DNA of 64,000 bases, taken from positions 160,462,676 to 160,526,675 of the forward strand of contig NC_072792.1 of NCBI RefSeq assembly GCF_028583425.1, read 5' to 3'. Below, piece after piece: positions 1-64,000 of this stretch. Numbering within the stretch: position 1 is the first letter of the stretch; each line of letters opens with the position of its first letter. Below the pieces are notes generated by a model. It was not told where the DNA came from. It saw only the letters and a list, made by a program, of their open reading frames with translations, and did no database searches. The position numbers and the translations under genes are program-made. This DNA comes from Eublepharis macularius. Its lineage: Eukaryota; Chordata; Lepidosauria; Squamata; Eublepharidae.

Positions 1-759
1 TATTGTAACATGTGAACAGGACGATCAGGGACTGAAGGACTGTATTTGTTTTCACTTTACATATTTATTTTCCCTTCACAGAGGTCCCCCAAAGTGGATT
101 GGATCAGTGAGGCTGGAGGAGGGGTTCTTTCTGATTGAATTTCCCACTCAAAACAAAAGTTAGCATTGCCTCTATGCAGCTGGCAGCAGCTTTGGGGGAG
201 AGATCATGTGCTGTCAAATATGGAACTTCCTGAGGCTGCTTTAAAGTACTAACATCTTCAGAGGACACAATTCTCTGGGTCATATGTACTTATGGTCTAA
301 AAGTGACCTGCAACATTTGCTGTTGAAGAAAAAGAGGGGGATTTCCTGATTCAGAGTTCCATCACTGACCTTGAATATCAGATTTGACGAGGTAACTTTA
401 GGTATTGTCAAGGAAAGGTCATAGAAACCCTGGAAATTCAATGAAAAATAAGATAAATTACAATGAATCCCTGGCATTTATTCCCACAACTCATGACAAA
501 TTGTCTTCAGCATCTCTGGCACAATGCTTAAGCACTGCCATGAGAGAAGTTCTGGTACCATCTGTCATTGTGTTGATAGACACACTATGGGTCCTTTTGA
601 TCAAGCTCTCAGAGAACTATTTTCTCCTCTTTCAATGCCTGGAGTGGAGACTCAGGGCGCAAGCAGGCCGGGTTTAGGTTAAGTAAAATAAAAGCAAGAA
701 ATATACTAGGTGCAATCAAATGATAAGCAGGCAGTCCTACTCACACAACATATATGAAG

Positions 760-1067
760 CTGCTCTCTCTTGGTAACTTGGGTAAATTATCCTTATACCC
801 ATAGGATTCTCTTGGACCAGATGGAAGATCACGTTCTGTCCAGAGATTTAATAAAATTAACTCAGGTTTAAAAGGGACTTCATACCCTGTAATCAGCTTA
901 ATACAGTTTAACACTTCAATCCAAAATTTTTTGATAACCTTACAGGTCCACCAACAGTGACAAAAAGAGCCAACTTCACCGCATTGTTTCCAGAGTGTTG
1001 AAGGAATGTTTTTATTTCAGTAATTGAGTTTTTGAGGAGTAATGTACCACCTTGTTAAAAGTTTAAT
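760..1067 (-). mobile_element. L1 LINE remnant (ORF2 C-terminal region)
   Basis: On the - strand, 1000 down to 890 translates to WKQCGEVGSFCHCWWTCK followed by VIKKFWIEVLNCIKLI. This is the Cys/His-containing C-terminal domain of L1 ORF2 (pattern WxxC.......H.WW.C....FW). The frame continues toward 760 with PFKPELILLNLW. It is 5' and 3' truncated and unrelated in exact sequence to the next L1 copy. Confidence 0.75.
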
Positions 1068-1964
1068 GGTGTCTGGGGTTGAGCACCCCAAGCACCCTGG
1101 ACTTGCCACAGACCCCTTACCTGAAGGTCAATGGAACCCCAACTGCAGGCACAGGAAGCCCTAGGGAGGGGGTTCAGCTCCAGACAGCAGCGAGGGAAGG
1201 GAAAAAGGAGCCAGAGGGAGAAACCAGCCAGGTGCACGCTGCCCAATCCCGCCCCAAAGGGCAAGAGGCACACACGCCTGCCAGAGATGCCAACACCAGG
1301 ATGGAGGTACTGGAAGCCCCTGCACAAGCCCTAGGAGGAACCTGCAGCAAGAGCCACCTGGGAGAGCTGGCTGGACCCCAGGAGACCAGCGCAGCACCTC
1401 ATGAGCAGAGACAGAGGAGGCCACGCCACATCGCCTGGAAGGCCCTGCCAGCTCTGTCCTGCAGGAAAGAATAAGAAAGAAGGGAAGAGAGAAAGGAGGC
1501 ACACCTGAGGAAAGCCCAAGCTGGGATGCATCCAGCCCTGCCCTGCAAGAGAAGAGAGAAACGCAAGGAGAAACTAGGGGGAGAGAAGAAACACCTGAGG
1601 GCATACACAGCTGGCCAGCATCAGGAGTGGGAAGGAGCCTGGGAGGAAGGGCGGAGGAAGTTGGAGGAAACCCTATAAAGGCCGGCTTAGGAGAGAGATC
1701 ATGGTGGGAGTGGGAGTTGTTGGAGGTTGGTTGGCAAGGAGGAGTATGAGCAAGTAAGGAGGGAAAGGAAGGTCAGTGAAGGAGGGAGCAGGGAGCAGGG
1801 GCTGGATCAGGTTGAGCGGGCCTGTGAGTGGACTGAGAGGGAGTAAGGGTGAGATATACCGCCCCTCCTTCCACAAAGTAGGACCCTGCAGTATCCCTGA
1901 TGACCCCCCAGAGCCAGAGTCAGGTACCCCGGCATCTGGCAAGCAGCACCTTGGATGAATCCTG
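1068..1964. other. Unidentified GC-rich stretch with an open frame
   Basis: The block is much more GC- and purine-rich than its surroundings. It carries a 131-codon + strand frame (1079-1474), low in hydrophobics and rich in Gly, Pro, Ala, Gln and Arg, with no domain I recognise. CCTATAAAGGCC at 1671-1682 resembles a TATA box. Possible interpretations are an LTR-element fragment or a GC-rich non-coding repeat. It is bounded on the left by one L1 remnant and on the right by another L1's target duplication. Confidence 0.3.
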
Positions 1965-1976
1965 ACAAATGGATTG

Positions 1977-3208
1977 AGTTCTTTTTGTGTGTGTTAAAAT
2001 TTGTCTTTATTTGAACTATAAACTACACACCACAACACAATAAACAACAAACACAGAGAACAAGAAAATACACACAATTCTAAACATAACACACTAACAA
2101 TACATATCTATAAAATTAAGAGGAAAAGAAAAAGAAAACAACCCCCCCCCTAAATTACACTACAAGTTGAGTTCTGATTTTCTCCACAACAAGTATATAT
2201 CATTTCTAGAGTCCCACTTATTCTAAGTTAGTCACAAAACCCCTCTTTTTTCTATTGTTCCTGTTTCTTAATCCATAAATCCAGATGTCATCAAATCCTT
2301 GTTATCCATTTCATGCAAAAAGTCTATTAACGGTTTCCATTCAGTCAAGAAGTTAACTAATGTCCTTTCTCTAATTAATGCAGTAAGTTTTGCCATTAAA
2401 GCAAACTCCAAAACTTTTGTCAACCGTTCCTCCACTGTTGGCAATGTTGTAGTTTTCCACTTTTGTGCATAAAGTACTCTTGCTGCTGTAATAAAGTATA
2501 AGAACAGTGTTCTAAAACTTTTTTCCAACTGGCTGTCCCTTATTCCCAACAGAAAAGTCTCTGGTTTCAGCTGAAGTTTAATCTTCAAAATCTTCTGAAT
2601 CGATGATTGTATCTGCAACCAAAAACTCTTTGCTTTCTTACATGTCCACCACATATGAAAAAATGTCCCTTCTTGTTTAGCACATTTCCAACATACATTT
2701 GACGCCCCCTTATACATTCTAGCCAATTTTTCAGGAGTCATATACCAACGATACAGCATTTTGTAAAAATTTTCTTTAATACTGGAGCTTAATGTAAATT
2801 TCAGCCCTCTTGTCTACATATTTTCCCATTGCTCCATTAATATATCATGTCCACAATTTTTTGCCCATTTAATCATACATTCTTTTACTTACTCTTCCTC
2901 CATCTCAAACCTCAACAAAAGTTTATACATTTTAGTAATAACATGTTCATCATTTGTACAAAGGGCTATTTGAAATTCAGTTTTAGATTTCTCAGAGTCA
3001 TAACGACTCTTGTCTAGTTTGAATCTCTTAAAAATTTGCATATATGGAATCCACTGACAGGCATGCCCTTCTGCTACTAAGTCCTCTCTTGATTTAATTT
3101 TAACTTGGTCCTGATAGAATTCCAGTAAATCCCGATAAGTTAACCATTTAGGTGGACTAACCATTTCCCTTCTAAAATGAGCTTCTTGCAATGACAGCCA
3201 GAGAGGTA
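1977..3208 (-). mobile_element. 5'-truncated L1 LINE with target duplication
   Basis: The - strand encodes the end of L1 ORF2 in two frames (3212 down to 2889, then 2759 down to 2268) separated by a frameshifted stretch. Diagnostic text is WYMTPEKLARMYKG and CWKCAKQEGTFFHMWWTC. A direct repeat, ACAAATGGATTG, at 1965-1976 and 3209-3220 (16 of 18 if extended) is the target site duplication. The element therefore has complete ends in this insertion, and the 3' A-rich end is at the low coordinate. Confidence 0.85.
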
Positions 3209-3414
3209 ACAAATGGATTGGGCTCTAATGTTGATTGATCTCGACTCTCCTTTATTTTTAATGGCAGTTCCCCACAGCTGCTGTGTGGCTGCAGAGAATG
3301 CAAGTTGGGTCTGGGAAATCCGGACCCAACTCTTTAAAAACCTGCATGTGTCATTTGACCCTTAGTCCTCAGCCATGGCACAGATAGGCTTGCCCATGAG
3401 ATTCAGTCCGGATC

Positions 3415-4448
3415 AAAGGACCGCACTCAAAGAGTGGTGGTCAACGGCGTTTCATCAGATTGGAGGGAGGTGTCCAGTGGGGTGCCACAGGGCTCGGTTT
3501 TGGGCCCGGTACTTTTCAATATTTTTATCAATGATCTGGATGAAGGAGTGGAAGGGCTGCTCATTAAATTTGCTGATGATACCAAATTGGGAGGGGTAGC
3601 AAACACCCAAGAAGATAGAATTAAAATTCAACAAGACCTGAATACTCTGGAGAAGTGGGCAGCTGTGAATAGGATGCAATTCAACAAAGACAAGTGCACA
3701 GTATTACATCTGGGCCACAAAAATGAGAAGCACAAATACTGGATGGGGGATACACTTCTGGGCAGTAGTATATGTGAAAGGGATCTTGGGGTAAGAGTGG
3801 ACTGTAAACTGAATATGAGCAGTCAGTGTGATGCGGTGGCAAAAAAGGCTAATTCAATCCTGGGTTGTATCAAAGGGGCCATAGCATCAAAATCGCAGGA
3901 GGTCATAGCCCCTCTCTATACTGCCTTGGTCAGGCTGCACCTGCAGTATTGTGTGCAGTTCTGGAGGCCTCACTTCAAAAAGGATGTGGACAAAATCGAG
4001 AGGGTGCAGAGGAGAGCGACGAGGATGATCAGGGGTCTGGAGACTGAGCCCTACGAGGAAAGGCTGAGGGCCTTGGGAATGTTTCGCTTGGAGAAGAGGA
4101 GGTTGAGGGGGGACATGATTGCTCTCTTTAAATATTTGAAAGGCTGTCATTTGGAGGAGGGCAGGGAGCTGTTCCAGTTGGCAGCAGAGGGTAGGATGCG
4201 AAGCAATGGGCTAAAACTACATGCACAAAGGTACCGACTGGATATTAGGAAAAACTTTTTCACCGTCAGAGTAGTTCAAAAGTGGAATCAGCTGCCTAGG
4301 GAGGTGGTGAGCTCCCCCTCACTGGCAGTTTTCAAGAAGAGGCTGGATGAATACTTGTCAGAGATGCTTTAGGCTGATCCTGCACTGGGCAGGGGGTTGG
4401 ACTAGATGGTCTGTATGGCCCCTTCCAACTCTATGATTCTATGATTCT
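3415..4448 (+). mobile_element. CR1 LINE, 5'-truncated, reverse transcriptase C-terminal half and 3' end
   Basis: One open frame from about 3419 to 4372 begins DRTQRVVVNGVSSDWREV and runs through SGVPQGSVLGPVLFNIFIND and FADDTKL, the RT palm motifs with the FADD catalytic box. It continues to FKKRLDEYLSEML and a stop. The usual CR1 3' tail follows (GGTTGGACTAGATGG..., 4396 on), ending in ATTCTATG-type octamer repeats at 4431-4448. The frame is uninterrupted over about 318 codons, so this copy is young. It is a retroelement, not a host gene. Confidence 0.95.
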
Positions 4449-5194
4449 AAAGCTGTGTGGACCCCCTGATGCTGCTAGCACCACAAGGGCTACTTTGCTT
4501 AGCAGGATCCTGACTGATAGTGGCTTTCCAATGGCAGTGGCCCACCAGGACCTTTCTCAGTAAATTAAAGACCAGTCCATCCACGGTCTTCTCTTTTTGA
4601 ACCCTAAGTACCTTCAACTGGATATGCCAGAGACTGGGCCTTTTTCATGCAAAACACCAGCCCTGCCATTGGGCCTCAGCCACACCCCCTAGTGGAACAT
4701 GACCTCATGGTATCAAAAAAGTCTCTTCTTTGGGCATTTGCTTGACTCTCCCCAGTTGAAAAACATTATGAGAGATTGCAGTCCAGTTATGTAAGATTAC
4801 ACTGAAAGAAACTACATGCTCCTTGGTGAGTTGCTCAAGAAGAATTTGTCACAAACCCAGCAGCGTTAAATATAGATCAGTGCCTTAAGTATGACTATGC
4901 AAGGCATGAGCAGGAAACTTGGGCTGGGCATTTTGGAAAGAGTGGAAAACAAAAACTTATGAAGGCTAAAGAGGATCTGTTAAAAGTGTTTTTTTAAAAA
5001 ATGAATTAGGAACGAAAGCTTCATTTTTGACTGTGCTGAAAGTCAGTGGAGCTTGGGGGATCATAAACAGCCCGGACTGTGATTGTAAAGCCACTGAGGC
5101 ATTTTCCAGACAATTATGCAAAAGATCCCCTTGATTGCCTTTTGTATTTATGGGATATTCCTACAAGTCCCTATAGCAAGAAAGCCTTTCTAGA
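4449..5194. other. No recognisable feature
   Basis: Unique-looking intergenic sequence between the CR1 tail and a LINE 3' end. No exon, RNA gene or repeat was recognised on either strand. Confidence 0.4.
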
Positions 5195-5502
5195 TACTTT
5201 TATTTATTTACTTATTTTTACATTATTTATAATCTGCCTTTTTCACTGAGATTCAAGGGAGATTACACAGTGTGAGTCAGTGCAGTCAATTTCAAAGATA
5301 TTCCAATGAACAATGTAATAGGGTCTATCAATGCAAATTTGCAGAAATCCAGTACAGAGTTGAAGAAATGCTGAAACAGCGCATAAGCCATTCTGAGAAT
5401 GACATATTAAACAACTCAGAAAGTACACAGTAGGATCATACTTACAGCAACAGGCACTATATAGATATAAAGTCTACAGCCCCTACACCCTATCCTTTTA
5501 CT
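5195..5502 (-). mobile_element. LINE 3' end (same family as 35270-37210)
   Basis: The motif read on the - strand as TCTCAGTGAGAAA with TATAAATA beside it is shared with 35270-35560, 40800-41006 and (on +) 26703-26750. The following text (a GTACTGGATTTCTG-type stretch and AACAATGTAATAGGGTC) is also shared. This copy is interrupted by the hAT MITE at 5503. Confidence 0.6.
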
Positions 5503-5762
5503 CAGGGCTTTTTTTCTGGGAAAAGAGGTGGTGGAACTCAGTAGGTTGCTCTCGGAGAAAATGATCACATGGCTGGTGGCCCCGCCCCCTGATCTCCAGA
5601 CAGGGGAGTTTAGATTGCCCTCCGTGCCACTGGAGCGGCACGGAGGGCAATCCAAACCCCCCTCTGCCTGGAGATCAGGGGGCGGGGCCACCAGCCATGT
5701 GACCATTTTCAAGAGGTTCCGGAACTCCGTTCCACCACGTTCCAGCTGAAAAAAAAGCCCTG
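5503..5762. mobile_element. hAT-type hairpin MITE, copy 1
   Basis: Terminal inverted repeats CAGGGCTTTTTTTC / GAAAAAAAAGCCCTG. An 8-bp target duplication, CTTTTACT (5495-5502) versus CCTTTACT (5763-5770), has one mismatch. Inside is a long inverted repeat (about 60 bp arms, GGTGGCCCCGCCCCCTGATC and its complement) round a short GGAGCGGC loop. No transposase is encoded. It is inserted in a LINE 3' end. Confidence 0.9.
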
Positions 5763-6036
5763 CCTTTACTAATGCATACCTGAAAAGGGCCAAACTCCGT
5801 GGGGCACATGTTTTAAAAAATCACATTTTTTAAAAAATGATCAGGGTGCAATTTAAAATGCGAAGGTGAAAAGCCAACAGGGAGTTGGGCTGAACCTTTT
5901 CTCCAGAGCCCCTGCTCCCTGCAGCAGCTTTTCCCCCAGCCATACCTCAGTAGATGAAAAATAGCCTTGGTGGAAAAGTTGTGGGGAGGAGGAAAGGAAC
6001 GAACTTTCCCCACCCATGTACAAGTTTACACTTCTG

Positions 6037-6124
6037 CAGCACAATCCTAAGCAGAGTTATACCATTCTAAGCGCACTGATTTCAGTTGGCTTAGAAGGGT
6101 GTAACTCTGCATAGGATTGCACTG
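6037..6124. mobile_element. 88-bp hairpin MITE
   Basis: Ends CAGCACAATCCTAAGCAGAG and CTCTGCATAGGATTGCACTG are complementary, and the whole element folds as one hairpin around GATTTCAG. A second copy lies at 59402-59489 and half of one around 11850-11925. Confidence 0.75.
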
Positions 6125-6988
6125 TAGATCACATTTTAGGCTCCTGGGGCCACACTGCATTTGAAGACATGGGCGTGACACCACCATGTGAAGCTCAGCC
6201 AAGAAAGCCTTAGAACAAGACACGGCACCATGTTTCACAAACTGGCCTCTTGCTTTGAAAATATACGTCAGAATCATCTGATAGCTTTGCCAAGAACGTG
6301 CCATGCACACTGCCCCATAGAACCTGTAAGGCTGAACAGCATTCATGCATTTTTTTTAACAAATGATAGAAAACGAAGGGCCGAAATGTAAAATATGAAA
6401 TCCACATGTCAGGAAACTTGGCGCAGGAGGAAGGAGCAAACAGGGATTCCAAGAGCACCATTTTCAATGGCAAAATGCCACCGGGGGGAACCCAGAGCCT
6501 CTCCACCGCCTGCACCCTTGCAGCCAGACAGAGAAGGTTTGAAAGGTGAATCCTTGAGTGAACATAGAACCATGAGCCAGGCTAGGCACCTGGGTCCTAA
6601 GGAATGCTGTTTGTATTATTTGTTATGGCTGTGAGACTGGAAATAGGGGAGTCCACAGGAACTAGAAACTGACTAAGGGTGGACAGGGCTTTCTCTAGCC
6701 GTTGCCTCTTTCTCTGCTCAGCAGGAAACTTCTGCAAAGAAGCTTTTCACATGCAAATGTGCTGAATCCCCAGAGAAGCTCCTTGCCTGCTGCTAAGTCA
6801 TTTTAGGTGCCATCAACTGACTATGGAGTAAAGACTGGACAGAGACTTCTCCATATTCAGCTTGTTTTCATCAGTGTGATCTGGCTAGTATTCTACAGCA
6901 CAGATGTGCAACAACATCTGAAGGATATGCAAAAGAAAGGATTGGTTTTATTTAATAAAAACAATAAATAAATAAAATTAAGGATAGG

Positions 6989-7243
6989 CAGGGCTTTTTT
7001 TCAGCTGGAATGCGGTGGAAAGGAGTTCCGGAACCACTTGAAAATGGTCACATGGCTGGTGGCCCCTCCCCCTGATCTCCAGACAGAGGGGAGTCTAGAT
7101 TGCCCTCCGCGCATGGCATGGAGGGCAATCTAAATTCCTCCTCTGTCTGGAGATCAGGGGGCGGGGCCACCAGCCATGTGACCATTTTCTCCGAGGGCAA
7201 CCCACTGAGTTCCACCACCTCTTTTCCCAGAAAAAAAGCCCTG
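6989..7243. mobile_element. hAT-type hairpin MITE, copy 2
   Basis: Same family as 5503-5762. A perfect 8-bp duplication AGGATAGG lies at 6981-6988 and 7244-7251. The internal hairpin arms (7041-7110 against 7118-7186) are nearly perfect. Confidence 0.93.
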
Positions 7244-7251
7244 AGGATAGG

Positions 7252-8395
7252 AAAGCTGTATGAGCAAGAAGAGATTTAGGCAAGGGTTACGACATTCTGC
7301 AATGAAAAATGTTTCCCGCTTGCTCTTGTATACTAGTCACGCTCACACCAATGGGAGGGAGTTCCAAAATTCTGGGGCAACAGCTGAAAAAAACTTGTGA
7401 TCACCAAGCAACCACTCTTCTCTTCTCTACACACAGGAAGGGGGACTCGTTCAGGAAAGTTCTCAGCAGATTTCTATTTCAGCCCTGCTCCCATTTGTCT
7501 TTCTCAGTGCATTGGTGACTGATTTATTTCATAACTATGGTCCACCTATGCTCTGATATATGAGTCTGGATTATGACACAACCCTTATTAGGCACTCAGC
7601 ACTTTTTGCAAGAGCTGTACACATCTTGCCAGAGGCCATAAAAACATCAATTTAAATTTGATAGGCTACTGCCTCTTAAATTACTACGGATACGTTTTCC
7701 CAGCTGAAATTATACACACACGTATACATGCATGCATATGGCTAATTATGACCCTGAAATTCAACACACTCATGGCCATGTATCTTCCTTGAGGAAAAAT
7801 GAATTTATTTCTCCACATGTTGCATTTAAAAATCAGTACTAAGATCTGAAGTACACCTGATACTTGGTAAATAGGTGGGAGAGAGCCATCCTGTTCGTGT
7901 TCCTGACAGCTTGCAAAGTAATGCCACAATTTTGCAATTAAAATTAATTCCAAAATTATATTAATTGTACAGTGGGATCTTGGAACAGTTCCTTGCCAGT
8001 GTCACTATATGATGTTTATAGTACCATGATTCCAAAACCTGGCAAGAACTGTACTCCGTGTGCAATTTTTTGACCTATTTCTTTGAGGAACGTAGACGAT
8101 ATTAGCCGCCATCCTTGCAAACAGACTTCATAAGGTGGTTTCAAACTTGCTACATGTAGACCAGGTAGGAGTTATACAATGTAGACAAGGTTCTGATAAT
8201 CTCAGCTTGGTTGCTGATTTGATTGCATCAAATAGTAAAAAGTTGCTATTCTCTCACTTGATGCTGAGAAACCTTTTAAGAAAATATACTGAAAATTTAT
8301 TTTTGCCACATGAGCTAAATTTTTTGAAGTTTTGAAGTGGATTAGATTTCTTTATTCATCTCCTAGAACTAGGATACTGGCATGGCCATCTAGCC
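7252..8395. other. No recognisable feature
   Basis: AT-rich intergenic sequence with a short ACAC/CATG-rich run near 7710-7740. No coding or RNA feature was recognised. Confidence 0.4.
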
Positions 8396-8720
8396 TCTGC
8401 TAGATGGCCATCTGACAGCAACGCTGATTCTGTGAACCTCAGCAGATCATGAGAGGGAGGGCAGGAAGGGTTACATCAGTGCTTAGTTCTCATGGTCCCT
8501 TCTTACATGCCCAGAGTAAGGCTGATCACCACCTTGGGGTCAGGTAGCAATTCTCCCCAGGCCAGTTTGGCTAAGGATCCTGACGGTGTTTTGCCATTTT
8601 CTGGGCATGGAGTAAGAGTCACTGGGTGTGTGTGGGGGGAGTAGTTGTGAATTTCCTGCATTGTGCAGGAGGGTTGGACTAGATGACCTTAGCGGCACCT
8701 TCTAACCCTATGATTCTGTG
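8396..8720 (+). mobile_element. CR1 LINE 3' UTR fragment
   Basis: The tail GGAGGGTTGGACTAGATGACC at about 8669 and CCTATGATTCTGTG are the CR1 3' signature. Upstream GGCATGGAGTAAGAGTC and GGATCCTGACGG match the other CR1 3' fragment at 32014-32215. Confidence 0.8.
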
Positions 8721-9699
8721 GTATTTTTTCTGCACCATTCCCTCTTGAGGGAGGTACAAGATAAGGTTGTCCACTTTCTCCTCTCAGTTTTGATCAGGAT
8801 TGGAACCCCTGTCTTGTGCCATTAAACGTAATAATAATATTATTCATGGCTTTGTACGTAGCTATCTAGAATCCAAAACTACCTTACATGCACAGATGAT
8901 CTTTTATTATTTCAGAACTTCAGTCTTCCATTCCAACATTAATGAATCCATTTAATACTTTTGGTGATTTGTCTGGTTATTCAATTAATTAGATAAAATA
9001 TGAACTAATGCCATTGGGAGGCAATATATCACAGAGTGTATTTGCTAATGAACTTTTTCTAGGGTGCCCAGATGGTGCTCCCTATGCTCCCAGCTGGCTC
9101 CTCTCTGCCTGCTACTTCTTGTCCCCTCCAGCCTTGCTCTGATCTCCTGCCACAGAGCTTGCCTTAGCACATTGAGCCACCACTTCTTTGCAGCTTGTAC
9201 CACGGCCCTCTCGTGGCTGCCCTGCCTCTGCTGCCTGCTTTTCTCTGAGAGGGCCATGGATTTCTGCTTCCACCTTGAAGCTCCAAAAGAATGCTTCAAG
9301 CCACTGGCCATCTTTTAAACTATGTGGCTTGTTCTGCCAGTCTCTCTCTCATACACACACCCCGGCAGTGACTGATCGCCCACTCCAGCCCAGCCATGTT
9401 TACATCAGGTAGGATATTTGGAGACTTGGCAATGCCACACTAACTTCAGTTAGGAAAGGAATCCCTTACTTCAATTTGGTTTTGGTGCAATTCTCGTGTT
9501 TAATATTGGTTCTGGTGGGATTCTCTGGTTTGACCTTGTTCCCTTGTTTCAGTTTGGTTCTGGTGGGCTTTGTTGGTTCAGCTTGTTGAGAGTGAAACTT
9601 GCATTGAGCCTGGCTTTTGGCCAGGGGTTGCCTGTTTCTTTGCCCTGTAAAGCCCTAGAATGTTTTCCCCATAGGAAACAATGTAGAGTGGCTGGGAGC

Positions 9700-10003
9700 A
9701 GCCTGTTCAGGGGCTCATAAATTGGACCCGGGGGGTTAAATCTTCCTGAAACTTGGGGGTTCTTTAGTGGACAGGTAGGTTCCCTGCAAATTTAGTGGAG
9801 TTTGCTTGAAAAATGCTCCTCCAGCCCACCCACCCCCCATTATAATTTTCCCCATAGGAAATAATGGCTGGATACATTCAGGATTCTGTAATTTTACAGA
9901 GTCAGATTAGAGAATCTGATCCAGATATCAGGACTAACAGTTATGGTATTCCTGATACCTGGATCTGGATTGAACCAATTTTTGTTATTGGTGCACACCC
10001 CTA
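9700..10003. mobile_element. hAT-like element fragment (TAGGGGTGTGCA family)
   Basis: It ends GGTGCACACCCCTA at 10003, the inverted version of TAGGGGTGTGCA at 43043. It shares the internal modules CCTGAAACTTGGGGG, AGGTAGGTTCCCTG and CCCATAGGAAATAATGG with 39440-40090 and 43043-43925. The left end was not located. Confidence 0.6.
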
Positions 10004-10075
10004 GTGTGTAGTTGCTGGCACTGTAGTTTACAGACTGTACCTCTCAAGCACATGTTCTGCCTATATCCAGTTATT

Positions 10076-10178
10076 CATAGAATCATAGAATCATAGAGTT
10101 GGAAGGGGCCATACAGACCATCTAGTCCAACCCCCTGCCCAGTGCAGGATCAGCCTAAAGCATCTCTGACTAAAGCAT
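10076..10178 (-). mobile_element. CR1 LINE 3' tail
   Basis: AATCATAGAATCATAGAG followed by GTTGGAAGGGGCCATACAG and CCATCTAGTCCAACCCCCTG is the reverse complement of the 3' end of the CR1 at 4372-4448. It is strongly 5'-truncated. Confidence 0.9.
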
Positions 10179-10249
10179 CTCATATTGGTTCTTTTGGGAA
10201 GGAAGTTATTACTCATATTAATTTTGTATTAGAATACCCATTGATCTTT

Positions 10250-10463
10250 ATAGTAAAGAGTCCAGTAGCACCTTTAAGACTAACCAACTTTATTGTAGCA
10301 TAACCTTTCAAGAACCACAGTTCTCTTCCTCAGATGCATCGTCAGATGCTATACTACAAATAAAGCTATGCTACAATAAAGTTGGTTAGATTTAAAGGTG
10401 CTACTGGACTCTTTACTATTTTGCAACTACAGACTAACATGGCTAACTCCTCTGGATCTATGA
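10250..10463. mobile_element. Palindromic Penelope-like insertion, family 2, with hammerhead core
   Basis: A perfect 12-bp duplication, CCATTGATCTTT, flanks it (10238-10249 and 10464-10475). The left arm (- sense) starts AGTAAAGAGTCCAGTAGCAC. The right arm is its inverse, ending GTGCTACTGGACTCTTTACT, and then extends about 43 nt further. On the - strand 10339-10298 holds GCAT-CTGAGGA, stem II GAGAAC/GUUCUU, GAAA, then GGTT-ATGC. This matches a minimal type I hammerhead ribozyme with a stem I of GCAU/AUGC. Assignment to Penelope-like elements is inference. Confidence 0.75.
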
Positions 10464-11081
10464 CCATTGATCTTTGTTTATGTACTTTGAAATTACCTAC
10501 CTGTATCCTGGAATCTAACTGATGGTCAAAGGAAATGGACCTTCCATGTCCTTCCTATAGCTAAAAGACTTATATTACAACACTGAGGAGACAAATGCCC
10601 ACTTCCCATAGTTTAATGGGTGGAAGACCTTACAACTTCATCCATGTTTGAATGTATGGCATATAAACAACAACTGTGGATGGACTTATTTTTAGATATC
10701 TGGAAACCTTTTATGGACATTTAGGTGTAGATTTCTCACTATAGTTGTCATAGATTTGTTTCTATTATGTATGAGGGTTATTTTTATTCTTTTTTCATAT
10801 AAAACAGAATTTTAAAAACATTAATTTTTTAAAAATTGCAATCAGAGCTGTAATCTCACTGAATTGCTAAGATGGCCCTGAAGCTACTCAGGTGAGAGAG
10901 CCCTGTGAGTCTTTGGGGCAAAAATAAGCCAAATTAGTGAAGTTCTTTCTACATGAGAAGCCTGTGACTATTAGAGGCGATTATTTTAATTGCTTAGGAT
11001 AGGACTCTAGCAGCATAAATTCTGAAGCTCTGATTGCAACATTCCCAATGTTTGCCTTAACCTCTTCATCTGCCTGCAGTA

Positions 11082-11147
11082 GAGAGAGAGAGAGAGAGAG
11101 TGTGTGTGTGTGTGTGTGTGAGTGAGTGAGTGAGTGAGTGAGTGAGT

Positions 11148-11182
<35 letters not shown>
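11082..11182 (+). repeat. Compound microsatellite (AG)n(TG)n(AGTG)n(AG)n
   Basis: Runs of AG, then TG, then AGTG tetramers, then AG again over about 100 bp. It is likely slippage-prone and polymorphic. An open frame rich in Glu-Arg on the + strand is an artefact. Confidence 0.95.
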
Positions 11183-11186
<4 letters not shown>

Positions 11187-12600
11187 TAATTCCTGTTCAT
11201 TTCAACAGAGATCTGTGCAGTAGACAAACTGGAATAAAATTAAATGGCTTGTGTTTAGCATGTGAACAGCTAGATTATTGCATTATTATTATTTGCTTTG
11301 CTAACCATTCTGGTTTGTTTTGCCTTTGCTAAAAATGTGGCAGATGCTTCTCATTTTGCTTGCCGCACTTATCAGTAATTTCTTCAGCTGTTTATTTTCT
11401 CTGTTAGATTTACTTCTTTTTAAAGGGATTTTCTTGCTATTTTTAGCCCTGGGTTTTATTACCATTCTATAAACCAACTCGAACAATGGGAGAGGTGGGG
11501 ATGAAAATGATTTCAGTAAATAAACACTTAAATTCATGGGATCTGATCCAGACAGAGTGGCTGCAGAGAAGCCAATATTTAAATCTTTTAAAAGAGGTGA
11601 AACTTCTGCTAATCAGATGTTTGGTGGGAAATGCAAAACAGGGATAGGTAGTTGACCAACAGGTTCATGCGAAGTCCCTATGATTAAGGTTGCATTACAA
11701 GCCTAGCCTCCTCCCTCCATTCCCAGATCACTGATCACTAGGCTTTTTGAGGCTAAGTGGTATAATGCAGTGTTGGATGCGGGCCTGGGAGCAATGTGTT
11801 CAAGTCTTACTCAGTAACACTATTGAATGGTCTTGGGCTGACGAAAGTAACTTACAATGCCATCCAAAGCAGAATCGCAGCCTTCTAAGCCCATCGGCTT
11901 CAATGAATTTAGACGGGTATAACTCAGCTCGCTGTGGTATTGGTACCCTAAACAAGTTTGCTGTGAGGATAAAGATGTGAGGGGAGGGGGGATGGTGCAT
12001 ACCCTCCTGAGCTTCTTGTAGAAAGGATGGTAAGCTAGGTAACTGATAAAAATATCAGTACTTTAAAAAGGGCCCAGCTGTTGGATGGAGAATCATGCAC
12101 ACAGGCCTTTTAAATGTGTACAATTCTGCATCCTGTTTTTTATGCCATTGGATATGTTTTTAAAGCACCTTTATTGAAGGGGCCATTCGCTGATATTTGG
12201 TAGCAGTTTGGATGGCCATATGGGGATTCTCTCCCACGTAAGCTTTCATTTCTGCCTTCCCATTCAGCAACCCAAGTCTCCTTGTACATCTCTCATCCAT
12301 GTTCACTCAAAACCCAGGTTGCCAGCCTCCTCTCTGCACAATCCTGTTGTCTCTTCTCTCTCCATAACAACTATGTATATTTCTACTACTTCCTCCATCT
12401 CTCCCACCTCAGCCCTGCTCCTTACCTTATCATATGCTTGCCTCTTCAAATTTGGACAGCCAGTGATAGTCCTGCCTCAGGTTCCACAACTCTGCCCTCT
12501 TTCACAGCCCACAAAATAAGAGGCAGACCAAGTCTACCTTTGCCTGAGCGTGCGAGGCCTTCAGTTTTGAGAAAACCTATCCTACCATAAACCTCAAGAC
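11183..12600. other. Intergenic, fragment of tRNA-SINE and hairpin MITE only
   Basis: Around 11745-11830 a TAAGTGGTATAATGCAGTG head with a GTTCAAGTC box B resembles an old tRNA-derived SINE. At 11850-11925 there is half of the 88-bp hairpin MITE (CTTCTAAGCCCATCGGCTTC). The rest is featureless to me. Confidence 0.45.
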
Positions 12601-14450
12601 TCCTTTAGTTTAAGAGTAGGAATCAGGCAGCTCAGTCCAAGGCTCCGGGTGTTTGTGCATTGCTGACACTGATGTGCTGCCAGCACAGATTGGTGATATC
12701 TTATGTTCTCTCATTAGAGAAAAGAAATGGCAAGAGAAAGAGACCCAACTCCAAGGAGCTGAGAGCATAGCAACTGCTTTGGAACCCCTGGTGACATCAC
12801 TCCAGTCCACCAATCACAGAGTGGCATGCTGGCAACGCCTCTGTGAACCAGCCAACCAATGCACGAAGATGCCAACAGATCTCCCTGACATCATCGAGCT
12901 CCCACCCATGCAGAAAACAGACTAAGAGAAAGAACAAAAGAACTGCAGAGCACTCTGCTGCCTGGAGGATTGTAGCATGCCCAGTAATTATCGTATTCTT
13001 GGGAGTTTTGAATACCCTTCTGGAAATGCTTCCCCCCTTTGCCTGGTAGACACAGAGAAGGAAGCGTGGCCCCTCCAACCACATCACCCAGGCACCTCCA
13101 CAGCTCACTTGCCAGAGGAATCCTCATGGAAAGCCCATGGTTTCTCCTAGGCAAGGATTCAAGTCTTGTTGGAGGAAGGTCTGGAGGAGAATGCCCCAGG
13201 GAGCAACTGTTTGCAAAGCAAGAGGACAGAGAGACCAAGGAACTAATAAGAAAACTCACAACTGTACGTTTAAAAAGGGTATTCCTGCCCCCCACCATCT
13301 TAGCAGGAGTGGAAGGGAAGCAATCATGTAAGAAACAGAGCTATGAGTATTTTTATCCCATCAAGTGGAAAGCTAGAAAACTATGATAATATTTAGACCA
13401 GTAACAAGGTGTTCAGTAATAAACTAGGAGGAGGCCAGAGTAGACCCCATATTTCACATGCTGCAGACCATTTCACTGGGCACACAGGGGAAAGTCACAT
13501 TGTGGGGCCTTTGAATTCAGTCGTATATATCAGGGCAAGGAAAATGGCAGAGAAAAGGCATAGCACTGGCTGAACATGCATGAGGATCTCATTCCCTAGC
13601 TGTCCCAGTCACAGCTGAGATTTTGTACCATCAGACCCAACCAATTAGGGTGACTGCCCATGGTGATTGGCTGCCCCAAGGTCCATTCATTTTGCTTAAC
13701 ACTTTCCCATATAGCCATCTCTTTGACACCTTCATGGGCTTCATTACCATTGTCTGCAGCCATTCCTTCCAGAGACTCTTATTCTCTATCTCTTGTGCCT
13801 GTCATGTATCCTGCCTGGTTAATCACACACCAGCAGTGCGTAGGGAGATTGTGAACGCAGAGGAGCCTGCCTCTCCTAGAGCCAGCTACCCCCTTTAAGA
13901 ACTATGGACTCTGTTACCAGCAGTCAGGGATTCTGCCATCTGTGCCAGCCTCCCCATTTTGGACTATGAACTCCGTTGCCAGTGCCTGTCTCCTGAACCA
14001 GAGACCCTGCCTGTTTCCTGACTGTATGACTTATGGACTTTGCCACCCCTGCCTGCCCTCTGCCTCCCTGGATTAGGGACTCTCTCTCTCTTGCCCTAAG
14101 ACCCATTGCTAGACATGAACTTTACCTTGGGCATGGACCTGGCAGCTAGCAATGATGCACAAGCAAGGAGGATTCTCTGTGAAACGGACTAGGCGCCCCT
14201 TGGCCTGCCCTCCACAGGGAAGCCACCACAGAACAGTCCTGGGTCTGCCATAATGCCCAGAGCAGCCTGCCAGCAAGCCCATGAACACACAGAAGCAAAC
14301 CAGAGGGCAGCCATGTTCTCAGGCATCAGGCAGTTACTACGGATGGTTCTCCTTGAGTCCACCATTTCCCCACCAGGCTCCTGTCACATTCTGAGGTCCT
14401 GCCTCACCCTGATATGCAGATCGCTGGCCACAGCCCTGGGACAGAAGAGA
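12601..14450. other. GC-balanced stretch, possibly LTR-element interior
   Basis: The composition differs from the AT-rich flanks, with several chance frames of 60-135 codons and no recognisable gag, pol or env motif. It ends in a purine-rich GGGACAGAAGAGA directly before the LTR candidate at 14451, as a polypurine tract would. It may be a degraded interior. No gene can be assigned. Confidence 0.3.
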
Positions 14451-15213
14451 TGTGCTGGCTGAACAAAACAGACAATGGATTCATATTGATGCGCCCATCA
14501 AGCACCGATATTCCAAGCTGATTCCATCAGTACAACCCGGCTTCCTGTCAAATCTAATCAACCCCCCCTGCACTCCTTCCCTTCCTTTTGTCCCATCCCA
14601 AGGGTGTCACTGTCTCACAATCAGATCCTAAAGTGGCCCATCAGATTCTTGATATGAGCCCATCGTATCTCTTGTTAGCCCATTATATCTTTTGTTGAAA
14701 ACATCCTGAGAACCAGTCCCAGGCCGACCCCACAGGGCTCCGCCTCAGGACTTATTTCAGCTATTTAAGCAGGCTCTGCCTGACACTAGGTGCTTGGTGC
14801 TGGGCACTGTGCCCGGTGCCCGGCACTGTGCACGGCCGGGCGCTGCGCCCCATCCCCAACCCAGATGGCACTGTACATCGCCCCCCAACCTCGCTGCTGG
14901 AATCTCTGCTCCTCACCGTGATCCGGTAATGTATTGCCTCTATTCCATCGATCTCAAGTGGGTTCCTGCTAATGCAAATGTCTCTGTAACTCTTTACAAC
15001 CTTTATTTCTGAGTTCTTGTATGTCTGCTGTATGTAAGTGCTATGTCAGGCATATGCAACACTTTTAGTAAACATTATTTATTTGAATATTAGCCTCCTC
15101 TTTCTTTTCTGAGTAATCTGATAGACTGACTCTGGTATAGTTGGTTAAAGATCCGCACTAGCTCAAGCCGAACTGCTTGCTAATTTCCCCATAAAATAGC
15201 AGTTCTGGTAACA
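14451..15213 (+). mobile_element. Candidate retroviral-type LTR (solo or 3')
   Basis: It begins TGTGCTGG after a purine tract and ends GGTAACA, the TG...CA form. A TATA-like CTATTTAAG lies at 14761-14769, followed by GC-rich sequence and an AGTAAA near 15069, in the order U3-R-U5. No matching second LTR or clear short duplication was found, so the boundaries are provisional. Confidence 0.42.
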
Positions 15214-15804
15214 CTCCCCCTGCTACAACACAATTGTGCAGACATTGGAGGCCTCTCTCAGCCTCCTGACAACATTAATCCCATACTGAAAACAGTCGAG
15301 GATGGCAATGAGCAGCTGGTGGGTCTAGCTACCAAAACCCATTCAAAGAGAGATACCAACTTTGAAATAATCCACATGTTTATTGAACAGCATCAAGAAT
15401 GGAGTTTATTGTAAAGTTTTTTTAATCTAAAATTTTCTGTAAATGACAAACTACAATCTGTATCTTATGTATTTGATTACAATAAAACTGTTTAATTTAA
15501 AAAAAAGAATGGAGTTCTCAGTGTAAGTGAAATGAATGGAGTTTTCTAATCTCTTGATGGAGAAAGGCATGAAAAGGTGAATAAAGGTGCAGGATCACAG
15601 GTGGAATCGTCCCTCTCACATGATGGTCAGACAACTGCCTGTTATGCAACTTGCAGTGATGCAGGAGTTGGGCTAGAACAAGAGAGTTGGCAACCCCTCT
15701 GCAGAGTAACTAGAGGCATGCTGGTTACAGCAGCTGTTTCTTGATCAGCCCTCCTGGTCTCTATCCCTGTTGGAAGGCTGCCTGGAGAGAGTCAAAAGAG
15801 GCAC
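15214..15804. other. No recognisable feature
   Basis: AT-rich sequence with an A-rich run at 15498-15508. No exon or repeat was recognised with confidence. Confidence 0.35.
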
Positions 15805-15934
15805 GGGGCCAAACTACAAGCGACGAATGACACTTGAATGGCAAGTGTATTTCTCCCTGTTCACTTGCCCTCCACTTGCGCTCCACTTGATCCACTTGCC
15901 GTTCAAGTGTCATTTGTCACTTGTAGCTTGGCCC
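15805..15934. mobile_element. Palindromic MITE (GGGCCAAGCTACAAGTGAC family), copy 1
   Basis: Ends GGGGCCAAACTACAAGCGAC and GTCACTTGTAGCTTGGCCC are inverted repeats. The interior carries GAATGACACTTGAATGGCAAG and its inverse. The family recurs at 58462-58590 and, as a half, at 23876-23952. Confidence 0.8.
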
Positions 15935-15957
15935 ATGGTATCAGTAACCAGCAACGT

Positions 15958-16150
15958 GCAGAATTTATTTATTTGTTCCTTTTGTTTTGCTTCATTTATA
16001 CCCCACCTTTCTCCCCAGTGGAGACTCTCCTCTCCTCCATTTTTCTCCTCACAACAACCCTGCAAGGTAGGGGATGTGACAGGCCCAAAGTCACCCAGCA
16101 AGCTGCCATGGCAGAGCTGGGAATTGAACCTGAGACAAGAAGCAACAGAG
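15958..16150 (-). mobile_element. Sauria-type SINE, reversed
   Basis: On + it reads ATTTATACCCCACCTTTCTC, CAACAACCCTGCAAGGTAGG and CCAAAGTCACCCAGC, then GGGAATTGAACCTGAGAC (box B region). This is the reverse complement of a tRNA-headed SINE with a Bov-B-like tail. Confidence 0.8.
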
Positions 16151-16702
16151 AGCTGTAGCATTCTGCACATGGTGTGAGCTATGACCTAGGTGCTCTTCTG
16201 GTTCCTATACCTCTCCTTTCCCCTCTTTGGGCTTCCACTGTAGGAGACACTTGTGGGTGGGAGGAGGAACAGTGTAGTATTTAGGCTGATTCAGAATCAA
16301 TACAGCTCAGTTCCGGTGCATATCATTCCAGACCTACATTCACATCTCTGTACAAAGACTGTTTGGTTCCTGTTGTTCTTTCTTGGATTAAACATATAGA
16401 AACATGAGAAGCCAAGGAAGACACTATAATAAGGATGTGAGGCAGCAACAGGTGGCTGCACTTGTCAAGTAAGCTGGGCAGAATCTGGAATCCACGAAGG
16501 CTGAAAGCAGTCTTGCCTTGATCCCGAAGAATACAGACCATTCCAGGCCATTCCAAACTTCTTCTCTTTTGGGGAAGAGCCTCCCTGCTTTGCAGCACTC
16601 AAAAGAGTTCAGAAGGACCCTGCCCTGATAAGAATCCCCAGACGAAGGAATCTAAAGGAAATGTGAAAAGCAATAGTACCCTGGCTCCCCCCTCCTTCCA
16701 TG

Positions 16703-16770
16703 CATAAATAGAATGTCCTGAATTCTGTGCCTCCGCCTAGCCCCTCTTAAATGTGTATCTGGTGACGTCA
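16703..16770 (+). promoter_or_regulatory. Candidate SLN promoter motifs: TATA-like box and CRE palindrome
   Basis: CATAAATA (16703-16710) resembles a TATA box and overlaps an A/T-rich MEF2-like stretch ending in TAG. TGACGTCA (16763-16770) is a perfect CRE/ATF palindrome. If the TATA is real, initiation would be near 16735 and the CRE would be just downstream of it. The function is unproven. Confidence 0.3.
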
Positions 16771-16929
16771 TTGCTTTTGTTGCCAAAGCGCTCCTTGCTC
16801 CCCTCCCTCAGAGTACTTTAGTCCCAGCAGAGAAAACTGGGAATCCAGACTGCTCTGGGAAATGAGGAGAAGCTGAGGAAGCCTTGGGTACCACAGCCGG
16901 AAGCCCTGAGCTCCATCAGTCCTGTTCAG
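16735..16929 (+). other. SLN: Candidate SLN non-coding first exon
   Basis: A TATA-like CATAAATA at 16703-16710 is followed by unique, moderately GC-rich sequence. This ends at a donor-like CAG/GTAGAG (exon end 16929, GT at 16930). A cAMP-response palindrome TGACGTCA sits at 16763-16770. The implied intron of about 4.4 kb reaches the coding-exon acceptor at 21324, giving a compact gene of about 5 kb, similar in scale to mammalian SLN. No transcript supports it here. It is inference from signals, and the exact start is a guess. Confidence 0.33.
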
Positions 16930-17734
16930 GTAGAGCAAGAGTTCTGTTTCATATGCCCAGATCTTCCTCTTTTCTGGATGGCTGAATGCTCTATTAAGTC
17001 TCCTGAGAGTGGAAAAGAAAAGCTAACATATAGCTGCACAAAATACTGGCTTTCTAATTAATATGCTTATGAAGAAAACTTCTAGGTAAAGCCTTCTGGT
17101 ACTAACTATCTGCACTGTTGACTTTTTCCTGCTTTTTAAAACATGACACTATTACTAATAATTTATAGAACACATTTAGACTGTTGTCCTGGGCACAAAT
17201 AGATACGTACACAGGGCATACATCAGTTTCGTCGGGGCTTTACTGGATCATGGGCTGTATTTCATGATCTTGTTCTCTGTAATCTTCTGAGGAAAATAGC
17301 TATTATTCCCATTTTACAGATCTGGAGCAGAAGCTATGAAGGAATGACTGGATTGAGGCTATTTATCAAATCCATGACTATTAGTGGGAGATTTGAACTC
17401 ATGCTTCCTAAATTTGAAAACAACACAGCATTTCTAAAGTGTACTGATTCTCTTTTAGATAGAAGAGGTGTGCTGCTAGCTGTTAAATAAAAAACTGTGT
17501 AAGCCCTTGAACCATATCTAAGCTCAGCCATGACCTTACTTGCTAGCCTTACGTAAGCCCCCATTTCTTAGCCTTCCATCAGTAAAAGAGGGACAATGAT
17601 ATAGTCGCATACGTTACAGGGGTTCTGTGTAAGAATTACGAAGATAATGTACATGAAAGTGCTTTGACCCCTTCAAAAAACAGCCTTTAAACACATATTG
17701 TTAAAGTAGGACTGAAGTAAATGATCTAAATTAA

Positions 17735-17940
17735 TGGATCTGGGAGACCCAGGTTCAAATCTCTACTCTGCTATGGAAAGGCACTAGGTGACCCTAAGCC
17801 AGTCAAACTCTCTCAGCTGAACTTACCTCACAGGGCTGTTGTGAGGATCAAATGTACAAAAGGAGACCGTAGGCTGCTTTGAGTTCCCCCTGGAAAGAAA
17901 GGCGGGTTATAAATGAAGTAAATAAAATAAAATATGCTAC
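17735..17940 (+). mobile_element. Sauria-type SINE
   Basis: The head has box B GGTTCAAATCTC and the middle TTACCTCACAGGGCTGTTGTGAGGATCAAA (split motif). The tail GGCGGGTTATAAATGAAG is followed by AAATAAAATAAAAT. The 5' box A part is degraded. Confidence 0.85.
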
Positions 17941-19500
17941 TATTACGACTAATATAGTAATATTATAGTAGCATTAGTACTCTCAAACTGCAATGCACAC
18001 ACAGTTAGAAATAAGCCCCGTTCATCTTAGTGAAACATATTTACACTAAAGATATACAGGACTAGCTGTTAATCACTTTGTCTGTGGCTTGCCTGGATCT
18101 TATATATTCAGGTCTTTACCTGGGGGTCCTGAAAAGTTAAATGAAGGCATGAAAATCTATACTGCTCAGAGATCAATTCAATGAAGTGATTTGCTGCTCA
18201 AAACATTTTTTAAAAACAGTAGCGCAACCCATAGGGAACTGCAGGATCTTGGAACCGAGGAAAACTCAGTTGTGTTGCCTCCATCTACTAAAATTAGCAC
18301 AAGAACATTGTGAAGGCTTTCAGTGGGAAATAAGTATGGCCCAGAATAGCCTTAGAAAAATAGAAAATCCAATGGGAGTCTTCTAAACTGCAGTTTACAA
18401 TCATAAAGTTCTATGAGGGGGCACCATTTCAGGCTTTGCTGATGAATATTGAAGATTTCAATGATGGGGGACAAGATTCCTAGCAAAATGTTAAACGGCA
18501 CCCCCACCCCCCCACCCCCGCTCATTTGATGTGTTTTTTAATCTTTGGGACTAGCAAACTTTTGCGGAGGAAATCAGACATGATCAGAAAACCATATGTA
18601 TATGAGGGGGGCGGGGGAGAAAGAAAGAGAGATCATTTCTTTTAAACAATCTAAATGCTAGCCCTTCGTTCTCTCAGTGGTTCTTCCCAAAAGAAAACAG
18701 AGAGATGCCATCATTACAATAATTAGCACCTTACTCTCTAACCTATATGGATTAGAGTATAATATTTAATGCAGGCTAGTCAGCTATGATTAAAATTCTT
18801 TGTGTGTATCTGATCTTTGCTGCCTCAGTGTTATATTTCAAAAAAGCTTGGATGAAGCTCTCAAAATGGGCAAGTCTTTTTAAAAATGTGCTTAATAAGA
18901 ACATTGAGACCAAAAAATGAAAAAGAATTAATTTACTGTCACATCCACTTTTTCAGCGGAAGTATTAGCCTTTAAGCCAATTGACAGACAGAACCTTTTA
19001 AAAAGTCTGTATCAGCACTTGGGGAGGGGAGGGGTGTGCATACAGCTGGTCAGGTGATATGTTGGCACAGTTCTGATGAAGATTTGTTCCTTTGCTGACA
19101 TACTAGCAGGGAAGAGATCCTCCAGTTTTCTTTTGGCAAAGATAAGCACAAGGAACTTGAAAAGAGCCCAAAATCTAATATGGCAGAGGGTTATAGTATA
19201 TGGGGAGTTGCCTTCAACAGAGCAAGGCCATTGGTCAGCCTACTTCAACACTATCTGTTGGTAGTAGGTTGCCACAGACTCGTCTTCCCCAGCCCTGATA
19301 CCTGAGAACCTTTAAGCAATGGTGCCAGGTACCGAACATTTAAAGTACAACCTCTTTCTTTGATCTATTTCCCCAGCCTTTTTAAGCAGCTCCCCAAGTT
19401 GCTGAAAAAATAATACAATTGGATTTAAAGAAAGTTTATGTATTCCTATACACAAACTACTGCACAGTCACCCACACAAATATGGAACAAATATTTATTT

Positions 19501-19779
19501 ATATTGTCGAAGGCTTTCACAGCCAGAGAATGATGGCTGTTGTGGGTTTTCCGGGCTGTATAGCCGTGGTCTTGGCATTGTAGTTCCTGACGTTTCTCCA
19601 GCAGCTGTGGCTGGCATCTTCAGAGGTGTAGCACCAAAAGACAGAGATCTCTGACACTGAGAGATCTCTGTCTTTTGGTGCTACACCTTTGAAGATGCCA
19701 GTCACAGCTGCTGGAGAAACGTCAGGAACTACAATGCCAAGACCACGGCAATACAGCCCGGAAAACCCACAACAACCAT
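19501..19779. mobile_element. Palindromic Penelope-like insertion, family 1, copy A
   Basis: A perfect 13-bp duplication, CAAATATTTATTT, flanks it (19488-19500 and 19780-19792). The left arm starts TTGTCGAAGGCTTTCACAGC. The arms, about 120 bp each, are near-perfect inverted copies around AGAGATCTCTGACACTGAGAG. The right arm stops at ACCCACAACAACC, about 32 nt short of the left arm's end. The - strand arm holds a hammerhead-like core: CTGAAGA at 19617-19623 and GAAACGTC at 19589-19596. It interrupts a reversed SINE tail. Confidence 0.85.
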
Positions 19780-19930
19780 CAAATATTTATTTGTTTATGC
19801 CCTGCATTTCTCTCCAAAGGGGACCCACAGTGGCAAACCATATTGTTCTCCTCTCCTCAGTTTATCCTGACAATAACCCCATGTGTGCTTCCATGGCAGA
19901 ATGGGGATTCTATTTAGTTACATCATATTG
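19780..19930 (-). mobile_element. Sauria-type SINE remnant, reversed
   Basis: TATTTATTTGTTTATGCCCTG, TCTCCAAAGGGGACCCACAG and CTCCTCTCCTCAGTTTATCC are the reversed SINE tail. The tRNA head is lost. Copy A of the palindrome inserted in its A/T-rich end. Confidence 0.7.
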
Positions 19931-21324
19931 GGAGGCCACACCAGCAAAGCAAGGGTATAACTCCACCTCACTTAAGTCATGCTCCACAAGGCCTCAGCCA
20001 GGCATCCATCTTAGGAAATCACTTCAGTAGTCCTACCAGCCTTCCTCAGGAACATGCCTAGTTTGACTTCTAAACAAATGTATCTGCTATGTGGTTTTTA
20101 GGTATTAATTAATATGAATGTACATTACAGGCTGTGTGTCATCAGGGAATTGTTTTTTGGCAGATCAGAGGCAACTGATGTCCTTAGATTACTTATAACC
20201 TGGGTGATTGCAAGAACAATGTTCAGTATGATGGAGATTAACATTACTGTGTGGTGGTATGGAATAAATATACTATAGGACTTTCTTCAGTTCTTCTCAG
20301 TTGAGGAAGTAGGATAATGATTGTCACAGTCTATGGTCAGTGGTAACAGTTTATTAACTCATCATGTAGTCAGACCAACCAGATAAGTGGTTTTTTAAAG
20401 TGGCCACCATACAGGCTGAAGGCTAGATTTTGGGGGGTCACTTATGTTCCCTTTGGCAAATATAGCTGATGGTTTCCACATGCTGGGGTTCTACCTTGCT
20501 CTGGCAACCATTGAAATGGAGAGACATTCATTCATTCCTCACATTTACCATATAGGATGGCCAGAAAACATGGCTGTTTTTCAGGCTAGCACTCTCCCTG
20601 GCCCCCAGGGGTTTATAGTGATGGCATGAGATGCAGACTCATTAATATCTGGTCAATTTGGTTGCCTGTTTGAAATGTTAACGATGCAATGTGAAACCTG
20701 TTATATGAAAGCAACAAAATTCCTACTGCTCACGCCTGTGAAGTTAAAATGTGGTCATAGAGTCCTCCCAGGTCATGTGGAACCTTCTTTCTGAAGAGGC
20801 CAACTTGTCCCATACTTTCGAACTTCCACAGAGATTAGTTTAAGCCAGACTGAATGTTGTTATTGCGTGACTAAACTGTAAAGTGCATTAAACTCACACT
20901 ACTGAAAACCAAAACACATTTGAAAGTTTTCCTTTAAGAATAACTGATACATATTATAATTTTGTTAGAATTTTCCCCTGAAGTTTTCAATGACACCATG
21001 CCTTTCAAAAGCCATATTTTTGTTTCCCTTACCCTTAGTAAAGAAAAGTAATTGCAAATCCAAACTGGATTTCCAGGATTGCTTGCCATGAGGGATATAT
21101 TTCTGGGTGGGGATGACACAGAGAACATACCCTTTTTTGCACAGTAGAAACTGAAGAAGGTGATAAGCTGTTAGAGATACCTCCTGCCTTTTTATATCCT
21201 CTGCATGTACTAACAGTTAGCAATAGAAATAACATTTACGTATAGTTGTATAAATAATGCTTTGGGGGGAGGCTTCCGAAGTTCACGCATTTGAGTTTTG
21301 TTGGGTATTTTTCTTGTTCTTTAG

Positions 21325-21960
21325 GAGAGGACAAATTTGATCTCAAGGATAACCTGAAACAAGAGACTCCTCTTCCGCTTCCATATTTTGGCCTCTGTTC
21401 TTCCCTTGTCCATTCCTGGCCATGGATAGATCCGCGCAAGAGCTTTTCCTCAACTTTATGATTGTCTTGATTACCGTGCTTCTCATGTGGCTCCTGGTGA
21501 AGTCTTACCAAGACGCATAGGCCCACTCCATGGCGTCACTGAAGGACGTGTTTGGAAAAGGATGACGTGAAGTCTACTGAATAAGAATGTTGCTGTGTGT
21601 GCCTCACACCTTTGGCTTTGTGTGCAAAATATGATTTTTTTTACTCTAAAATACCTCTTGGATTCACACATCTAGTCAAATGGATTTGGGATGATGTAAA
21701 TTATTTTACAATAATGTATTTAGAAAACTTGGCATTTCCTTATCAGTGCATGTATCTGACCTGGAACCACGATGTCTGCTACAGACAGCAATGTTAATGT
21801 ACTCAGAATGCCTCTTGGTTTCCTAATGACACATCTACAATGTACATTGTTGAATCAGTTTTCCATAGTCAGATATCTTCTTAGGGGAAAGAAATGTGGA
21901 AAACTTTTCTTTCATTCATTGTTGCTGCCATTTTAATAAAGAAGAAGGTATAAAGCACTT
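21325..21960 (+). other. SLN: SLN coding exon with 5' and 3' UTR
   Basis: A pyrimidine-rich acceptor ending TTCTTGTTCTTTAG lies at 21311-21324. The exon would begin at 21325, giving about 97 nt of 5' UTR before the ATG. After the stop at 21518-21520 comes about 415 nt of AT-rich sequence without repeats, then an AATAAA at 21935-21940. Cleavage is therefore expected near 21950-21965. Sarcolipin genes normally have one non-coding exon and one exon carrying the whole frame, which fits. The 3' end is inferred from the signal only. Confidence 0.75.
21422..21520 (+). CDS. SLN: Sarcolipin, 32 residues, complete
   Basis: Sarcolipin is a single-pass sarcoplasmic reticulum micropeptide that binds SERCA pumps and uncouples ATP hydrolysis from calcium transport in muscle. 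The frame starts [12 protein letters not shown], continues with a hydrophobic helix (residues 8-26, containing [11 protein letters not shown]) and ends KSYQDA. The core ELFLNF, VLIT, LMWLLV and SYQ blocks match the vertebrate family. The start has a good context (GCC before ATG, G after) and is the only sensible ATG. The family length is usually 31 residues, so this copy is one longer. Two oddities: the luminal end is KSYQDA, not the mammalian RSYQY, and residue 5 is Ala (with Ser4), where mammals have the reported phosphosite Thr5. The frame is too short for ordinary ORF calling. ELMOD1 lies convergently downstream, as in mammals. Identification is very secure. Confidence 0.97.
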
Positions 21961-22208
21961 CTTATTCTCCTTCGTTTTCTCCTTGAAGGTTGTACCATAA
22001 AAGAATGATGAGTCCATATGACAGACATGATTGCATGTCTTGAAACTTGCTTGGCAGATGCTAACGAAGTCATCAGGGAAAAAATGGCTTTTGTGAGTTT
22101 CTGCTGAGCAACAGTTATTTGTAGCACAGGGGCTGATTACTATATATAACATTTCTTTACGTGCAGGTCCACCTACCTGTATGAGGCTATATTCTTAATT
22201 TTCTTACG

Positions 22209-22747
22209 CAGGGGTCATTTCGTAGAAAAAGAGCTGGGAGGAACTCATTAGCATAACTCATTAGCACAACTCATTAGCAAATGCCACGCCTCTTGCCATC
22301 GCCGGAAGTGTGTCATGAGCATAACTGATTTGCATGTGCCACACCCTCTGACATCACCTATCCTGGCTGTTTTGTACCCAATCCTGGCCATTCAGGGCTG
22401 AAATTGGGCCCCAAATGGCAAAAGGGGCTGAAAATGGCCAAAAAGGGGCCCCAAATGGTCAGGATCAGGCTGCTGCTGAGCAAGAGAGTGATTCACCACC
22501 TGTCAGAGGCCCGATCTGGGCCAGTTTGGTGTAGTGGTTAAGAGCACGGAACTCTAATCTGGAGAGCCGGGTTTGATTCCCCACTCCTCCACAAAGCCAG
22601 CTGGGTGACCTTGGGCGAGTCACAGTTCTCTTGAGCTCTCTTAGCCCCACCCACCTCACAGGGTGATTGTTGTGGGGTAATAATAACACTTTGTAAACCG
22701 CTCTGAGTGGGCATTAAGTTGTCCTGAAGGGCGGTATATAAATCGAA

Positions 22748-22796
<49 letters not shown>

Positions 22797-22877
22797 TCAG
22801 CCCCAATCCAGGCCAAAACAGGCCCAAAATGGCCAAGAGTCAGGAGAGCGAGGCCACCTGACACGTGACCTCTTTGG
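22209..22877 (+). mobile_element. hAT-type MITE (CAGGGGTCATTTCGTAG family) split by a SINE, right end lost
   Basis: It starts CAGGGGTCATTTCGTAG, then repeated AACTCATTAGCA units and ATCCTGGCCATTCAGG. The interior matches the - strand of 23436-23869. A tRNA-headed SINE with its TTA tail occupies 22518-22797. The rest (CCCCAATCCAGGCC to GACCTCTTTGG) resumes after it and stops about 60 bp before the expected terminal repeat. Confidence 0.8.
22518..22797 (+). mobile_element. tRNA-derived SINE with (TTA)n tail, nested
   Basis: Box A region GGTGTAGTGGTTAAGAG and box B GGTTTGATTCC are 40 nt apart. The middle has CCACCTCACAGGGTGATTG and the tail GGGCGGTATATAAATCG, then ATT repeats (22750-22795). A close relative is at 59111-59353. 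Confidence 0.93.
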
Positions 22878-23435
22878 AAGATGGAAAAATAAGTTCTCCT
22901 TTGACATCATTACTACAAAGTAGGCCTTTGAATGGGTCTTTACCTGTGTTTTGGTGGACCTGCTCTAGCTGCTGACTTATCTACTTCATCCTCACAACTC
23001 CCTGGAAAATGGAAGAGCAAGTCTGGCAATCCTAGCCCCCACCCACCTTGATACATTCACCTGAAAGTCCAGTTTTTTTCCAGAGGTTCAACTTTTGTGC
23101 TCCAGCTATGCATAATGGAAGTGCGTGCCACCATTAACACTCTAAATATGCAAAGCGATCAAGTTGTGCGAAAAAGAGCAACACATATTTTGTTTGCACC
23201 TACAGCTTTGGTACATGCAACCTGAACACTGGATTTTTCAAGGTATGTGTTTGAACAGATCAAAGCTGTTAAATCACAGAAAATACATGCATTTGCCCCT
23301 TTTCACACAACATGGCGACCATGTGCATCACAGGTGATGCATGCCCCCTTTGTGCATGGTTGGAGCACCAAAACTGAATGTCTGAAAAGCATGTTCACTG
23401 CTGTAAAGTCTATGTTTCTTAAAATACAGTAAGAA

Positions 23436-23869
23436 CAGGGCTCATTTTGAGGGGGAACGCACAGGAATGCAGTTCTGGCAGTTCCCCAAAGAGGTCACAT
23501 GTCAGGTGGCCCCACCCACCTGACTCTCGGCCATTTTGGGCCTGTTTTGGCCTGGATTGGGGCCAAAACGGCTTGGATTGGCCTCTGATGGGTGGTGGAT
23601 CACTCTCCCACTCATCCGCAGCCTGATATTGAACATTTTGGGCCCCTTTTCAGCCATTTTCAGCCCCCTTTTGCCATTTTGGGCCCAATTTCGGCCCTGA
23701 ATGGCCAGGATTGGGTCCAAAACAGCCAGAATAGATTATGTCAGGGGGTGTGGCATATGCAAATCAGTTATACTAATGACACACTGCCGGTGATGGCAAG
23801 AGGTGTGGCATATGCTAATGAGTTATGCTAATGAGTTACTCCAGCTCTTTTTCTACGAAATGACCCCTG
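23436..23869 (-). mobile_element. hAT-type MITE (CAGGGGTCATTTCGTAG family), complete copy
   Basis: Ends CAGGGCTCATTTTGAGGG and TTTCTACGAAATGACCCCTG. The interior is rich in GGCCATTTTGGGCC-type near-palindromes. It contains, uninterrupted, the site occupied by a SINE in 22209-22877. No convincing 8-bp duplication was found at this copy. Confidence 0.8.
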
Positions 23870-23875
23870 AGCATA

Positions 23876-23952
23876 AGTGAACAGGGAGGAATACATGTGA
23901 GTCTGTTCACTTGCCATTCAAGTGTCATTCGTCACTTGTAGCTTGGCCCTGA
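23876..23952. mobile_element. Half of a palindromic MITE (GGGCCAAGCTACAAGTGAC family)
   Basis: AGTGAACAGGGAGGAATACA and TTCAAGTGTCATTCGTCACT then TGTAGCTTGGCCC match the right half of 58462-58590. It abuts the MITE ending at 23869. Confidence 0.75.
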
Positions 23953-24234
23953 GTTTCACTCGCTGCAGCCTGAGTATACTAACCATCTCTAGGATCATAC
24001 TTGAGTAAACTACCCACTTCTTCTCCTGTATAAGCCTAGGCTTCTCACATTATTTCTGTGCTATGGAACGGCTGTGGTTCCCACACTGTTATGTTAACAT
24101 AAGAACTGCTACCGAGATCTTAAATTGTCCTGTGCTGTGAAAGGTCACAAATATGGTATTAGACCTTCCTTGTAGTGGAAGCTGCATGATTTGGCTGCAT
24201 TTGCAGAACTGTTTCTGAGTCACATATAGACAGT

Positions 24235-24496
24235 CAGGGCTTTTTTTTCTGGGAAAAGAGGTGGTGGAACTCAGTGGGTTGCCCTTGGAGAAAATGGTCA
24301 CATGGCTGGTGGCCCCGCCCCCTGATCTCCAGGCAGAGGGGAGTTTAGATTGCCCATCATGCCGCTCCAGTGGCGCAGAGAGCAATCTAAACTCCCCTCT
24401 GCCTGGAGATCAGGGGGAGGGGCCACCAGCCATGTGACCATTTTCAAGAGGTTCCGGAACTCCGTTCCACCGCGTTCCAGCTGAAAAAAAGCCCTG
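24235..24496. mobile_element. hAT-type hairpin MITE, copy 3
   Basis: Ends CAGGGCTTTTTTTTCTGGG and CAGCTGAAAAAAAGCCCTG. The 8-bp duplication is TAGACAGT (24227-24234) versus CAGACAGT (24497-24504). The internal hairpin is the same as in copies 1 and 2. Confidence 0.92.
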
Positions 24497-24504
24497 CAGA
24501 CAGT

Positions 24505-26214
24505 AGTCCGAAAGCACCCTAAACTGACAGTAAGCCCCACTAATAAAACTGGACATTTTTGAGTGGACAACCTTCTTAGGATTGCTACTACAGCCACCTC
24601 CAGAGAAAGAAATCTTTTTTTATAAGTAAAATTGAGAACCCAAAGCTATTTAATACCGTTTGTTAAGACCAACTGAAATAACACAGTATGCAACCTACCA
24701 TATTCTTCAGAATTCTTCATCAGGATGTATGATAAAAAGCAAAAGATGGATTGTGTGTGAAAAAAAAAGATGTTTCAGAAGCTGATCTTGTCTGCATTTT
24801 GTATTGAATGTCAAGCAGTCTTGAACAAAGTTTAAAATCCAGCCTGATGAGGAGTTCTATGGAACTTCAAAGCTTGTGCATTGCTGTTTGTTTGGCTCTA
24901 ATAAAAGATCCTGGCTTTTAAATTTTGCTAACGACCAATGCGGCTCCTTGCCAAGTAACTTAATATGGAAGAGTCTTATCTTTCACATATGATTCTGTTT
25001 CTATCCCACTTGAACACAGTATCATCTTCCGGTATTACTAGATTTCCCTTCTGGCTTAAAGGTAATTTTCCAGAGTCTTGTAGGTATTTGAGCAACTGTT
25101 TTAGAGCCTCTGCTGCTGCGTGCCAGATTTTTTTCTTCTTCAATTGATGAAGAAATACTCCTCTTCACATTGTTTTTCTGATTGATTCAAAGGCCATATG
25201 TTAATCGAAGAGTTGGAAAATGGAATACAGCAGTTAGGCGCATTCCTCTAGGAATCAAACTACCCACAATGCAAAGTTGCATGTCATCTTTTTGCTCTGA
25301 TATTTTTAATGAAAATCGGCAGTGGGGGGGAAGGGGGCTGCAGTCTTCTTGAACGGAAGATCGCCAGAGGGAAAGAGTGTCAACCTTTCCTTTCAGGTTG
25401 TTTTTCTGCTCAGAACCCCCCTTGGTGGATGGGAGGTTAGAGGAGTAGGCAGTAGGAGGGCAGGCTCACCAGGGCAAAGAGCAGGTTTAATGTTAACTGC
25501 AATAGTATCCTTGAATGCACCATTTTATTTTCCCCTGTGAGGTGCACTTCCCCTCCCCACACACACCCTATCAGCATGTTGGGCCTTTAGCTACCATCAA
25601 CTCGACACAACTTAGATTATTTTTTTAGCATCAAGCATAAATTCCCATACAGAAAGAAAATGTCGAATGCCTTCAGACCAAGAACAAAAGCTGAACCACA
25701 AGGGACAATTTGGCAGTCCCCAAAAAGTAACAGACTTTGATTTGTTTTTTAGTTAAATAAGGAAAGGTCAGAAAGACTGTGCAGGCATCACTTGGTTTTA
25801 CCCACATTAAACATTGAATAAGAGCTGAAGTTTGACAAATGCTGGCACGAATGTCATCCTCCAAGGATCATTAAATCTTTCTTCACTTATACAGCTGAGA
25901 TGGGTCAGCCGCTGTGCCCAGGGCTTAAACTTAGCTTAGCTTGTAGGCTGGAGGGGAGGGGAGGGCTGGTCTGCTTTCCAAGGCTATTTAGTGCAGATGT
26001 ACAAACCAGTCAGTTCTCGCCCTGCAGCTTAAAGATGCAGCTGTTCATCTCCTGAATTTTCAAGCACATATGTTGCTTGAAAGGTGTTCCAGTTCATTTT
26101 CCCTTTGCTAACCAGCCACATTCTCGGTGTTCGTGACCTAGCCTAGAGCACACTGCTAACTGCAGCCACAGAAGCTAGCATGCACAGGCCAGAGCAGAAA
26201 GAAGTACACTTAAT
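24505..26214. other. Intergenic; one degenerate ribozyme-family remnant
   Basis: At about 24840-24920 the text CTGATGAGGAGTTCTATGG followed by CAAAGCTTGTGC and CTAATAAAAGATCCTGG is an old relative of the family 2 element. A short Bov-B-like piece (CCATCAACTCGACACAACTT) sits near 25594. The remainder shows no feature. Confidence 0.45.
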
Positions 26215-26215
26215 G

Positions 26216-26446
26216 GTATGTGTGTAAAGTGCCATGAAGTCACAGCTGACTTACAGCAACCCTCTCATAGGATTTTCAAGGCAAGTGACTAACAAAGGGA
26301 GACTAAGAAAGGTGCTTTGCCATTGTCTGGCTCTGCATAGCCACCCTGGTCTTTCTTGGTGGACTCCCATCCAAGTACTACTAACCAGTGCTGACCCGAC
26401 TTAGCTTCTGGGATCTGATGAGATCAGGTTAGCCTGGGCCATCAGT
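26216..26446 (-). mobile_element. 5S rRNA-derived SINE
   Basis: On the - strand the head (26446 down to about 26355) follows 5S rRNA. GATCTCATCAGATCCCAGAAGCTAAG (split motif), then GTCAGCACTGG and TAGTACTTGGATGGGAGTCC cover the 5S internal promoter and 3' half. The body, TATGCAGAGCCAGACAATGG, and a tail ending TGGCACTTTACACACA lead down to 26216. It is diverged from true 5S and lacks the 5' end, so it is a SINE, not an rRNA gene. Confidence 0.85.
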
Positions 26447-26702
26447 AACGCTATTTAAACAATTATTACAACACAGAAACAGCCATGTGGTCAGTTTCCA
26501 AGGTCTTTTTTTTTCTTACCACAATCAGAGGCTTCATGCAAGTGCGAATGCTGAGCAAGGATATCTGGGACGTACGCTCGACTTTATGCTTGTTTTCATG
26601 TTTCCTGCTACCGTAATCTATTGTATCTGTTCCTTGAATATCCTGTTGTTCATTATGGTACATGCTCAGTGAATGTCCTAGCTGTTGATTATGTCTCACT
26701 TG

Positions 26703-26899
26703 CACCTTAGTAATCCGCCTTGGATCTCAGTGAGAAAGGTAGACTACAAACAAACAAACAAACAAACAAACAAACAAACAAACAAACAAACAAACAAACA
26801 AACAAACAAACAAACAAACAAAAACAAACAAACAAACAAACAAACAAACAAACAAAGAATGCATGCATGCATGCATGCATGCATGCATGCATGCATGCA
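26703..26899 (+). repeat. LINE 3' end followed by (CAAA)n and (ATGC)n microsatellites
   Basis: GTAATCCGCCTTGGATCTCA then GTGAGAAAGGTAGACTACAA is the LINE 3' end seen at 35270 and 40800. It is followed by about 27 CAAA units (26748-26856) and then about ten GCAT units (26858-26899). The Lys-Gln-Thr-Asn and Met-His-Ala-Cys open frames here are repeat artefacts. Confidence 0.93.
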
Positions 26900-26994
26900 G
26901 AGGAATCACAGGTTTGAATCTGGACTTGCTGTATTGCAAGTCACTGGACTCCCTTATCCCACCCAAAACAGAAGAGAACTTATGATACATGTAG

Positions 26995-27175
26995 TTCAGT
27001 GGTACAACAGATGGTTTGCACGTTCAGTCCCCTGGCATTTCCAGGATAACAATCACTGACAGCCGGTGCTAAGAAATACCCTGGAGAGCTGCCGCAAGTC
27101 AGACTAGCCAATACAAAACTAGACGGGCCGATGGTCCGATTTGGTGTAAGGTAGCATCATATGTCCATCTCAAGG
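26995..27175 (+). mobile_element. tRNA-Ala-type SINE
   Basis: Box A-like TAGTTCAGTGGTACAACAG and box B GTTCAGTCCCCTGGCATTTC resemble tRNA-Ala. The body has GAGAGCTGCCGCAAGTCAG and GGCCGATGGTCCGATTTGG. A reversed copy is at 37748-37952. Confidence 0.75.
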
Positions 27176-27354
27176 CACTTGGGAACTCTTTCTAATGTCA
27201 TAGTGGGAAGGGATCAGATGCGGAGGTCCTTAGTTATGCAGACATGGCTTGACCAAGGTTAAGAAGACTTAATCTGGCATAGCTCCATAAATTGGGTCCC
27301 TGAGATTTGGAGTCTGGAGAAAAGTTTATGTAATCAATCATCACATAGATCAGA

Positions 27355-27545
27355 ATATTTTATTAATTACTTCAGCATCGTGCTTTAAAGAGCTCAGGGT
27401 AGCACCATTTGATTTTCACAGCAACCCTGTGAGGCAGGTTAGATTGAAAGAGCGTGACTGGCCCAAAGTCACCTAGTTAGCTTGATGAGGATTTGAATTC
27501 AGGCCCACCAGAATGAGTCTTCCACTCTTTCTACCACTGTTGCGA
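27355..27545 (-). mobile_element. Sauria-type SINE, reversed
   Basis: CACAGCAACCCTGTGAGGCA, GGCCCAAAGTCACCTAG and GGATTTGAATTCAGGC (box B region reversed) are the SINE landmarks. It is moderately degraded. Confidence 0.75.
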
Positions 27546-28891
27546 ACAGTAAGTATTCCTTCTCAGTAACTTTCCACAGCCAAAAACTCTTTTGGAAGAA
27601 ACTGGTGGCATTTCTAAATATGCCTCTTTCCAGTGAAAAGCAATCAAAACATCGATGTCAAAAGCTGTATGTAGCGTTCATTCCTAGGGAATCACATTTT
27701 CCATTCTCTCCATCCTGACAAACCTGCCTCTTGAAACGGGCAATTCAGAGGCATGTTGCATGAATGTCAAGCCCGCCAGAGCATTCACAGCTGACCCAGA
27801 TATTCAGGATCATTCACAGTTCCTTAAAAGGAGTCTTACTAGCCTCTCAAGTTATGGCCGTCAGCTATGTACTTATCGACTGTTTCCCACAGTATGTTTT
27901 TTGGCATCTTTTCTTTCTGTTTCTTATTTGCCTGCCTTCCACCACCTCCCCCATACCCATCCTGCCCAAAGTTCCATACAGGGAACACATTCATGGCAGA
28001 GAGTTGCAAAAAGCCATCAAACCACTAAGCCTCTTTCAGTTAACTGACCTTCTTGAAGTTAATTAAAATATCATGGTATCTCAACAGAAACAGTGCTCAT
28101 AATGCTCTTTAATAAATAGCGAGCATGTCGGTGGTTTGGGAAGTGCTGGTGTCTCTTGTGTGTGTGGCTGTTCTTTTATGTTTTGTATCTTTCTGTTAAA
28201 ACTGAATAAAATGTAATTTTAAAAAAATAGTGAATTCTGGAAAGATTCCAAATGTTGAAATTACTCAGTCCACTGAGAATGTGCAAGGCCCTTTCCAGCC
28301 CACATCAGTGGTGTCATAGACGGGCTGTTGCTCCTTGACAAAAAGCCCTTTCCAAAACCACAAGCTGCCACCAGCAGGCTCTTTGTAGGCAACCAACACA
28401 CCTTATTTGATTCTTCATATAGAAAGATCAAAAGAACCCCCATATTAATGGGGAACAAGTTTTGATCGTATCACTAGAGTAGACAGAATAATCCACAGAC
28501 ACAGGCTTCTGGCCAAAAAGTAAAAACTGTTTATTGGAAGAGGGAAAAAACCCAAGATGTTTCCAAGACATATTAAAAGGTGCAAAATAAAAGATTCATA
28601 AAAGCATAAAAAATAATAGAAGGGGAAACTGAGCACAGCCACCTGAGGCTCATCCTGGGCTAGGCAACCCTACAGCTAAGTGGATTGCCAAAAGCTGGAA
28701 GTGACATCAGTACATGATGCGTAGGTACCGGGATTATAAAAAGCCCTCTCCAGAGCTCAAGGGGAAAAGCTGGCTCTCAGCCGGAATGCTGAACATGGCT
28801 CCAGACAGAAAGAGCCTGAGAGGGGCTCAAAGTGTGGCCGTCTCTCTCTCCAAAGCCCCAGAATACTGCCCAGAGAGGGAAAGCAATGGAG
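27546..28891. other. No gene; A-rich tail near 28200
   Basis: CTGAATAAAATGTAATTTTA and an A run at 28203-28228 resemble a retroposed tail. No coding exon is recognised, and the small open frames at 27760-28066 have no family resemblance. Confidence 0.35.
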
Positions 28892-28903
28892 TATGGTAGA
28901 CAC

Positions 28904-29006
28904 TGTATTGTCGAAGGCTTTCACGGCCGGAGAACGATGGTTGTTGTGGGTTTTCCGGGCTGTATTGCCGTGGCACGGCAATACAGCACGGAAAACCCAC
29001 AACAAC
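28904..29006. mobile_element. Palindromic Penelope-like insertion, family 1, copy B (shortest)
   Basis: A perfect 12-bp duplication, TATGGTAGACAC (28892-28903 and 29007-29018). The left arm starts TGTATTGTCGAAGGC and runs to GTATTGCCGTG. After one base the right arm returns CACGGCAATACAGC and ends CCACAACAAC. The centre is an almost loop-free perfect palindrome. It is too short to contain the ribozyme core. Confidence 0.88.
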
Positions 29007-29018
29007 TATGGTAGACAC

Positions 29019-30446
29019 CTTCAAGGGTACTGAGCAGGCTGTTTATGGAAGGCACCCCTTTATAAAGTACCTAGCAAGGGAAAAAGTGATGGAGCCGTGC
29101 GCCTCACCGGTGATGAATCTGCCTACTTTAACAGCCATTGCCTGTTCTATCAGAACACATGTAGTTCCTCTAAAAGAGCTAGACAGAGTAATGAGGTTTA
29201 AGTCTCGGCTTGTTTTGCAATTCAGCTAACACAGACCTTACTCTCGAGTGCTGTAGCTTTCCTGCACTACCCCTTCGGGGTGTTCTACCTGTCACCTTGG
29301 TTTTTTCCTGCACTTTGAAATGAATTCATCATCTGAGCAGCACAGTAGTTCCCGAGAGCTACTTAAAGCCACTGAATTACTTCTCATATGGGAATTGCCG
29401 TGACATTCACTTCATCCTATGCTTTCAGGGACATTCATCCTGCAGTGTGGCTGGATGGAGAAAGAGGGAAAGCCAAGCGAAAGTGACTGCAGCGGGGGCC
29501 GTCCTCCTTCTTGACCCGGTGCCTTGCTGTCCTTATGTGCCCTCAGCTCCTGCTGCTTGTGAGGGCTGCCTGATCACCCATCTAAACCACCATGTTGCTT
29601 TAAATATTACAAGTATGCAAAAACAGCAACAGGGAGAGTAGAAAATGGACAGACATTGTAATGAACGAAGAATCTTTGCCCTCTGCAGCTGTTCGGTTCC
29701 GTTCATGGGAATAGAGAGTCCACCGGCTGCACATGTTAGGAGCGCAGTACACATGGTCACTATCCCATATAAACTGGCAACACATGGATTTTCTATGTGG
29801 GTACATCTTCTGTTCACACAAATCACATACCTGCAACCTTTTCAAGGGAACATTTGCATAATATCTCCACTTTGATCGGTCCCTTCCTTCCTGTGCCTCC
29901 CCTGAAATATGGATTACCAGGAAGGGGGTCTTGTGAACTTTCTACCATGAACCTTGGAATGTCTGGCCCACCACACAGGGAAGGTGTAGTGCCCGGGGAA
30001 TCCTTGAAAGCTTGAATTAACTAGACCCCAGTGAAAGAGAAGGGAAGCATATTCCAGAGATGGGATGCCTCTACTACGAATGTATCCTTCATAGCTACTG
30101 CTTGTTTTTTTAAATAAGATGGTGATACTCATATATGTGGTTGCTCTGATTTCCACCAATTCCCCTCTATGGACTGGGGAGACCCCCGCCCCCAAGCAGT
30201 GCCAGTGATCAGTATCAGTAAGTACCGCAACAACAAAAGCCCTGTTCATGGTAGAATGCATCACCTCTGAAGGACCAAGATGTAAAGCAAGACCTGCAGA
30301 ACACCACATCTAGGCAAAAGCATGGAACCTTTGGGCTCCAGGCACACATCTGAGTCTTGGAACCTGGCATAGTGCAGGAACTAAGAACTTGAGACAAGAA
30401 GTCCCTGGTGTACTCCAACTTTTCTCACTTAAGGTAATTGTGTTTT
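29019..30446. other. No recognisable feature
   Basis: Intergenic sequence between SLN and ELMOD1 with small chance frames on both strands. No exon, RNA gene or repeat was identified. Confidence 0.4.
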
Positions 30447-30666
30447 GTTTATTTACTTTTTTTATACCCTGACTTTTCTCCCCAATGGGGACTTAAAGCA
30501 ACGTACATCATTCTCCTCTCCCTCATTTATCCTTACAATGAACCGGAGAGGGTGTGACTGGCCAAAGGTCACCCAGAGAGCGTCCATGCAGAGCTGGGAT
30601 CCCAACCTAGGACTCCCAAGTTCCAAGTCTGGTACTCTAACCACCACAACACATTGGCTGGCACAC
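30447..30666 (-). mobile_element. tRNA-headed SINE, reversed, nearly full length
   Basis: From the tail (TTTATACCCTGACTTTTCTC) through CTGGCCAAAGGTCACCCAG to the head (GTACTCTAACCACCACAACA) the order is a reversed tRNA-derived SINE. The box A complement is at the high end. Confidence 0.85.
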
Positions 30667-30689
30667 TGCCAGCTATGTGACATTGGTGC

Positions 30690-31805
30690 TTAAAACACAT
30701 CAGACTTAAGGTAAAGACGTGGGATGGGGAATCAAGCTTTTCAATGCTCCCTTACAGTGAAAATTGTCCACAAGTGGAAAGCCAACAGAGCGGGCAAAAG
30801 CAAACAAGCACCATTCGCCCCAGTGTCCTAGTTTTCTCGTTTGCAGGGTGATTTTTGTTTATTTGGTGGGGGGGACGTTCAGAAAAAGTACATTACAGTC
30901 TCATTCCACTTGATCACTGATTGAATGGAAGGCGGTCCTTCTCTGCCTGAGGAATGTTGCCAAGTTAGAGCAGACGATATATTCAGCGGGATGGACCAAC
31001 GCTCTGATTCTTTTAAGAGGCAGCTTTGTACAGTCCTATCAAGCAAACAATATTGGGATATTCTTTTTTAATGATGCAGAAGTTGGTTTGCCTGTTTGCT
31101 TACTGCTACAATCTACAATTATACTGTTACAATTTATACACTGGAAGAAGTAATTCTCTGTTTTGCATGCCTGTCGCGGCACTTTAGCTGCAATTTGCCT
31201 TTCAAGAGGAAGGTAGAGGGGTAATGAAGAATTCAGATCGAGGATAGTTTCCAAGATCCCCCCCCCAATTCGAGCTATTTTATCACCAGTAAGAGGCAGT
31301 CAAAGCTTCTACACATTACAGCAGTCTCCAAGTCTCATTAGTACAACCCCTCCCCTGGCCCAAACATTCTGACCCAAATCCAGTTTCAAAATTACATTCT
31401 TGGGATGGGTTAGTCAGAAGGCAACTTGTTATAGGAGAAAACTGGGGCAGTTCTACATAGCATCCCATAAATGGGTCTGTGTGTTGCTTCTGCTAGGCAG
31501 AGAGGGAGGCTGTAGGGGTGTATGCAGGAGTTTCAGAAGAGGCACCAGTGCTTTGTCTTTCTGGAAAACCTCCACAGCACCAGCAATTGCTTATGCCCTT
31601 TCCAAGTCTGCCTTTTCATCCATTACTCTGTGGGGAGATCCAGGTTTATTGCTGTGTACATTCCCAGAAAACCTCAGCCTTGTATGATACAAGTGCTTTA
31701 AAAATTATATATTAACACCTTTTGGTTTTGTGCTTACAAATATAAGCCTCACTGTGTGAAGGCAGCCTTAAGGCCTAGAAGCTTGTTTTCTTTGAAAGCT
31801 GAGAG
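30690..31805. other. No recognisable feature
   Basis: Unique-looking intergenic sequence with an 11-base C run near 31257-31267. Nothing supportable was found on either strand. Confidence 0.4.
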
Positions 31806-31808
31806 TCT

Positions 31809-32014
31809 GAGAGCCAAACTACAAGTGATGCCTTACACAGGTTGGACACTTGTCAACTTCCCCCAAGTTTTGATGGGAAATGTAAGCGCCCTGGTTTTAC
31901 AGCTTGGCTCTCCATTACAGCTGCAAGACCAGGATGCCTGCATTTCCCATCAAAACTTGAGGGAAGCTGACAAGTGTCCAACCTGTGTCAGGCGTCACTT
32001 GTAGCTTGGCTCTG
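31809..32014. mobile_element. Palindromic MITE related to the GGGCCAAGCTACAAGTGAC family
   Basis: Ends AGAGCCAAACTACAAGTGA and TCACTTGTAGCTTGGCTCT. The inner inverted repeat contains TTCCCATCAAAACTTG and its inverse. Longer and different inside from the 130-bp family but with nearly the same termini. Confidence 0.8.
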
Positions 32015-32215
32015 AGGAAGCTGGATTCTGGATGGATTTCCTCCAGGCCATATTGCCCGGGGATCCTGGAGGTTTTTTGCCTTCCTCTGGGAATAGATTA
32101 GGGGTCATTGGGGAAGGAGGTGGGGAGATAGTTGTGAATTTTCAGCATTGTGCAGGAAGCTGGACTAGATTACCCTTGAAGTCCTGCCCAGCTCTGTGTT
32201 TCTATTGACCAAATT
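32014..32215 (+). mobile_element. CR1 LINE 3' UTR fragment
   Basis: GGGATCCTGGAGGTTTTTTG, GTTGTGAATTTTCAGCATTG and GCTGGACTAGATTACCCTTG parallel 8580-8720. It abuts the MITE end at 32014. Confidence 0.75.
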
Positions 32216-33399
32216 CCACTGTAGATTGCAGCCAAAAAAGAAATGGATAAAATAGGGGCACCATAATCTAGAGTTTGCTTCCAAGTTTTCTTCAGCAGCA
32301 CACTCATACAAACATGCTGCCTTACTGAGTTCAGAAAGCAATTTGCCACAACTCCTCAGTGGGCATGCTATTGTTATGCACAGTCTAAATGCGGGTCACA
32401 TGTGAGAAGCCTTATAGAGGGATACTGTCAACAGGCACCAAATGAGTGACAACTGACAAAGCCTCCCTGTCTCTTGATGCTTCAGAACAGAAATGAATGC
32501 AGAAGAGGCCAAAGCTGTCCACCAAGCACTCAACACTTTCTGTGTTGTAGTTTACCCATCAGGAAGCTTGGCTAGGACCAACTTTGCTCCGCACAGCCAG
32601 AACTTTCTTCCACATGGTTCAGGCATGAAGTTCCATCATGAAGGCCGAGTGACCAACATGGTTTCATTACATGAGGTTTTGCTACCCAACAGACAAAACT
32701 GGCTGTAACCAGGTGTGTGCTGCGAGTTCCAAGTTTGGAGCTCTTGGAAATTTTTCAGAAAGCATCCAAAAGCATCCAAGGCCCCAACAGAGATTGGGAA
32801 TGCAATATGCAGGGGGAAATGGCTTAAGCTCCTCCCCCTTTTGGTTTGAAACTTGTGCATGCTAAGATACAGGTTAAGTTTCCCCAATGGAGTAAACAGT
32901 GGCTCACGGAAAAGATTGGTTGGAGAAATTGTGCTGGCGGTGCTGGTATCTAAGCTCTCTCCTCCAAACTCTCAATCCAAACCAAGCTCCAAGGTACCTC
33001 TTAATTCTTTATAAAATAGAAAATCACTGCTATTACTAAACATGGAATTCCCAGCACATCAGATTTGGCCCTCTTGACAGAGGGTATGATTGTGTTACCT
33101 TTATCACTGTAACAAGGTAAGTTTAGAAGATCCATTAACGAGCCATTAAATGTAGCTAAACTGCCCCCAATAATATTTTCCCTCCTTTTAAAAACATCAC
33201 AAGAAGTTTGCATAAAGCGTCACCAAGATGGAGACAGTGTGTAGATTCAGATTAATCCCCATAAGTAGAAGCCCCCTCTCCACTGCTCCTCAGAAAAAAC
33301 ACCATGGATGTATGTTGCTTCACATCCCTTTCTTGGAAGCGCATCCAGGCAGTAAACACATTGCTGATCTGTTTTGGAAATGAAACACACAGTTTTTTC
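32216..33399. other. No recognisable feature upstream of the ELMOD1 polyadenylation site
   Basis: Unique-looking sequence. No further exon of ELMOD1 or other gene was recognised. Confidence 0.35.
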
Positions 33400-34902
33400 T
33401 TAGAGTGACATAATTTATTCATACAATCCACAAATAATTAGGCAATACCTCAAATTCAATCTTGCTGTGCAAGCAATTTCACAAACTACCTAGAATACTA
33501 AACTTCCAATGGTAAAAAAATACCATGGGTATGAAAATGCCATGGTAAATACTATTTTGACAGTCTACACATGGTGTCAGAAGCATTGGGCACGATCCAA
33601 GAAGAACTGCTCCTGCACAGGCTCAATAATGAAATTAGCCCAGTTACAATCATGCACAATTTTCATTTATTTCTACAGGGTTGTTTATGCAAGGAGACTT
33701 CCACATGGATTGAATGTGTGTGTGTGTGTGTGTTTTAAGCCATCACTTTGTCCTATGCTTTTGTTTTTCTTCCTGCCTTTTAGTTAATTTACTCCTCTTA
33801 GCCCTCAGTTAGGAGCTGAGTTGACAAAGCAAAGCCCAAACTCAATATGTCAACACTAAGAATACCGATTTTTATTAGCTTCTCTCTACAGGAATCGAAC
33901 ATACTCATGATCGATTTGTGTCACATTCATGTAGAAACACAAAAGGTCAACTCCACATTCTCAAAGCAGCATGATTCAATTTTGTTGTGGTCCTATGAAT
34001 ATGGTGGTGCAACTGTAAGGTGAATTTCTTAAAAAAGACAAAACCTTTCTTCCTTACCTACCTATCTGTACATTTTCTGATCTTCACAATCAACATAGGC
34101 AATGCTTTCAAAATTCATTCCACTTTCATGATTCTGCACTATCACAGTAGCTTCATTATAAATTTTTGCGTATGTCAAAAATTATTCCCATATTTGTATA
34201 ATAAACCTCATTTTTTCATGGTGCATGCATGGGGGAAAATGCCTTTTTCATTTATTTTGCCTGAACAAGGCTCAAGTTACACACACTGTTCTAAATAACG
34301 TACAAATATGGGGTATAATCCATCCAACAGAAGCCCTTTAATGTCCCATTAATTTGAGTGGGAAAGATTTAAGCATAGGCTATTAAAAAAAATCAATGGG
34401 ATTCAAAAGTGCTCAACGTTGGCTGGATCATGCCCTTTTAAAAAGTACTCTTAGTTATCATAAAACAAAATGTTAAGTTAAAAGGATTACAGAATACGAG
34501 TTTTTCAACTGAATTATTCCACATGTACAAAAAAAAATCCCTCACAGCTAGAGACTGACAATTCTTTAATCAAATGCTGAATTACCGGGGTGATAGGGAA
34601 GGGTGAGGGAAGAGAGACTTAAAAAAATAGAAAAAACTTCTTCATATGGGACATCAATTCAGAACGTTTAACACTGCAAAATGCCGCAATATGAGCACTC
34701 CATTTTCATGACAACCCCCCCTCTCAAAAGGAGCAGTGTGAGGGAGATGCCAAAAAGAGAACGGGAGAGATGAAATACTGCACCAAGAAGCATGCATACA
34801 ATCGCTATGGTCATTCAGTACATGAGCGATTTTATCTCTAGGATGGTGGCCTAACATGTGAATGAGGCAGTGTTTCCAAACCAAACCAAACCAAGCCAGC
34901 GC
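33400..34902 (-). other. ELMOD1: Probable ELMOD1 3' UTR with polyadenylation signal
   Basis: Below the stop codon about 1.5 kb is AT-rich and free of recognisable repeats, unlike the surrounding introns. An AATAAA on the - strand (33414-33419) is followed by a GT-rich stretch, as expected of a cleavage site near 33395-33405. No other strong candidate is better placed. The boundary is inference. Confidence 0.5.
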
Positions 34903-35075
34903 CTACAGGTTGATCAAGCTCTCTGAGGCAGCAAAGTGAGGGCACAGGGCCATATCTGGATTCTGGAGCTGCTTGAGGATACGCTTGTGGAACTTCTCTC
35001 GCACACGGTTGAACTCCATGATGTCCAGAGGATCCTCATCAATCCAGAACTTGTGGAATTCATGCATCAGATAGC
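34903..35075 (-). CDS. ELMOD1: ELMOD1 last coding exon, residues 278-334 and stop
   Basis: The acceptor CCTCTGATAG lies just above 35075. The exon encodes YLMHEFHKFWIDEDPLDIME onward to NPDMALCPHFAASESLINL and a TAG stop at 34903-34905. Length and end match ELMOD1 (334 residues). Confidence 0.97.
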
Positions 35076-38000
35076 CTATCAGAGGATGAAAAGCACCAAA
35101 AAGATTGAAAGTGTCAGCAAACAATCTCCCCTTAGCCATCAACAGCCTCTGTGATCCTTGATGCTCACTAGCCCAATTGCTATGGTCAATTTTACTGCAA
35201 AGAGAGGTTCATTAATATGTATTTTTTTTACCATGCATGCGTACATGGTTATGTGCCAGTTAAAAGTCGTGATTATTTATTTATTTATAGTCTACTTTTC
35301 TCACTGAGACCCAAGGCGGATTGTATAGTGCAAATCAATATGAACAGCTAGGACATTCAGTGAACAAAAACAATAGGGTATGGGTTGCAGAAATTTGAAA
35401 ACAAGCATAAATCCAAATACAGAGATTAAACATTGCTGAAAAAAGCTCAAGTAATTAAACAAGACATCTTTATCAATGAGGAAACTGTCCAGTAGAATAT
35501 ATACATCAACAGACAGTACCCAGTAAAATAATCTACAGTCCCTGTCCCTTTACCAAGGCATCTCTCTGAGTCATTTCTAACACAGCCCTATTACCTGAGT
35601 AATAGAGTAATAGAGCCCTTCTGAATAATTCAGCAAAGAGAGTGAGAGTTTTCCTTATGTCCTCAGGCAGGCCATTCAATAAGGTGTTTAAATATATTAT
35701 AAGATGCCAATGAACTGATTGGAGTATGTATAGAAATACAAGCAATAGTCAAATAGGCGGATGAGAGTCTGCTTTTCCTTCCCCCCATTACTCCCAGGTT
35801 CCTCCCATCATCTCTCATCCATTCCAGCGTCCCACTTTCTTCCTCCATTCTCTCCACCAGTCTCTACCTTCCTTCTCTCCTAGGTCCCTCCCTAAATCTG
35901 GCTGGCGTTCAGTGTCCAATACCCTTTGTTTTGTAGCCAGTTTTGCCTGTTTCTCTATAAGGTATTGGAGGATCATGCAGTGATCTGTAGAACATCTACC
36001 TTCTCTGAATCCTGCCTGTTTGTCAGCAATCAGATCTTCCTGTTCAAGCCAAATTTTGAATTTATCAAGGAGGCGGGACGCATATAGTTTGCTGATGACA
36101 CTAAGCAGAGTGATTGGCCTATAGTTTGTTGGGTCATCCCTACTCCTTTTTGAACAGGGGAACTATAATTGCCAGTCCCCAATCCTTAGGGATATGATCG
36201 GTTTGGCCGATGTAAGTAAAAAGGGATGCCAGCAGGGGGCCCCAACAATTGATGTTGCATTTTAGGAATTCAGGAGGAATAAAGTCAACTCCAGGTGCTT
36301 TGCCAGCCTTCAGTTGGCCGACCAAAGACTTGATTTCCTTCATAGTGACAGGAGGCCATGAATTAAGGATTTCTATGGGCAGAACAGGTGGTAAGCAGCT
36401 ATAATCCTCATACATCCTCTGAAAATACATTTCCCAGGTATCTGAGGTGATGTAAGTGTCCGGAGATGATGTTGTTGTAGAGACTGAACTAGAGATGATT
36501 TTCCAGAACACAGATGAATTCCCATCTCTGGCCGCCTGAATAAGTAGTGCCCGTGTATTCATAGAATCTTCTCTCTTCTTACAAGCAAGCAATTGCTTAT
36601 ATTGCTTCTTTTGATTTTGAAGGAGTATTAAAGCTCAATATCTAGCTGTTCCATCTGTCTGCCTAAAAAGGTGGACTGTGGAAATAAGCACCTGTTTTGC
36701 TTTAGGGCAATCCTTACCAAACCATGCTTTGGACGGTCTCCCAGCACCCTTTTGAATGGGCTGGACCTCTCTTGTTAACAGTAGCTGGAGGCTCTGTATT
36801 ATCTTATCATAAGCTGCAAGTGGGCCATCTTCTATATTGGGTGAAGTCTGAACAGTTTCTGAAAATATTCTCCTCCCAGAGCCTCCTGGATTTGCTCAGC
36901 AAATTGAGATGACCACTTCGCTCGGCAGCCCGGCTGAGTTCTCTTGATAATGCAAAATCTAGAACACAGATTCCAAGACGGCGAGGAAATATGAACCAGA
37001 AGAGGAAAATGATCTTCATCTACATAGGGCAACACTTGAAAATTTTTGACCAAAGATGAAAATGGCCCATTCACGAGCATGTAGTCAGTCATGCTTGGTC
37101 TTGTGCCAGATAAAAATGTAAATTTGCCTGGATAATTACCATGGGTGGAGCCATTTAATATCTGCAGAGTTAATCTATTTGCCAGTTTTATTAACGGTAT
37201 GGAAGTATGTTAATAATTGGCATGTTGGTTTGCTGCAGGCAAACCAACATGCCCATGTTAGGAACATGTCCATGTTAGGAAGTGCATTACTGTGAGTGAG
37301 AAATTGTTTAAGCCTATGGGGCTAACTGCGGGCAAGAAAAGATTTGCCTCCCACTACCAACCCATTTTGCAGCACACCTTCCCATCTTGAGTCCTTTCTC
37401 TGCACCATCCCTCATACCTTCTGACTGGAATTTAAGGGCTGAGGCAGTTTCCGTTCTTACCTGTATTGATGAAGGGGAGCTTGACTCTCAAAAGCTTATA
37501 CTCTGGAAAATCTCAAATACTTATACCCTGGAAAGTGCTACTGAACTTGAATCTTGCTCGCCTTAAGTTGGAGGTATTTAAAAAAAGACTGTTTGGCAAG
37601 CAAGTCTTGAACAGATACGACAGAAATTAAGGTACAGTTCCATTCCTCGAGAGAGGGGCTCTGCTTGGCAATCTCAAATTTGATCACGATGTAAATTACC
37701 ATCCACCAATATTTAAGTGAGCAGAAAAAATTAAACTTTACCCATTGAACAAAAGATGCTGCCTTCTAATGGGTCAGACCGTTGGTCTATCAAGGTCGGT
37801 ATCATCTCCTTTGACATGGAATGACTCTCCGAGGTCTCAGGCGGAGCTCTTTCATATCACTTCCTACCTAATCCTTTTAACTGGAGATGCCAGGGGGACT
37901 GAACTCAAGACCTCCTGCATGCCAAGCAGATGTTCTCCCACTGAGCTTTTCCAAGGTAAAGAACCTTGGGTAAATAATAATTGAACTTTTCCTCCAGGCT

Positions 38001-41000
38001 GCATAGCTGTGCAAACAGAGCAGTGCCACCTGGTGGATGAGCTGGCACTGACAAGTAAAAAAAACAAGCCGTATAAGGCTTCAATTTATGATCTAAGGAT
38101 TCTCAAATATTTATAAAGGTTTTGACCATATTTAAAAACATATTAAAAATGTATCAGATGAACTTTGCAAACTGTTTTATTTTGCTGTCTGTGATGTCTC
38201 AAGATAACTTCATGCCAGTCTTCCAGGGGCTAATCTTTGACTAGCCAAGGACCAAGGAGATACCTGGGTTCCATCTCCCCATTCTACGATGAAGCTGACT
38301 GGGTGACCTTGGTCTGTCACTTTCTCTCAGGCGAACCTACTTCACAGGATTGCCGCAAGGATACAATGGGGGCAAGGGTAAAACCCTGTATGCTGCCCTG
38401 ACCTCCCTGCAGGAAGGGAAGGGGAAAAATGTGATAGTCAGATGTAAACTATAAATGGAGACCTTATTCTGCTATGAATGTAGGCAACTGATGCCTGCCT
38501 GTGAAATGGATTTTTGCCCAGGCACTAATCTTTATTGCAACAAATGTCAATCCTTTATCAAGTTTCATTATTCAACAGAGGTGATGGTTTTGTATTTTAT
38601 ATATTACATACTTTGAGCTTTACCACTGTCTGCTCTGCTTGTCAACCCCCAAGCCCCATCCAGTTGTGCTCTTTAATGGTGGGCCAATTACTGAATGAAC
38701 AGTTCTGCCTCCTATCAAAGGAAGCAACGGCAAGAGAGATCATCCCCCTTTTTTGCAAACTGTACCCATAATAGGATTTATAACAAAAGTTATACTCTGC
38801 CTTTCTCCCTGATGGGGATCCAAAGTGTCTCACACTGTTCTCCAGTCCTCCATCATCACAACAACCACCCTGTGAAGAAAGTCTGGCTGACAATGTGTGA
38901 GTGGCCAAAGGCCTATCAGCAGCCTTCAGCGGCTGACAGCTGAACTAGACGAAACGAATTACCTGAGGCTATGCGAGTGTTTAGAATCAAGTCTGTTCCT
39001 ACCTACCTGTGTCCATTTCACCCCAGGTGAACACATGTCCTGTAGCCCTAGTCTGTGCATGTGTCAGGTAACTGGTGTAGTCATGGTTGCAAGTGTCCAT
39101 GGCCATAATCAGCGAGTCACCATTGCAGAGTGTCAGTTTTGAGCAGCTTCCTCTTCCTTAAACCTCTTTTTGCCCTTAGATCCGGCTTACACCCAAACTG
39201 TTTTGCTTTTAATCTGGCATGTTTTTAAATTCTCCCGTTTTCTAGTTGACACAGTCGCCTCCCTACTCCTCCTTCCCCCTTAACGTCCTCCTCCTCCTCT
39301 CCATGCAGTGTCTTCTATCGGGTAAGGAGGAGGTGGGAAGAAAGATTGTGGCAACACAATTAAGCATCTGAGGAAAAGTTCAGAAACATGCTTGATACAC
39401 GAACCTGAAAAGGATGGGGTGTGTGTGTGGGGGGGTACACATTCTCGTTTGGCTCAGCAATACAGAGCAAACTGGGTAAAATTTGGCCATTGTTTCCAAT
39501 GGGAAATGTGATTCCGGGCTTTCCTGGGGTCTGGGGGAGCATTTTAGGATTGAATTTTACCAAATTTTCTGGGGAACCACTCCTAGCTGTTCTCTACAGA
39601 CTTCCCAAGTTTCATGAAGATTGGATTTCGGGAGGCCATTTTATAGGCCCCCAAAGAAGGTGCCACCAGCCATTTCCAATCTCCATTGTTCCCTATGGGG
39701 AAAACTAGGGGAGCTATCTAGGGGGCTGGGGTGGCATTTTGCAAGCAAAATCCACAGAATTTGCACAGGACCTACTCCTGTACTCTGAAGACCTCCCCCC
39801 CCCCCCAAGTTTCAGAGAGATTGGACTTTGGGGAAGGCATCATCTATGGGTTTCTGCAGTGCTGTCAGTTTCTCTCCACAATAGGAAAAAAATGGGGTGG
39901 CTGGAGGCACCTTCTTTGGGGGGCCATTAAACGGATCCTCAAGGTCCAATCTCCTTGAAACTTGGGGGATATTTAGAGGAATGTTAGCAGTAGGTTCCCT
40001 GAAGATTTTGTAGATTTATTTTGCAAAATGCCACCTCCCATCCCCCTGGATATCCCCCATAGTTTTCCCCATAGGGAATAATGGAGATTGGAGGTGGCTG
40101 GGAAAAAGCAGGCAGGAAAGTGTTGATTCTGGTTGACAGCAAGAAATGCTGCCATGGCTCCCAAAATGGGGACTACCTGCCCCCCTTTGCATAGATGCCC
40201 CCCCTTCCTGGCGAGCTGAGCTGCAAGATCTCAGCAGAGGTGTGGAACCCCTGTTTTTAGCACCCCCCAGGAAACCCGGCAGTTCCCCCCCCCAATACAT
40301 CCAATTGAATAAACAAGTCTCCCTCTCAGAAAAGCTGCAGAGGAAGGTTTGAACATGTGCGAAGAGAAGGTGCATCATGGGATACCATCTCTCGTCTGGG
40401 AGAAATGGGGAAGAAACACATGCAAGTCCAAGCACGGGACTGAATGCAGATCGAGTGTAGTGTGGCAACAGTGTGTGAGTGAACAGGAAAGCAACGGGGA
40501 AACACATGTAAGTGCTTTCACGTGTTGCACATGTGTAATTTGTCTTGTGTAGTTTAGCTCTGAGTGAGAATTTCTACCTGTATCTCCCCGATCCACCTCT
40601 GACTTACCACATGGGCTCTTTTAAGCCAGGGAAATGATTAACCCCCTTTGTATTGTAACAGAGAGGTTATTTTCCTCCCTCTCTGTAGAGTTTGTGCTGC
40701 CTGAACTTTTCTGGCTTCTCATGAGTAAACTTTTGCTTTCATTGAAAATAGCAGAGGAATGTTGTGGAGCTAACTTGTGTCAAGATTCATTCATTCATTC
40801 AGGCACCCACCCACCCACAGTCTACCTTTCTCACTGAGCCTCAAGGCGGATTACATAGTGTGAGATTAGGACAATCAATATCAAGGACATTTCCATAAAC
40901 CATGTCATAGGGTAAATAAATGCAAGTTTACAAAGACATAGCATTAACAAGAATCCAATACAGAGTTGAAGAAATGCTGAAACAGAGTATAAGCAATTCT

Positions 41001-43231
41001 AGGACTGTATTGTCGAAGGCTTTCACGGCCGGAGAACGATGGTTGTTGTGGGTTTTCCGGGCTGTATTGCCGTGGTCTTGGCATTGTAGTTCCTGACGTT
41101 TCGCCAGCAGTTGTGGCTGGCATCTTCTGAGGCATCTACACCTCTGAAGATGCCAGCCACAGCTGCTGGCGAAATGTCAGGAACTACAATGCCAAGACCA
41201 CGGCAATACAGCCCGGAAAACCCACAACAACCATAATTCTAGGACTGACATTAGACAACATAGAACTAGCCAGTAGGGTGCAATTCAACTTCATTTTTGG
41301 CACTGAAAATTCCTACCATCATCCTGAAGCTGGGGGCCAATTTTGAGACTTCTAGCTTTATTTCTGGATGAGTTATGCCTGCCACAGACATGTGAGCTTC
41401 CCTGGCAAATGGAAGGGGAAGTGGTTCTGGTGGTAACTTGGGCCATGATATTCTGATTCCCTTCGTTTTGGGCACTGCAACTCCATCATAATTCTGAAGC
41501 TAGGGACAAATTTAAGGTATGTTGGTGTCCTGTCTCCTTCTTTCCCTTCTGCTGGCACCTTGAGCTCAAACATACCCTTGTGTAAGTAACAGGTCAGGTC
41601 CTTGTGGAGTCTAATCACCTCTACAATGGACCCCAACCTAGGCTGGAATTCCCATCTGACATTTGGTGTAGTTGGCAGGATTGACTAGGTGTTTACAGGA
41701 TGGGAAAGGGGAAGGATTTTTTGAGGCTTGGTGCAACTAAGAGGGATTGTGTTTGGTTGGGAGCTTGGGGAAGAGTCTGAAGAGGATGGGTGGATGACTG
41801 GATGCCATCTAGTGCAGCTGCATCACCTGGCCAGTTCCAAGAGCCATTCTTGAATGCAAGAGTGCGTGGCAGAACAGCCAATACCCTAGGGAATGTTATG
41901 GGAATGTATGAATGTGCAGGATAAAATTGTTAATAGAGATAAATTTGGCAAAAGTGGTCTTAGACTCAGTGGCCTAGACTCAGCAGGGAGTGGCCTGGGT
42001 GGACCTGAGGAGAAAGGGACAAGGGGAGAATCGGCTAAATCCAAGTTTAGAGATCTGCATGCAGCAGTATCATTTTTCAAAAGATAAAGGGGTCCCCAGG
42101 TACAGGTAAGGATTCGTGTCTAGGAGATGGGGTTTTAAAGGAAAGAAAGCCCATATCCTTTTGGGAGATGGATCTGGAATTACTGGTAAAATCACCTTGG
42201 GAAGAAAATGCAGTGAAGGATTGTAGTTCATTAGAAGAGGTTAAAGAGGAATGTATAACAAGTATAGTGGGAAACTCTGGTCCTCACCATAGGCTCACGT
42301 TTCGGCAGTAGGAATTTTGGTTTTCCTGACTGCCCACCATGTGTATATTTCACAATGACATTTGAAGAGTTTCTCTCAAGTGGCAATATCCATCACTTAA
42401 CAGATGCATCTATTTTTTTTGCTGTATGTTGGTCATCACTCCCAGCAAAAGCCAAAATTAGCCCAAAGAAGGAAACAACCAATGTGAAAATAGCTACGGT
42501 TTGTACAACAGATCACCTGCAGTGATTATTTAAGCAGCACAACAACTGCATCACACATGCAGCATACACAATACTACACACACTTACAGAAGGTTTGCTG
42601 AAAATGGGATAACGTTGGAGCCTCTGGAGCAACGTTGTAGAAGTGTGTTTTCAGGGCGCCGCTCACAAGCAGGTTGTACGCAAGGTCTGTGATATTAATG
42701 CCAACGATAGCAAAAGAGTAGCTGCAAGAAATACAGAGCAGAGATTCCTCGTATTTAAAAAAGCACGTCTCTAGCCCTCTAAACCAAAAAAAGGAAAGAA
42801 CTAGCAGATAATAGCAACAGATCATTATGACGTTTTTGCACTACATTATTCTGTCAGTTATTTTTTTGGCAGTGAACGGGGAAAAATAGAGGCTGTGGGA
42901 ATTGAGGCAAGGAGAAGGGTGGTAATGTGAGTAGAACCTTTAAAAATTTGCACATTCCTGTCCATAAGACATACAGAGACAATCTTTCCAAAAGGACTGG
43001 GGAACACACAGGAGCAAGATGAATAGAGGATGAAATCATATGTAGGGGTGTGCACCAAAAAAAAAAAATCCGGTAAATCTGAACTGGGAATAACAACCCA
43101 GAGGAAAAAATTGGTATTTCCTGAATACCGAATTGATAATTTGGTTTGATTTAGTAATATAGCAGAAATTCTGTAAAATTCAGCCATTGTTTCCTATGGG
43201 AAAATCAATCCGGGGGATATCCAGTGGGCTG

Positions 43232-43276
<45 letters not shown>

Positions 43277-46200
43277 ATTTTTCAAATTTACCAAATTGGC
43301 AAGGAACCTACTCCTGACTGTCCTCTAAAGAATCTCCAAGTTTCATTAAGATTGGATCCCAGAGTCCAATTCAATGGCCTCCTGAACAAGGTACCCAAAG
43401 CCACTTCATTGCAACATCTGATGTAACATCACACCAGAGAATCACATCCATTCCATCCAAACCAAACCGAAGAAAGGAACACTTTTACAACTTAGCCCAA
43501 CAGAACCAAACTGAAGCAAGTGGCTGGGTACTGCCTGGTTCTGTTTTGTGCTGTTCCTTCACTGGCTGAACCCAGTGTCCAGTTGCTGTGAATGACACTG
43601 GTTCTGTTAGGCTAAGTCTGCAACTTTTTATGGGCCCTTCTTTGGACACCCACAAAATTGCACCCCAGGTTCCAGTCTTCATGAAACTTGGAGAGTCTTT
43701 AGAAGAGTGTCTGGAGTAGGCACCCTCTAAATTTGGTAAAAGTTAGTTGAAAAATGAATGAGCCTACCAGAAAGCCTCTAGACTGATTTCCCCACAGGAC
43801 ACAATGGCCGAATTATACCAAATTAATTTGGTAAATAATCTGGAATACTGAATCTCATTCTGTATTCAGTATTTTGATTTGGGATAGTCAGATTCTACCG
43901 AATCAGCCAAAATTTTGGTATTTTAAACCAAATTCCAAACCAAACTACATCTTCCGAATAATGTGGATGCTTCCAAGAAGAAAGCAAAAGTAAGAAACCA
44001 ATGTCGGAACAAAAGCTCCATGTAGAAGCAGTTCACAAAGGAAGGATGAATAAGAGCGGTCACCTCTGCAATAGTTTCCCTTATGCCAGTGGCCTCTGCA
44101 CTCAGGGTTATAACGGAATCACTGTGTTGTTGTTCAACCATCCCTTCCCACCTCTGTTTTTCCTCTTCCACATATTAACATGAAACTGGCTAGGAAGCTG
44201 TGGCTATGCTAATCTGTTAACCTGAAATGGGAATGTGCAATTTTTGAACCTCTTGTGTGAGGTCTGTCACCACAAAACAGCTCTTTACATCACAGAAGCT
44301 AGAGCAGACCCTACCAAACAGATGGCTCAAAACTGAAATATTTCAGTCATTTTGAGGACCGCCTCCCTTCATAACTCAAAGAAGCAGGGAGGAAGCCAAG
44401 TAAACCAGTGAAAATTGTCAACAGTAATACTAGTTTTTCTGCTTTGAAGTTTACGCTTACCCAATGGCTTTATCAAACTTTTTCTTCTCCCACTCAGCCT
44501 TGCTGCACTTGCTGAAAAATTAAAAACAGACGTTGTTGCACAAAAAGCAAATGGATCTCTCTACACTGCTCAGAAAAGTTGGATCTACACAGCGGTAGCG
44601 TTTTACTAATTTAGCATTTTAAATCCAGCCTGCTTGCAACCAGTTTGCTTGTCTTATCACATTTGCATACCATATAAATGAGCTTGTGACTTCAGTAGTC
44701 TTTCCCTCAGAGACCGCCTGTTCTCTATGCAGCACTAAACAAAGATGGGCCAATTCTGTTCCACTTTGGGGAGTGGGAGGAATCTGTGGAAAGGTCTATT
44801 TTTTCTTCTTTGACTAAGGCTGACCTGTGTACGGCCTTTGATATTCTGCAAGACTGATATGATATAAATCACCTGAAACAAGCCTGAGAAACAAGTAACA
44901 CCACTGGAGCGAGAAGACAGGAAAAACTATTGCCTGAAATGGGAAGCTTTCTACTTGTTTGAGGGGCTGGTTCCCCTGACCTTGTATCAGTTTAATGACA
45001 GGGTACAGGACTCCCTTTAAACTATTGAAACTCAGCCATTATGAACAGGCAGTACTCCAAAAAGGATCCTACCAGCTTTTCCGCTAGTGAAAGAGAGTCC
45101 TCTTTTGAAACTGAAAAGGCTGTGCTGGGAATTATGGCACCCGCAAAGCCATCTGGGACATGGCTACAGAGAGGATGGGAATCAGGTGAGAATGAGCAGC
45201 AAAACTGCAGCCTTGGGCTTGGTAGCCCTCATTATACCCTCAATCACTCTTTTAAAAAGCTTAAGAACCGTTTTTCAGAAATTCAGGGAATAAAGGAAAC
45301 ATTTTAGCTCTCGTGCTTCAAATTTCTAAAATGTTTTTTTAAAAAAGAAAATTTAACTCATTTTATCACAAGTACTTTAATTTTTAAAATTGATGCAAGT
45401 GATAGGCCATGCTATAAATCCAAATTTTGAAACATTCACCCCCCCCCCCCGATAATTTATCACCATTTTAGGTAACACACATCCTTAGAACTTTCCTTTC
45501 TCGATTTGGTCATTCTTGTCTACGGCAACAGTCACGGCAGGTCTCTTTGCCTTCTCACAGATACCTGAGAAGCACCAGGCATCCAAAAATACGCAACAAC
45601 ATTCATTACCCCCAACGCAAAGCATAAGGTTGTTCCCAAATACAAATAAAAAATAGACATGTTACATATATCATCAACAACATCAACAAAACACAGACTA
45701 AAAGGATGTATGTCTATTGAATTGTTTCCATCTCTGCTCTATGCTTTTTAATTAAAAAAAGAACATGCAGGGGCACAACAAACCGTCAAAGCATCTCGAA
45801 ACATGCACACGACAGAATGATAACAGGATCTGCAGAGCCACGGCACTGCATTTCAGAAAATAAAGGAAAGGCAGTAAGGAGGAACAAAAAAACAGTAACA
45901 GGTTGTACTATCCTGAATTCTAAGTCAGTCATAAAGATTCCGCACATGTTGGATAATGCACTTCCAATCCTCTTTATAGATCATTTGGAATGGATTTTTT
46001 CATGTGCGGAACAAAAAATCCACCTCAAACGATTGATAAAGTGCATTGAAAGTGCATTACCCAGCGTGTGTGGAATCAGCCCCAAGTCCTAGACTATCTT
46101 TTGCCTCTCTGCCCCACTTCTCTCCTATGCTGAAGTTTATCAGGTCACTTTTCTCTTTAGAGTGATTTCTGAAGATAGTTTTTTTTTAAAAAAAACCCTT

Positions 46201-49200
46201 TCCTACTTTTGCCTCTTTGGAAAAATAAAGAAGCAGAAATTAGAATTCTGTTGTGGGAGAAAAAACCCAACATAAATCCCCACCCGTAAGTATATACTGC
46301 AACTTACTAGGGGCAGGTTTTTCAGTATTAAAATGGATCTTCCTCCCAGCAGAGACAGTGCGAACAAGAAAGGACGTTTGCCACAAACGGCATGGAGACA
46401 TTAGGACAGGCTATTTCCCTCACATGACCCAAAGGAAGCAAAAGCGTTGGGAGCAACTAAGTTTTGACACGAGGGATTTCTCCAAATCACCACCACATAA
46501 TATGGCTTGCTTATCTACAGGTGACAACACTATGGAAAGCTGCTGTGCTTCAGGACACAAGTCTATCGCTAATGACCTGGGGCAGTAAGAAAGCCCCTCT
46601 GTGGATGAGTGAGCTCGAAAGAGCTTGCTGTGGCTCATCCCTGGGCAATCAGCTTGTCCTGGCTGAGCGATGGGGCGACACTGAAGCAGGGAAAGCCAGC
46701 TCCAACAACCCCTGCGGGCAGCAATACCGGGCAGGAACAGGAGGCACCCAGAATTTTGCTCATGAGAGATGCTCCACTTCTTGGATAGGCACACAATCTA
46801 TTCACAACCTCAGACTCACTCTACTTCCAGTTTGACAGGCAGAGGATCCTGCCTAGCCAGGCACTGCTTACCAAATGGATGCCTATCTAGGATACCTGAA
46901 AGCCACTGTAACCATTTCCATACAGGTTCGATGCTGTTGAGAAGTGAGATTCCCCCCCCCCCAACTTCTCTACTGCCCTGTGATGCATTTGCACCTCCTG
47001 TTTTCCCCTGGCCTTTCCCCAAATCCTCTCTTTCAAACCGTTTAGATATAACCACCAAGTCTCAGGGCTTACGGTCCTCCTCCTCTCCTTGCACTCTTTT
47101 CCTTTTCCTAATTGCTGGCAAAACACAATTTGATTGGCTGGGTGAAATGACAAGCTGTGGTTTGCAGGGGGGATCAAAACCACTGCTCCAGCTCAGCCGA
47201 AAACCGGCACAAATGCTAGCAGTCCGAAAGTACAAGAGGGCGCAAAACGAGGGTGAACCACAAGCACCAGTGCCTGCTATTGTAAAACCAATCCGAGATT
47301 TGGTATTGCCCGAGCCTGAGCAGTCTTCCCAAACCAAAACATAAATCTCCTTATGTTTAAAATACAGAAAATGACCGGTCATTGTAAAGAAAGGCAGCTC
47401 AACTGCTTCGCTAATATGCTGGCCCTTGCTACGGTGAGACCAGCATGCGAGAAGGGATACTAAACAAAGCCTTATGGGAATCCAGCCACTCGCCACCTTA
47501 ATATGCCTGTGCACAGTTCTTTGATGGTGGAAATGAGTTCACACTGGAGCATGCAGGTTTTCTTCTCAAGCCGCTCTACTAGGGCTCTAGGAGAAGTACA
47601 TTTAGGAGAAGGGCTGGAGTTTGTAGCACTTCCTCGAAAGAGGATCAACTAGTGAGGAGGCAGGGAAGGGAGAAGACTCACAAGGAGATACCCTGGCAGG
47701 AGAGAGCAGAGATGGCGGTGGTGGAAGATGCAGCCTTCCTCTGCTGGATTTGCTTGCCAAGAAGGGCTTTCCTCCCACACCAAGGACATGCACTATCTCA
47801 AAAGTCTGGTACGCAAAGACTTATAAGAATGCAAAGGGAAACAAGAATACCTTAGGTCCTCTTTAGTCACTTCCCTTCATTGTGAAAGATGGGAGAGGGG
47901 GGAAGGAAAAAGATAAAAGCAGCTTAAAAAATCATCACATGGAATAAAGTGAATGTATTCAAACAGTAAAAAAAAAAAAGAGAAATACATGAAATAAAGT
48001 GAATGCGTTTAACCATAAAAAAGGAATATGTGGAAAGAAAGAATCTCTTGTATATCAGTAATCAAAGGACATAAAATGGTTACTGATAGGATCTGTTTAT
48101 GAGAGGCTCGGGCTATTCTAAGTTTCACAAGTTACCTGTATTTTGGTTGAAGGGAATCCGAGAGGATTTGCTGAGCTGCGGAAGCATCCCGTTCAGCCAA
48201 GTACCTATCGGGGAAAACACATTTCAGTGCTTGACGACACTGACCAAAACAGTTGCAGGTCAATTTGCCCATCACCTGAAAGTAAATTATAGCTGCAAGC
48301 TAGAACAAGGGAGAGGGAATAAGAAGCTTCCTTATTCTCTTGTTCTTACATACAGTTAAGAAACACACACTGAAAAATTCTCTACCTAGAGTACACTATA
48401 CAAATATTATGGTGGAAGGGGAAAGTGGTCATTCTTCAAATAAATTGTGTCTCATTGTTATCTACTTTATATTCGTAGTTCTTGGTGCAGTTGTTTAAAA
48501 AAGAACCAGAAGCGAAATCTTCCGATGATGCTCCAAATAGTTTCGATATGAAAATATTTCTTCTCATCCAAGGGGAGGAAATATCACACATACAGAGGAG
48601 GAGGGAGCCTTGTGTATTTCCAGAACTGCAATTACTTTGATAAGGTCTGTAATGTATTAGTGGAAGCCACATTTAAACTTTTGTACTTAAGACTTTTAAG
48701 GGAAAGAACTATACTTACAACAAATTATATAAGCCCAGAAGTCCCATGCCTCTAAAGTCTGTTTTAGGATCATCACCTTGGAAACCAATTTCACACCATT
48801 GCTTGGAAATCCGAGCTTCCAACGGCGAATCAGGTTTCAAGCATTTCCATAGCTACAGAAGGGGGAGGGGGGAAACACAGGTAAAATTACAACCTGAGAC
48901 GTTTGTGGATTGACATTTCAGAAAATGGTTCTCTACAGGCCTCGGCTTCGTTGTTATGCCCAGTATTCAAAAGAGCTTGGGGGCAATGCACCAAATAAGA
49001 GATATCGGCAAGAAATGTTTCTCAGCCATGGCAGAATTTTCAAAGATGGCCACTGGGAAATCCCGTGACCTGTTGCAGAAATAGTGCAAAAACCTTGACA
49101 GGGATACACACTGTATCTACTTAATAAGCTCTGCATAGGAAAAAAGAACCAAACCTGTCTTCCTCGTGCTTTGCTGGAAATCACAATATAGTCCCCAAGC

Positions 49201-52200
49201 ACAAAATAAGCAGACCTCCTCTTCTGTAAGCTGCTTTTTCAAGGGCACAGAGGAGAAATCAAACAGCTACCTAAATACTGAGAACTGCAATCTTGAAAGC
49301 AATACTTTCAGCAGAGAGTGAGAGGGGGGGGGGGTGCTAGGAACAAGCCATTTTGTTTTCCCAAACTATTTCAAATTCTGGGTTTTAGAAGTCTGGGCAA
49401 CCCAGCATCTGAGAGAATACCAAGCCATAGACACACACACATGAAGAATAACACAAAAACACTTCAGCTAATTCTTTTAAATTTAAGTGCTATTTCTGTA
49501 TTCACTTTGTATTTACGTTGGAAAAACATTTTTTTTGTGTGTCTTTATAAAGGTGATGTGATCTGCTCTCACTGCAAGATTTATCTAGTCTAATACTTTC
49601 TTTCTGGCACTATTATACAGGATCCCTCTTTCTCGGTCTCCCCCCCCCCTGGAAAATCACATGCAATTACCCACTGTCAGTATTCAGCATTTCATTTTCA
49701 CACTCTAAACACAAAGGCCACATGTGGCTACTACAGTTAGGGGCCACTGATATAACAGACCTCCTCCTCAAATGGTTCTCTCTCTTCTCACACACCCATC
49801 TAGCAACCAGCAGTCACCTTGCAGTAGCGAGTTCCACAAGTTATTTGTGGATATTGTTTTATTTAGTTCATCCAACACAGTTTGCTTTCTGCCGATAAAA
49901 CTGAGATGCTCATTCCAAGAAAAGAGCAAAGCTAACCTCTCCTGGCAGCTGCTCACTGCTCAATTTAATTAAGTTACAGTTTAATGTGACATTGTCTTAA
50001 CAGACATATTGTGGTTTGACATCCCTCCAGAGCCATTTGTTTTTTGCCTGTACAAAGTGTTGCATCTTGTGCAAGCAGTAAGCGCCCAGCTTAGAGAAGC
50101 ATGGTTTGCAATGGAGGAATGTGCTGTGCAAGCAGATTCCAGTCACTGGTCCTGCCTTTGATCTGCCTTTAAAGGCTGCTGCACACAGGAACTGGTGTGG
50201 GCTGACAAAGCCAAAGGGCTGGAGAACAAAAGCAGAGAAACAACAGCTCCCAGATTCAACTGGGGGCCTGGGTTGCAGGCGATGCGGGGGAAGCGAGTGG
50301 GGAGATGGCCTGGTGGTCGCCGTGATGTGGAGGGGTGGGGAATGACCAGGGGCTAGGGGAGCACGTCCATGCACAGCCAGTGCAGGCCTTTGGTCTGGGA
50401 AGCTGGCCCATGCCCCTTAGCACTTGGCTCGGGGCGGTATCCCACCAGCCCTCCCTTTTGTCACAACTTTGGAGTGAGTAGATGGCGTATTGGGCATTGG
50501 ACACTGATCCGTTTGGGGGGGAAACAGGGCCTTCAGGCTCAGTTTCCCTATTGTGGGGATCCCCATAAGGGGTCTGGGAGTGAGGAATGGCTGGTGAATG
50601 GTCAGTTGGGGGCTGTCAGTCCGCCTCACTCCCAGGAGGCAGGGGATAATTCACACAGGGGTGTGTACCCACATGGCATCCCAATGGCTGTCATCCCATG
50701 GTCCCCCCCATCAGGGGTTTGAAGGGGCGTGTGGGTCATTGGCTTGGCAGTCGGGTCAGCTGATGCTCGGATCAGTGCAATATGCACGCCTTTGCTCCCT
50801 GAGCTGTAATCTCAATAAAGTTGTGGTCTCTTTACCTCCAGCACTGTGTCCATGTGTTTTTGTCACCGTGCCCCCTCCCTGCTTTCCTCCCCCACTTAGC
50901 ACTCGCCTGCAAATGCCTGTAAACTGTGACTTGCTTGCTGTACACTGGAAATGCAAACCATGGTTTGGCATGATGCCTGAACTGAGCCACTATCTCTTCT
51001 CCATAAAAGTCCATGGGAATATGCACTGTAGCGATTCATGCTCTCCCCTCTGGCCATTTAGGGTCAGCTCAAAGCACTTTCCTTGTACACATATGCATTG
51101 GGAAATTTATGGAGATTTGTGGGGAGCGGAAGCAACAGGGACATAACCTCTATATCACACCACAGAATCTGCCCACCAAAGCTGCCATTTCCTCCAGGGG
51201 AACCGATCCCTATCGTCTGCAGATCAACCCCATCTTGAGATTGGTAACCCTAAGCAGTCCCATCACTGCTGGCTATGTACTGACAATGGCAAAATGCAAT
51301 ACAAGAATAGAGTGATTCTTGTACTGATAGGGCTAGAAGCAGTCTGCATCATTTGAAGCTGAATCCACCTTAAGTCTCAGCAAGCCAGGCAGACTATAAA
51401 AGAAGCCAAGGAGCAAATTTTACAGCAGCTGGTGGGGGGCGTGGGGGGGGGAAGCCGCGCTGATCCTGGGAATTGCTCAGTATCTGGCTGTACAAAGGGA
51501 TGTTTCACATGAGCAAAGTGACTGAGGATGGTCAGAGACCGTTTGCGTGCACTGGAGTGGTACCGCAAGAAAGGGAACCTGGACTGACAGCATCTGACTA
51601 AGAGAGCTGTGGCTCTCGAGAGCTTATGCTACAATAAAGTTGGTTAGTCTTAAAGGTGCTACTGGACTCTTTACTACTTCTGAAGACAGAGATTGAGAGA
51701 GCCAGGCACACTTCCCTGGGAGGCTATTCCATAATTGTGGGGCTGCCACCAAAAAAAACCCCTCCTTGTGTACCCACCAACTGAGCTTCCTTGGTTGAGG
51801 GGATCTTAACTAGAGATGGGCACAAAACGAACCATGGAACAAAATTCCATACAGAATGACCAGTTCATTTGCACCGAAACAAACAAAATTTTCCAGCCGT
51901 TCCATGGACAGTTCAGAGTGTAACAGACCCCACGCCGGTTTCAGCCCATCTGCTGAACCCAGCGCAGGGTCTGTGAAACTGACAGCCCCTTTCTCCTGCT
52001 GCCCGGGCTGTCAGTTTTACAGACCCCACGCTGGAACCGGTGCAGGGTCTGTGAAACTGACAGCCTGGGCAGCAGGAGAAAGGGGCTGTCAGTTTCACAG
52101 ACCCCACGCAGGTTCCAGCATGGAGTCTGTAAAACTGACAGCCCCTTTCTCCTGCCACTCTGGCAGCAGGAGAAAGAAGCTGTCAGTTTCATAGACCCCA

Positions 52201-55200
52201 TGCTGGGTTCAGCCCATCGGCTGAAACTGGCATGGGGGTCTGTGAAACTGATAGCCCCGTTCTCCTGCTGCCCGGCAGCAGAAGAAAGGGGCTGTCTGTT
52301 TCACATGCCCCCCACTGGCTTCAGCAGCCGGTGCGGGGCGGTTGAAATGCCATGAACCACACAATGGGAAAAGGTCGGAAGTTCGTGGTTCGAGGTTCCG
52401 TGGAATGCTACGAACCATGAATCACGTGGTTCGGGTTTTTTTTGGGGTGGTGGTGGTGGTTCGTGCCTATGTCTAATCTGAACTCCTGGACAGGAACATA
52501 TGGGAGATATAAGGGAGGAACATCAATAAGATGGTTGACTTCCTGTGCTGTCATTCTCATCTGCAACTTGTTTACTTATGCAGGGATGATTTGAGCTACA
52601 CACACCCCTCCCCCTTCAACTCTGCTCACTGAAGACCAACCAAGTCTTTATTAGCTGAGTTGGTTCAAGACAACAGCAACCTTAAACTCTAGCTAATGTT
52701 CAAAACTAATGTTTGGTGCCAAGAACAAGCTTTTGAGTTACACAGGGCTACTCTTCAGGCATAAAAGAAAAAACAAAGTTGATGTTACAAAGCGGATACC
52801 TAGTGCCTTAATAAAGTACAGTGAGTTTTAACATAAGAAAGGTCTCATTTAACAGGAATCAATGGATTGGAAGGGGCCGGGCTGGAGATTCAGAGGAGCG
52901 AGTTAACACTATGGAATTACTAACAGTCTATGTTCAGATATATGAAAAGAGGGGAAAAGAGCCTGTGATTACCCAGGATCATTTTTTGCTACTTTTAACA
53001 GACCTCTATCTACTGATATGCCCTACAGCAGGCCATCTAATTTGACCATCAAGGAACCTAACTGACTCCTGTCTCAGAATAGGCTACTGCACAAGTCAAG
53101 CCTTTTGCTGAATAAACTTGGGTTTATTAAATGGTGCTTGTAAATACAGACGACGACTCTAACGTGGTTTGATTACTTACCTTCAGAAGCATTTCTTCGT
53201 GCCGGGGATCCTCGGAATCATAGGGCTCCCGGCGTAGTTTTTCAACCTCTGCAATCAAATTCCTGTACCCTACAATCTGTAGGAGGCAGGCCTGCAGAGA
53301 TACACCGAGCCTGGCGGGAAGAGGAAACAGCAGCAGCAAGTTAAATCCCCATACCTGGCAACTGGAACTCTGCATGATTGACAGTGCCTCCACAGGGAAT
53401 ATACCTTTTCACCAAAGAGAAAAAAGTGCATTCATCTAGGCAAATATATGCCATGACATTTTACAATCTGCTAGGGCTCCTAGAATCAGGCTCTGTAGCT
53501 CATTTATGCTGTAGTGCATATGACAGGAAAGAAGGGGAGAAAGATTTGGCACCATCTCTCGCTGTAGACATGTTATTAAAAAAAAAATCTCCCTTTGAGA
53601 AAGGAACGGCCTTCATCACTGTCCTCCAGCCAAATTCTCCCTTTTTAGTGGAGCTGGGCCCCTTCCCTCAAACCCCAATGCAGAGCAAATTGCTGGGAGG
53701 TGAGTGAAAAACCTGCTTTGTGGCAAGGAAGGGTCATGATTAAACTTCCCCAGGGGCTGGGGGGCTCAGAAGAGAACTAAGACCATACCTGATGCCTACT
53801 AAGCCTGGATACTTGCATTCTAAGTATGTGGGGAGGCCAGATAAGTTGTAGCAGTTTGGAAATGTACTCTGCATGTGCTCAGAGGCATTTTTCTTTCACT
53901 GATTCTGGGACACAGCCCTGGAATTAAAACAGATGACAGGGTTGATCCCAGTACAAACAATGGCTCAGGCAGGGCACCATTTTCTTCGTGGGTTGGGCTG
54001 TTTTGTTTTTTAAATTCAAACAAGATACATGCATGAGACTTGGAAGAGCAGCTGTGAGGAAACTAGAAAAGATCCTTAAAGATAAAGATGTCTTTCTGGG
54101 AACCAAGATTAAGATAATCCAAACTAAGGTATTCCCTATTCCTATGTATGGATGTGAAAATTGGACAGTGAAGAAAGCTGACAGGAAGAAAACTGATTCA
54201 CCTGAAATGTGGTGCTGGAGGAGAGTTTTGCGGATACCATGGATGGCCAAAAAGACAAATAAGTGGGTAGAAATCAAGCCTGAATTCTCCCTAGAAGCTA
54301 AAATAACAAAACTAAGGCTATCGTATTTCAATCATATCATGAGAAGACAAGGTTCTCTGAAAAAGTCAGTAATGTTAGGAAAAGTGGAAGGCAGTAGGAA
54401 AAGAGGAAGACCCAAAATGAAATGGTTTGACTCAATAATAAGAAGCTACATCCTCCAGTTTGCAGGACTTGAGTAGGTCTGTTAATGATAGGATGTTTTG
54501 GAGATCTTTCATTCATAGGGTTGCCATAGGTTGGAGGCGATGGCACATAACAGATAACACATACATGCATAGCAAGAGGCAAGAGCTCCTTCTTGCCTCT
54601 GAACTATGGACATAAGGGTGGGGGAATGTAGCTTGAAATAGAGAGATGTAACCCATGAGGTGATAGCTAGTGATAAAAATGGGACTGAAGAAAAACAAAA
54701 CAGCTTGAGGATAGGGGAGTTCTGTCATGTTGGCTGTAGAAGGATTTAGGCAGGATTCTGGCAAAGGGGCTGCTGGATTTTACACATTGGTTGGAATTTT
54801 ATCAGTCAAAACGATGACTGCAGGCAGGCTGCTAGTTTCTTTGGCTCCTGATTTAAAGCCTCGAACATCAACCTTCACCCCATTATCCTTTTGTTCAAAA
54901 ACTGTAGAAGTGTACTTCAGCTTTTCCTCACTAGGGAATAAGGGGGTTAAGTGCTCTGGCTGCAATCTTAAGAGGATGTTCTTTGCAACTCAGTAAGGCT
55001 GTCTTCAGAGTTAACACGTACAGAAGTGGGCTCGTCTGTCACCTTCTAAAGTAGCTGGCATTTGCGGGTGAAGTTTTGTCGCTAAAAAAGTGCGTGCTCT
55101 GAGGTGTGAAGCATATGACATAAAAATCACATGCAGGCTGACAGTCAAATCCTGGCGCCAGACCCATACACGAAGGAGAAGCAAAGACAACGAGAATGCC

Positions 55201-58200
55201 AACAACCACATCTCCTGTGGTTTGTGACGAATGAACATGACGCTGAATCTAAATAAGTTGGAGCCTCAAACAGTTGCGGTGCTATTAACTAGGAGACAAT
55301 CAAGTTAGGAAGGTGGGGTCAGAGTGATTCTCTTAGGGCAAGCGAACTGTTTGGGGCTGCTCTTGCACTCTGCTCTGCTTTTGGGAAGGGAGGTAAGTTG
55401 CCAAGAATACCTTTTCCCATCTAACTCCGATTCAAAACCTCTCCCTACCTCTTCTTGATGCTGCTTGTCTAGCCTCACTGATCCATGTTGCCATGAAATA
55501 CTACTGCAATACATTCTATGCTGGCCATCTTAAGGCAACTAGATCTACCTAACCTTCCACAGTAACCAACTAGATGCCCCCAGAAAACCCAAGCCTCGCC
55601 TGCTGTTGCTCCCCTGTTGCACCAATATAGATAAAAGCACATGACAATAATCAATAGTGAGCAATACTAGGCCAAGCACTTGTATTCTAGATGAACATTC
55701 AGACTTTGCATGAACCGTCTGTGTGTTTTTTCCTATGTGTTAGGTAATTCTAACAGGTGTGCTTCAATCTTTTGACAGTTAATTAAAATAGTGGACTTTA
55801 TCGAGATTAATGTTCCTCTGTTGGAGATTCAACCAATGGTGATCTCTCAACTTAACTTTTTCTGACACTTCTCAGAGATTTATAGTTTTGTTTTGCAAGT
55901 TTGAGTATAATGTAATTTTTTACTAATTGGAAGGTTGTACAGTAGAAACTATGAATATTCAATGAAGCATCAGACCAATTATCGTTTGTTTGTGCTATCA
56001 CAAACAAACCTTAGATATTTGCTATCACAAAAAGACCTTAGATATTTGCATATGATGATGTATAAAATTGTAAACTCAGACAGAATGGCAGAGCTCTGAT
56101 GGAAGAAATCTCTTGAGAGAATTTAGGTGAGAACTTATTTTTACCTATGCATTTCATAGAAACTTTGATTATGTTAAACTTGGAATTTATTAAGAAATGT
56201 TAGCAAACTTATTTCTTATTGCCTTTCTATGTTCTGTTTTTATAGGATTTATATTAATAGCCATTTATATTTTGATTACTTGCTTCATTAAAAAACTAGG
56301 GTGTATTTTCAATAAAGTGAAATAAACTCTAGACAGGTGTCTGTGTGTTTGATAAAGAGTTGCAAAGCAATATTGAACCCTATATAAATAAATGTACTGA
56401 TAAACAGGTGGTTCAAAGAACTTATCTGTTTGACAGGTCTGAGAACTAATTGCTGAAAGCTTTCCAAGAGAAAGATACATCTTTCTTTTGGCTAGTAGAA
56501 GCTTAGTTTCAGACACGGGCAAAAGCTCGTTACACCCCCCCAGCAACAGACTTTCAGAGGTATACTGTCTCTGAAAATGGAGGTTTCATTTAGTAACTGA
56601 TGGACTTGTCCTCTACATGCCAAGAAAAGCTAACCCACCTCACAGGGTGGTTGGGAGGATAAAATGGAGGAGGGGAGCAACAATCTATAGGCTATGCTGT
56701 TGTCGGGTGGGGGGAAGGGGGAGATGTTTGGTGGGTTCCAATTAAGAGTCTCCAAAGAAATGAAGAGCACAAAAATCCACACACACACAATTAGATAACA
56801 TTCCTGCCACTCTCCACTTACTGTGGGTTTACATCTGGATTAATCCTTTTCAGGTCCATGATAGCATCTATGGTTTTTTCAATTGCATCTGGATGAACAC
56901 TAATCGAACTCTGCAGCAACTGGAAAAAAAAGATTTTTTTTAAAAAAATTAAGAGATCACAGTTACTTCTGTGAAAAGTGAAAAACTTTTCAGACAACAA
57001 CTGAGTAACCTTTTGCAAGTGGTACTAAGAAATAGGACTCTGCCGAATCGAGCATGTTTATATATCCAGCGCTCTAAAAACAGGCAGCCTTATTGATATA
57101 CTAACACCACTGTTCACCAAGTGGACATCAGCTCAATGGATACTCTTCAACATCACAGCCTCCCTCCACGCCGCCAAATGAGATTAGAAATGGCCTACAT
57201 CACAGGGGTGTTGAGAGGAAAAGCAAGCTGAAGACGATACAAAGACTACCTAGCACGTTGGAAAATGCTATTCAAACAAAGATTGCTACCACTCAGCTTG
57301 AAATGGTTAAGGTTGCAATCTGCATGGATTATTCTGCAGAACATTTGATTTAAATGGTGTGATGGCCGATAGAGGCAACCATTCACTTTTCAAGGAAAAA
57401 AAATATTCAACAGTCTCCGTATCATTACACTCCACAGCGGGTCTGATCTCATTCAACTACACTTCAGAATGTCTGTCTCTGGTGTGATTCAAACAGGACA
57501 CTGGAGAGGAGGAAGAACATACCCATGGGACTTTGCATCTGCACAACGCCTCTTTTAAACATGGATTGCAACCCCTGTAACGCAGCTAGGTATCAAGCCT
57601 CTCTGCTTTGTATGAATGGTGGCCCAGTTTAAAGGAGGCATTATGAGCATGTCCCACAGTTATTTTGCCTCTCCACAATCACATATAAACTAGTTTTCAC
57701 CCAAACCAAAGACAGGGTGAAAAATTCTGGCTTGCTGGAGAACCCCCTGAGAGTCTGGATTTGAATCTGGGTCTCTTTAAAAGATTGGATTGTGGCCAGG
57801 AAAACAAGAAAACTGTTTCTTTCCTATGCTCTACTATCTCTCTCCCCACCCTGCCTAAAGTATTTCCAAGGCCACTTAATGCTTCACGCATCCTTTCCAC
57901 TCCCCTTCCTCTCTCTACTGCCAACAATTCCAAGCAGTGCTCAGGAATCTGTACCTCTTACTGGAGATTTAAAGATGGTTTCATACATTCAACTGATGGC
58001 AGATCCACGTTTAGACAAGTCTGGCTCCCTATCAAGTGTCCTTGTGCAACTCTACTATGAGTTTGCCACGTTCTCACTTTGCATTATTGGGGTCACCACT
58101 TTCACATGGTGGGGAATACACTTAAATTTTTTTTAAAAGCAGCCCTAAAATGTTTGAAGTGAAACATTTGAAGAAACAGAAACACTATTTACATACTGCA

Positions 58201-61125
58201 TTCAAATCATTGGGGGGGGGGCAATAATTCAGAAGAAATAGTTTCTTTTGCCATATCTGGCACAGAAATGCAACGTTTCATCTGCATTTAAATGAAACAT
58301 TGAAGGGCAACTAGGAAAGCTTGGCTTTGTCTCTGGGAAGTAACCTCCCTTTTATAACAGGGGAAAACATAAGCAAAGTGAGGGGGGAGCCCCAACTAAA
58401 CCTCAACAGGCCATCTGTATTATAATCAGAAAAATGAGACCAAGCCGCTAACGGATTCTGAGGGCCAAGCTACAAGTGACAAATGACACTTGAACGGCAA
58501 GTGGATTGAGTGGAGCGCAAGTGGAGGGCAAGTGAACAGGGAGAAATACACTTGCCGTTCAAGTGTCATTCGTCACTTGTAGCTTGGCCCTCAGAGTATC
58601 CCCCCCAAGCTTTCTTTCCTTGGCTGTTATCACTTTGTAGGCACCAAAACAACAGCCACACCAAAAAAAAATTCAGTCTTCTCTTTAAAATAAAACCAGC
58701 TATTTCCCAGATACAGATGTTCTCACAGCAAGATACGTTTCATGCAAATGCATATCAGGATATCTGACGGGAGTTGTGACTCATGAAAGCTCATATTTTA
58801 ATAGACGTTGTTCATCTTTAAGGTGCCACCAGACTTTTATTTTATGAAATGTGCAAATGACAGCCTAAGGCCTGGTTCACACATGCGGTGGAATGAGGTG
58901 TCAAAGACCAGGGAGGGACCACAGAAGGGACTGCATAACTTTGGCCTGCAGGAGGAGGATCACATTTTGGAAAAAACAAACAGGAGTCTAGTGGCACCTT
59001 AAAGACTAAGAAAAGTTTATTCCAGCATAAACTATTGTGTACTAGTGCCCGCTTCATCAGATTCAATGTAGTGGGTGTTTATTAGGCAGACATTTACATA
59101 CAAAGTACACCCGTTTGGTGTAGTGGTTAAGAGCGGCAGGACTCTTAATCTGGAGAGCCAGGTTTGATTCCCCACTCCTCCGCTTGAAGCCAGCTGCGTG
59201 ACCTTGGGTCAGACACAGCTCTTCGGAGATCTCTCAGCCCCACCCACCTCACAGGGTGACTGTCGTGAGGATAATAACACACTTTGTAAACTGCTCTAAG
59301 TGGGCATTAAGTTGTCTTGAAGGGTGGTATATAAATCTATCATCATCATCATACAGGATTAAGGAGATGTACATTGCAGGAAGGCACAAAATGAACTCTA
59401 GCAGTGCAATCCTATGCAAAATTGCACCATTCTACACCCAATGACTTCAATGAATTTACCAGGGTGTCATTCTCTTTAGGATTACACTGCAAGTCACCAC
59501 TGTCAGCAAAAAAAAGGGAGGGCAGTAAGGGGAGAGACTGGAGCATGAAACTGCTTCTTAACACCCTATCTTTGCCACCCTCCCCAGGGTTGAAGAAAGC
59601 TTTTGGCTTCCTTCACTATTATATGTGTTTGCTAACTGAGTATTAACTGGCTGGAGATGGACAATTACCGCTATTATGAATGGTCTGGGTAATTTACTTG
59701 ATTATATATGAATTTTACATAACTGTATCTCACCCCATACTTCCTGTGTTTCACAGTTCCCTGATTCAGCATTTTTAAAAAACCTCACACAAATATGTCT
59801 GCTCATGTAGAGCCCACTACATTGCATCTGAGGAAGTGAACCGTAGTCCACAAAAGCTTATGCTGGAATAAAATGTTAATGCTGCCAGATTCCTGTTTGT
59901 TTTGTGCTGCAGTGGATTAATGCAGCAGCAGCTCCTTTGGAACTGAATTTTGGAATGCTTCCAAAACTCCTTGCAAAAGAACAACTAGTCCAGCCAATCC
60001 TATGACAGACCATGACAAGTTAACACTCCCTCTAGGCAGAGATGTGGCTGCAGATCCTAAAACACTTGTGTGTTTTTTGTTCATTCCAGCATGTTTCAAA
60101 TGGCTAAGATAGATACGTGGGCAAGAAGCCCCGTGAAACTTCTTGAGGGCTTAGAAATTTGAGGGGGGCTTATTTGTAAGACTGCTTAATCTGTTAATAC
60201 TAGAGATGGGCACAAACCAGGAAAAAACCCCGAACCATGCGGTTCATGGTTTGTCACGTTTCACGAACCACGAATTTTCATGAACCTGTCCCGGTTCACG
60301 AACCGGTTCATTTGGTTCGTGAAAACATCCCCTCCAGGCCAGCAAATAGTCACTTCGGGGTCAGCAGACGGTCTGCAGAAAGCCCACCCCCCATTGCCTA
60401 GGAAACTGATTGATCGGCGCCAAGCTGTCTGCAGTGACAAACCGAAAAATGAACCAAATGAATCGGCCTAAAGTTCGTGACAGTTCATCAGAAATGGGCT
60501 CTGACAAACTGCTGGTTCGTGAACCATGAACCGACTCAGTTCGTGCCGAACTTTGGTTCGTATTTCGGTTCATGCCCATCTCTAGTTAATACCAATGGGA
60601 AGACAATTGGAATAATATGAGACAGAAAACTATGTCATAAACAGACTTTTACTTACCTTATTTTTTGAACTCCTCAGAGATGTTTCTGTCAAGAAAACAT
60701 TTTGAAACATGTTGAGGATTTTAAGATTTGATTTTATTTATAAAATGTATATGCTGCCTCTACAGAGAACACAGCATAAAAATGGTTAAAAACTACAAAA
60801 AAAGTTAAGAGCATAAAAACAGCGCAAAACATTTAGTAAATGATTCTCATAAAGCACAGTTTTCAGGTTAACAAAGACAAAATAATATTATAGTGTACGT
60901 AGGTGGGAGGAGAATAAAACAGCTGTGACTCTCAACAAAAATTAAGGCAAAAATCAAGGGCTGCTTGGCAATCCCTTACCAATTTTCATAGTCCTGCCAG
61001 CTCCAGGCTTTGTGCTGTAGCAGATCCGTTGTAACTCACACCGTCCTGTTAGTTTCCTCACTACAAATTTCAGGCAACGCCACAAGCACTTGCAATAGAA
61101 GTAGAGGCACACCTGGACGAGCATC
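34903..61125 (-). CDS. ELMOD1: ELMO domain-containing protein 1, ten coding exons, first codons missing
   Basis: ELMOD proteins are GTPase-activating proteins for ARF-family small GTPases (the ELMOD1 GAP acts on ARL2 and ARFs, in trafficking and hair-cell function). Ten exons on the - strand, at 60980-61125, 60657-60685, 56822-56919, 53181-53310, 48719-48852, 48136-48204, 47851-47874, 44461-44511, 42588-42721 and 34903-35075, join without any frame break. They give 328 codons and a TAG stop. All introns start GT and end AG with matching phases. The family member has 334 residues, so six N-terminal codons are lacking. The exon at 60980-61125 starts in a split codon just before an internal Met, so a short upstream exon is expected beyond the window. 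The diagnostic WCEIGFQGDDPKTDFRG motif is intact. The C-terminus NPDMALCPHFAASESLINL identifies ELMOD1, not ELMOD2 or ELMOD3. Confidence 0.97.
35270..37210 (-). mobile_element. APE-type LINE, truncated, endonuclease end and reverse transcriptase
   Basis: Read on -, 37210-36830 encodes the end of an AP endonuclease (NGSTHGNYPGKF, RPSMTDYMLVNGPF, then DEDHFPLLVHI, equivalent to the catalytic SDH box). 36592-36140 encodes the RT start with LKAGKAPGVDFIPPEFLK. 36160-35890, in a shifted frame, encodes RPITLLSVISKLYASRLLDK and KQAGFREGRCSTDHCM. Frameshifts and a large internal deletion separate this from a 3' end at 35270-35560 shared with 5195, 26703 and 40800. That sharing suggests all are one family. 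The clade is not resolved. It has decayed. Confidence 0.85.
37440..37560 (+). mobile_element. Degenerate family 2 (ribozyme-type) repeat
   Basis: TTGATGAAGGGGAGCTTGAC then CTCAAAAGCTTATACTCTGG keeps the order of the hammerhead segment but the core is mutated (TTGATGA, CAAA). Confidence 0.5.
37748..37952 (-). mobile_element. tRNA-Ala-type SINE, reversed
   Basis: Read on -, AGCTCAGTGGGAGAACATC (box A) and GAGTTCAGTCCCCCTGGC (box B) are followed by GGAGATGATACCGACC and CTGACCCATTAGAAGGCAGC. The tRNA-like part has lost canonical pairing, so it is a SINE, not a tRNA gene. Confidence 0.8.
38240..38465 (+). mobile_element. Sauria-type SINE
   Basis: GGGTTCCATCTCCCCATTC, GACTGGGTGACCTTGGTC and CTACTTCACAGGATTGCCGC follow the SINE order. 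The tail ends in a purine-rich GGAAGGGAAGGGG. Diverged. Confidence 0.65.
38775..38900 (-). mobile_element. Sauria-type SINE fragment, reversed
   Basis: TATACTCTGCCTTTCTCCCT, GATGGGGATCCAAAGTG and CACAACAACCACCCTGTGAA are the reversed tail and middle. Confidence 0.7.
39440..40090. mobile_element. hAT-like element fragment with inverted modules
   Basis: CAAGTTTCATGAAGATTGG (about 39607) and CAAGTTTCAGAGAGATTGG (about 39806) are direct modules. CTCCTTGAAACTTGGGGG (39950) is the inverse. CCATTGTTTCCAATGGGAA and CCATAGGGAATAATGG flank them. The same modules occur at 9700-10003 and 43043-43925. Termini are lost. Confidence 0.6.
40800..41270 (-). mobile_element. LINE 3' end split by a palindromic insertion
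   Basis: 40815-41006 matches the 3' end at 35290 and 5230 (CTCACTGAGCCTCAAGGCGG, CCAATACAGAGTTGAAGAAA). It resumes after 41247. The interruption is the 41007-41234 element with its duplication. Confidence 0.75.
41007..41234. mobile_element. Palindromic Penelope-like insertion, family 1, copy C
   Basis: A perfect 12-bp duplication, AATTCTAGGACT (40995-41006 and 41235-41246). The left arm starts GTATTGTCGAAGGC. The arms are about 100 bp and the right arm ends CCCACAACAACC. On +, CCT-CTGAAGA (41141-41150), stem II GCCAGC/GCTGGC (41152-41157, 41165-41170), GAAA (41171-41174), TGTC and AGG (41179-41181) make a full hammerhead-like core, with cleavage predicted after 41178. Confidence 0.9.
42588..42721 (-). 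CDS. ELMOD1: ELMOD1 coding exon, residues 233-278
   Basis: It encodes YSFAIVGINITDLAYNLLVS, then GALKTHFYNVAPEAPTLSHF and QQTF, with a split Gly before and a split Cys (T/GC) after. This is the most conserved C-terminal half of the ELMO domain. The acceptor is TTTCTTGCAG and the donor GTAAGT. Confidence 0.97.
43043..43925. mobile_element. hAT-like element (TAGGGGTGTGCA family) with long inverted repeat
   Basis: It begins TAGGGGTGTGCACC. The left half (CCATTGTTTCCTATGGG, CAAGTTTCATTAAGATTGG) is mirrored by the right half (CTTCATGAAACTTGGAGAG, TTTCCCCACAGGACACAATGG). A (GT)n microsatellite lies inside. The right terminus is not preserved. Confidence 0.65.
43234..43276 (+). repeat. (GT)n microsatellite
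   Basis: About 21 GT units inside the hAT-like element, one strand giving a Val-Cys open frame. Confidence 0.95.
44461..44511 (-). CDS. ELMOD1: ELMOD1 coding exon, residues 216-233
   Basis: It encodes KCSKAEWEKKKFDKAI between a split Ser and a split Gly codon. SKAEWEKK..DKAIG is a conserved ELMO-domain block. The acceptor is TTTTTCAG and the donor GTAAGC. The residue after the first Lys is Cys where mammals have Phe. Confidence 0.94.
44512..47850 (-). other. ELMOD1 intron, no recognisable repeat
   Basis: The sequence is unique-looking and largely AT-rich. A more GC-balanced part at 46250-47520 gives chance open frames of 110-190 codons on both strands, with no recognisable domain. The microexon at 47851-47874 borders it. 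Nothing else is supportable here. Confidence 0.5.
47851..47874 (-). CDS. ELMOD1: ELMOD1 24-nt microexon, residues 208-216
   Basis: Only 24 nt, encoding EVTKEDL between two split codons (Arg before, Ser after). It is needed to join the flanking exons in the family order ...PK-R-(D/E)(I/V)TKE-... and both phases match. The acceptor is preceded by a long pyrimidine tract (47880-47910, read on the - strand) and the donor is GTATTC. Length divisible by three means skipping would remove eight residues and keep the frame. Confidence 0.88.
48136..48204 (-). CDS. ELMOD1: ELMOD1 coding exon, residues 186-208
   Basis: It encodes YLAERDASAAQQILSDSLQP then KY, ending in a split Arg codon (AG/G). The acceptor is TTTTCCCCGATAG and the donor GTAACT. 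It is part of the ELMO domain. It does not appear as a simple ORF because it is only 69 nt. Confidence 0.93.
48719..48852 (-). CDS. ELMOD1: ELMOD1 coding exon with GAP motif, residues 141-185
   Basis: This exon carries the ELMOD GAP signature W..xGFQGxDPxTDFRGxG, seen as WCEIGFQGDDPKTDFRGMG. The Arg of FRG is residue 174 when six missing N-terminal codons are assumed, the position of the catalytic arginine in the family. The exon ends in a split Leu codon (TT/G). The acceptor is TTCTGTAG and the donor GTAAGTAT. Confidence 0.97.
51590..51682 (+). mobile_element. Family 2 (ribozyme-type) repeat, core mutated
   Basis: GCAT-CTGACTA, a perfect stem II (AGAGAGC/GCTCTC), GAGA, GCTT-ATGC, then AATAAAGTTGGTTAGTC and GGTGCTACTGGACTC. 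Two core substitutions (CTGACTA and GAGA) should abolish cleavage. Confidence 0.75.
51811..52475. mobile_element. Non-autonomous hAT element (TAGAGATGGGCA family) with a hairpin cluster
   Basis: Ends TAGAGATGGGCACAAA and TTCGTGCCTATGTCTA. The 8-bp duplication is ATCTTAAC (51803-51810) versus ATCTGAAC (52476-52483). The interior (51960-52310) alternates direct and inverted copies of a unit containing CTGTGAAACTGACAGCCC and CTTTCTCCTGCTGCC, forming at least three strong hairpins. No transposase. Confidence 0.88.
53181..53310 (-). CDS. ELMOD1: ELMOD1 coding exon, residues 97-140
   Basis: It encodes LGVSLQACLLQIVGYRNLIA, then EVEKLRREPYDSEDPRHEEM and LLK. This leads into the ELMO domain. The acceptor is CCCGCCAG and the donor GTAAGT. 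Relative to mammals the visible changes are conservative. Confidence 0.97.
54010..54566 (+). mobile_element. Bov-B (RTE) LINE, 3' part
   Basis: A frame to 54476 encodes the C-terminal part of RTE ORF2: KVFPIPMYGCENWTVKKADR, WCWRRVLRIPW, YFNHIMRRQGSLKKSVMLGK and RKRGRPKMKWFD. The 3' tail GGGTTGCCATAGGTTGGAGG then CGATGGCACATAACA is the Bov-B end. 5'-truncated. The N-terminal Met-Gly-Trp of the open frame is flanking sequence. Confidence 0.92.
56625..56700 (+). mobile_element. Sauria-type SINE fragment
   Basis: AACCCACCTCACAGGGTGG then GGAGGATAAAATGGAGGAGG is the conserved SINE middle. Both ends are missing. Confidence 0.55.
56822..56919 (-). CDS. ELMOD1: ELMOD1 coding exon, residues 65-97
   Basis: It encodes LLQSSISVHPDAIEKT followed by IDAIMDLKRINPDVNP, and ends inside a Gln codon (CA/G). 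The acceptor is a T-rich tract ending TTCCAG and the donor is GTAAGT. The split codon is completed by the G that opens the next exon at 53310. Confidence 0.96.
58462..58590. mobile_element. Palindromic MITE (GGGCCAAGCTACAAGTGAC family), copy 2
   Basis: Ends GGGCCAAGCTACAAGTGAC and GTCACTTGTAGCTTGGCCC, extendable to CTGAG...CTCAG (58459-58593). Inverted GACACTTGAACGGCAAGTG arms surround GGAGCGCAAGTGGAGG. It aligns, inverted, with 15805-15934. Confidence 0.88.
58748..58845 (+). mobile_element. Family 2 (ribozyme-type) repeat
   Basis: ATAT-CTGACGG, stem II GAGT/ACTC, GAAA, GCTC-ATAT, then AATAGACGTTGTTCATC and AAGGTGCCACCAGAC. The stem I sequence differs from other copies but still pairs (ATAT with ATAT). 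One core base is altered (CTGACGG). Confidence 0.65.
58975..59090 (-). mobile_element. Family 2 (ribozyme-type) repeat, reversed
   Basis: Read on -, CCACTACATTGAATCTGATG then AAGCGGGCACTAGTACAC and TTTATGCTGGAATAAAC, ending AAGGTGCCACTAGACTCC. It has an intact CTGATGA, but the GAAA is lost. Confidence 0.7.
59111..59353 (+). mobile_element. tRNA-derived SINE with (CAT)n tail
   Basis: TTTGGTGTAGTGGTTAAGAG (box A) and GGTTTGATTCCCC (box B), then CCCACCTCACAGGGTGACTG, GGTGGTATATAAATC and CATCATCATCAT. Sister copy of 22518-22797. Confidence 0.92.
59402..59489. mobile_element. 88-bp hairpin MITE, second copy
   Basis: Ends CAGTGCAATCCTATGCA and TAGGATTACACTG, same centre and size as 6037-6124. Confidence 0.75.
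59803..59915 (+). mobile_element. Family 2 (ribozyme-type) repeat
   Basis: GCAT-CTGAGGA, then AGTGAACCGTAGTCCAC, AAAAGCTT-ATGC and GGAATAAAATGTTAATG. The first base of GAAA is changed to A. Together with 58975-59090 it forms a wide inverted pair. Confidence 0.68.
60201..60584. mobile_element. Non-autonomous hAT element (TAGAGATGGGCA family)
   Basis: Ends TAGAGATGGGCACAAACC and CATGCCCATCTCTA with a perfect 8-bp duplication GTTAATAC (60193-60200 and 60585-60592). The interior holds many GGTTCATGGTT/CACGAACC-type inverted segments. Same termini as 51811-52475 but a different interior. Confidence 0.93.
60657..60685 (-). CDS. ELMOD1: ELMOD1 29-nt microexon, residues 55-64
   Basis: It encodes the rest of a Glu codon, then TSLRSSKNK, matching the ETSLR..SK.K linker of ELMOD1. 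The acceptor ends CTGTTC... read as GACAG (60686-60690, - strand) and the donor is GTAAGT. At 29 nt it is not a multiple of three, so it must be constitutive or skipping would break the frame. Confidence 0.93.
60980..61125 (-). CDS. ELMOD1: ELMOD1 coding exon, residues 7-54
   Basis: This exon encodes the hydrophobic/basic N-terminal segment, from MLVQVCLYFYCK to GAGRTMKI. The acceptor is TTATCTTTGGCAG at 61126-61138 on the - strand and the donor is GTAAGG just below 60980. The exon opens with one base (G) completing the last codon of a preceding exon. Translation could start at this exon's first Met only if transcription began here. The open phase argues instead for an upstream coding exon not seen in the remaining 2.9 kb. 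Confidence 0.95.
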
Positions 61126-64000
61126 CTGCCAAAGATAATCCGTGAAGTGAGAATTCAAGCCAATACTCAGGAGAGTCTTTAGGAGGAAAAATCCTTCTTT
61201 CAGTATCTTTGAAGAATACTTTTAGTGCCTCATTCTACGGGGCTTACTTTCAAGAGAATGACTTTTTAATTCTGGGTGTGTAAAAAAATAAGTTTCTTTT
61301 GGCAAAACAAAAAGTGCCGTCTACTGTCTTGGAAAAGAGGAGTGATTTTTTAAATGCTTAAGGCTTGTGCAATTGGGAATTTTAAAAAGTGATGATTCCC
61401 ATGTAACATGGGAATGAAGGCTGGCTTAAACACTACAAGGTTGCAGATGCTAAGGGGATTTTGCAGTTGCTTTTCTAAACAAGAACACATTGTGGAGGAA
61501 GAGAGGAAGCATGTGTCTCTCAGGAGACTTTGGACGTCTCAGAACCTGTCTTTTGTAATAAAGCAGGCTAGCTTGAGGAAGAGACTGTAGTTATCTCAAA
61601 GCCCCAATTTCTGAGGGAATCTAGAGAAAGATTTACATTTTCTGAGAGGAGCTCACAATTACAGTATGAGAATCTTGAGGTTGAGGGAAAACCAATCTTC
61701 ACCTCAAGAATACAAACTTTACCGCTTACTGCTCTTTACACTCCTACATTATCAATTGTAACCTCTTAAATTAAAGGGCCCAGCAAAACTTTGTTACACC
61801 TGTAAATTGTTTCTATCTGCTTTTCGGAACCATCTTATTCCCTTATCCCTGGAACTAAATAAAAGTTGGTGTTATTTTTCTCTCCTCCTTATGGGTGCTG
61901 AACTTATTGCCTTCAGAAGCCACTTGGGTAAAGTTTGTCAGGTAGAGAGTTGGAGTGGAAACCACACAGGTTGAGCTTCACACCATACTACCTCAGTTTC
62001 AGCATCATTTTAAGACCCCAACCTTTCATGAATGTAAAATGTTGTGGCTTGAGGGCAGATCAAAGTGTAGGGAGCTACCTGGGACTGTGTGCACTTAGAC
62101 TTCAGACTTTTCTTCAGGTACAGAAGGGAACAGGGCTATGCCACATCAACTTCTGTGAACTGGATGGCATGGTGAAGTCTCTGGATAAGTCAAGCCCAAT
62201 ATCAATAGTAGGAGCCTGGCTTTTTATCTTTTACCTGATAAGGAGAAAAAATGTTTTGCTATACTACATATTCCCACTCTGATCCTAGCTCTGGTTTCAA
62301 GCGCAAGCACTCAGCTCCATTATCCAGGGACCCTAGTGGGAAAATACAAGCAGCAGGTTCTCGATTTTGAGCATTGTTGCCCACATTACAGCTGAGGGGC
62401 CTAACTCAGATAATACCAACTGCTCTCTTCCTCTTTTTGCAAAGATAGCCAAAAGAGGAGATGACGGATAGATGCCAAGTTGCTTCCTTGATGGAAAAGC
62501 TTGTGAGAGAAGGGTGAGCAACAGGTCTATTCAATTTGGTTAGAAGCATTTCCTTAGTCCTTCCCATAAAGAGCTTCAGTCAATTCCTAAGTCAGCAGGT
62601 CTGGGAATGAACTTAGAACAGGGTCTTTGGGGTCAAGCAAGTGCCCTTGAATGAAATCTCTCCTGGGGGTGGTCTGAATCACACATTTAACGTGTTCTTG
62701 TTTAGCTGAAGCAGAAGAACAGCACCACATAAAAGGACATTCTCCTGAAAAAACAAAGTGCAAAAACCCAAAGAGACACAAAACTGTGCCAACTCCAGGG
62801 CTCATTTCAAGGGGGAACGTGCAGAAACGCAGCTCTGGCAGTTCCCCAAAGAGGCCACATGTCAGGTAGCCCCGCCCACCTGACTCAGCCATTTTGGCCC
62901 CCTTTTCAGCCCCTTTTTGCCATTTTGGGCCCAATTTTGGCCCTGAATGACCAGGATGGGGTCCAAAGCAGCCAGGATAGGTGATGTCAGGAGGTGAGGC
63001 ATATGCAAATCAGTTATGCCAATGACACATTTCCGGTGATGTCAAGGACGTGGCATATGCTAATGTGTTATGCTAATAAGTTCCTCCAGCTCTTTTTCTA
63101 TGAAATTACCCCTGGCCGACTATTCCCAAGCACCAATGATATGCCCACCCTGTGTGCAGGGCACAAAGATACACCTCAGATGCTGACACAATAAGGCTTG
63201 TATAGGGAAAATATGTAGAAGTGTGGAATACCTAGTGAATGGAAGAATGAAAGTGAGGGATGTTTGATTTTTGATATTCGGACTCTATAACCCACAATGT
63301 CAACACAGCTTAAATGCCCTGACCTCAGAGAATGTCAACAACCAGGACACCTTCACAGAACACATTCAAATGAAGCTGACACCTTTGGGGTGCAACCTTT
63401 TCTAAAAAGGGTTGCAACATTTAATGTATTAATTTAACTATCTTATCAACTAAAATGTGTCCCCTGAATAACCAGCTAACTTAAAAAAAAATACTCAATT
63501 GTTGTAAATACAGCTACACAAAGCACCGACAGCCCCTGCCACCACAGAAGAGGCATTCTCCCTTCTCTTTCTCACAGGAGAGAATTCCTCTTAAGATGGT
63601 GCCTGCTGAAACACATACACACATCATCTTTTCTGTCAAAACCGTGGCTTTGTTCATATGTAAATTAATTGAATAACCAATTCAAACTCATGCAAAAAGG
63701 AAGTTTCTTTAATCAGCTTTTTTCCTTTCTTCCAGAAAGTCTGTGCCTTTAACAGTAGTATAAAGCCACACCTTTTGAATTTGTTCGAGTTTCCGTTTTC
63801 AAGGCACCAAGTCTTTGACAGGAGAATAAGATGATGGGAAAGAAGGTGAAAGGAAGTGGCAAGAGTCATACCCCTGCTACCTCAAAAGCCTGAAAAAGAA
63901 AAAGTTGGCAGGGTATTCTAATGTACATCATGAATTCTTCACTGCCACTCTTCAGACCTGCACACGTGAAGCTCCCACACAGCAACTTTTCATAAACTCC
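61126..64000. other. Upstream part of ELMOD1, first intron expected; one hAT-type MITE
   Basis: I searched on the - strand for an exon ending in a Met-Lys-His-Phe-Leu-Arg type peptide with a GT donor and did not find one. Apart from the MITE at 62796-63114 the stretch is AT-rich and featureless to me. Confidence 0.4.
62796..63114 (-). mobile_element. hAT-type MITE (CAGGGGTCATTTCGTAG family)
   Basis: Ends CAGGGCTCATTTCAAGGG and ATGAAATTACCCCTG. The flanking octamers GCCAACTC and GCCGACTA agree at six positions. It is shorter in the middle than 23436-23869. Confidence 0.8.

What the first reader, a model, noticed from the sequence alone, without database searches (positions are those of the whole stretch)
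41007..41234. Palindromic retro-insertions with one arm always about 32 nt shorter
Three family 1 copies (19501-19779, 28904-29006, 41007-41234) each have a perfect 12-13 bp target duplication. Each is an inverted dimer whose left arm begins TATTGTCGAAGG and whose right arm stops at ACAACAACC, lacking the same terminal 32 nt or so. Arm length varies (about 33 to 120 bp) but the asymmetry does not. This suggests one mechanism, such as target-primed synthesis of a snap-back or dimeric template, and not chance rearrangement.
Basis: partly seen in the sequence, partly recalled or inferred. Interest (0 to 1): 0.75.

Follow-up and report, generated by a model that had tools for sequence, protein, structure and literature searches.

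The report
One-tailed inverted Penelope retrotransposon copies
These are short, mirror-image leftovers of a Penelope-like jumping element, a known kind of insertion; the surprise is that the two halves usually begin at two different fixed points and appear to be copied from the same RNA, which hints at how the element inserts itself.

Summary
In detail: three inverted dimers with 12-13 bp target duplications, one arm ending at ACAACAAC(C), the other about 32 nt longer.

The anatomy fits 5'-truncated Penelope-like elements (PLEs) and is published in kind: a ~31-bp optional tail on one inverted pseudo-LTR (PMC3846280), and two internal reverse-transcription starts with both strands cleaved and extended for the Anolis PLE PAc (PMC11167929). 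Our outer ends (mostly +115 to +119 from the ATG) overlap PAc's +111-118 site.

Added here:
- One tail per dimer in 19 of 19 letter-checked dimers not chosen for tails (15 of one family, 4 of a second). Genome-wide, by exact pattern: 1,240 dimers of one size class, about 881-907 one-tailed, 5 with two full tails. Independent choice allows at most 50% one-tailed.
- Arms of one copy share private variants (7 of 9 two-carrier variants; 0.14 expected).
- The untailed arm reaches further 5' in 21 of 33 copies, against snap-back.
- Both nicks show a similar T|NTT preference.

Best reading: both nicked strands prime on one RNA, one at each start site, and the cDNA ends are joined.

Not shown: an RT/GIY-YIG ORF for this family. 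An untailed/untailed minority (at most 328-341 of 1,240) is not excluded.

The parts
19488..19500 (.). target duplication, left copy (CAAATATTTATTT)
19501..19779 (-). family A inverted dimer; tailed antisense arm on the left, untailed sense arm on the right; centre about 19653-19659
19780..19792 (.). target duplication, right copy
28892..28903 (.). target duplication, left copy (TATGGTAGACAC)
28904..29006 (-). family A inverted dimer with the shortest arms; tailed left, untailed right
29007..29018 (.). target duplication, right copy
40995..41007 (.). target duplication, left copy (AATTCTAGGACTG)
41008..41040 (-). tail: stretch between the outer and the inner start site, read antisense
41041..41132 (-). 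rest of the tailed (antisense) arm, with a hammerhead-like motif on the minus strand (core recalled; no Rfam hit)
41133..41140 (.). junction between the two cDNAs, with short inserted bases
41141..41234 (+). untailed sense arm, ending ACAACAACCAT (inner start site)
41235..41247 (.). target duplication, right copy
10250..10463 (+). family B inverted dimer: untailed antisense arm left (10250-10307), tailed sense arm right (arm 10362-10419, tail 10420-10463); TSD CCATTGATCTTT

Best explanation
The three features are 5'-truncated insertions of a Penelope-like retroelement (Poseidon type, close to PAc of Anolis). The element's endonuclease nicks both target strands about 12-13 nt apart at weak T|NTT sites. 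Both free 3' ends prime reverse transcription inside the same element RNA. One starts at the outer AC-rich site (mostly +115 to +119 from the ORF start), the other at the inner AC-rich site (mostly +82 to +86), probably because two protein subunits occupy one RNA and each takes one site. The two antisense cDNAs meet head to head and their 3' ends are joined through 0-2 nt of pairing, often with small inserts. This leaves an inverted dimer with one tailed arm, one untailed arm and a target duplication. Shown here: the structures, the one-tail rule, shared variants, junctions and nick preference. Inferred: the one-RNA, two-subunit geometry and the joining step. From print: the two start sites and two-strand cleavage and extension, shown in vitro for PAc.
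For: Ends: (one search prints positions one higher); PAc starts at +111-118, and its authors equate the tail with the stretch between its two starts. One tail per dimer: 33 of 33 distinct dimers (29 of them chosen by a one-tailed query); 10 of 10 chosen by a query without tail; L073/L074; 4 of 4 dimers of family B outside the L040 array. Genome-wide exact patterns: 1,240 dimers of one spacing class, 917 tail counts, 18 with two tail stubs, 5 with two full tails. Same template: 7 of 9 two-carrier variants sit in both arms of one copy, and 75C sits in both arms of 4 copies and nowhere else among the arms compared; 0 of 1,000 permutations. Against snap-back: 21 of 33. T-rich preference at both nicks.
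Against: No RT/GIY-YIG ORF of this family was linked. No Rfam hammerhead hit. 328-341 of 1,240 dimers, and 10 of the first 50 listed, lack the exact tail signature; decayed tails and untailed/untailed dimers cannot be told apart. Doubly tailed places exist: 5 full, 18 stubs. None of the 5 is among the 40 scored, so that double-tailed query (40 of 40 one-tailed) was not exhaustive and is a weaker control than it looks. L040 (family B array, left out of the count) holds a head-to-head pair, 1581/1712, with no tail on either arm. Some counted dimers may be duplicated segments (C1). The inner-site hairpin fold is weak (z -1.3 and -1.9). PAc authors saw no start-site difference between strands. Arm conversion, or two RNAs of one locus, could also give shared variants.
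Confidence: 0.7

Rival explanations
1. Snap-back or self-priming: one cDNA folds back on itself and copies its own sequence, then the copy stops at the inner site.
For: Inverted arms with shared variants; self-priming is the reading preferred in PMC3846280 (passages). 11 of 33 junctions, where the tailed arm reaches further, would allow it.
Against: If the tailed arm is first, the second arm cannot reach further 5', yet it does in 21 of 33. If the untailed arm is first, the second cannot gain a tail. A fixed stop at the inner site is unexplained.
Confidence: 0.08
2. Two-ended priming on two different RNA molecules, each choosing a start site independently.
For: Both strands are cleaved and extended in PAc; copies without a partner use both ends: tailed L071, L077; untailed L032, L079, L081, L083.
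Against: Independence caps one-tailed dimers at 50%; seen: 19 of 19 letter-checked and about 881-907 of 1,240 by exact pattern. Arms share private variants.
Confidence: 0.07
3. Two RNAs from the same source locus, packaged together in a dimeric particle whose subunits are forced to different start sites.
For: Explains shared variants and the one-tail rule as well as one RNA does.
Against: Needs strict pairing by locus; nothing here separates it from one RNA.
Confidence: 0.2
4. A palindromic source element is transcribed and re-copied as a unit, so the asymmetry is inherited.
For: Seven junctions recur two or three times, in 16 of 33 copies, and several copies match the 19501 junction.
Against: The copies sharing variant 75C (L008, L016, L021, L023) have four different junctions; inherited dimers would carry arm-specific, not shared, variants.
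Confidence: 0.05

Closest known systems
PAc, Poseidon Penelope-like element of Anolis carolinensis (PMC11167929; main text section read)
   Same: Outer ends overlap its RT start at +111-118; two start sites bounding a tail; its hammerhead cut 26 bp after the start codon agrees with our motif position; both strands cleaved and extended; AT-rich, ATT-preferring targets.
   Different: The section read reports no pairing of the two starts between the arms of inverted copies, no shared-variant test, and no start-site difference by strand.
Penelope elements of Adineta vaga (PMC3846280; passages read)
   Different: Authors favour self-priming on an antisense template; our junctions contradict snap-back in 21 of 33 copies.
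LINE-1 twin priming (abstract starts in a listing only)
   Same: Two target ends prime on the element RNA, giving inverted segments with a TSD.
   Different: As recalled, L1 twin priming gives non-overlapping segments of the RNA; here the two cDNAs overlap almost wholly and start at two fixed internal sites.

Membership tests
Penelope-like elements (Poseidon type) | Telomerase-like RT with GIY-YIG endonuclease ORF | tested here: inconclusive
   78 GIY-YIG matches over the cut-off among 150 scored of 3,593 candidates, open frames up to 722 aa; the one flank read has no family A sequence; RT not searched
Penelope-like elements (Poseidon type) | 5'-truncated copies with a 30-40 bp tail and fixed 3' ends | tested here: met
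Penelope-like elements (Poseidon type) | Short target duplications at AT-rich sites | tested here: met
   TSD of 12-17 nt in 31 and of 8-9 nt in 2 of 33 dimers; TSD 65% AT, 57% AT at 200-400 bases away
Penelope-like elements (Poseidon type) | Hammerhead ribozyme in the pLTR | tested here: inconclusive
   core-like motif (recalled) at the position published for PAc, stem II predicted; no Rfam hammerhead match at gathering threshold or up to E 10
Penelope-like elements (Poseidon type) | Inverted pLTR copies | tested here: met
MITE / foldback DNA transposon | Symmetric terminal inverted repeats reaching both ends | tested here: not met
   one end lacks about 32 nt in 33 of 33 and 10 of 10 dimers

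The most novel reading that the evidence does not exclude
Penelope-type integration runs on an asymmetric complex in which a single RNA feeds both nicked strands, with the two adjacent internal start sites shared out one per strand. The genomic tail is then a record of which strand used which site, and inverted dimers are a normal product, not an accident.
Probability: 0.5. Interest if true: 0.65.

Novelty: new member of a known kind. Interest (0 to 1): 0.45.

Why it matters
How Penelope-like elements integrate is poorly known: the 2024 PAc paper leaves second-strand synthesis and later steps open. More than a thousand short dimers of one size class in one genome act as a natural sequencing experiment. 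They show which start each strand used, that both arms trace to one template, and how the cDNA ends were joined. The one-tail rule turns the optional tail into a testable statement about an asymmetric dimer on one RNA.

Tried and rejected
Snap-back rejected for 21 of 33 junctions. A first junction analysis with gapped alignment suggested 5-6 nt microhomology; the ungapped re-analysis gave 0-2 nt and inserts, so the first was dropped. In one search two copies (L020, L026) had poor anchors; without them the split is 20/10/1 of 31. Chance joins would give 3 nt or more in 5-7%; none of 33 did, and chance for exactly 2 nt was not computed. miRNA matches of the hairpin in Rfam are all below gathering score and only reflect the palindrome. 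GGGCCAAGCTAC palindromes in the window look like a MITE family. Link to a GIY-YIG ORF: 651 nt behind the C3:101997536 frame carries no family A sequence; ORF lists near family B copies were not searched further. Random sampling gave 2 family A copies in 200 kb. The outer-tail pattern meant to bound untailed/untailed dimers did not complete. Partner hits are clipped by a 50-nt scoring flank, so no count of shared junctions is taken from them. Organism: a gecko was guessed from memory and one listing; not tested.

Full report
What was checked. The three copies at 19501-19779, 28904-29006 and 41008-41234 are inverted dimers with target duplications of 13, 12 and 13 bp. In each, one arm starts with TATTGTCGAAGG and the other stops at ACAACAAC(C), about 32 nt short. 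The window lies in a 2.24 Gb genome in 72 contigs; its name is not given.

What it is. Read in sense, the arms run ..CTGAAGATGCCAGCCACAGCTGCTGGCGAAACGTCAGGAACTACAATGCC..CCCACAACAACCATCGTTCTCCGGCCGTGAAAGCCTTCGACAATA. Counting the A of ATG as +1, ACAACAACC ends at +83 and ACAATA at +116. First cDNA bases put most inner ends at +82 to +86 and most outer ends at +115 to +119 (one search prints positions one higher). The published Anolis element PAc starts reverse transcription 111-118 bp into its ORF and has a second start site; the authors equate the tail with the stretch between them. Its hammerhead cut lies 26 bp after the start codon (PMC11167929, main text section read), which agrees with the motif here (core recalled; no Rfam hammerhead hit). 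PMC3846280 (passages) describes a 31-bp tail optionally present on one of two inverted pLTRs, and an inverted pLTR 37 bp shorter. So the object and its asymmetry are known in kind.

How strict the asymmetry is. Of 33 distinct dimers read in full (L002-L030, 3 in the window, L039 from random sampling), 33 have one tailed and one untailed arm. L002-L030 were picked by a query with one tail. A query with two tails returned 40 scored dimers of 339 candidates, all matching one tail only (7 places shared; one, C9:95235470, carries about 10 nt of a second tail). That control is weaker than it looks: the 5 doubly tailed places found later are not among those 40, so its first look was not exhaustive. 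A query without tail gave 40 candidates. I fetched both ends of 10 of its dimers: 10 of 10 are one-tailed. Of its 7 hits without a partner in the table, one (L073/L074) is a one-tailed dimer; L071 and L077 have a tail; L079, L081 and L083 have none; L075 has lost its 3' end. Not chosen by tail: 3 + L039 + 10 + L073/L074 = 15 of 15 in family A.

Copies without a partner. L032, from random sampling, is a single untailed arm with a 14-bp TSD. A 127-nt single-arm query gave 40 candidates, of which 8 show a partner arm within the 50-nt scoring flank. So dimers are not the only product, and their share of all copies is not known.

A second family. Family B, whose core in L010 and L040 reads CTGACGAAGAGAGCTGTGG(C/T)TCTCGAAAGC, is called PLE-like by resemblance and design only. 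Outside the L040 array it has four head-to-head dimers in the held sequence: window 10250-10463, L010 (with an extra inner piece), and two in L038. All four have one tailed and one untailed arm. Exact TSDs of 12, 13 and 12 nt were found in three; L010 shows a similar duplication with a mismatch, read by eye. L040 is a complex array and was left out; it holds both one-tailed and, at 1581/1712, untailed neighbouring pairs. With family A: 19 of 19; the most that independent choice allows is 0.5 to the 19th power.

Genome-wide counts by exact pattern. Tail run-through: 10,550. Dimers with 152-182 nt between the inner motifs: 1,240. The same class with a tail signature on one named side, both strands: 917, in which a two-tailed dimer counts twice. 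Two short tail stubs: 18. Two full 12-nt tails: 5, of which 3 are among the 18. So 881-907 of 1,240 (71-73%) are one-tailed by exact match, although any independent choice of start sites allows at most 50%. The patterns are not quite alike: one search asks for one more G and C. Exact patterns miss decayed tails: the 17-base tail string is intact in 24 of 33 full-length dimers and 4 of 10 fetched tailed ends, so two-tailed dimers may number a few tens. Of the first 50 listed dimers 40 carry the tail signature and 10 do not; I cannot say how many of these are untailed on both sides. Nine of the first listed dimers on C1 have the same 184-bp span and may be duplicated segments.

Same template. 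Over the shared arm region, 9 variants occur in exactly two of up to 66 arms; 7 of the 9 are in both arms of one insertion (0.14 expected, binomial 7e-12). Of 11 variants with three or more carriers, 7 include at least one copy with both arms; the 4 without (positions 22, 26, 52, 53) are all CpG positions in the reference. Variant 75C occurs in 8 arms, the two arms of four copies. Mean difference within a copy is 2.1%, between copies 3.2%; 0 of 1,000 permutations match, also without CpG sites. Arms still differ at other sites, which argues against wholesale conversion after insertion. L051/L052 and L059/L060 also share changes; L055/L056 and L057/L058 each show private ones (by eye).

Junctions. 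The untailed arm reaches further 5' in 21, the tailed in 11, equal in 1 of 33; 20 of the 21 by 5 nt or more. Snap-back requires the tailed arm always to be the longer. Two-nucleotide overlaps occur in 14 of 33, inserts of 1-11 nt in 15; some inserts repeat nearby element sequence (by eye). Seven junctions recur two or three times; cDNA ends cluster, for example at GAAGATG. The 5' end GACACTG of L032 and of the 19501 untailed arm lies about 34 nt after the start of a TATAAA in the upstream sequence (L078), so it may be the RNA start; this is inference.

Target. TSDs are 12-17 nt in 31 and 8-9 nt in 2 of 33. Both nicks show T at -1 (17 and 21 of 33) and T at +2 and +3 (19-22 of 33), against 28% background; +4 is significant on the untailed side only. 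One endonuclease with one weak preference probably cut both strands. L032 lies in a MITE-like repeat whose other copies show the uninterrupted sequence.

Mechanism. Two-ended target priming on one RNA with the two start sites shared out fits these results. The dimeric AlphaFold model of PAc (PMC11167929) offers a physical basis. One RNA against two RNAs of one locus is not separated here.

Novelty. The element type, tail and inverted copies are in print. In what I saw (searches; one paper's main text section, passages of PMC3846280, PMC12910113 and PMC8969392, listings of the rest) I found no statement of the one-start-each rule or of a same-template test; key PLE papers are not held, so priority is not claimed.

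Noticed in passing
window 10250-10463 and 51625-51676: Second PLE-like family (B), one dimer with TSD and one fragment without tail; the dimer has the same one-tailed design.
   Followed up: yes
window 15806-15934, 58457-58595, 23909-23953: Short palindromic MITE-like repeats with GGGCCAAGCTAC ends; L032's element is inserted into one of this family.
   Followed up: partly
window 31807-32016; 24290-24445, 7040-7189, 5557-5710: Further near-perfect palindromes of other repeat families, perhaps DNA transposons (not tested).
   Followed up: no
window 39526-40101 and 51928-52327: Longer imperfect inverted or multiple repeats of unknown nature.
   Followed up: no
G000 C6:43234039-43237868: Two GIY-YIG matches with open frames of 542 and 533 aa in opposite orientation about 3.3 kb apart: possibly a long head-to-head PLE dimer.
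   Followed up: no
L032:9846-9972 and genome: 19 places, L032 included, are 100% identical over 127 nt, so the family was probably active recently.
   Followed up: no
G000 C1:4826656 to 8536606: Nine listed dimers with the same 184-bp span within 3.7 Mb; four start with near-identical letters: perhaps duplicated segments, not independent insertions.
   Followed up: no
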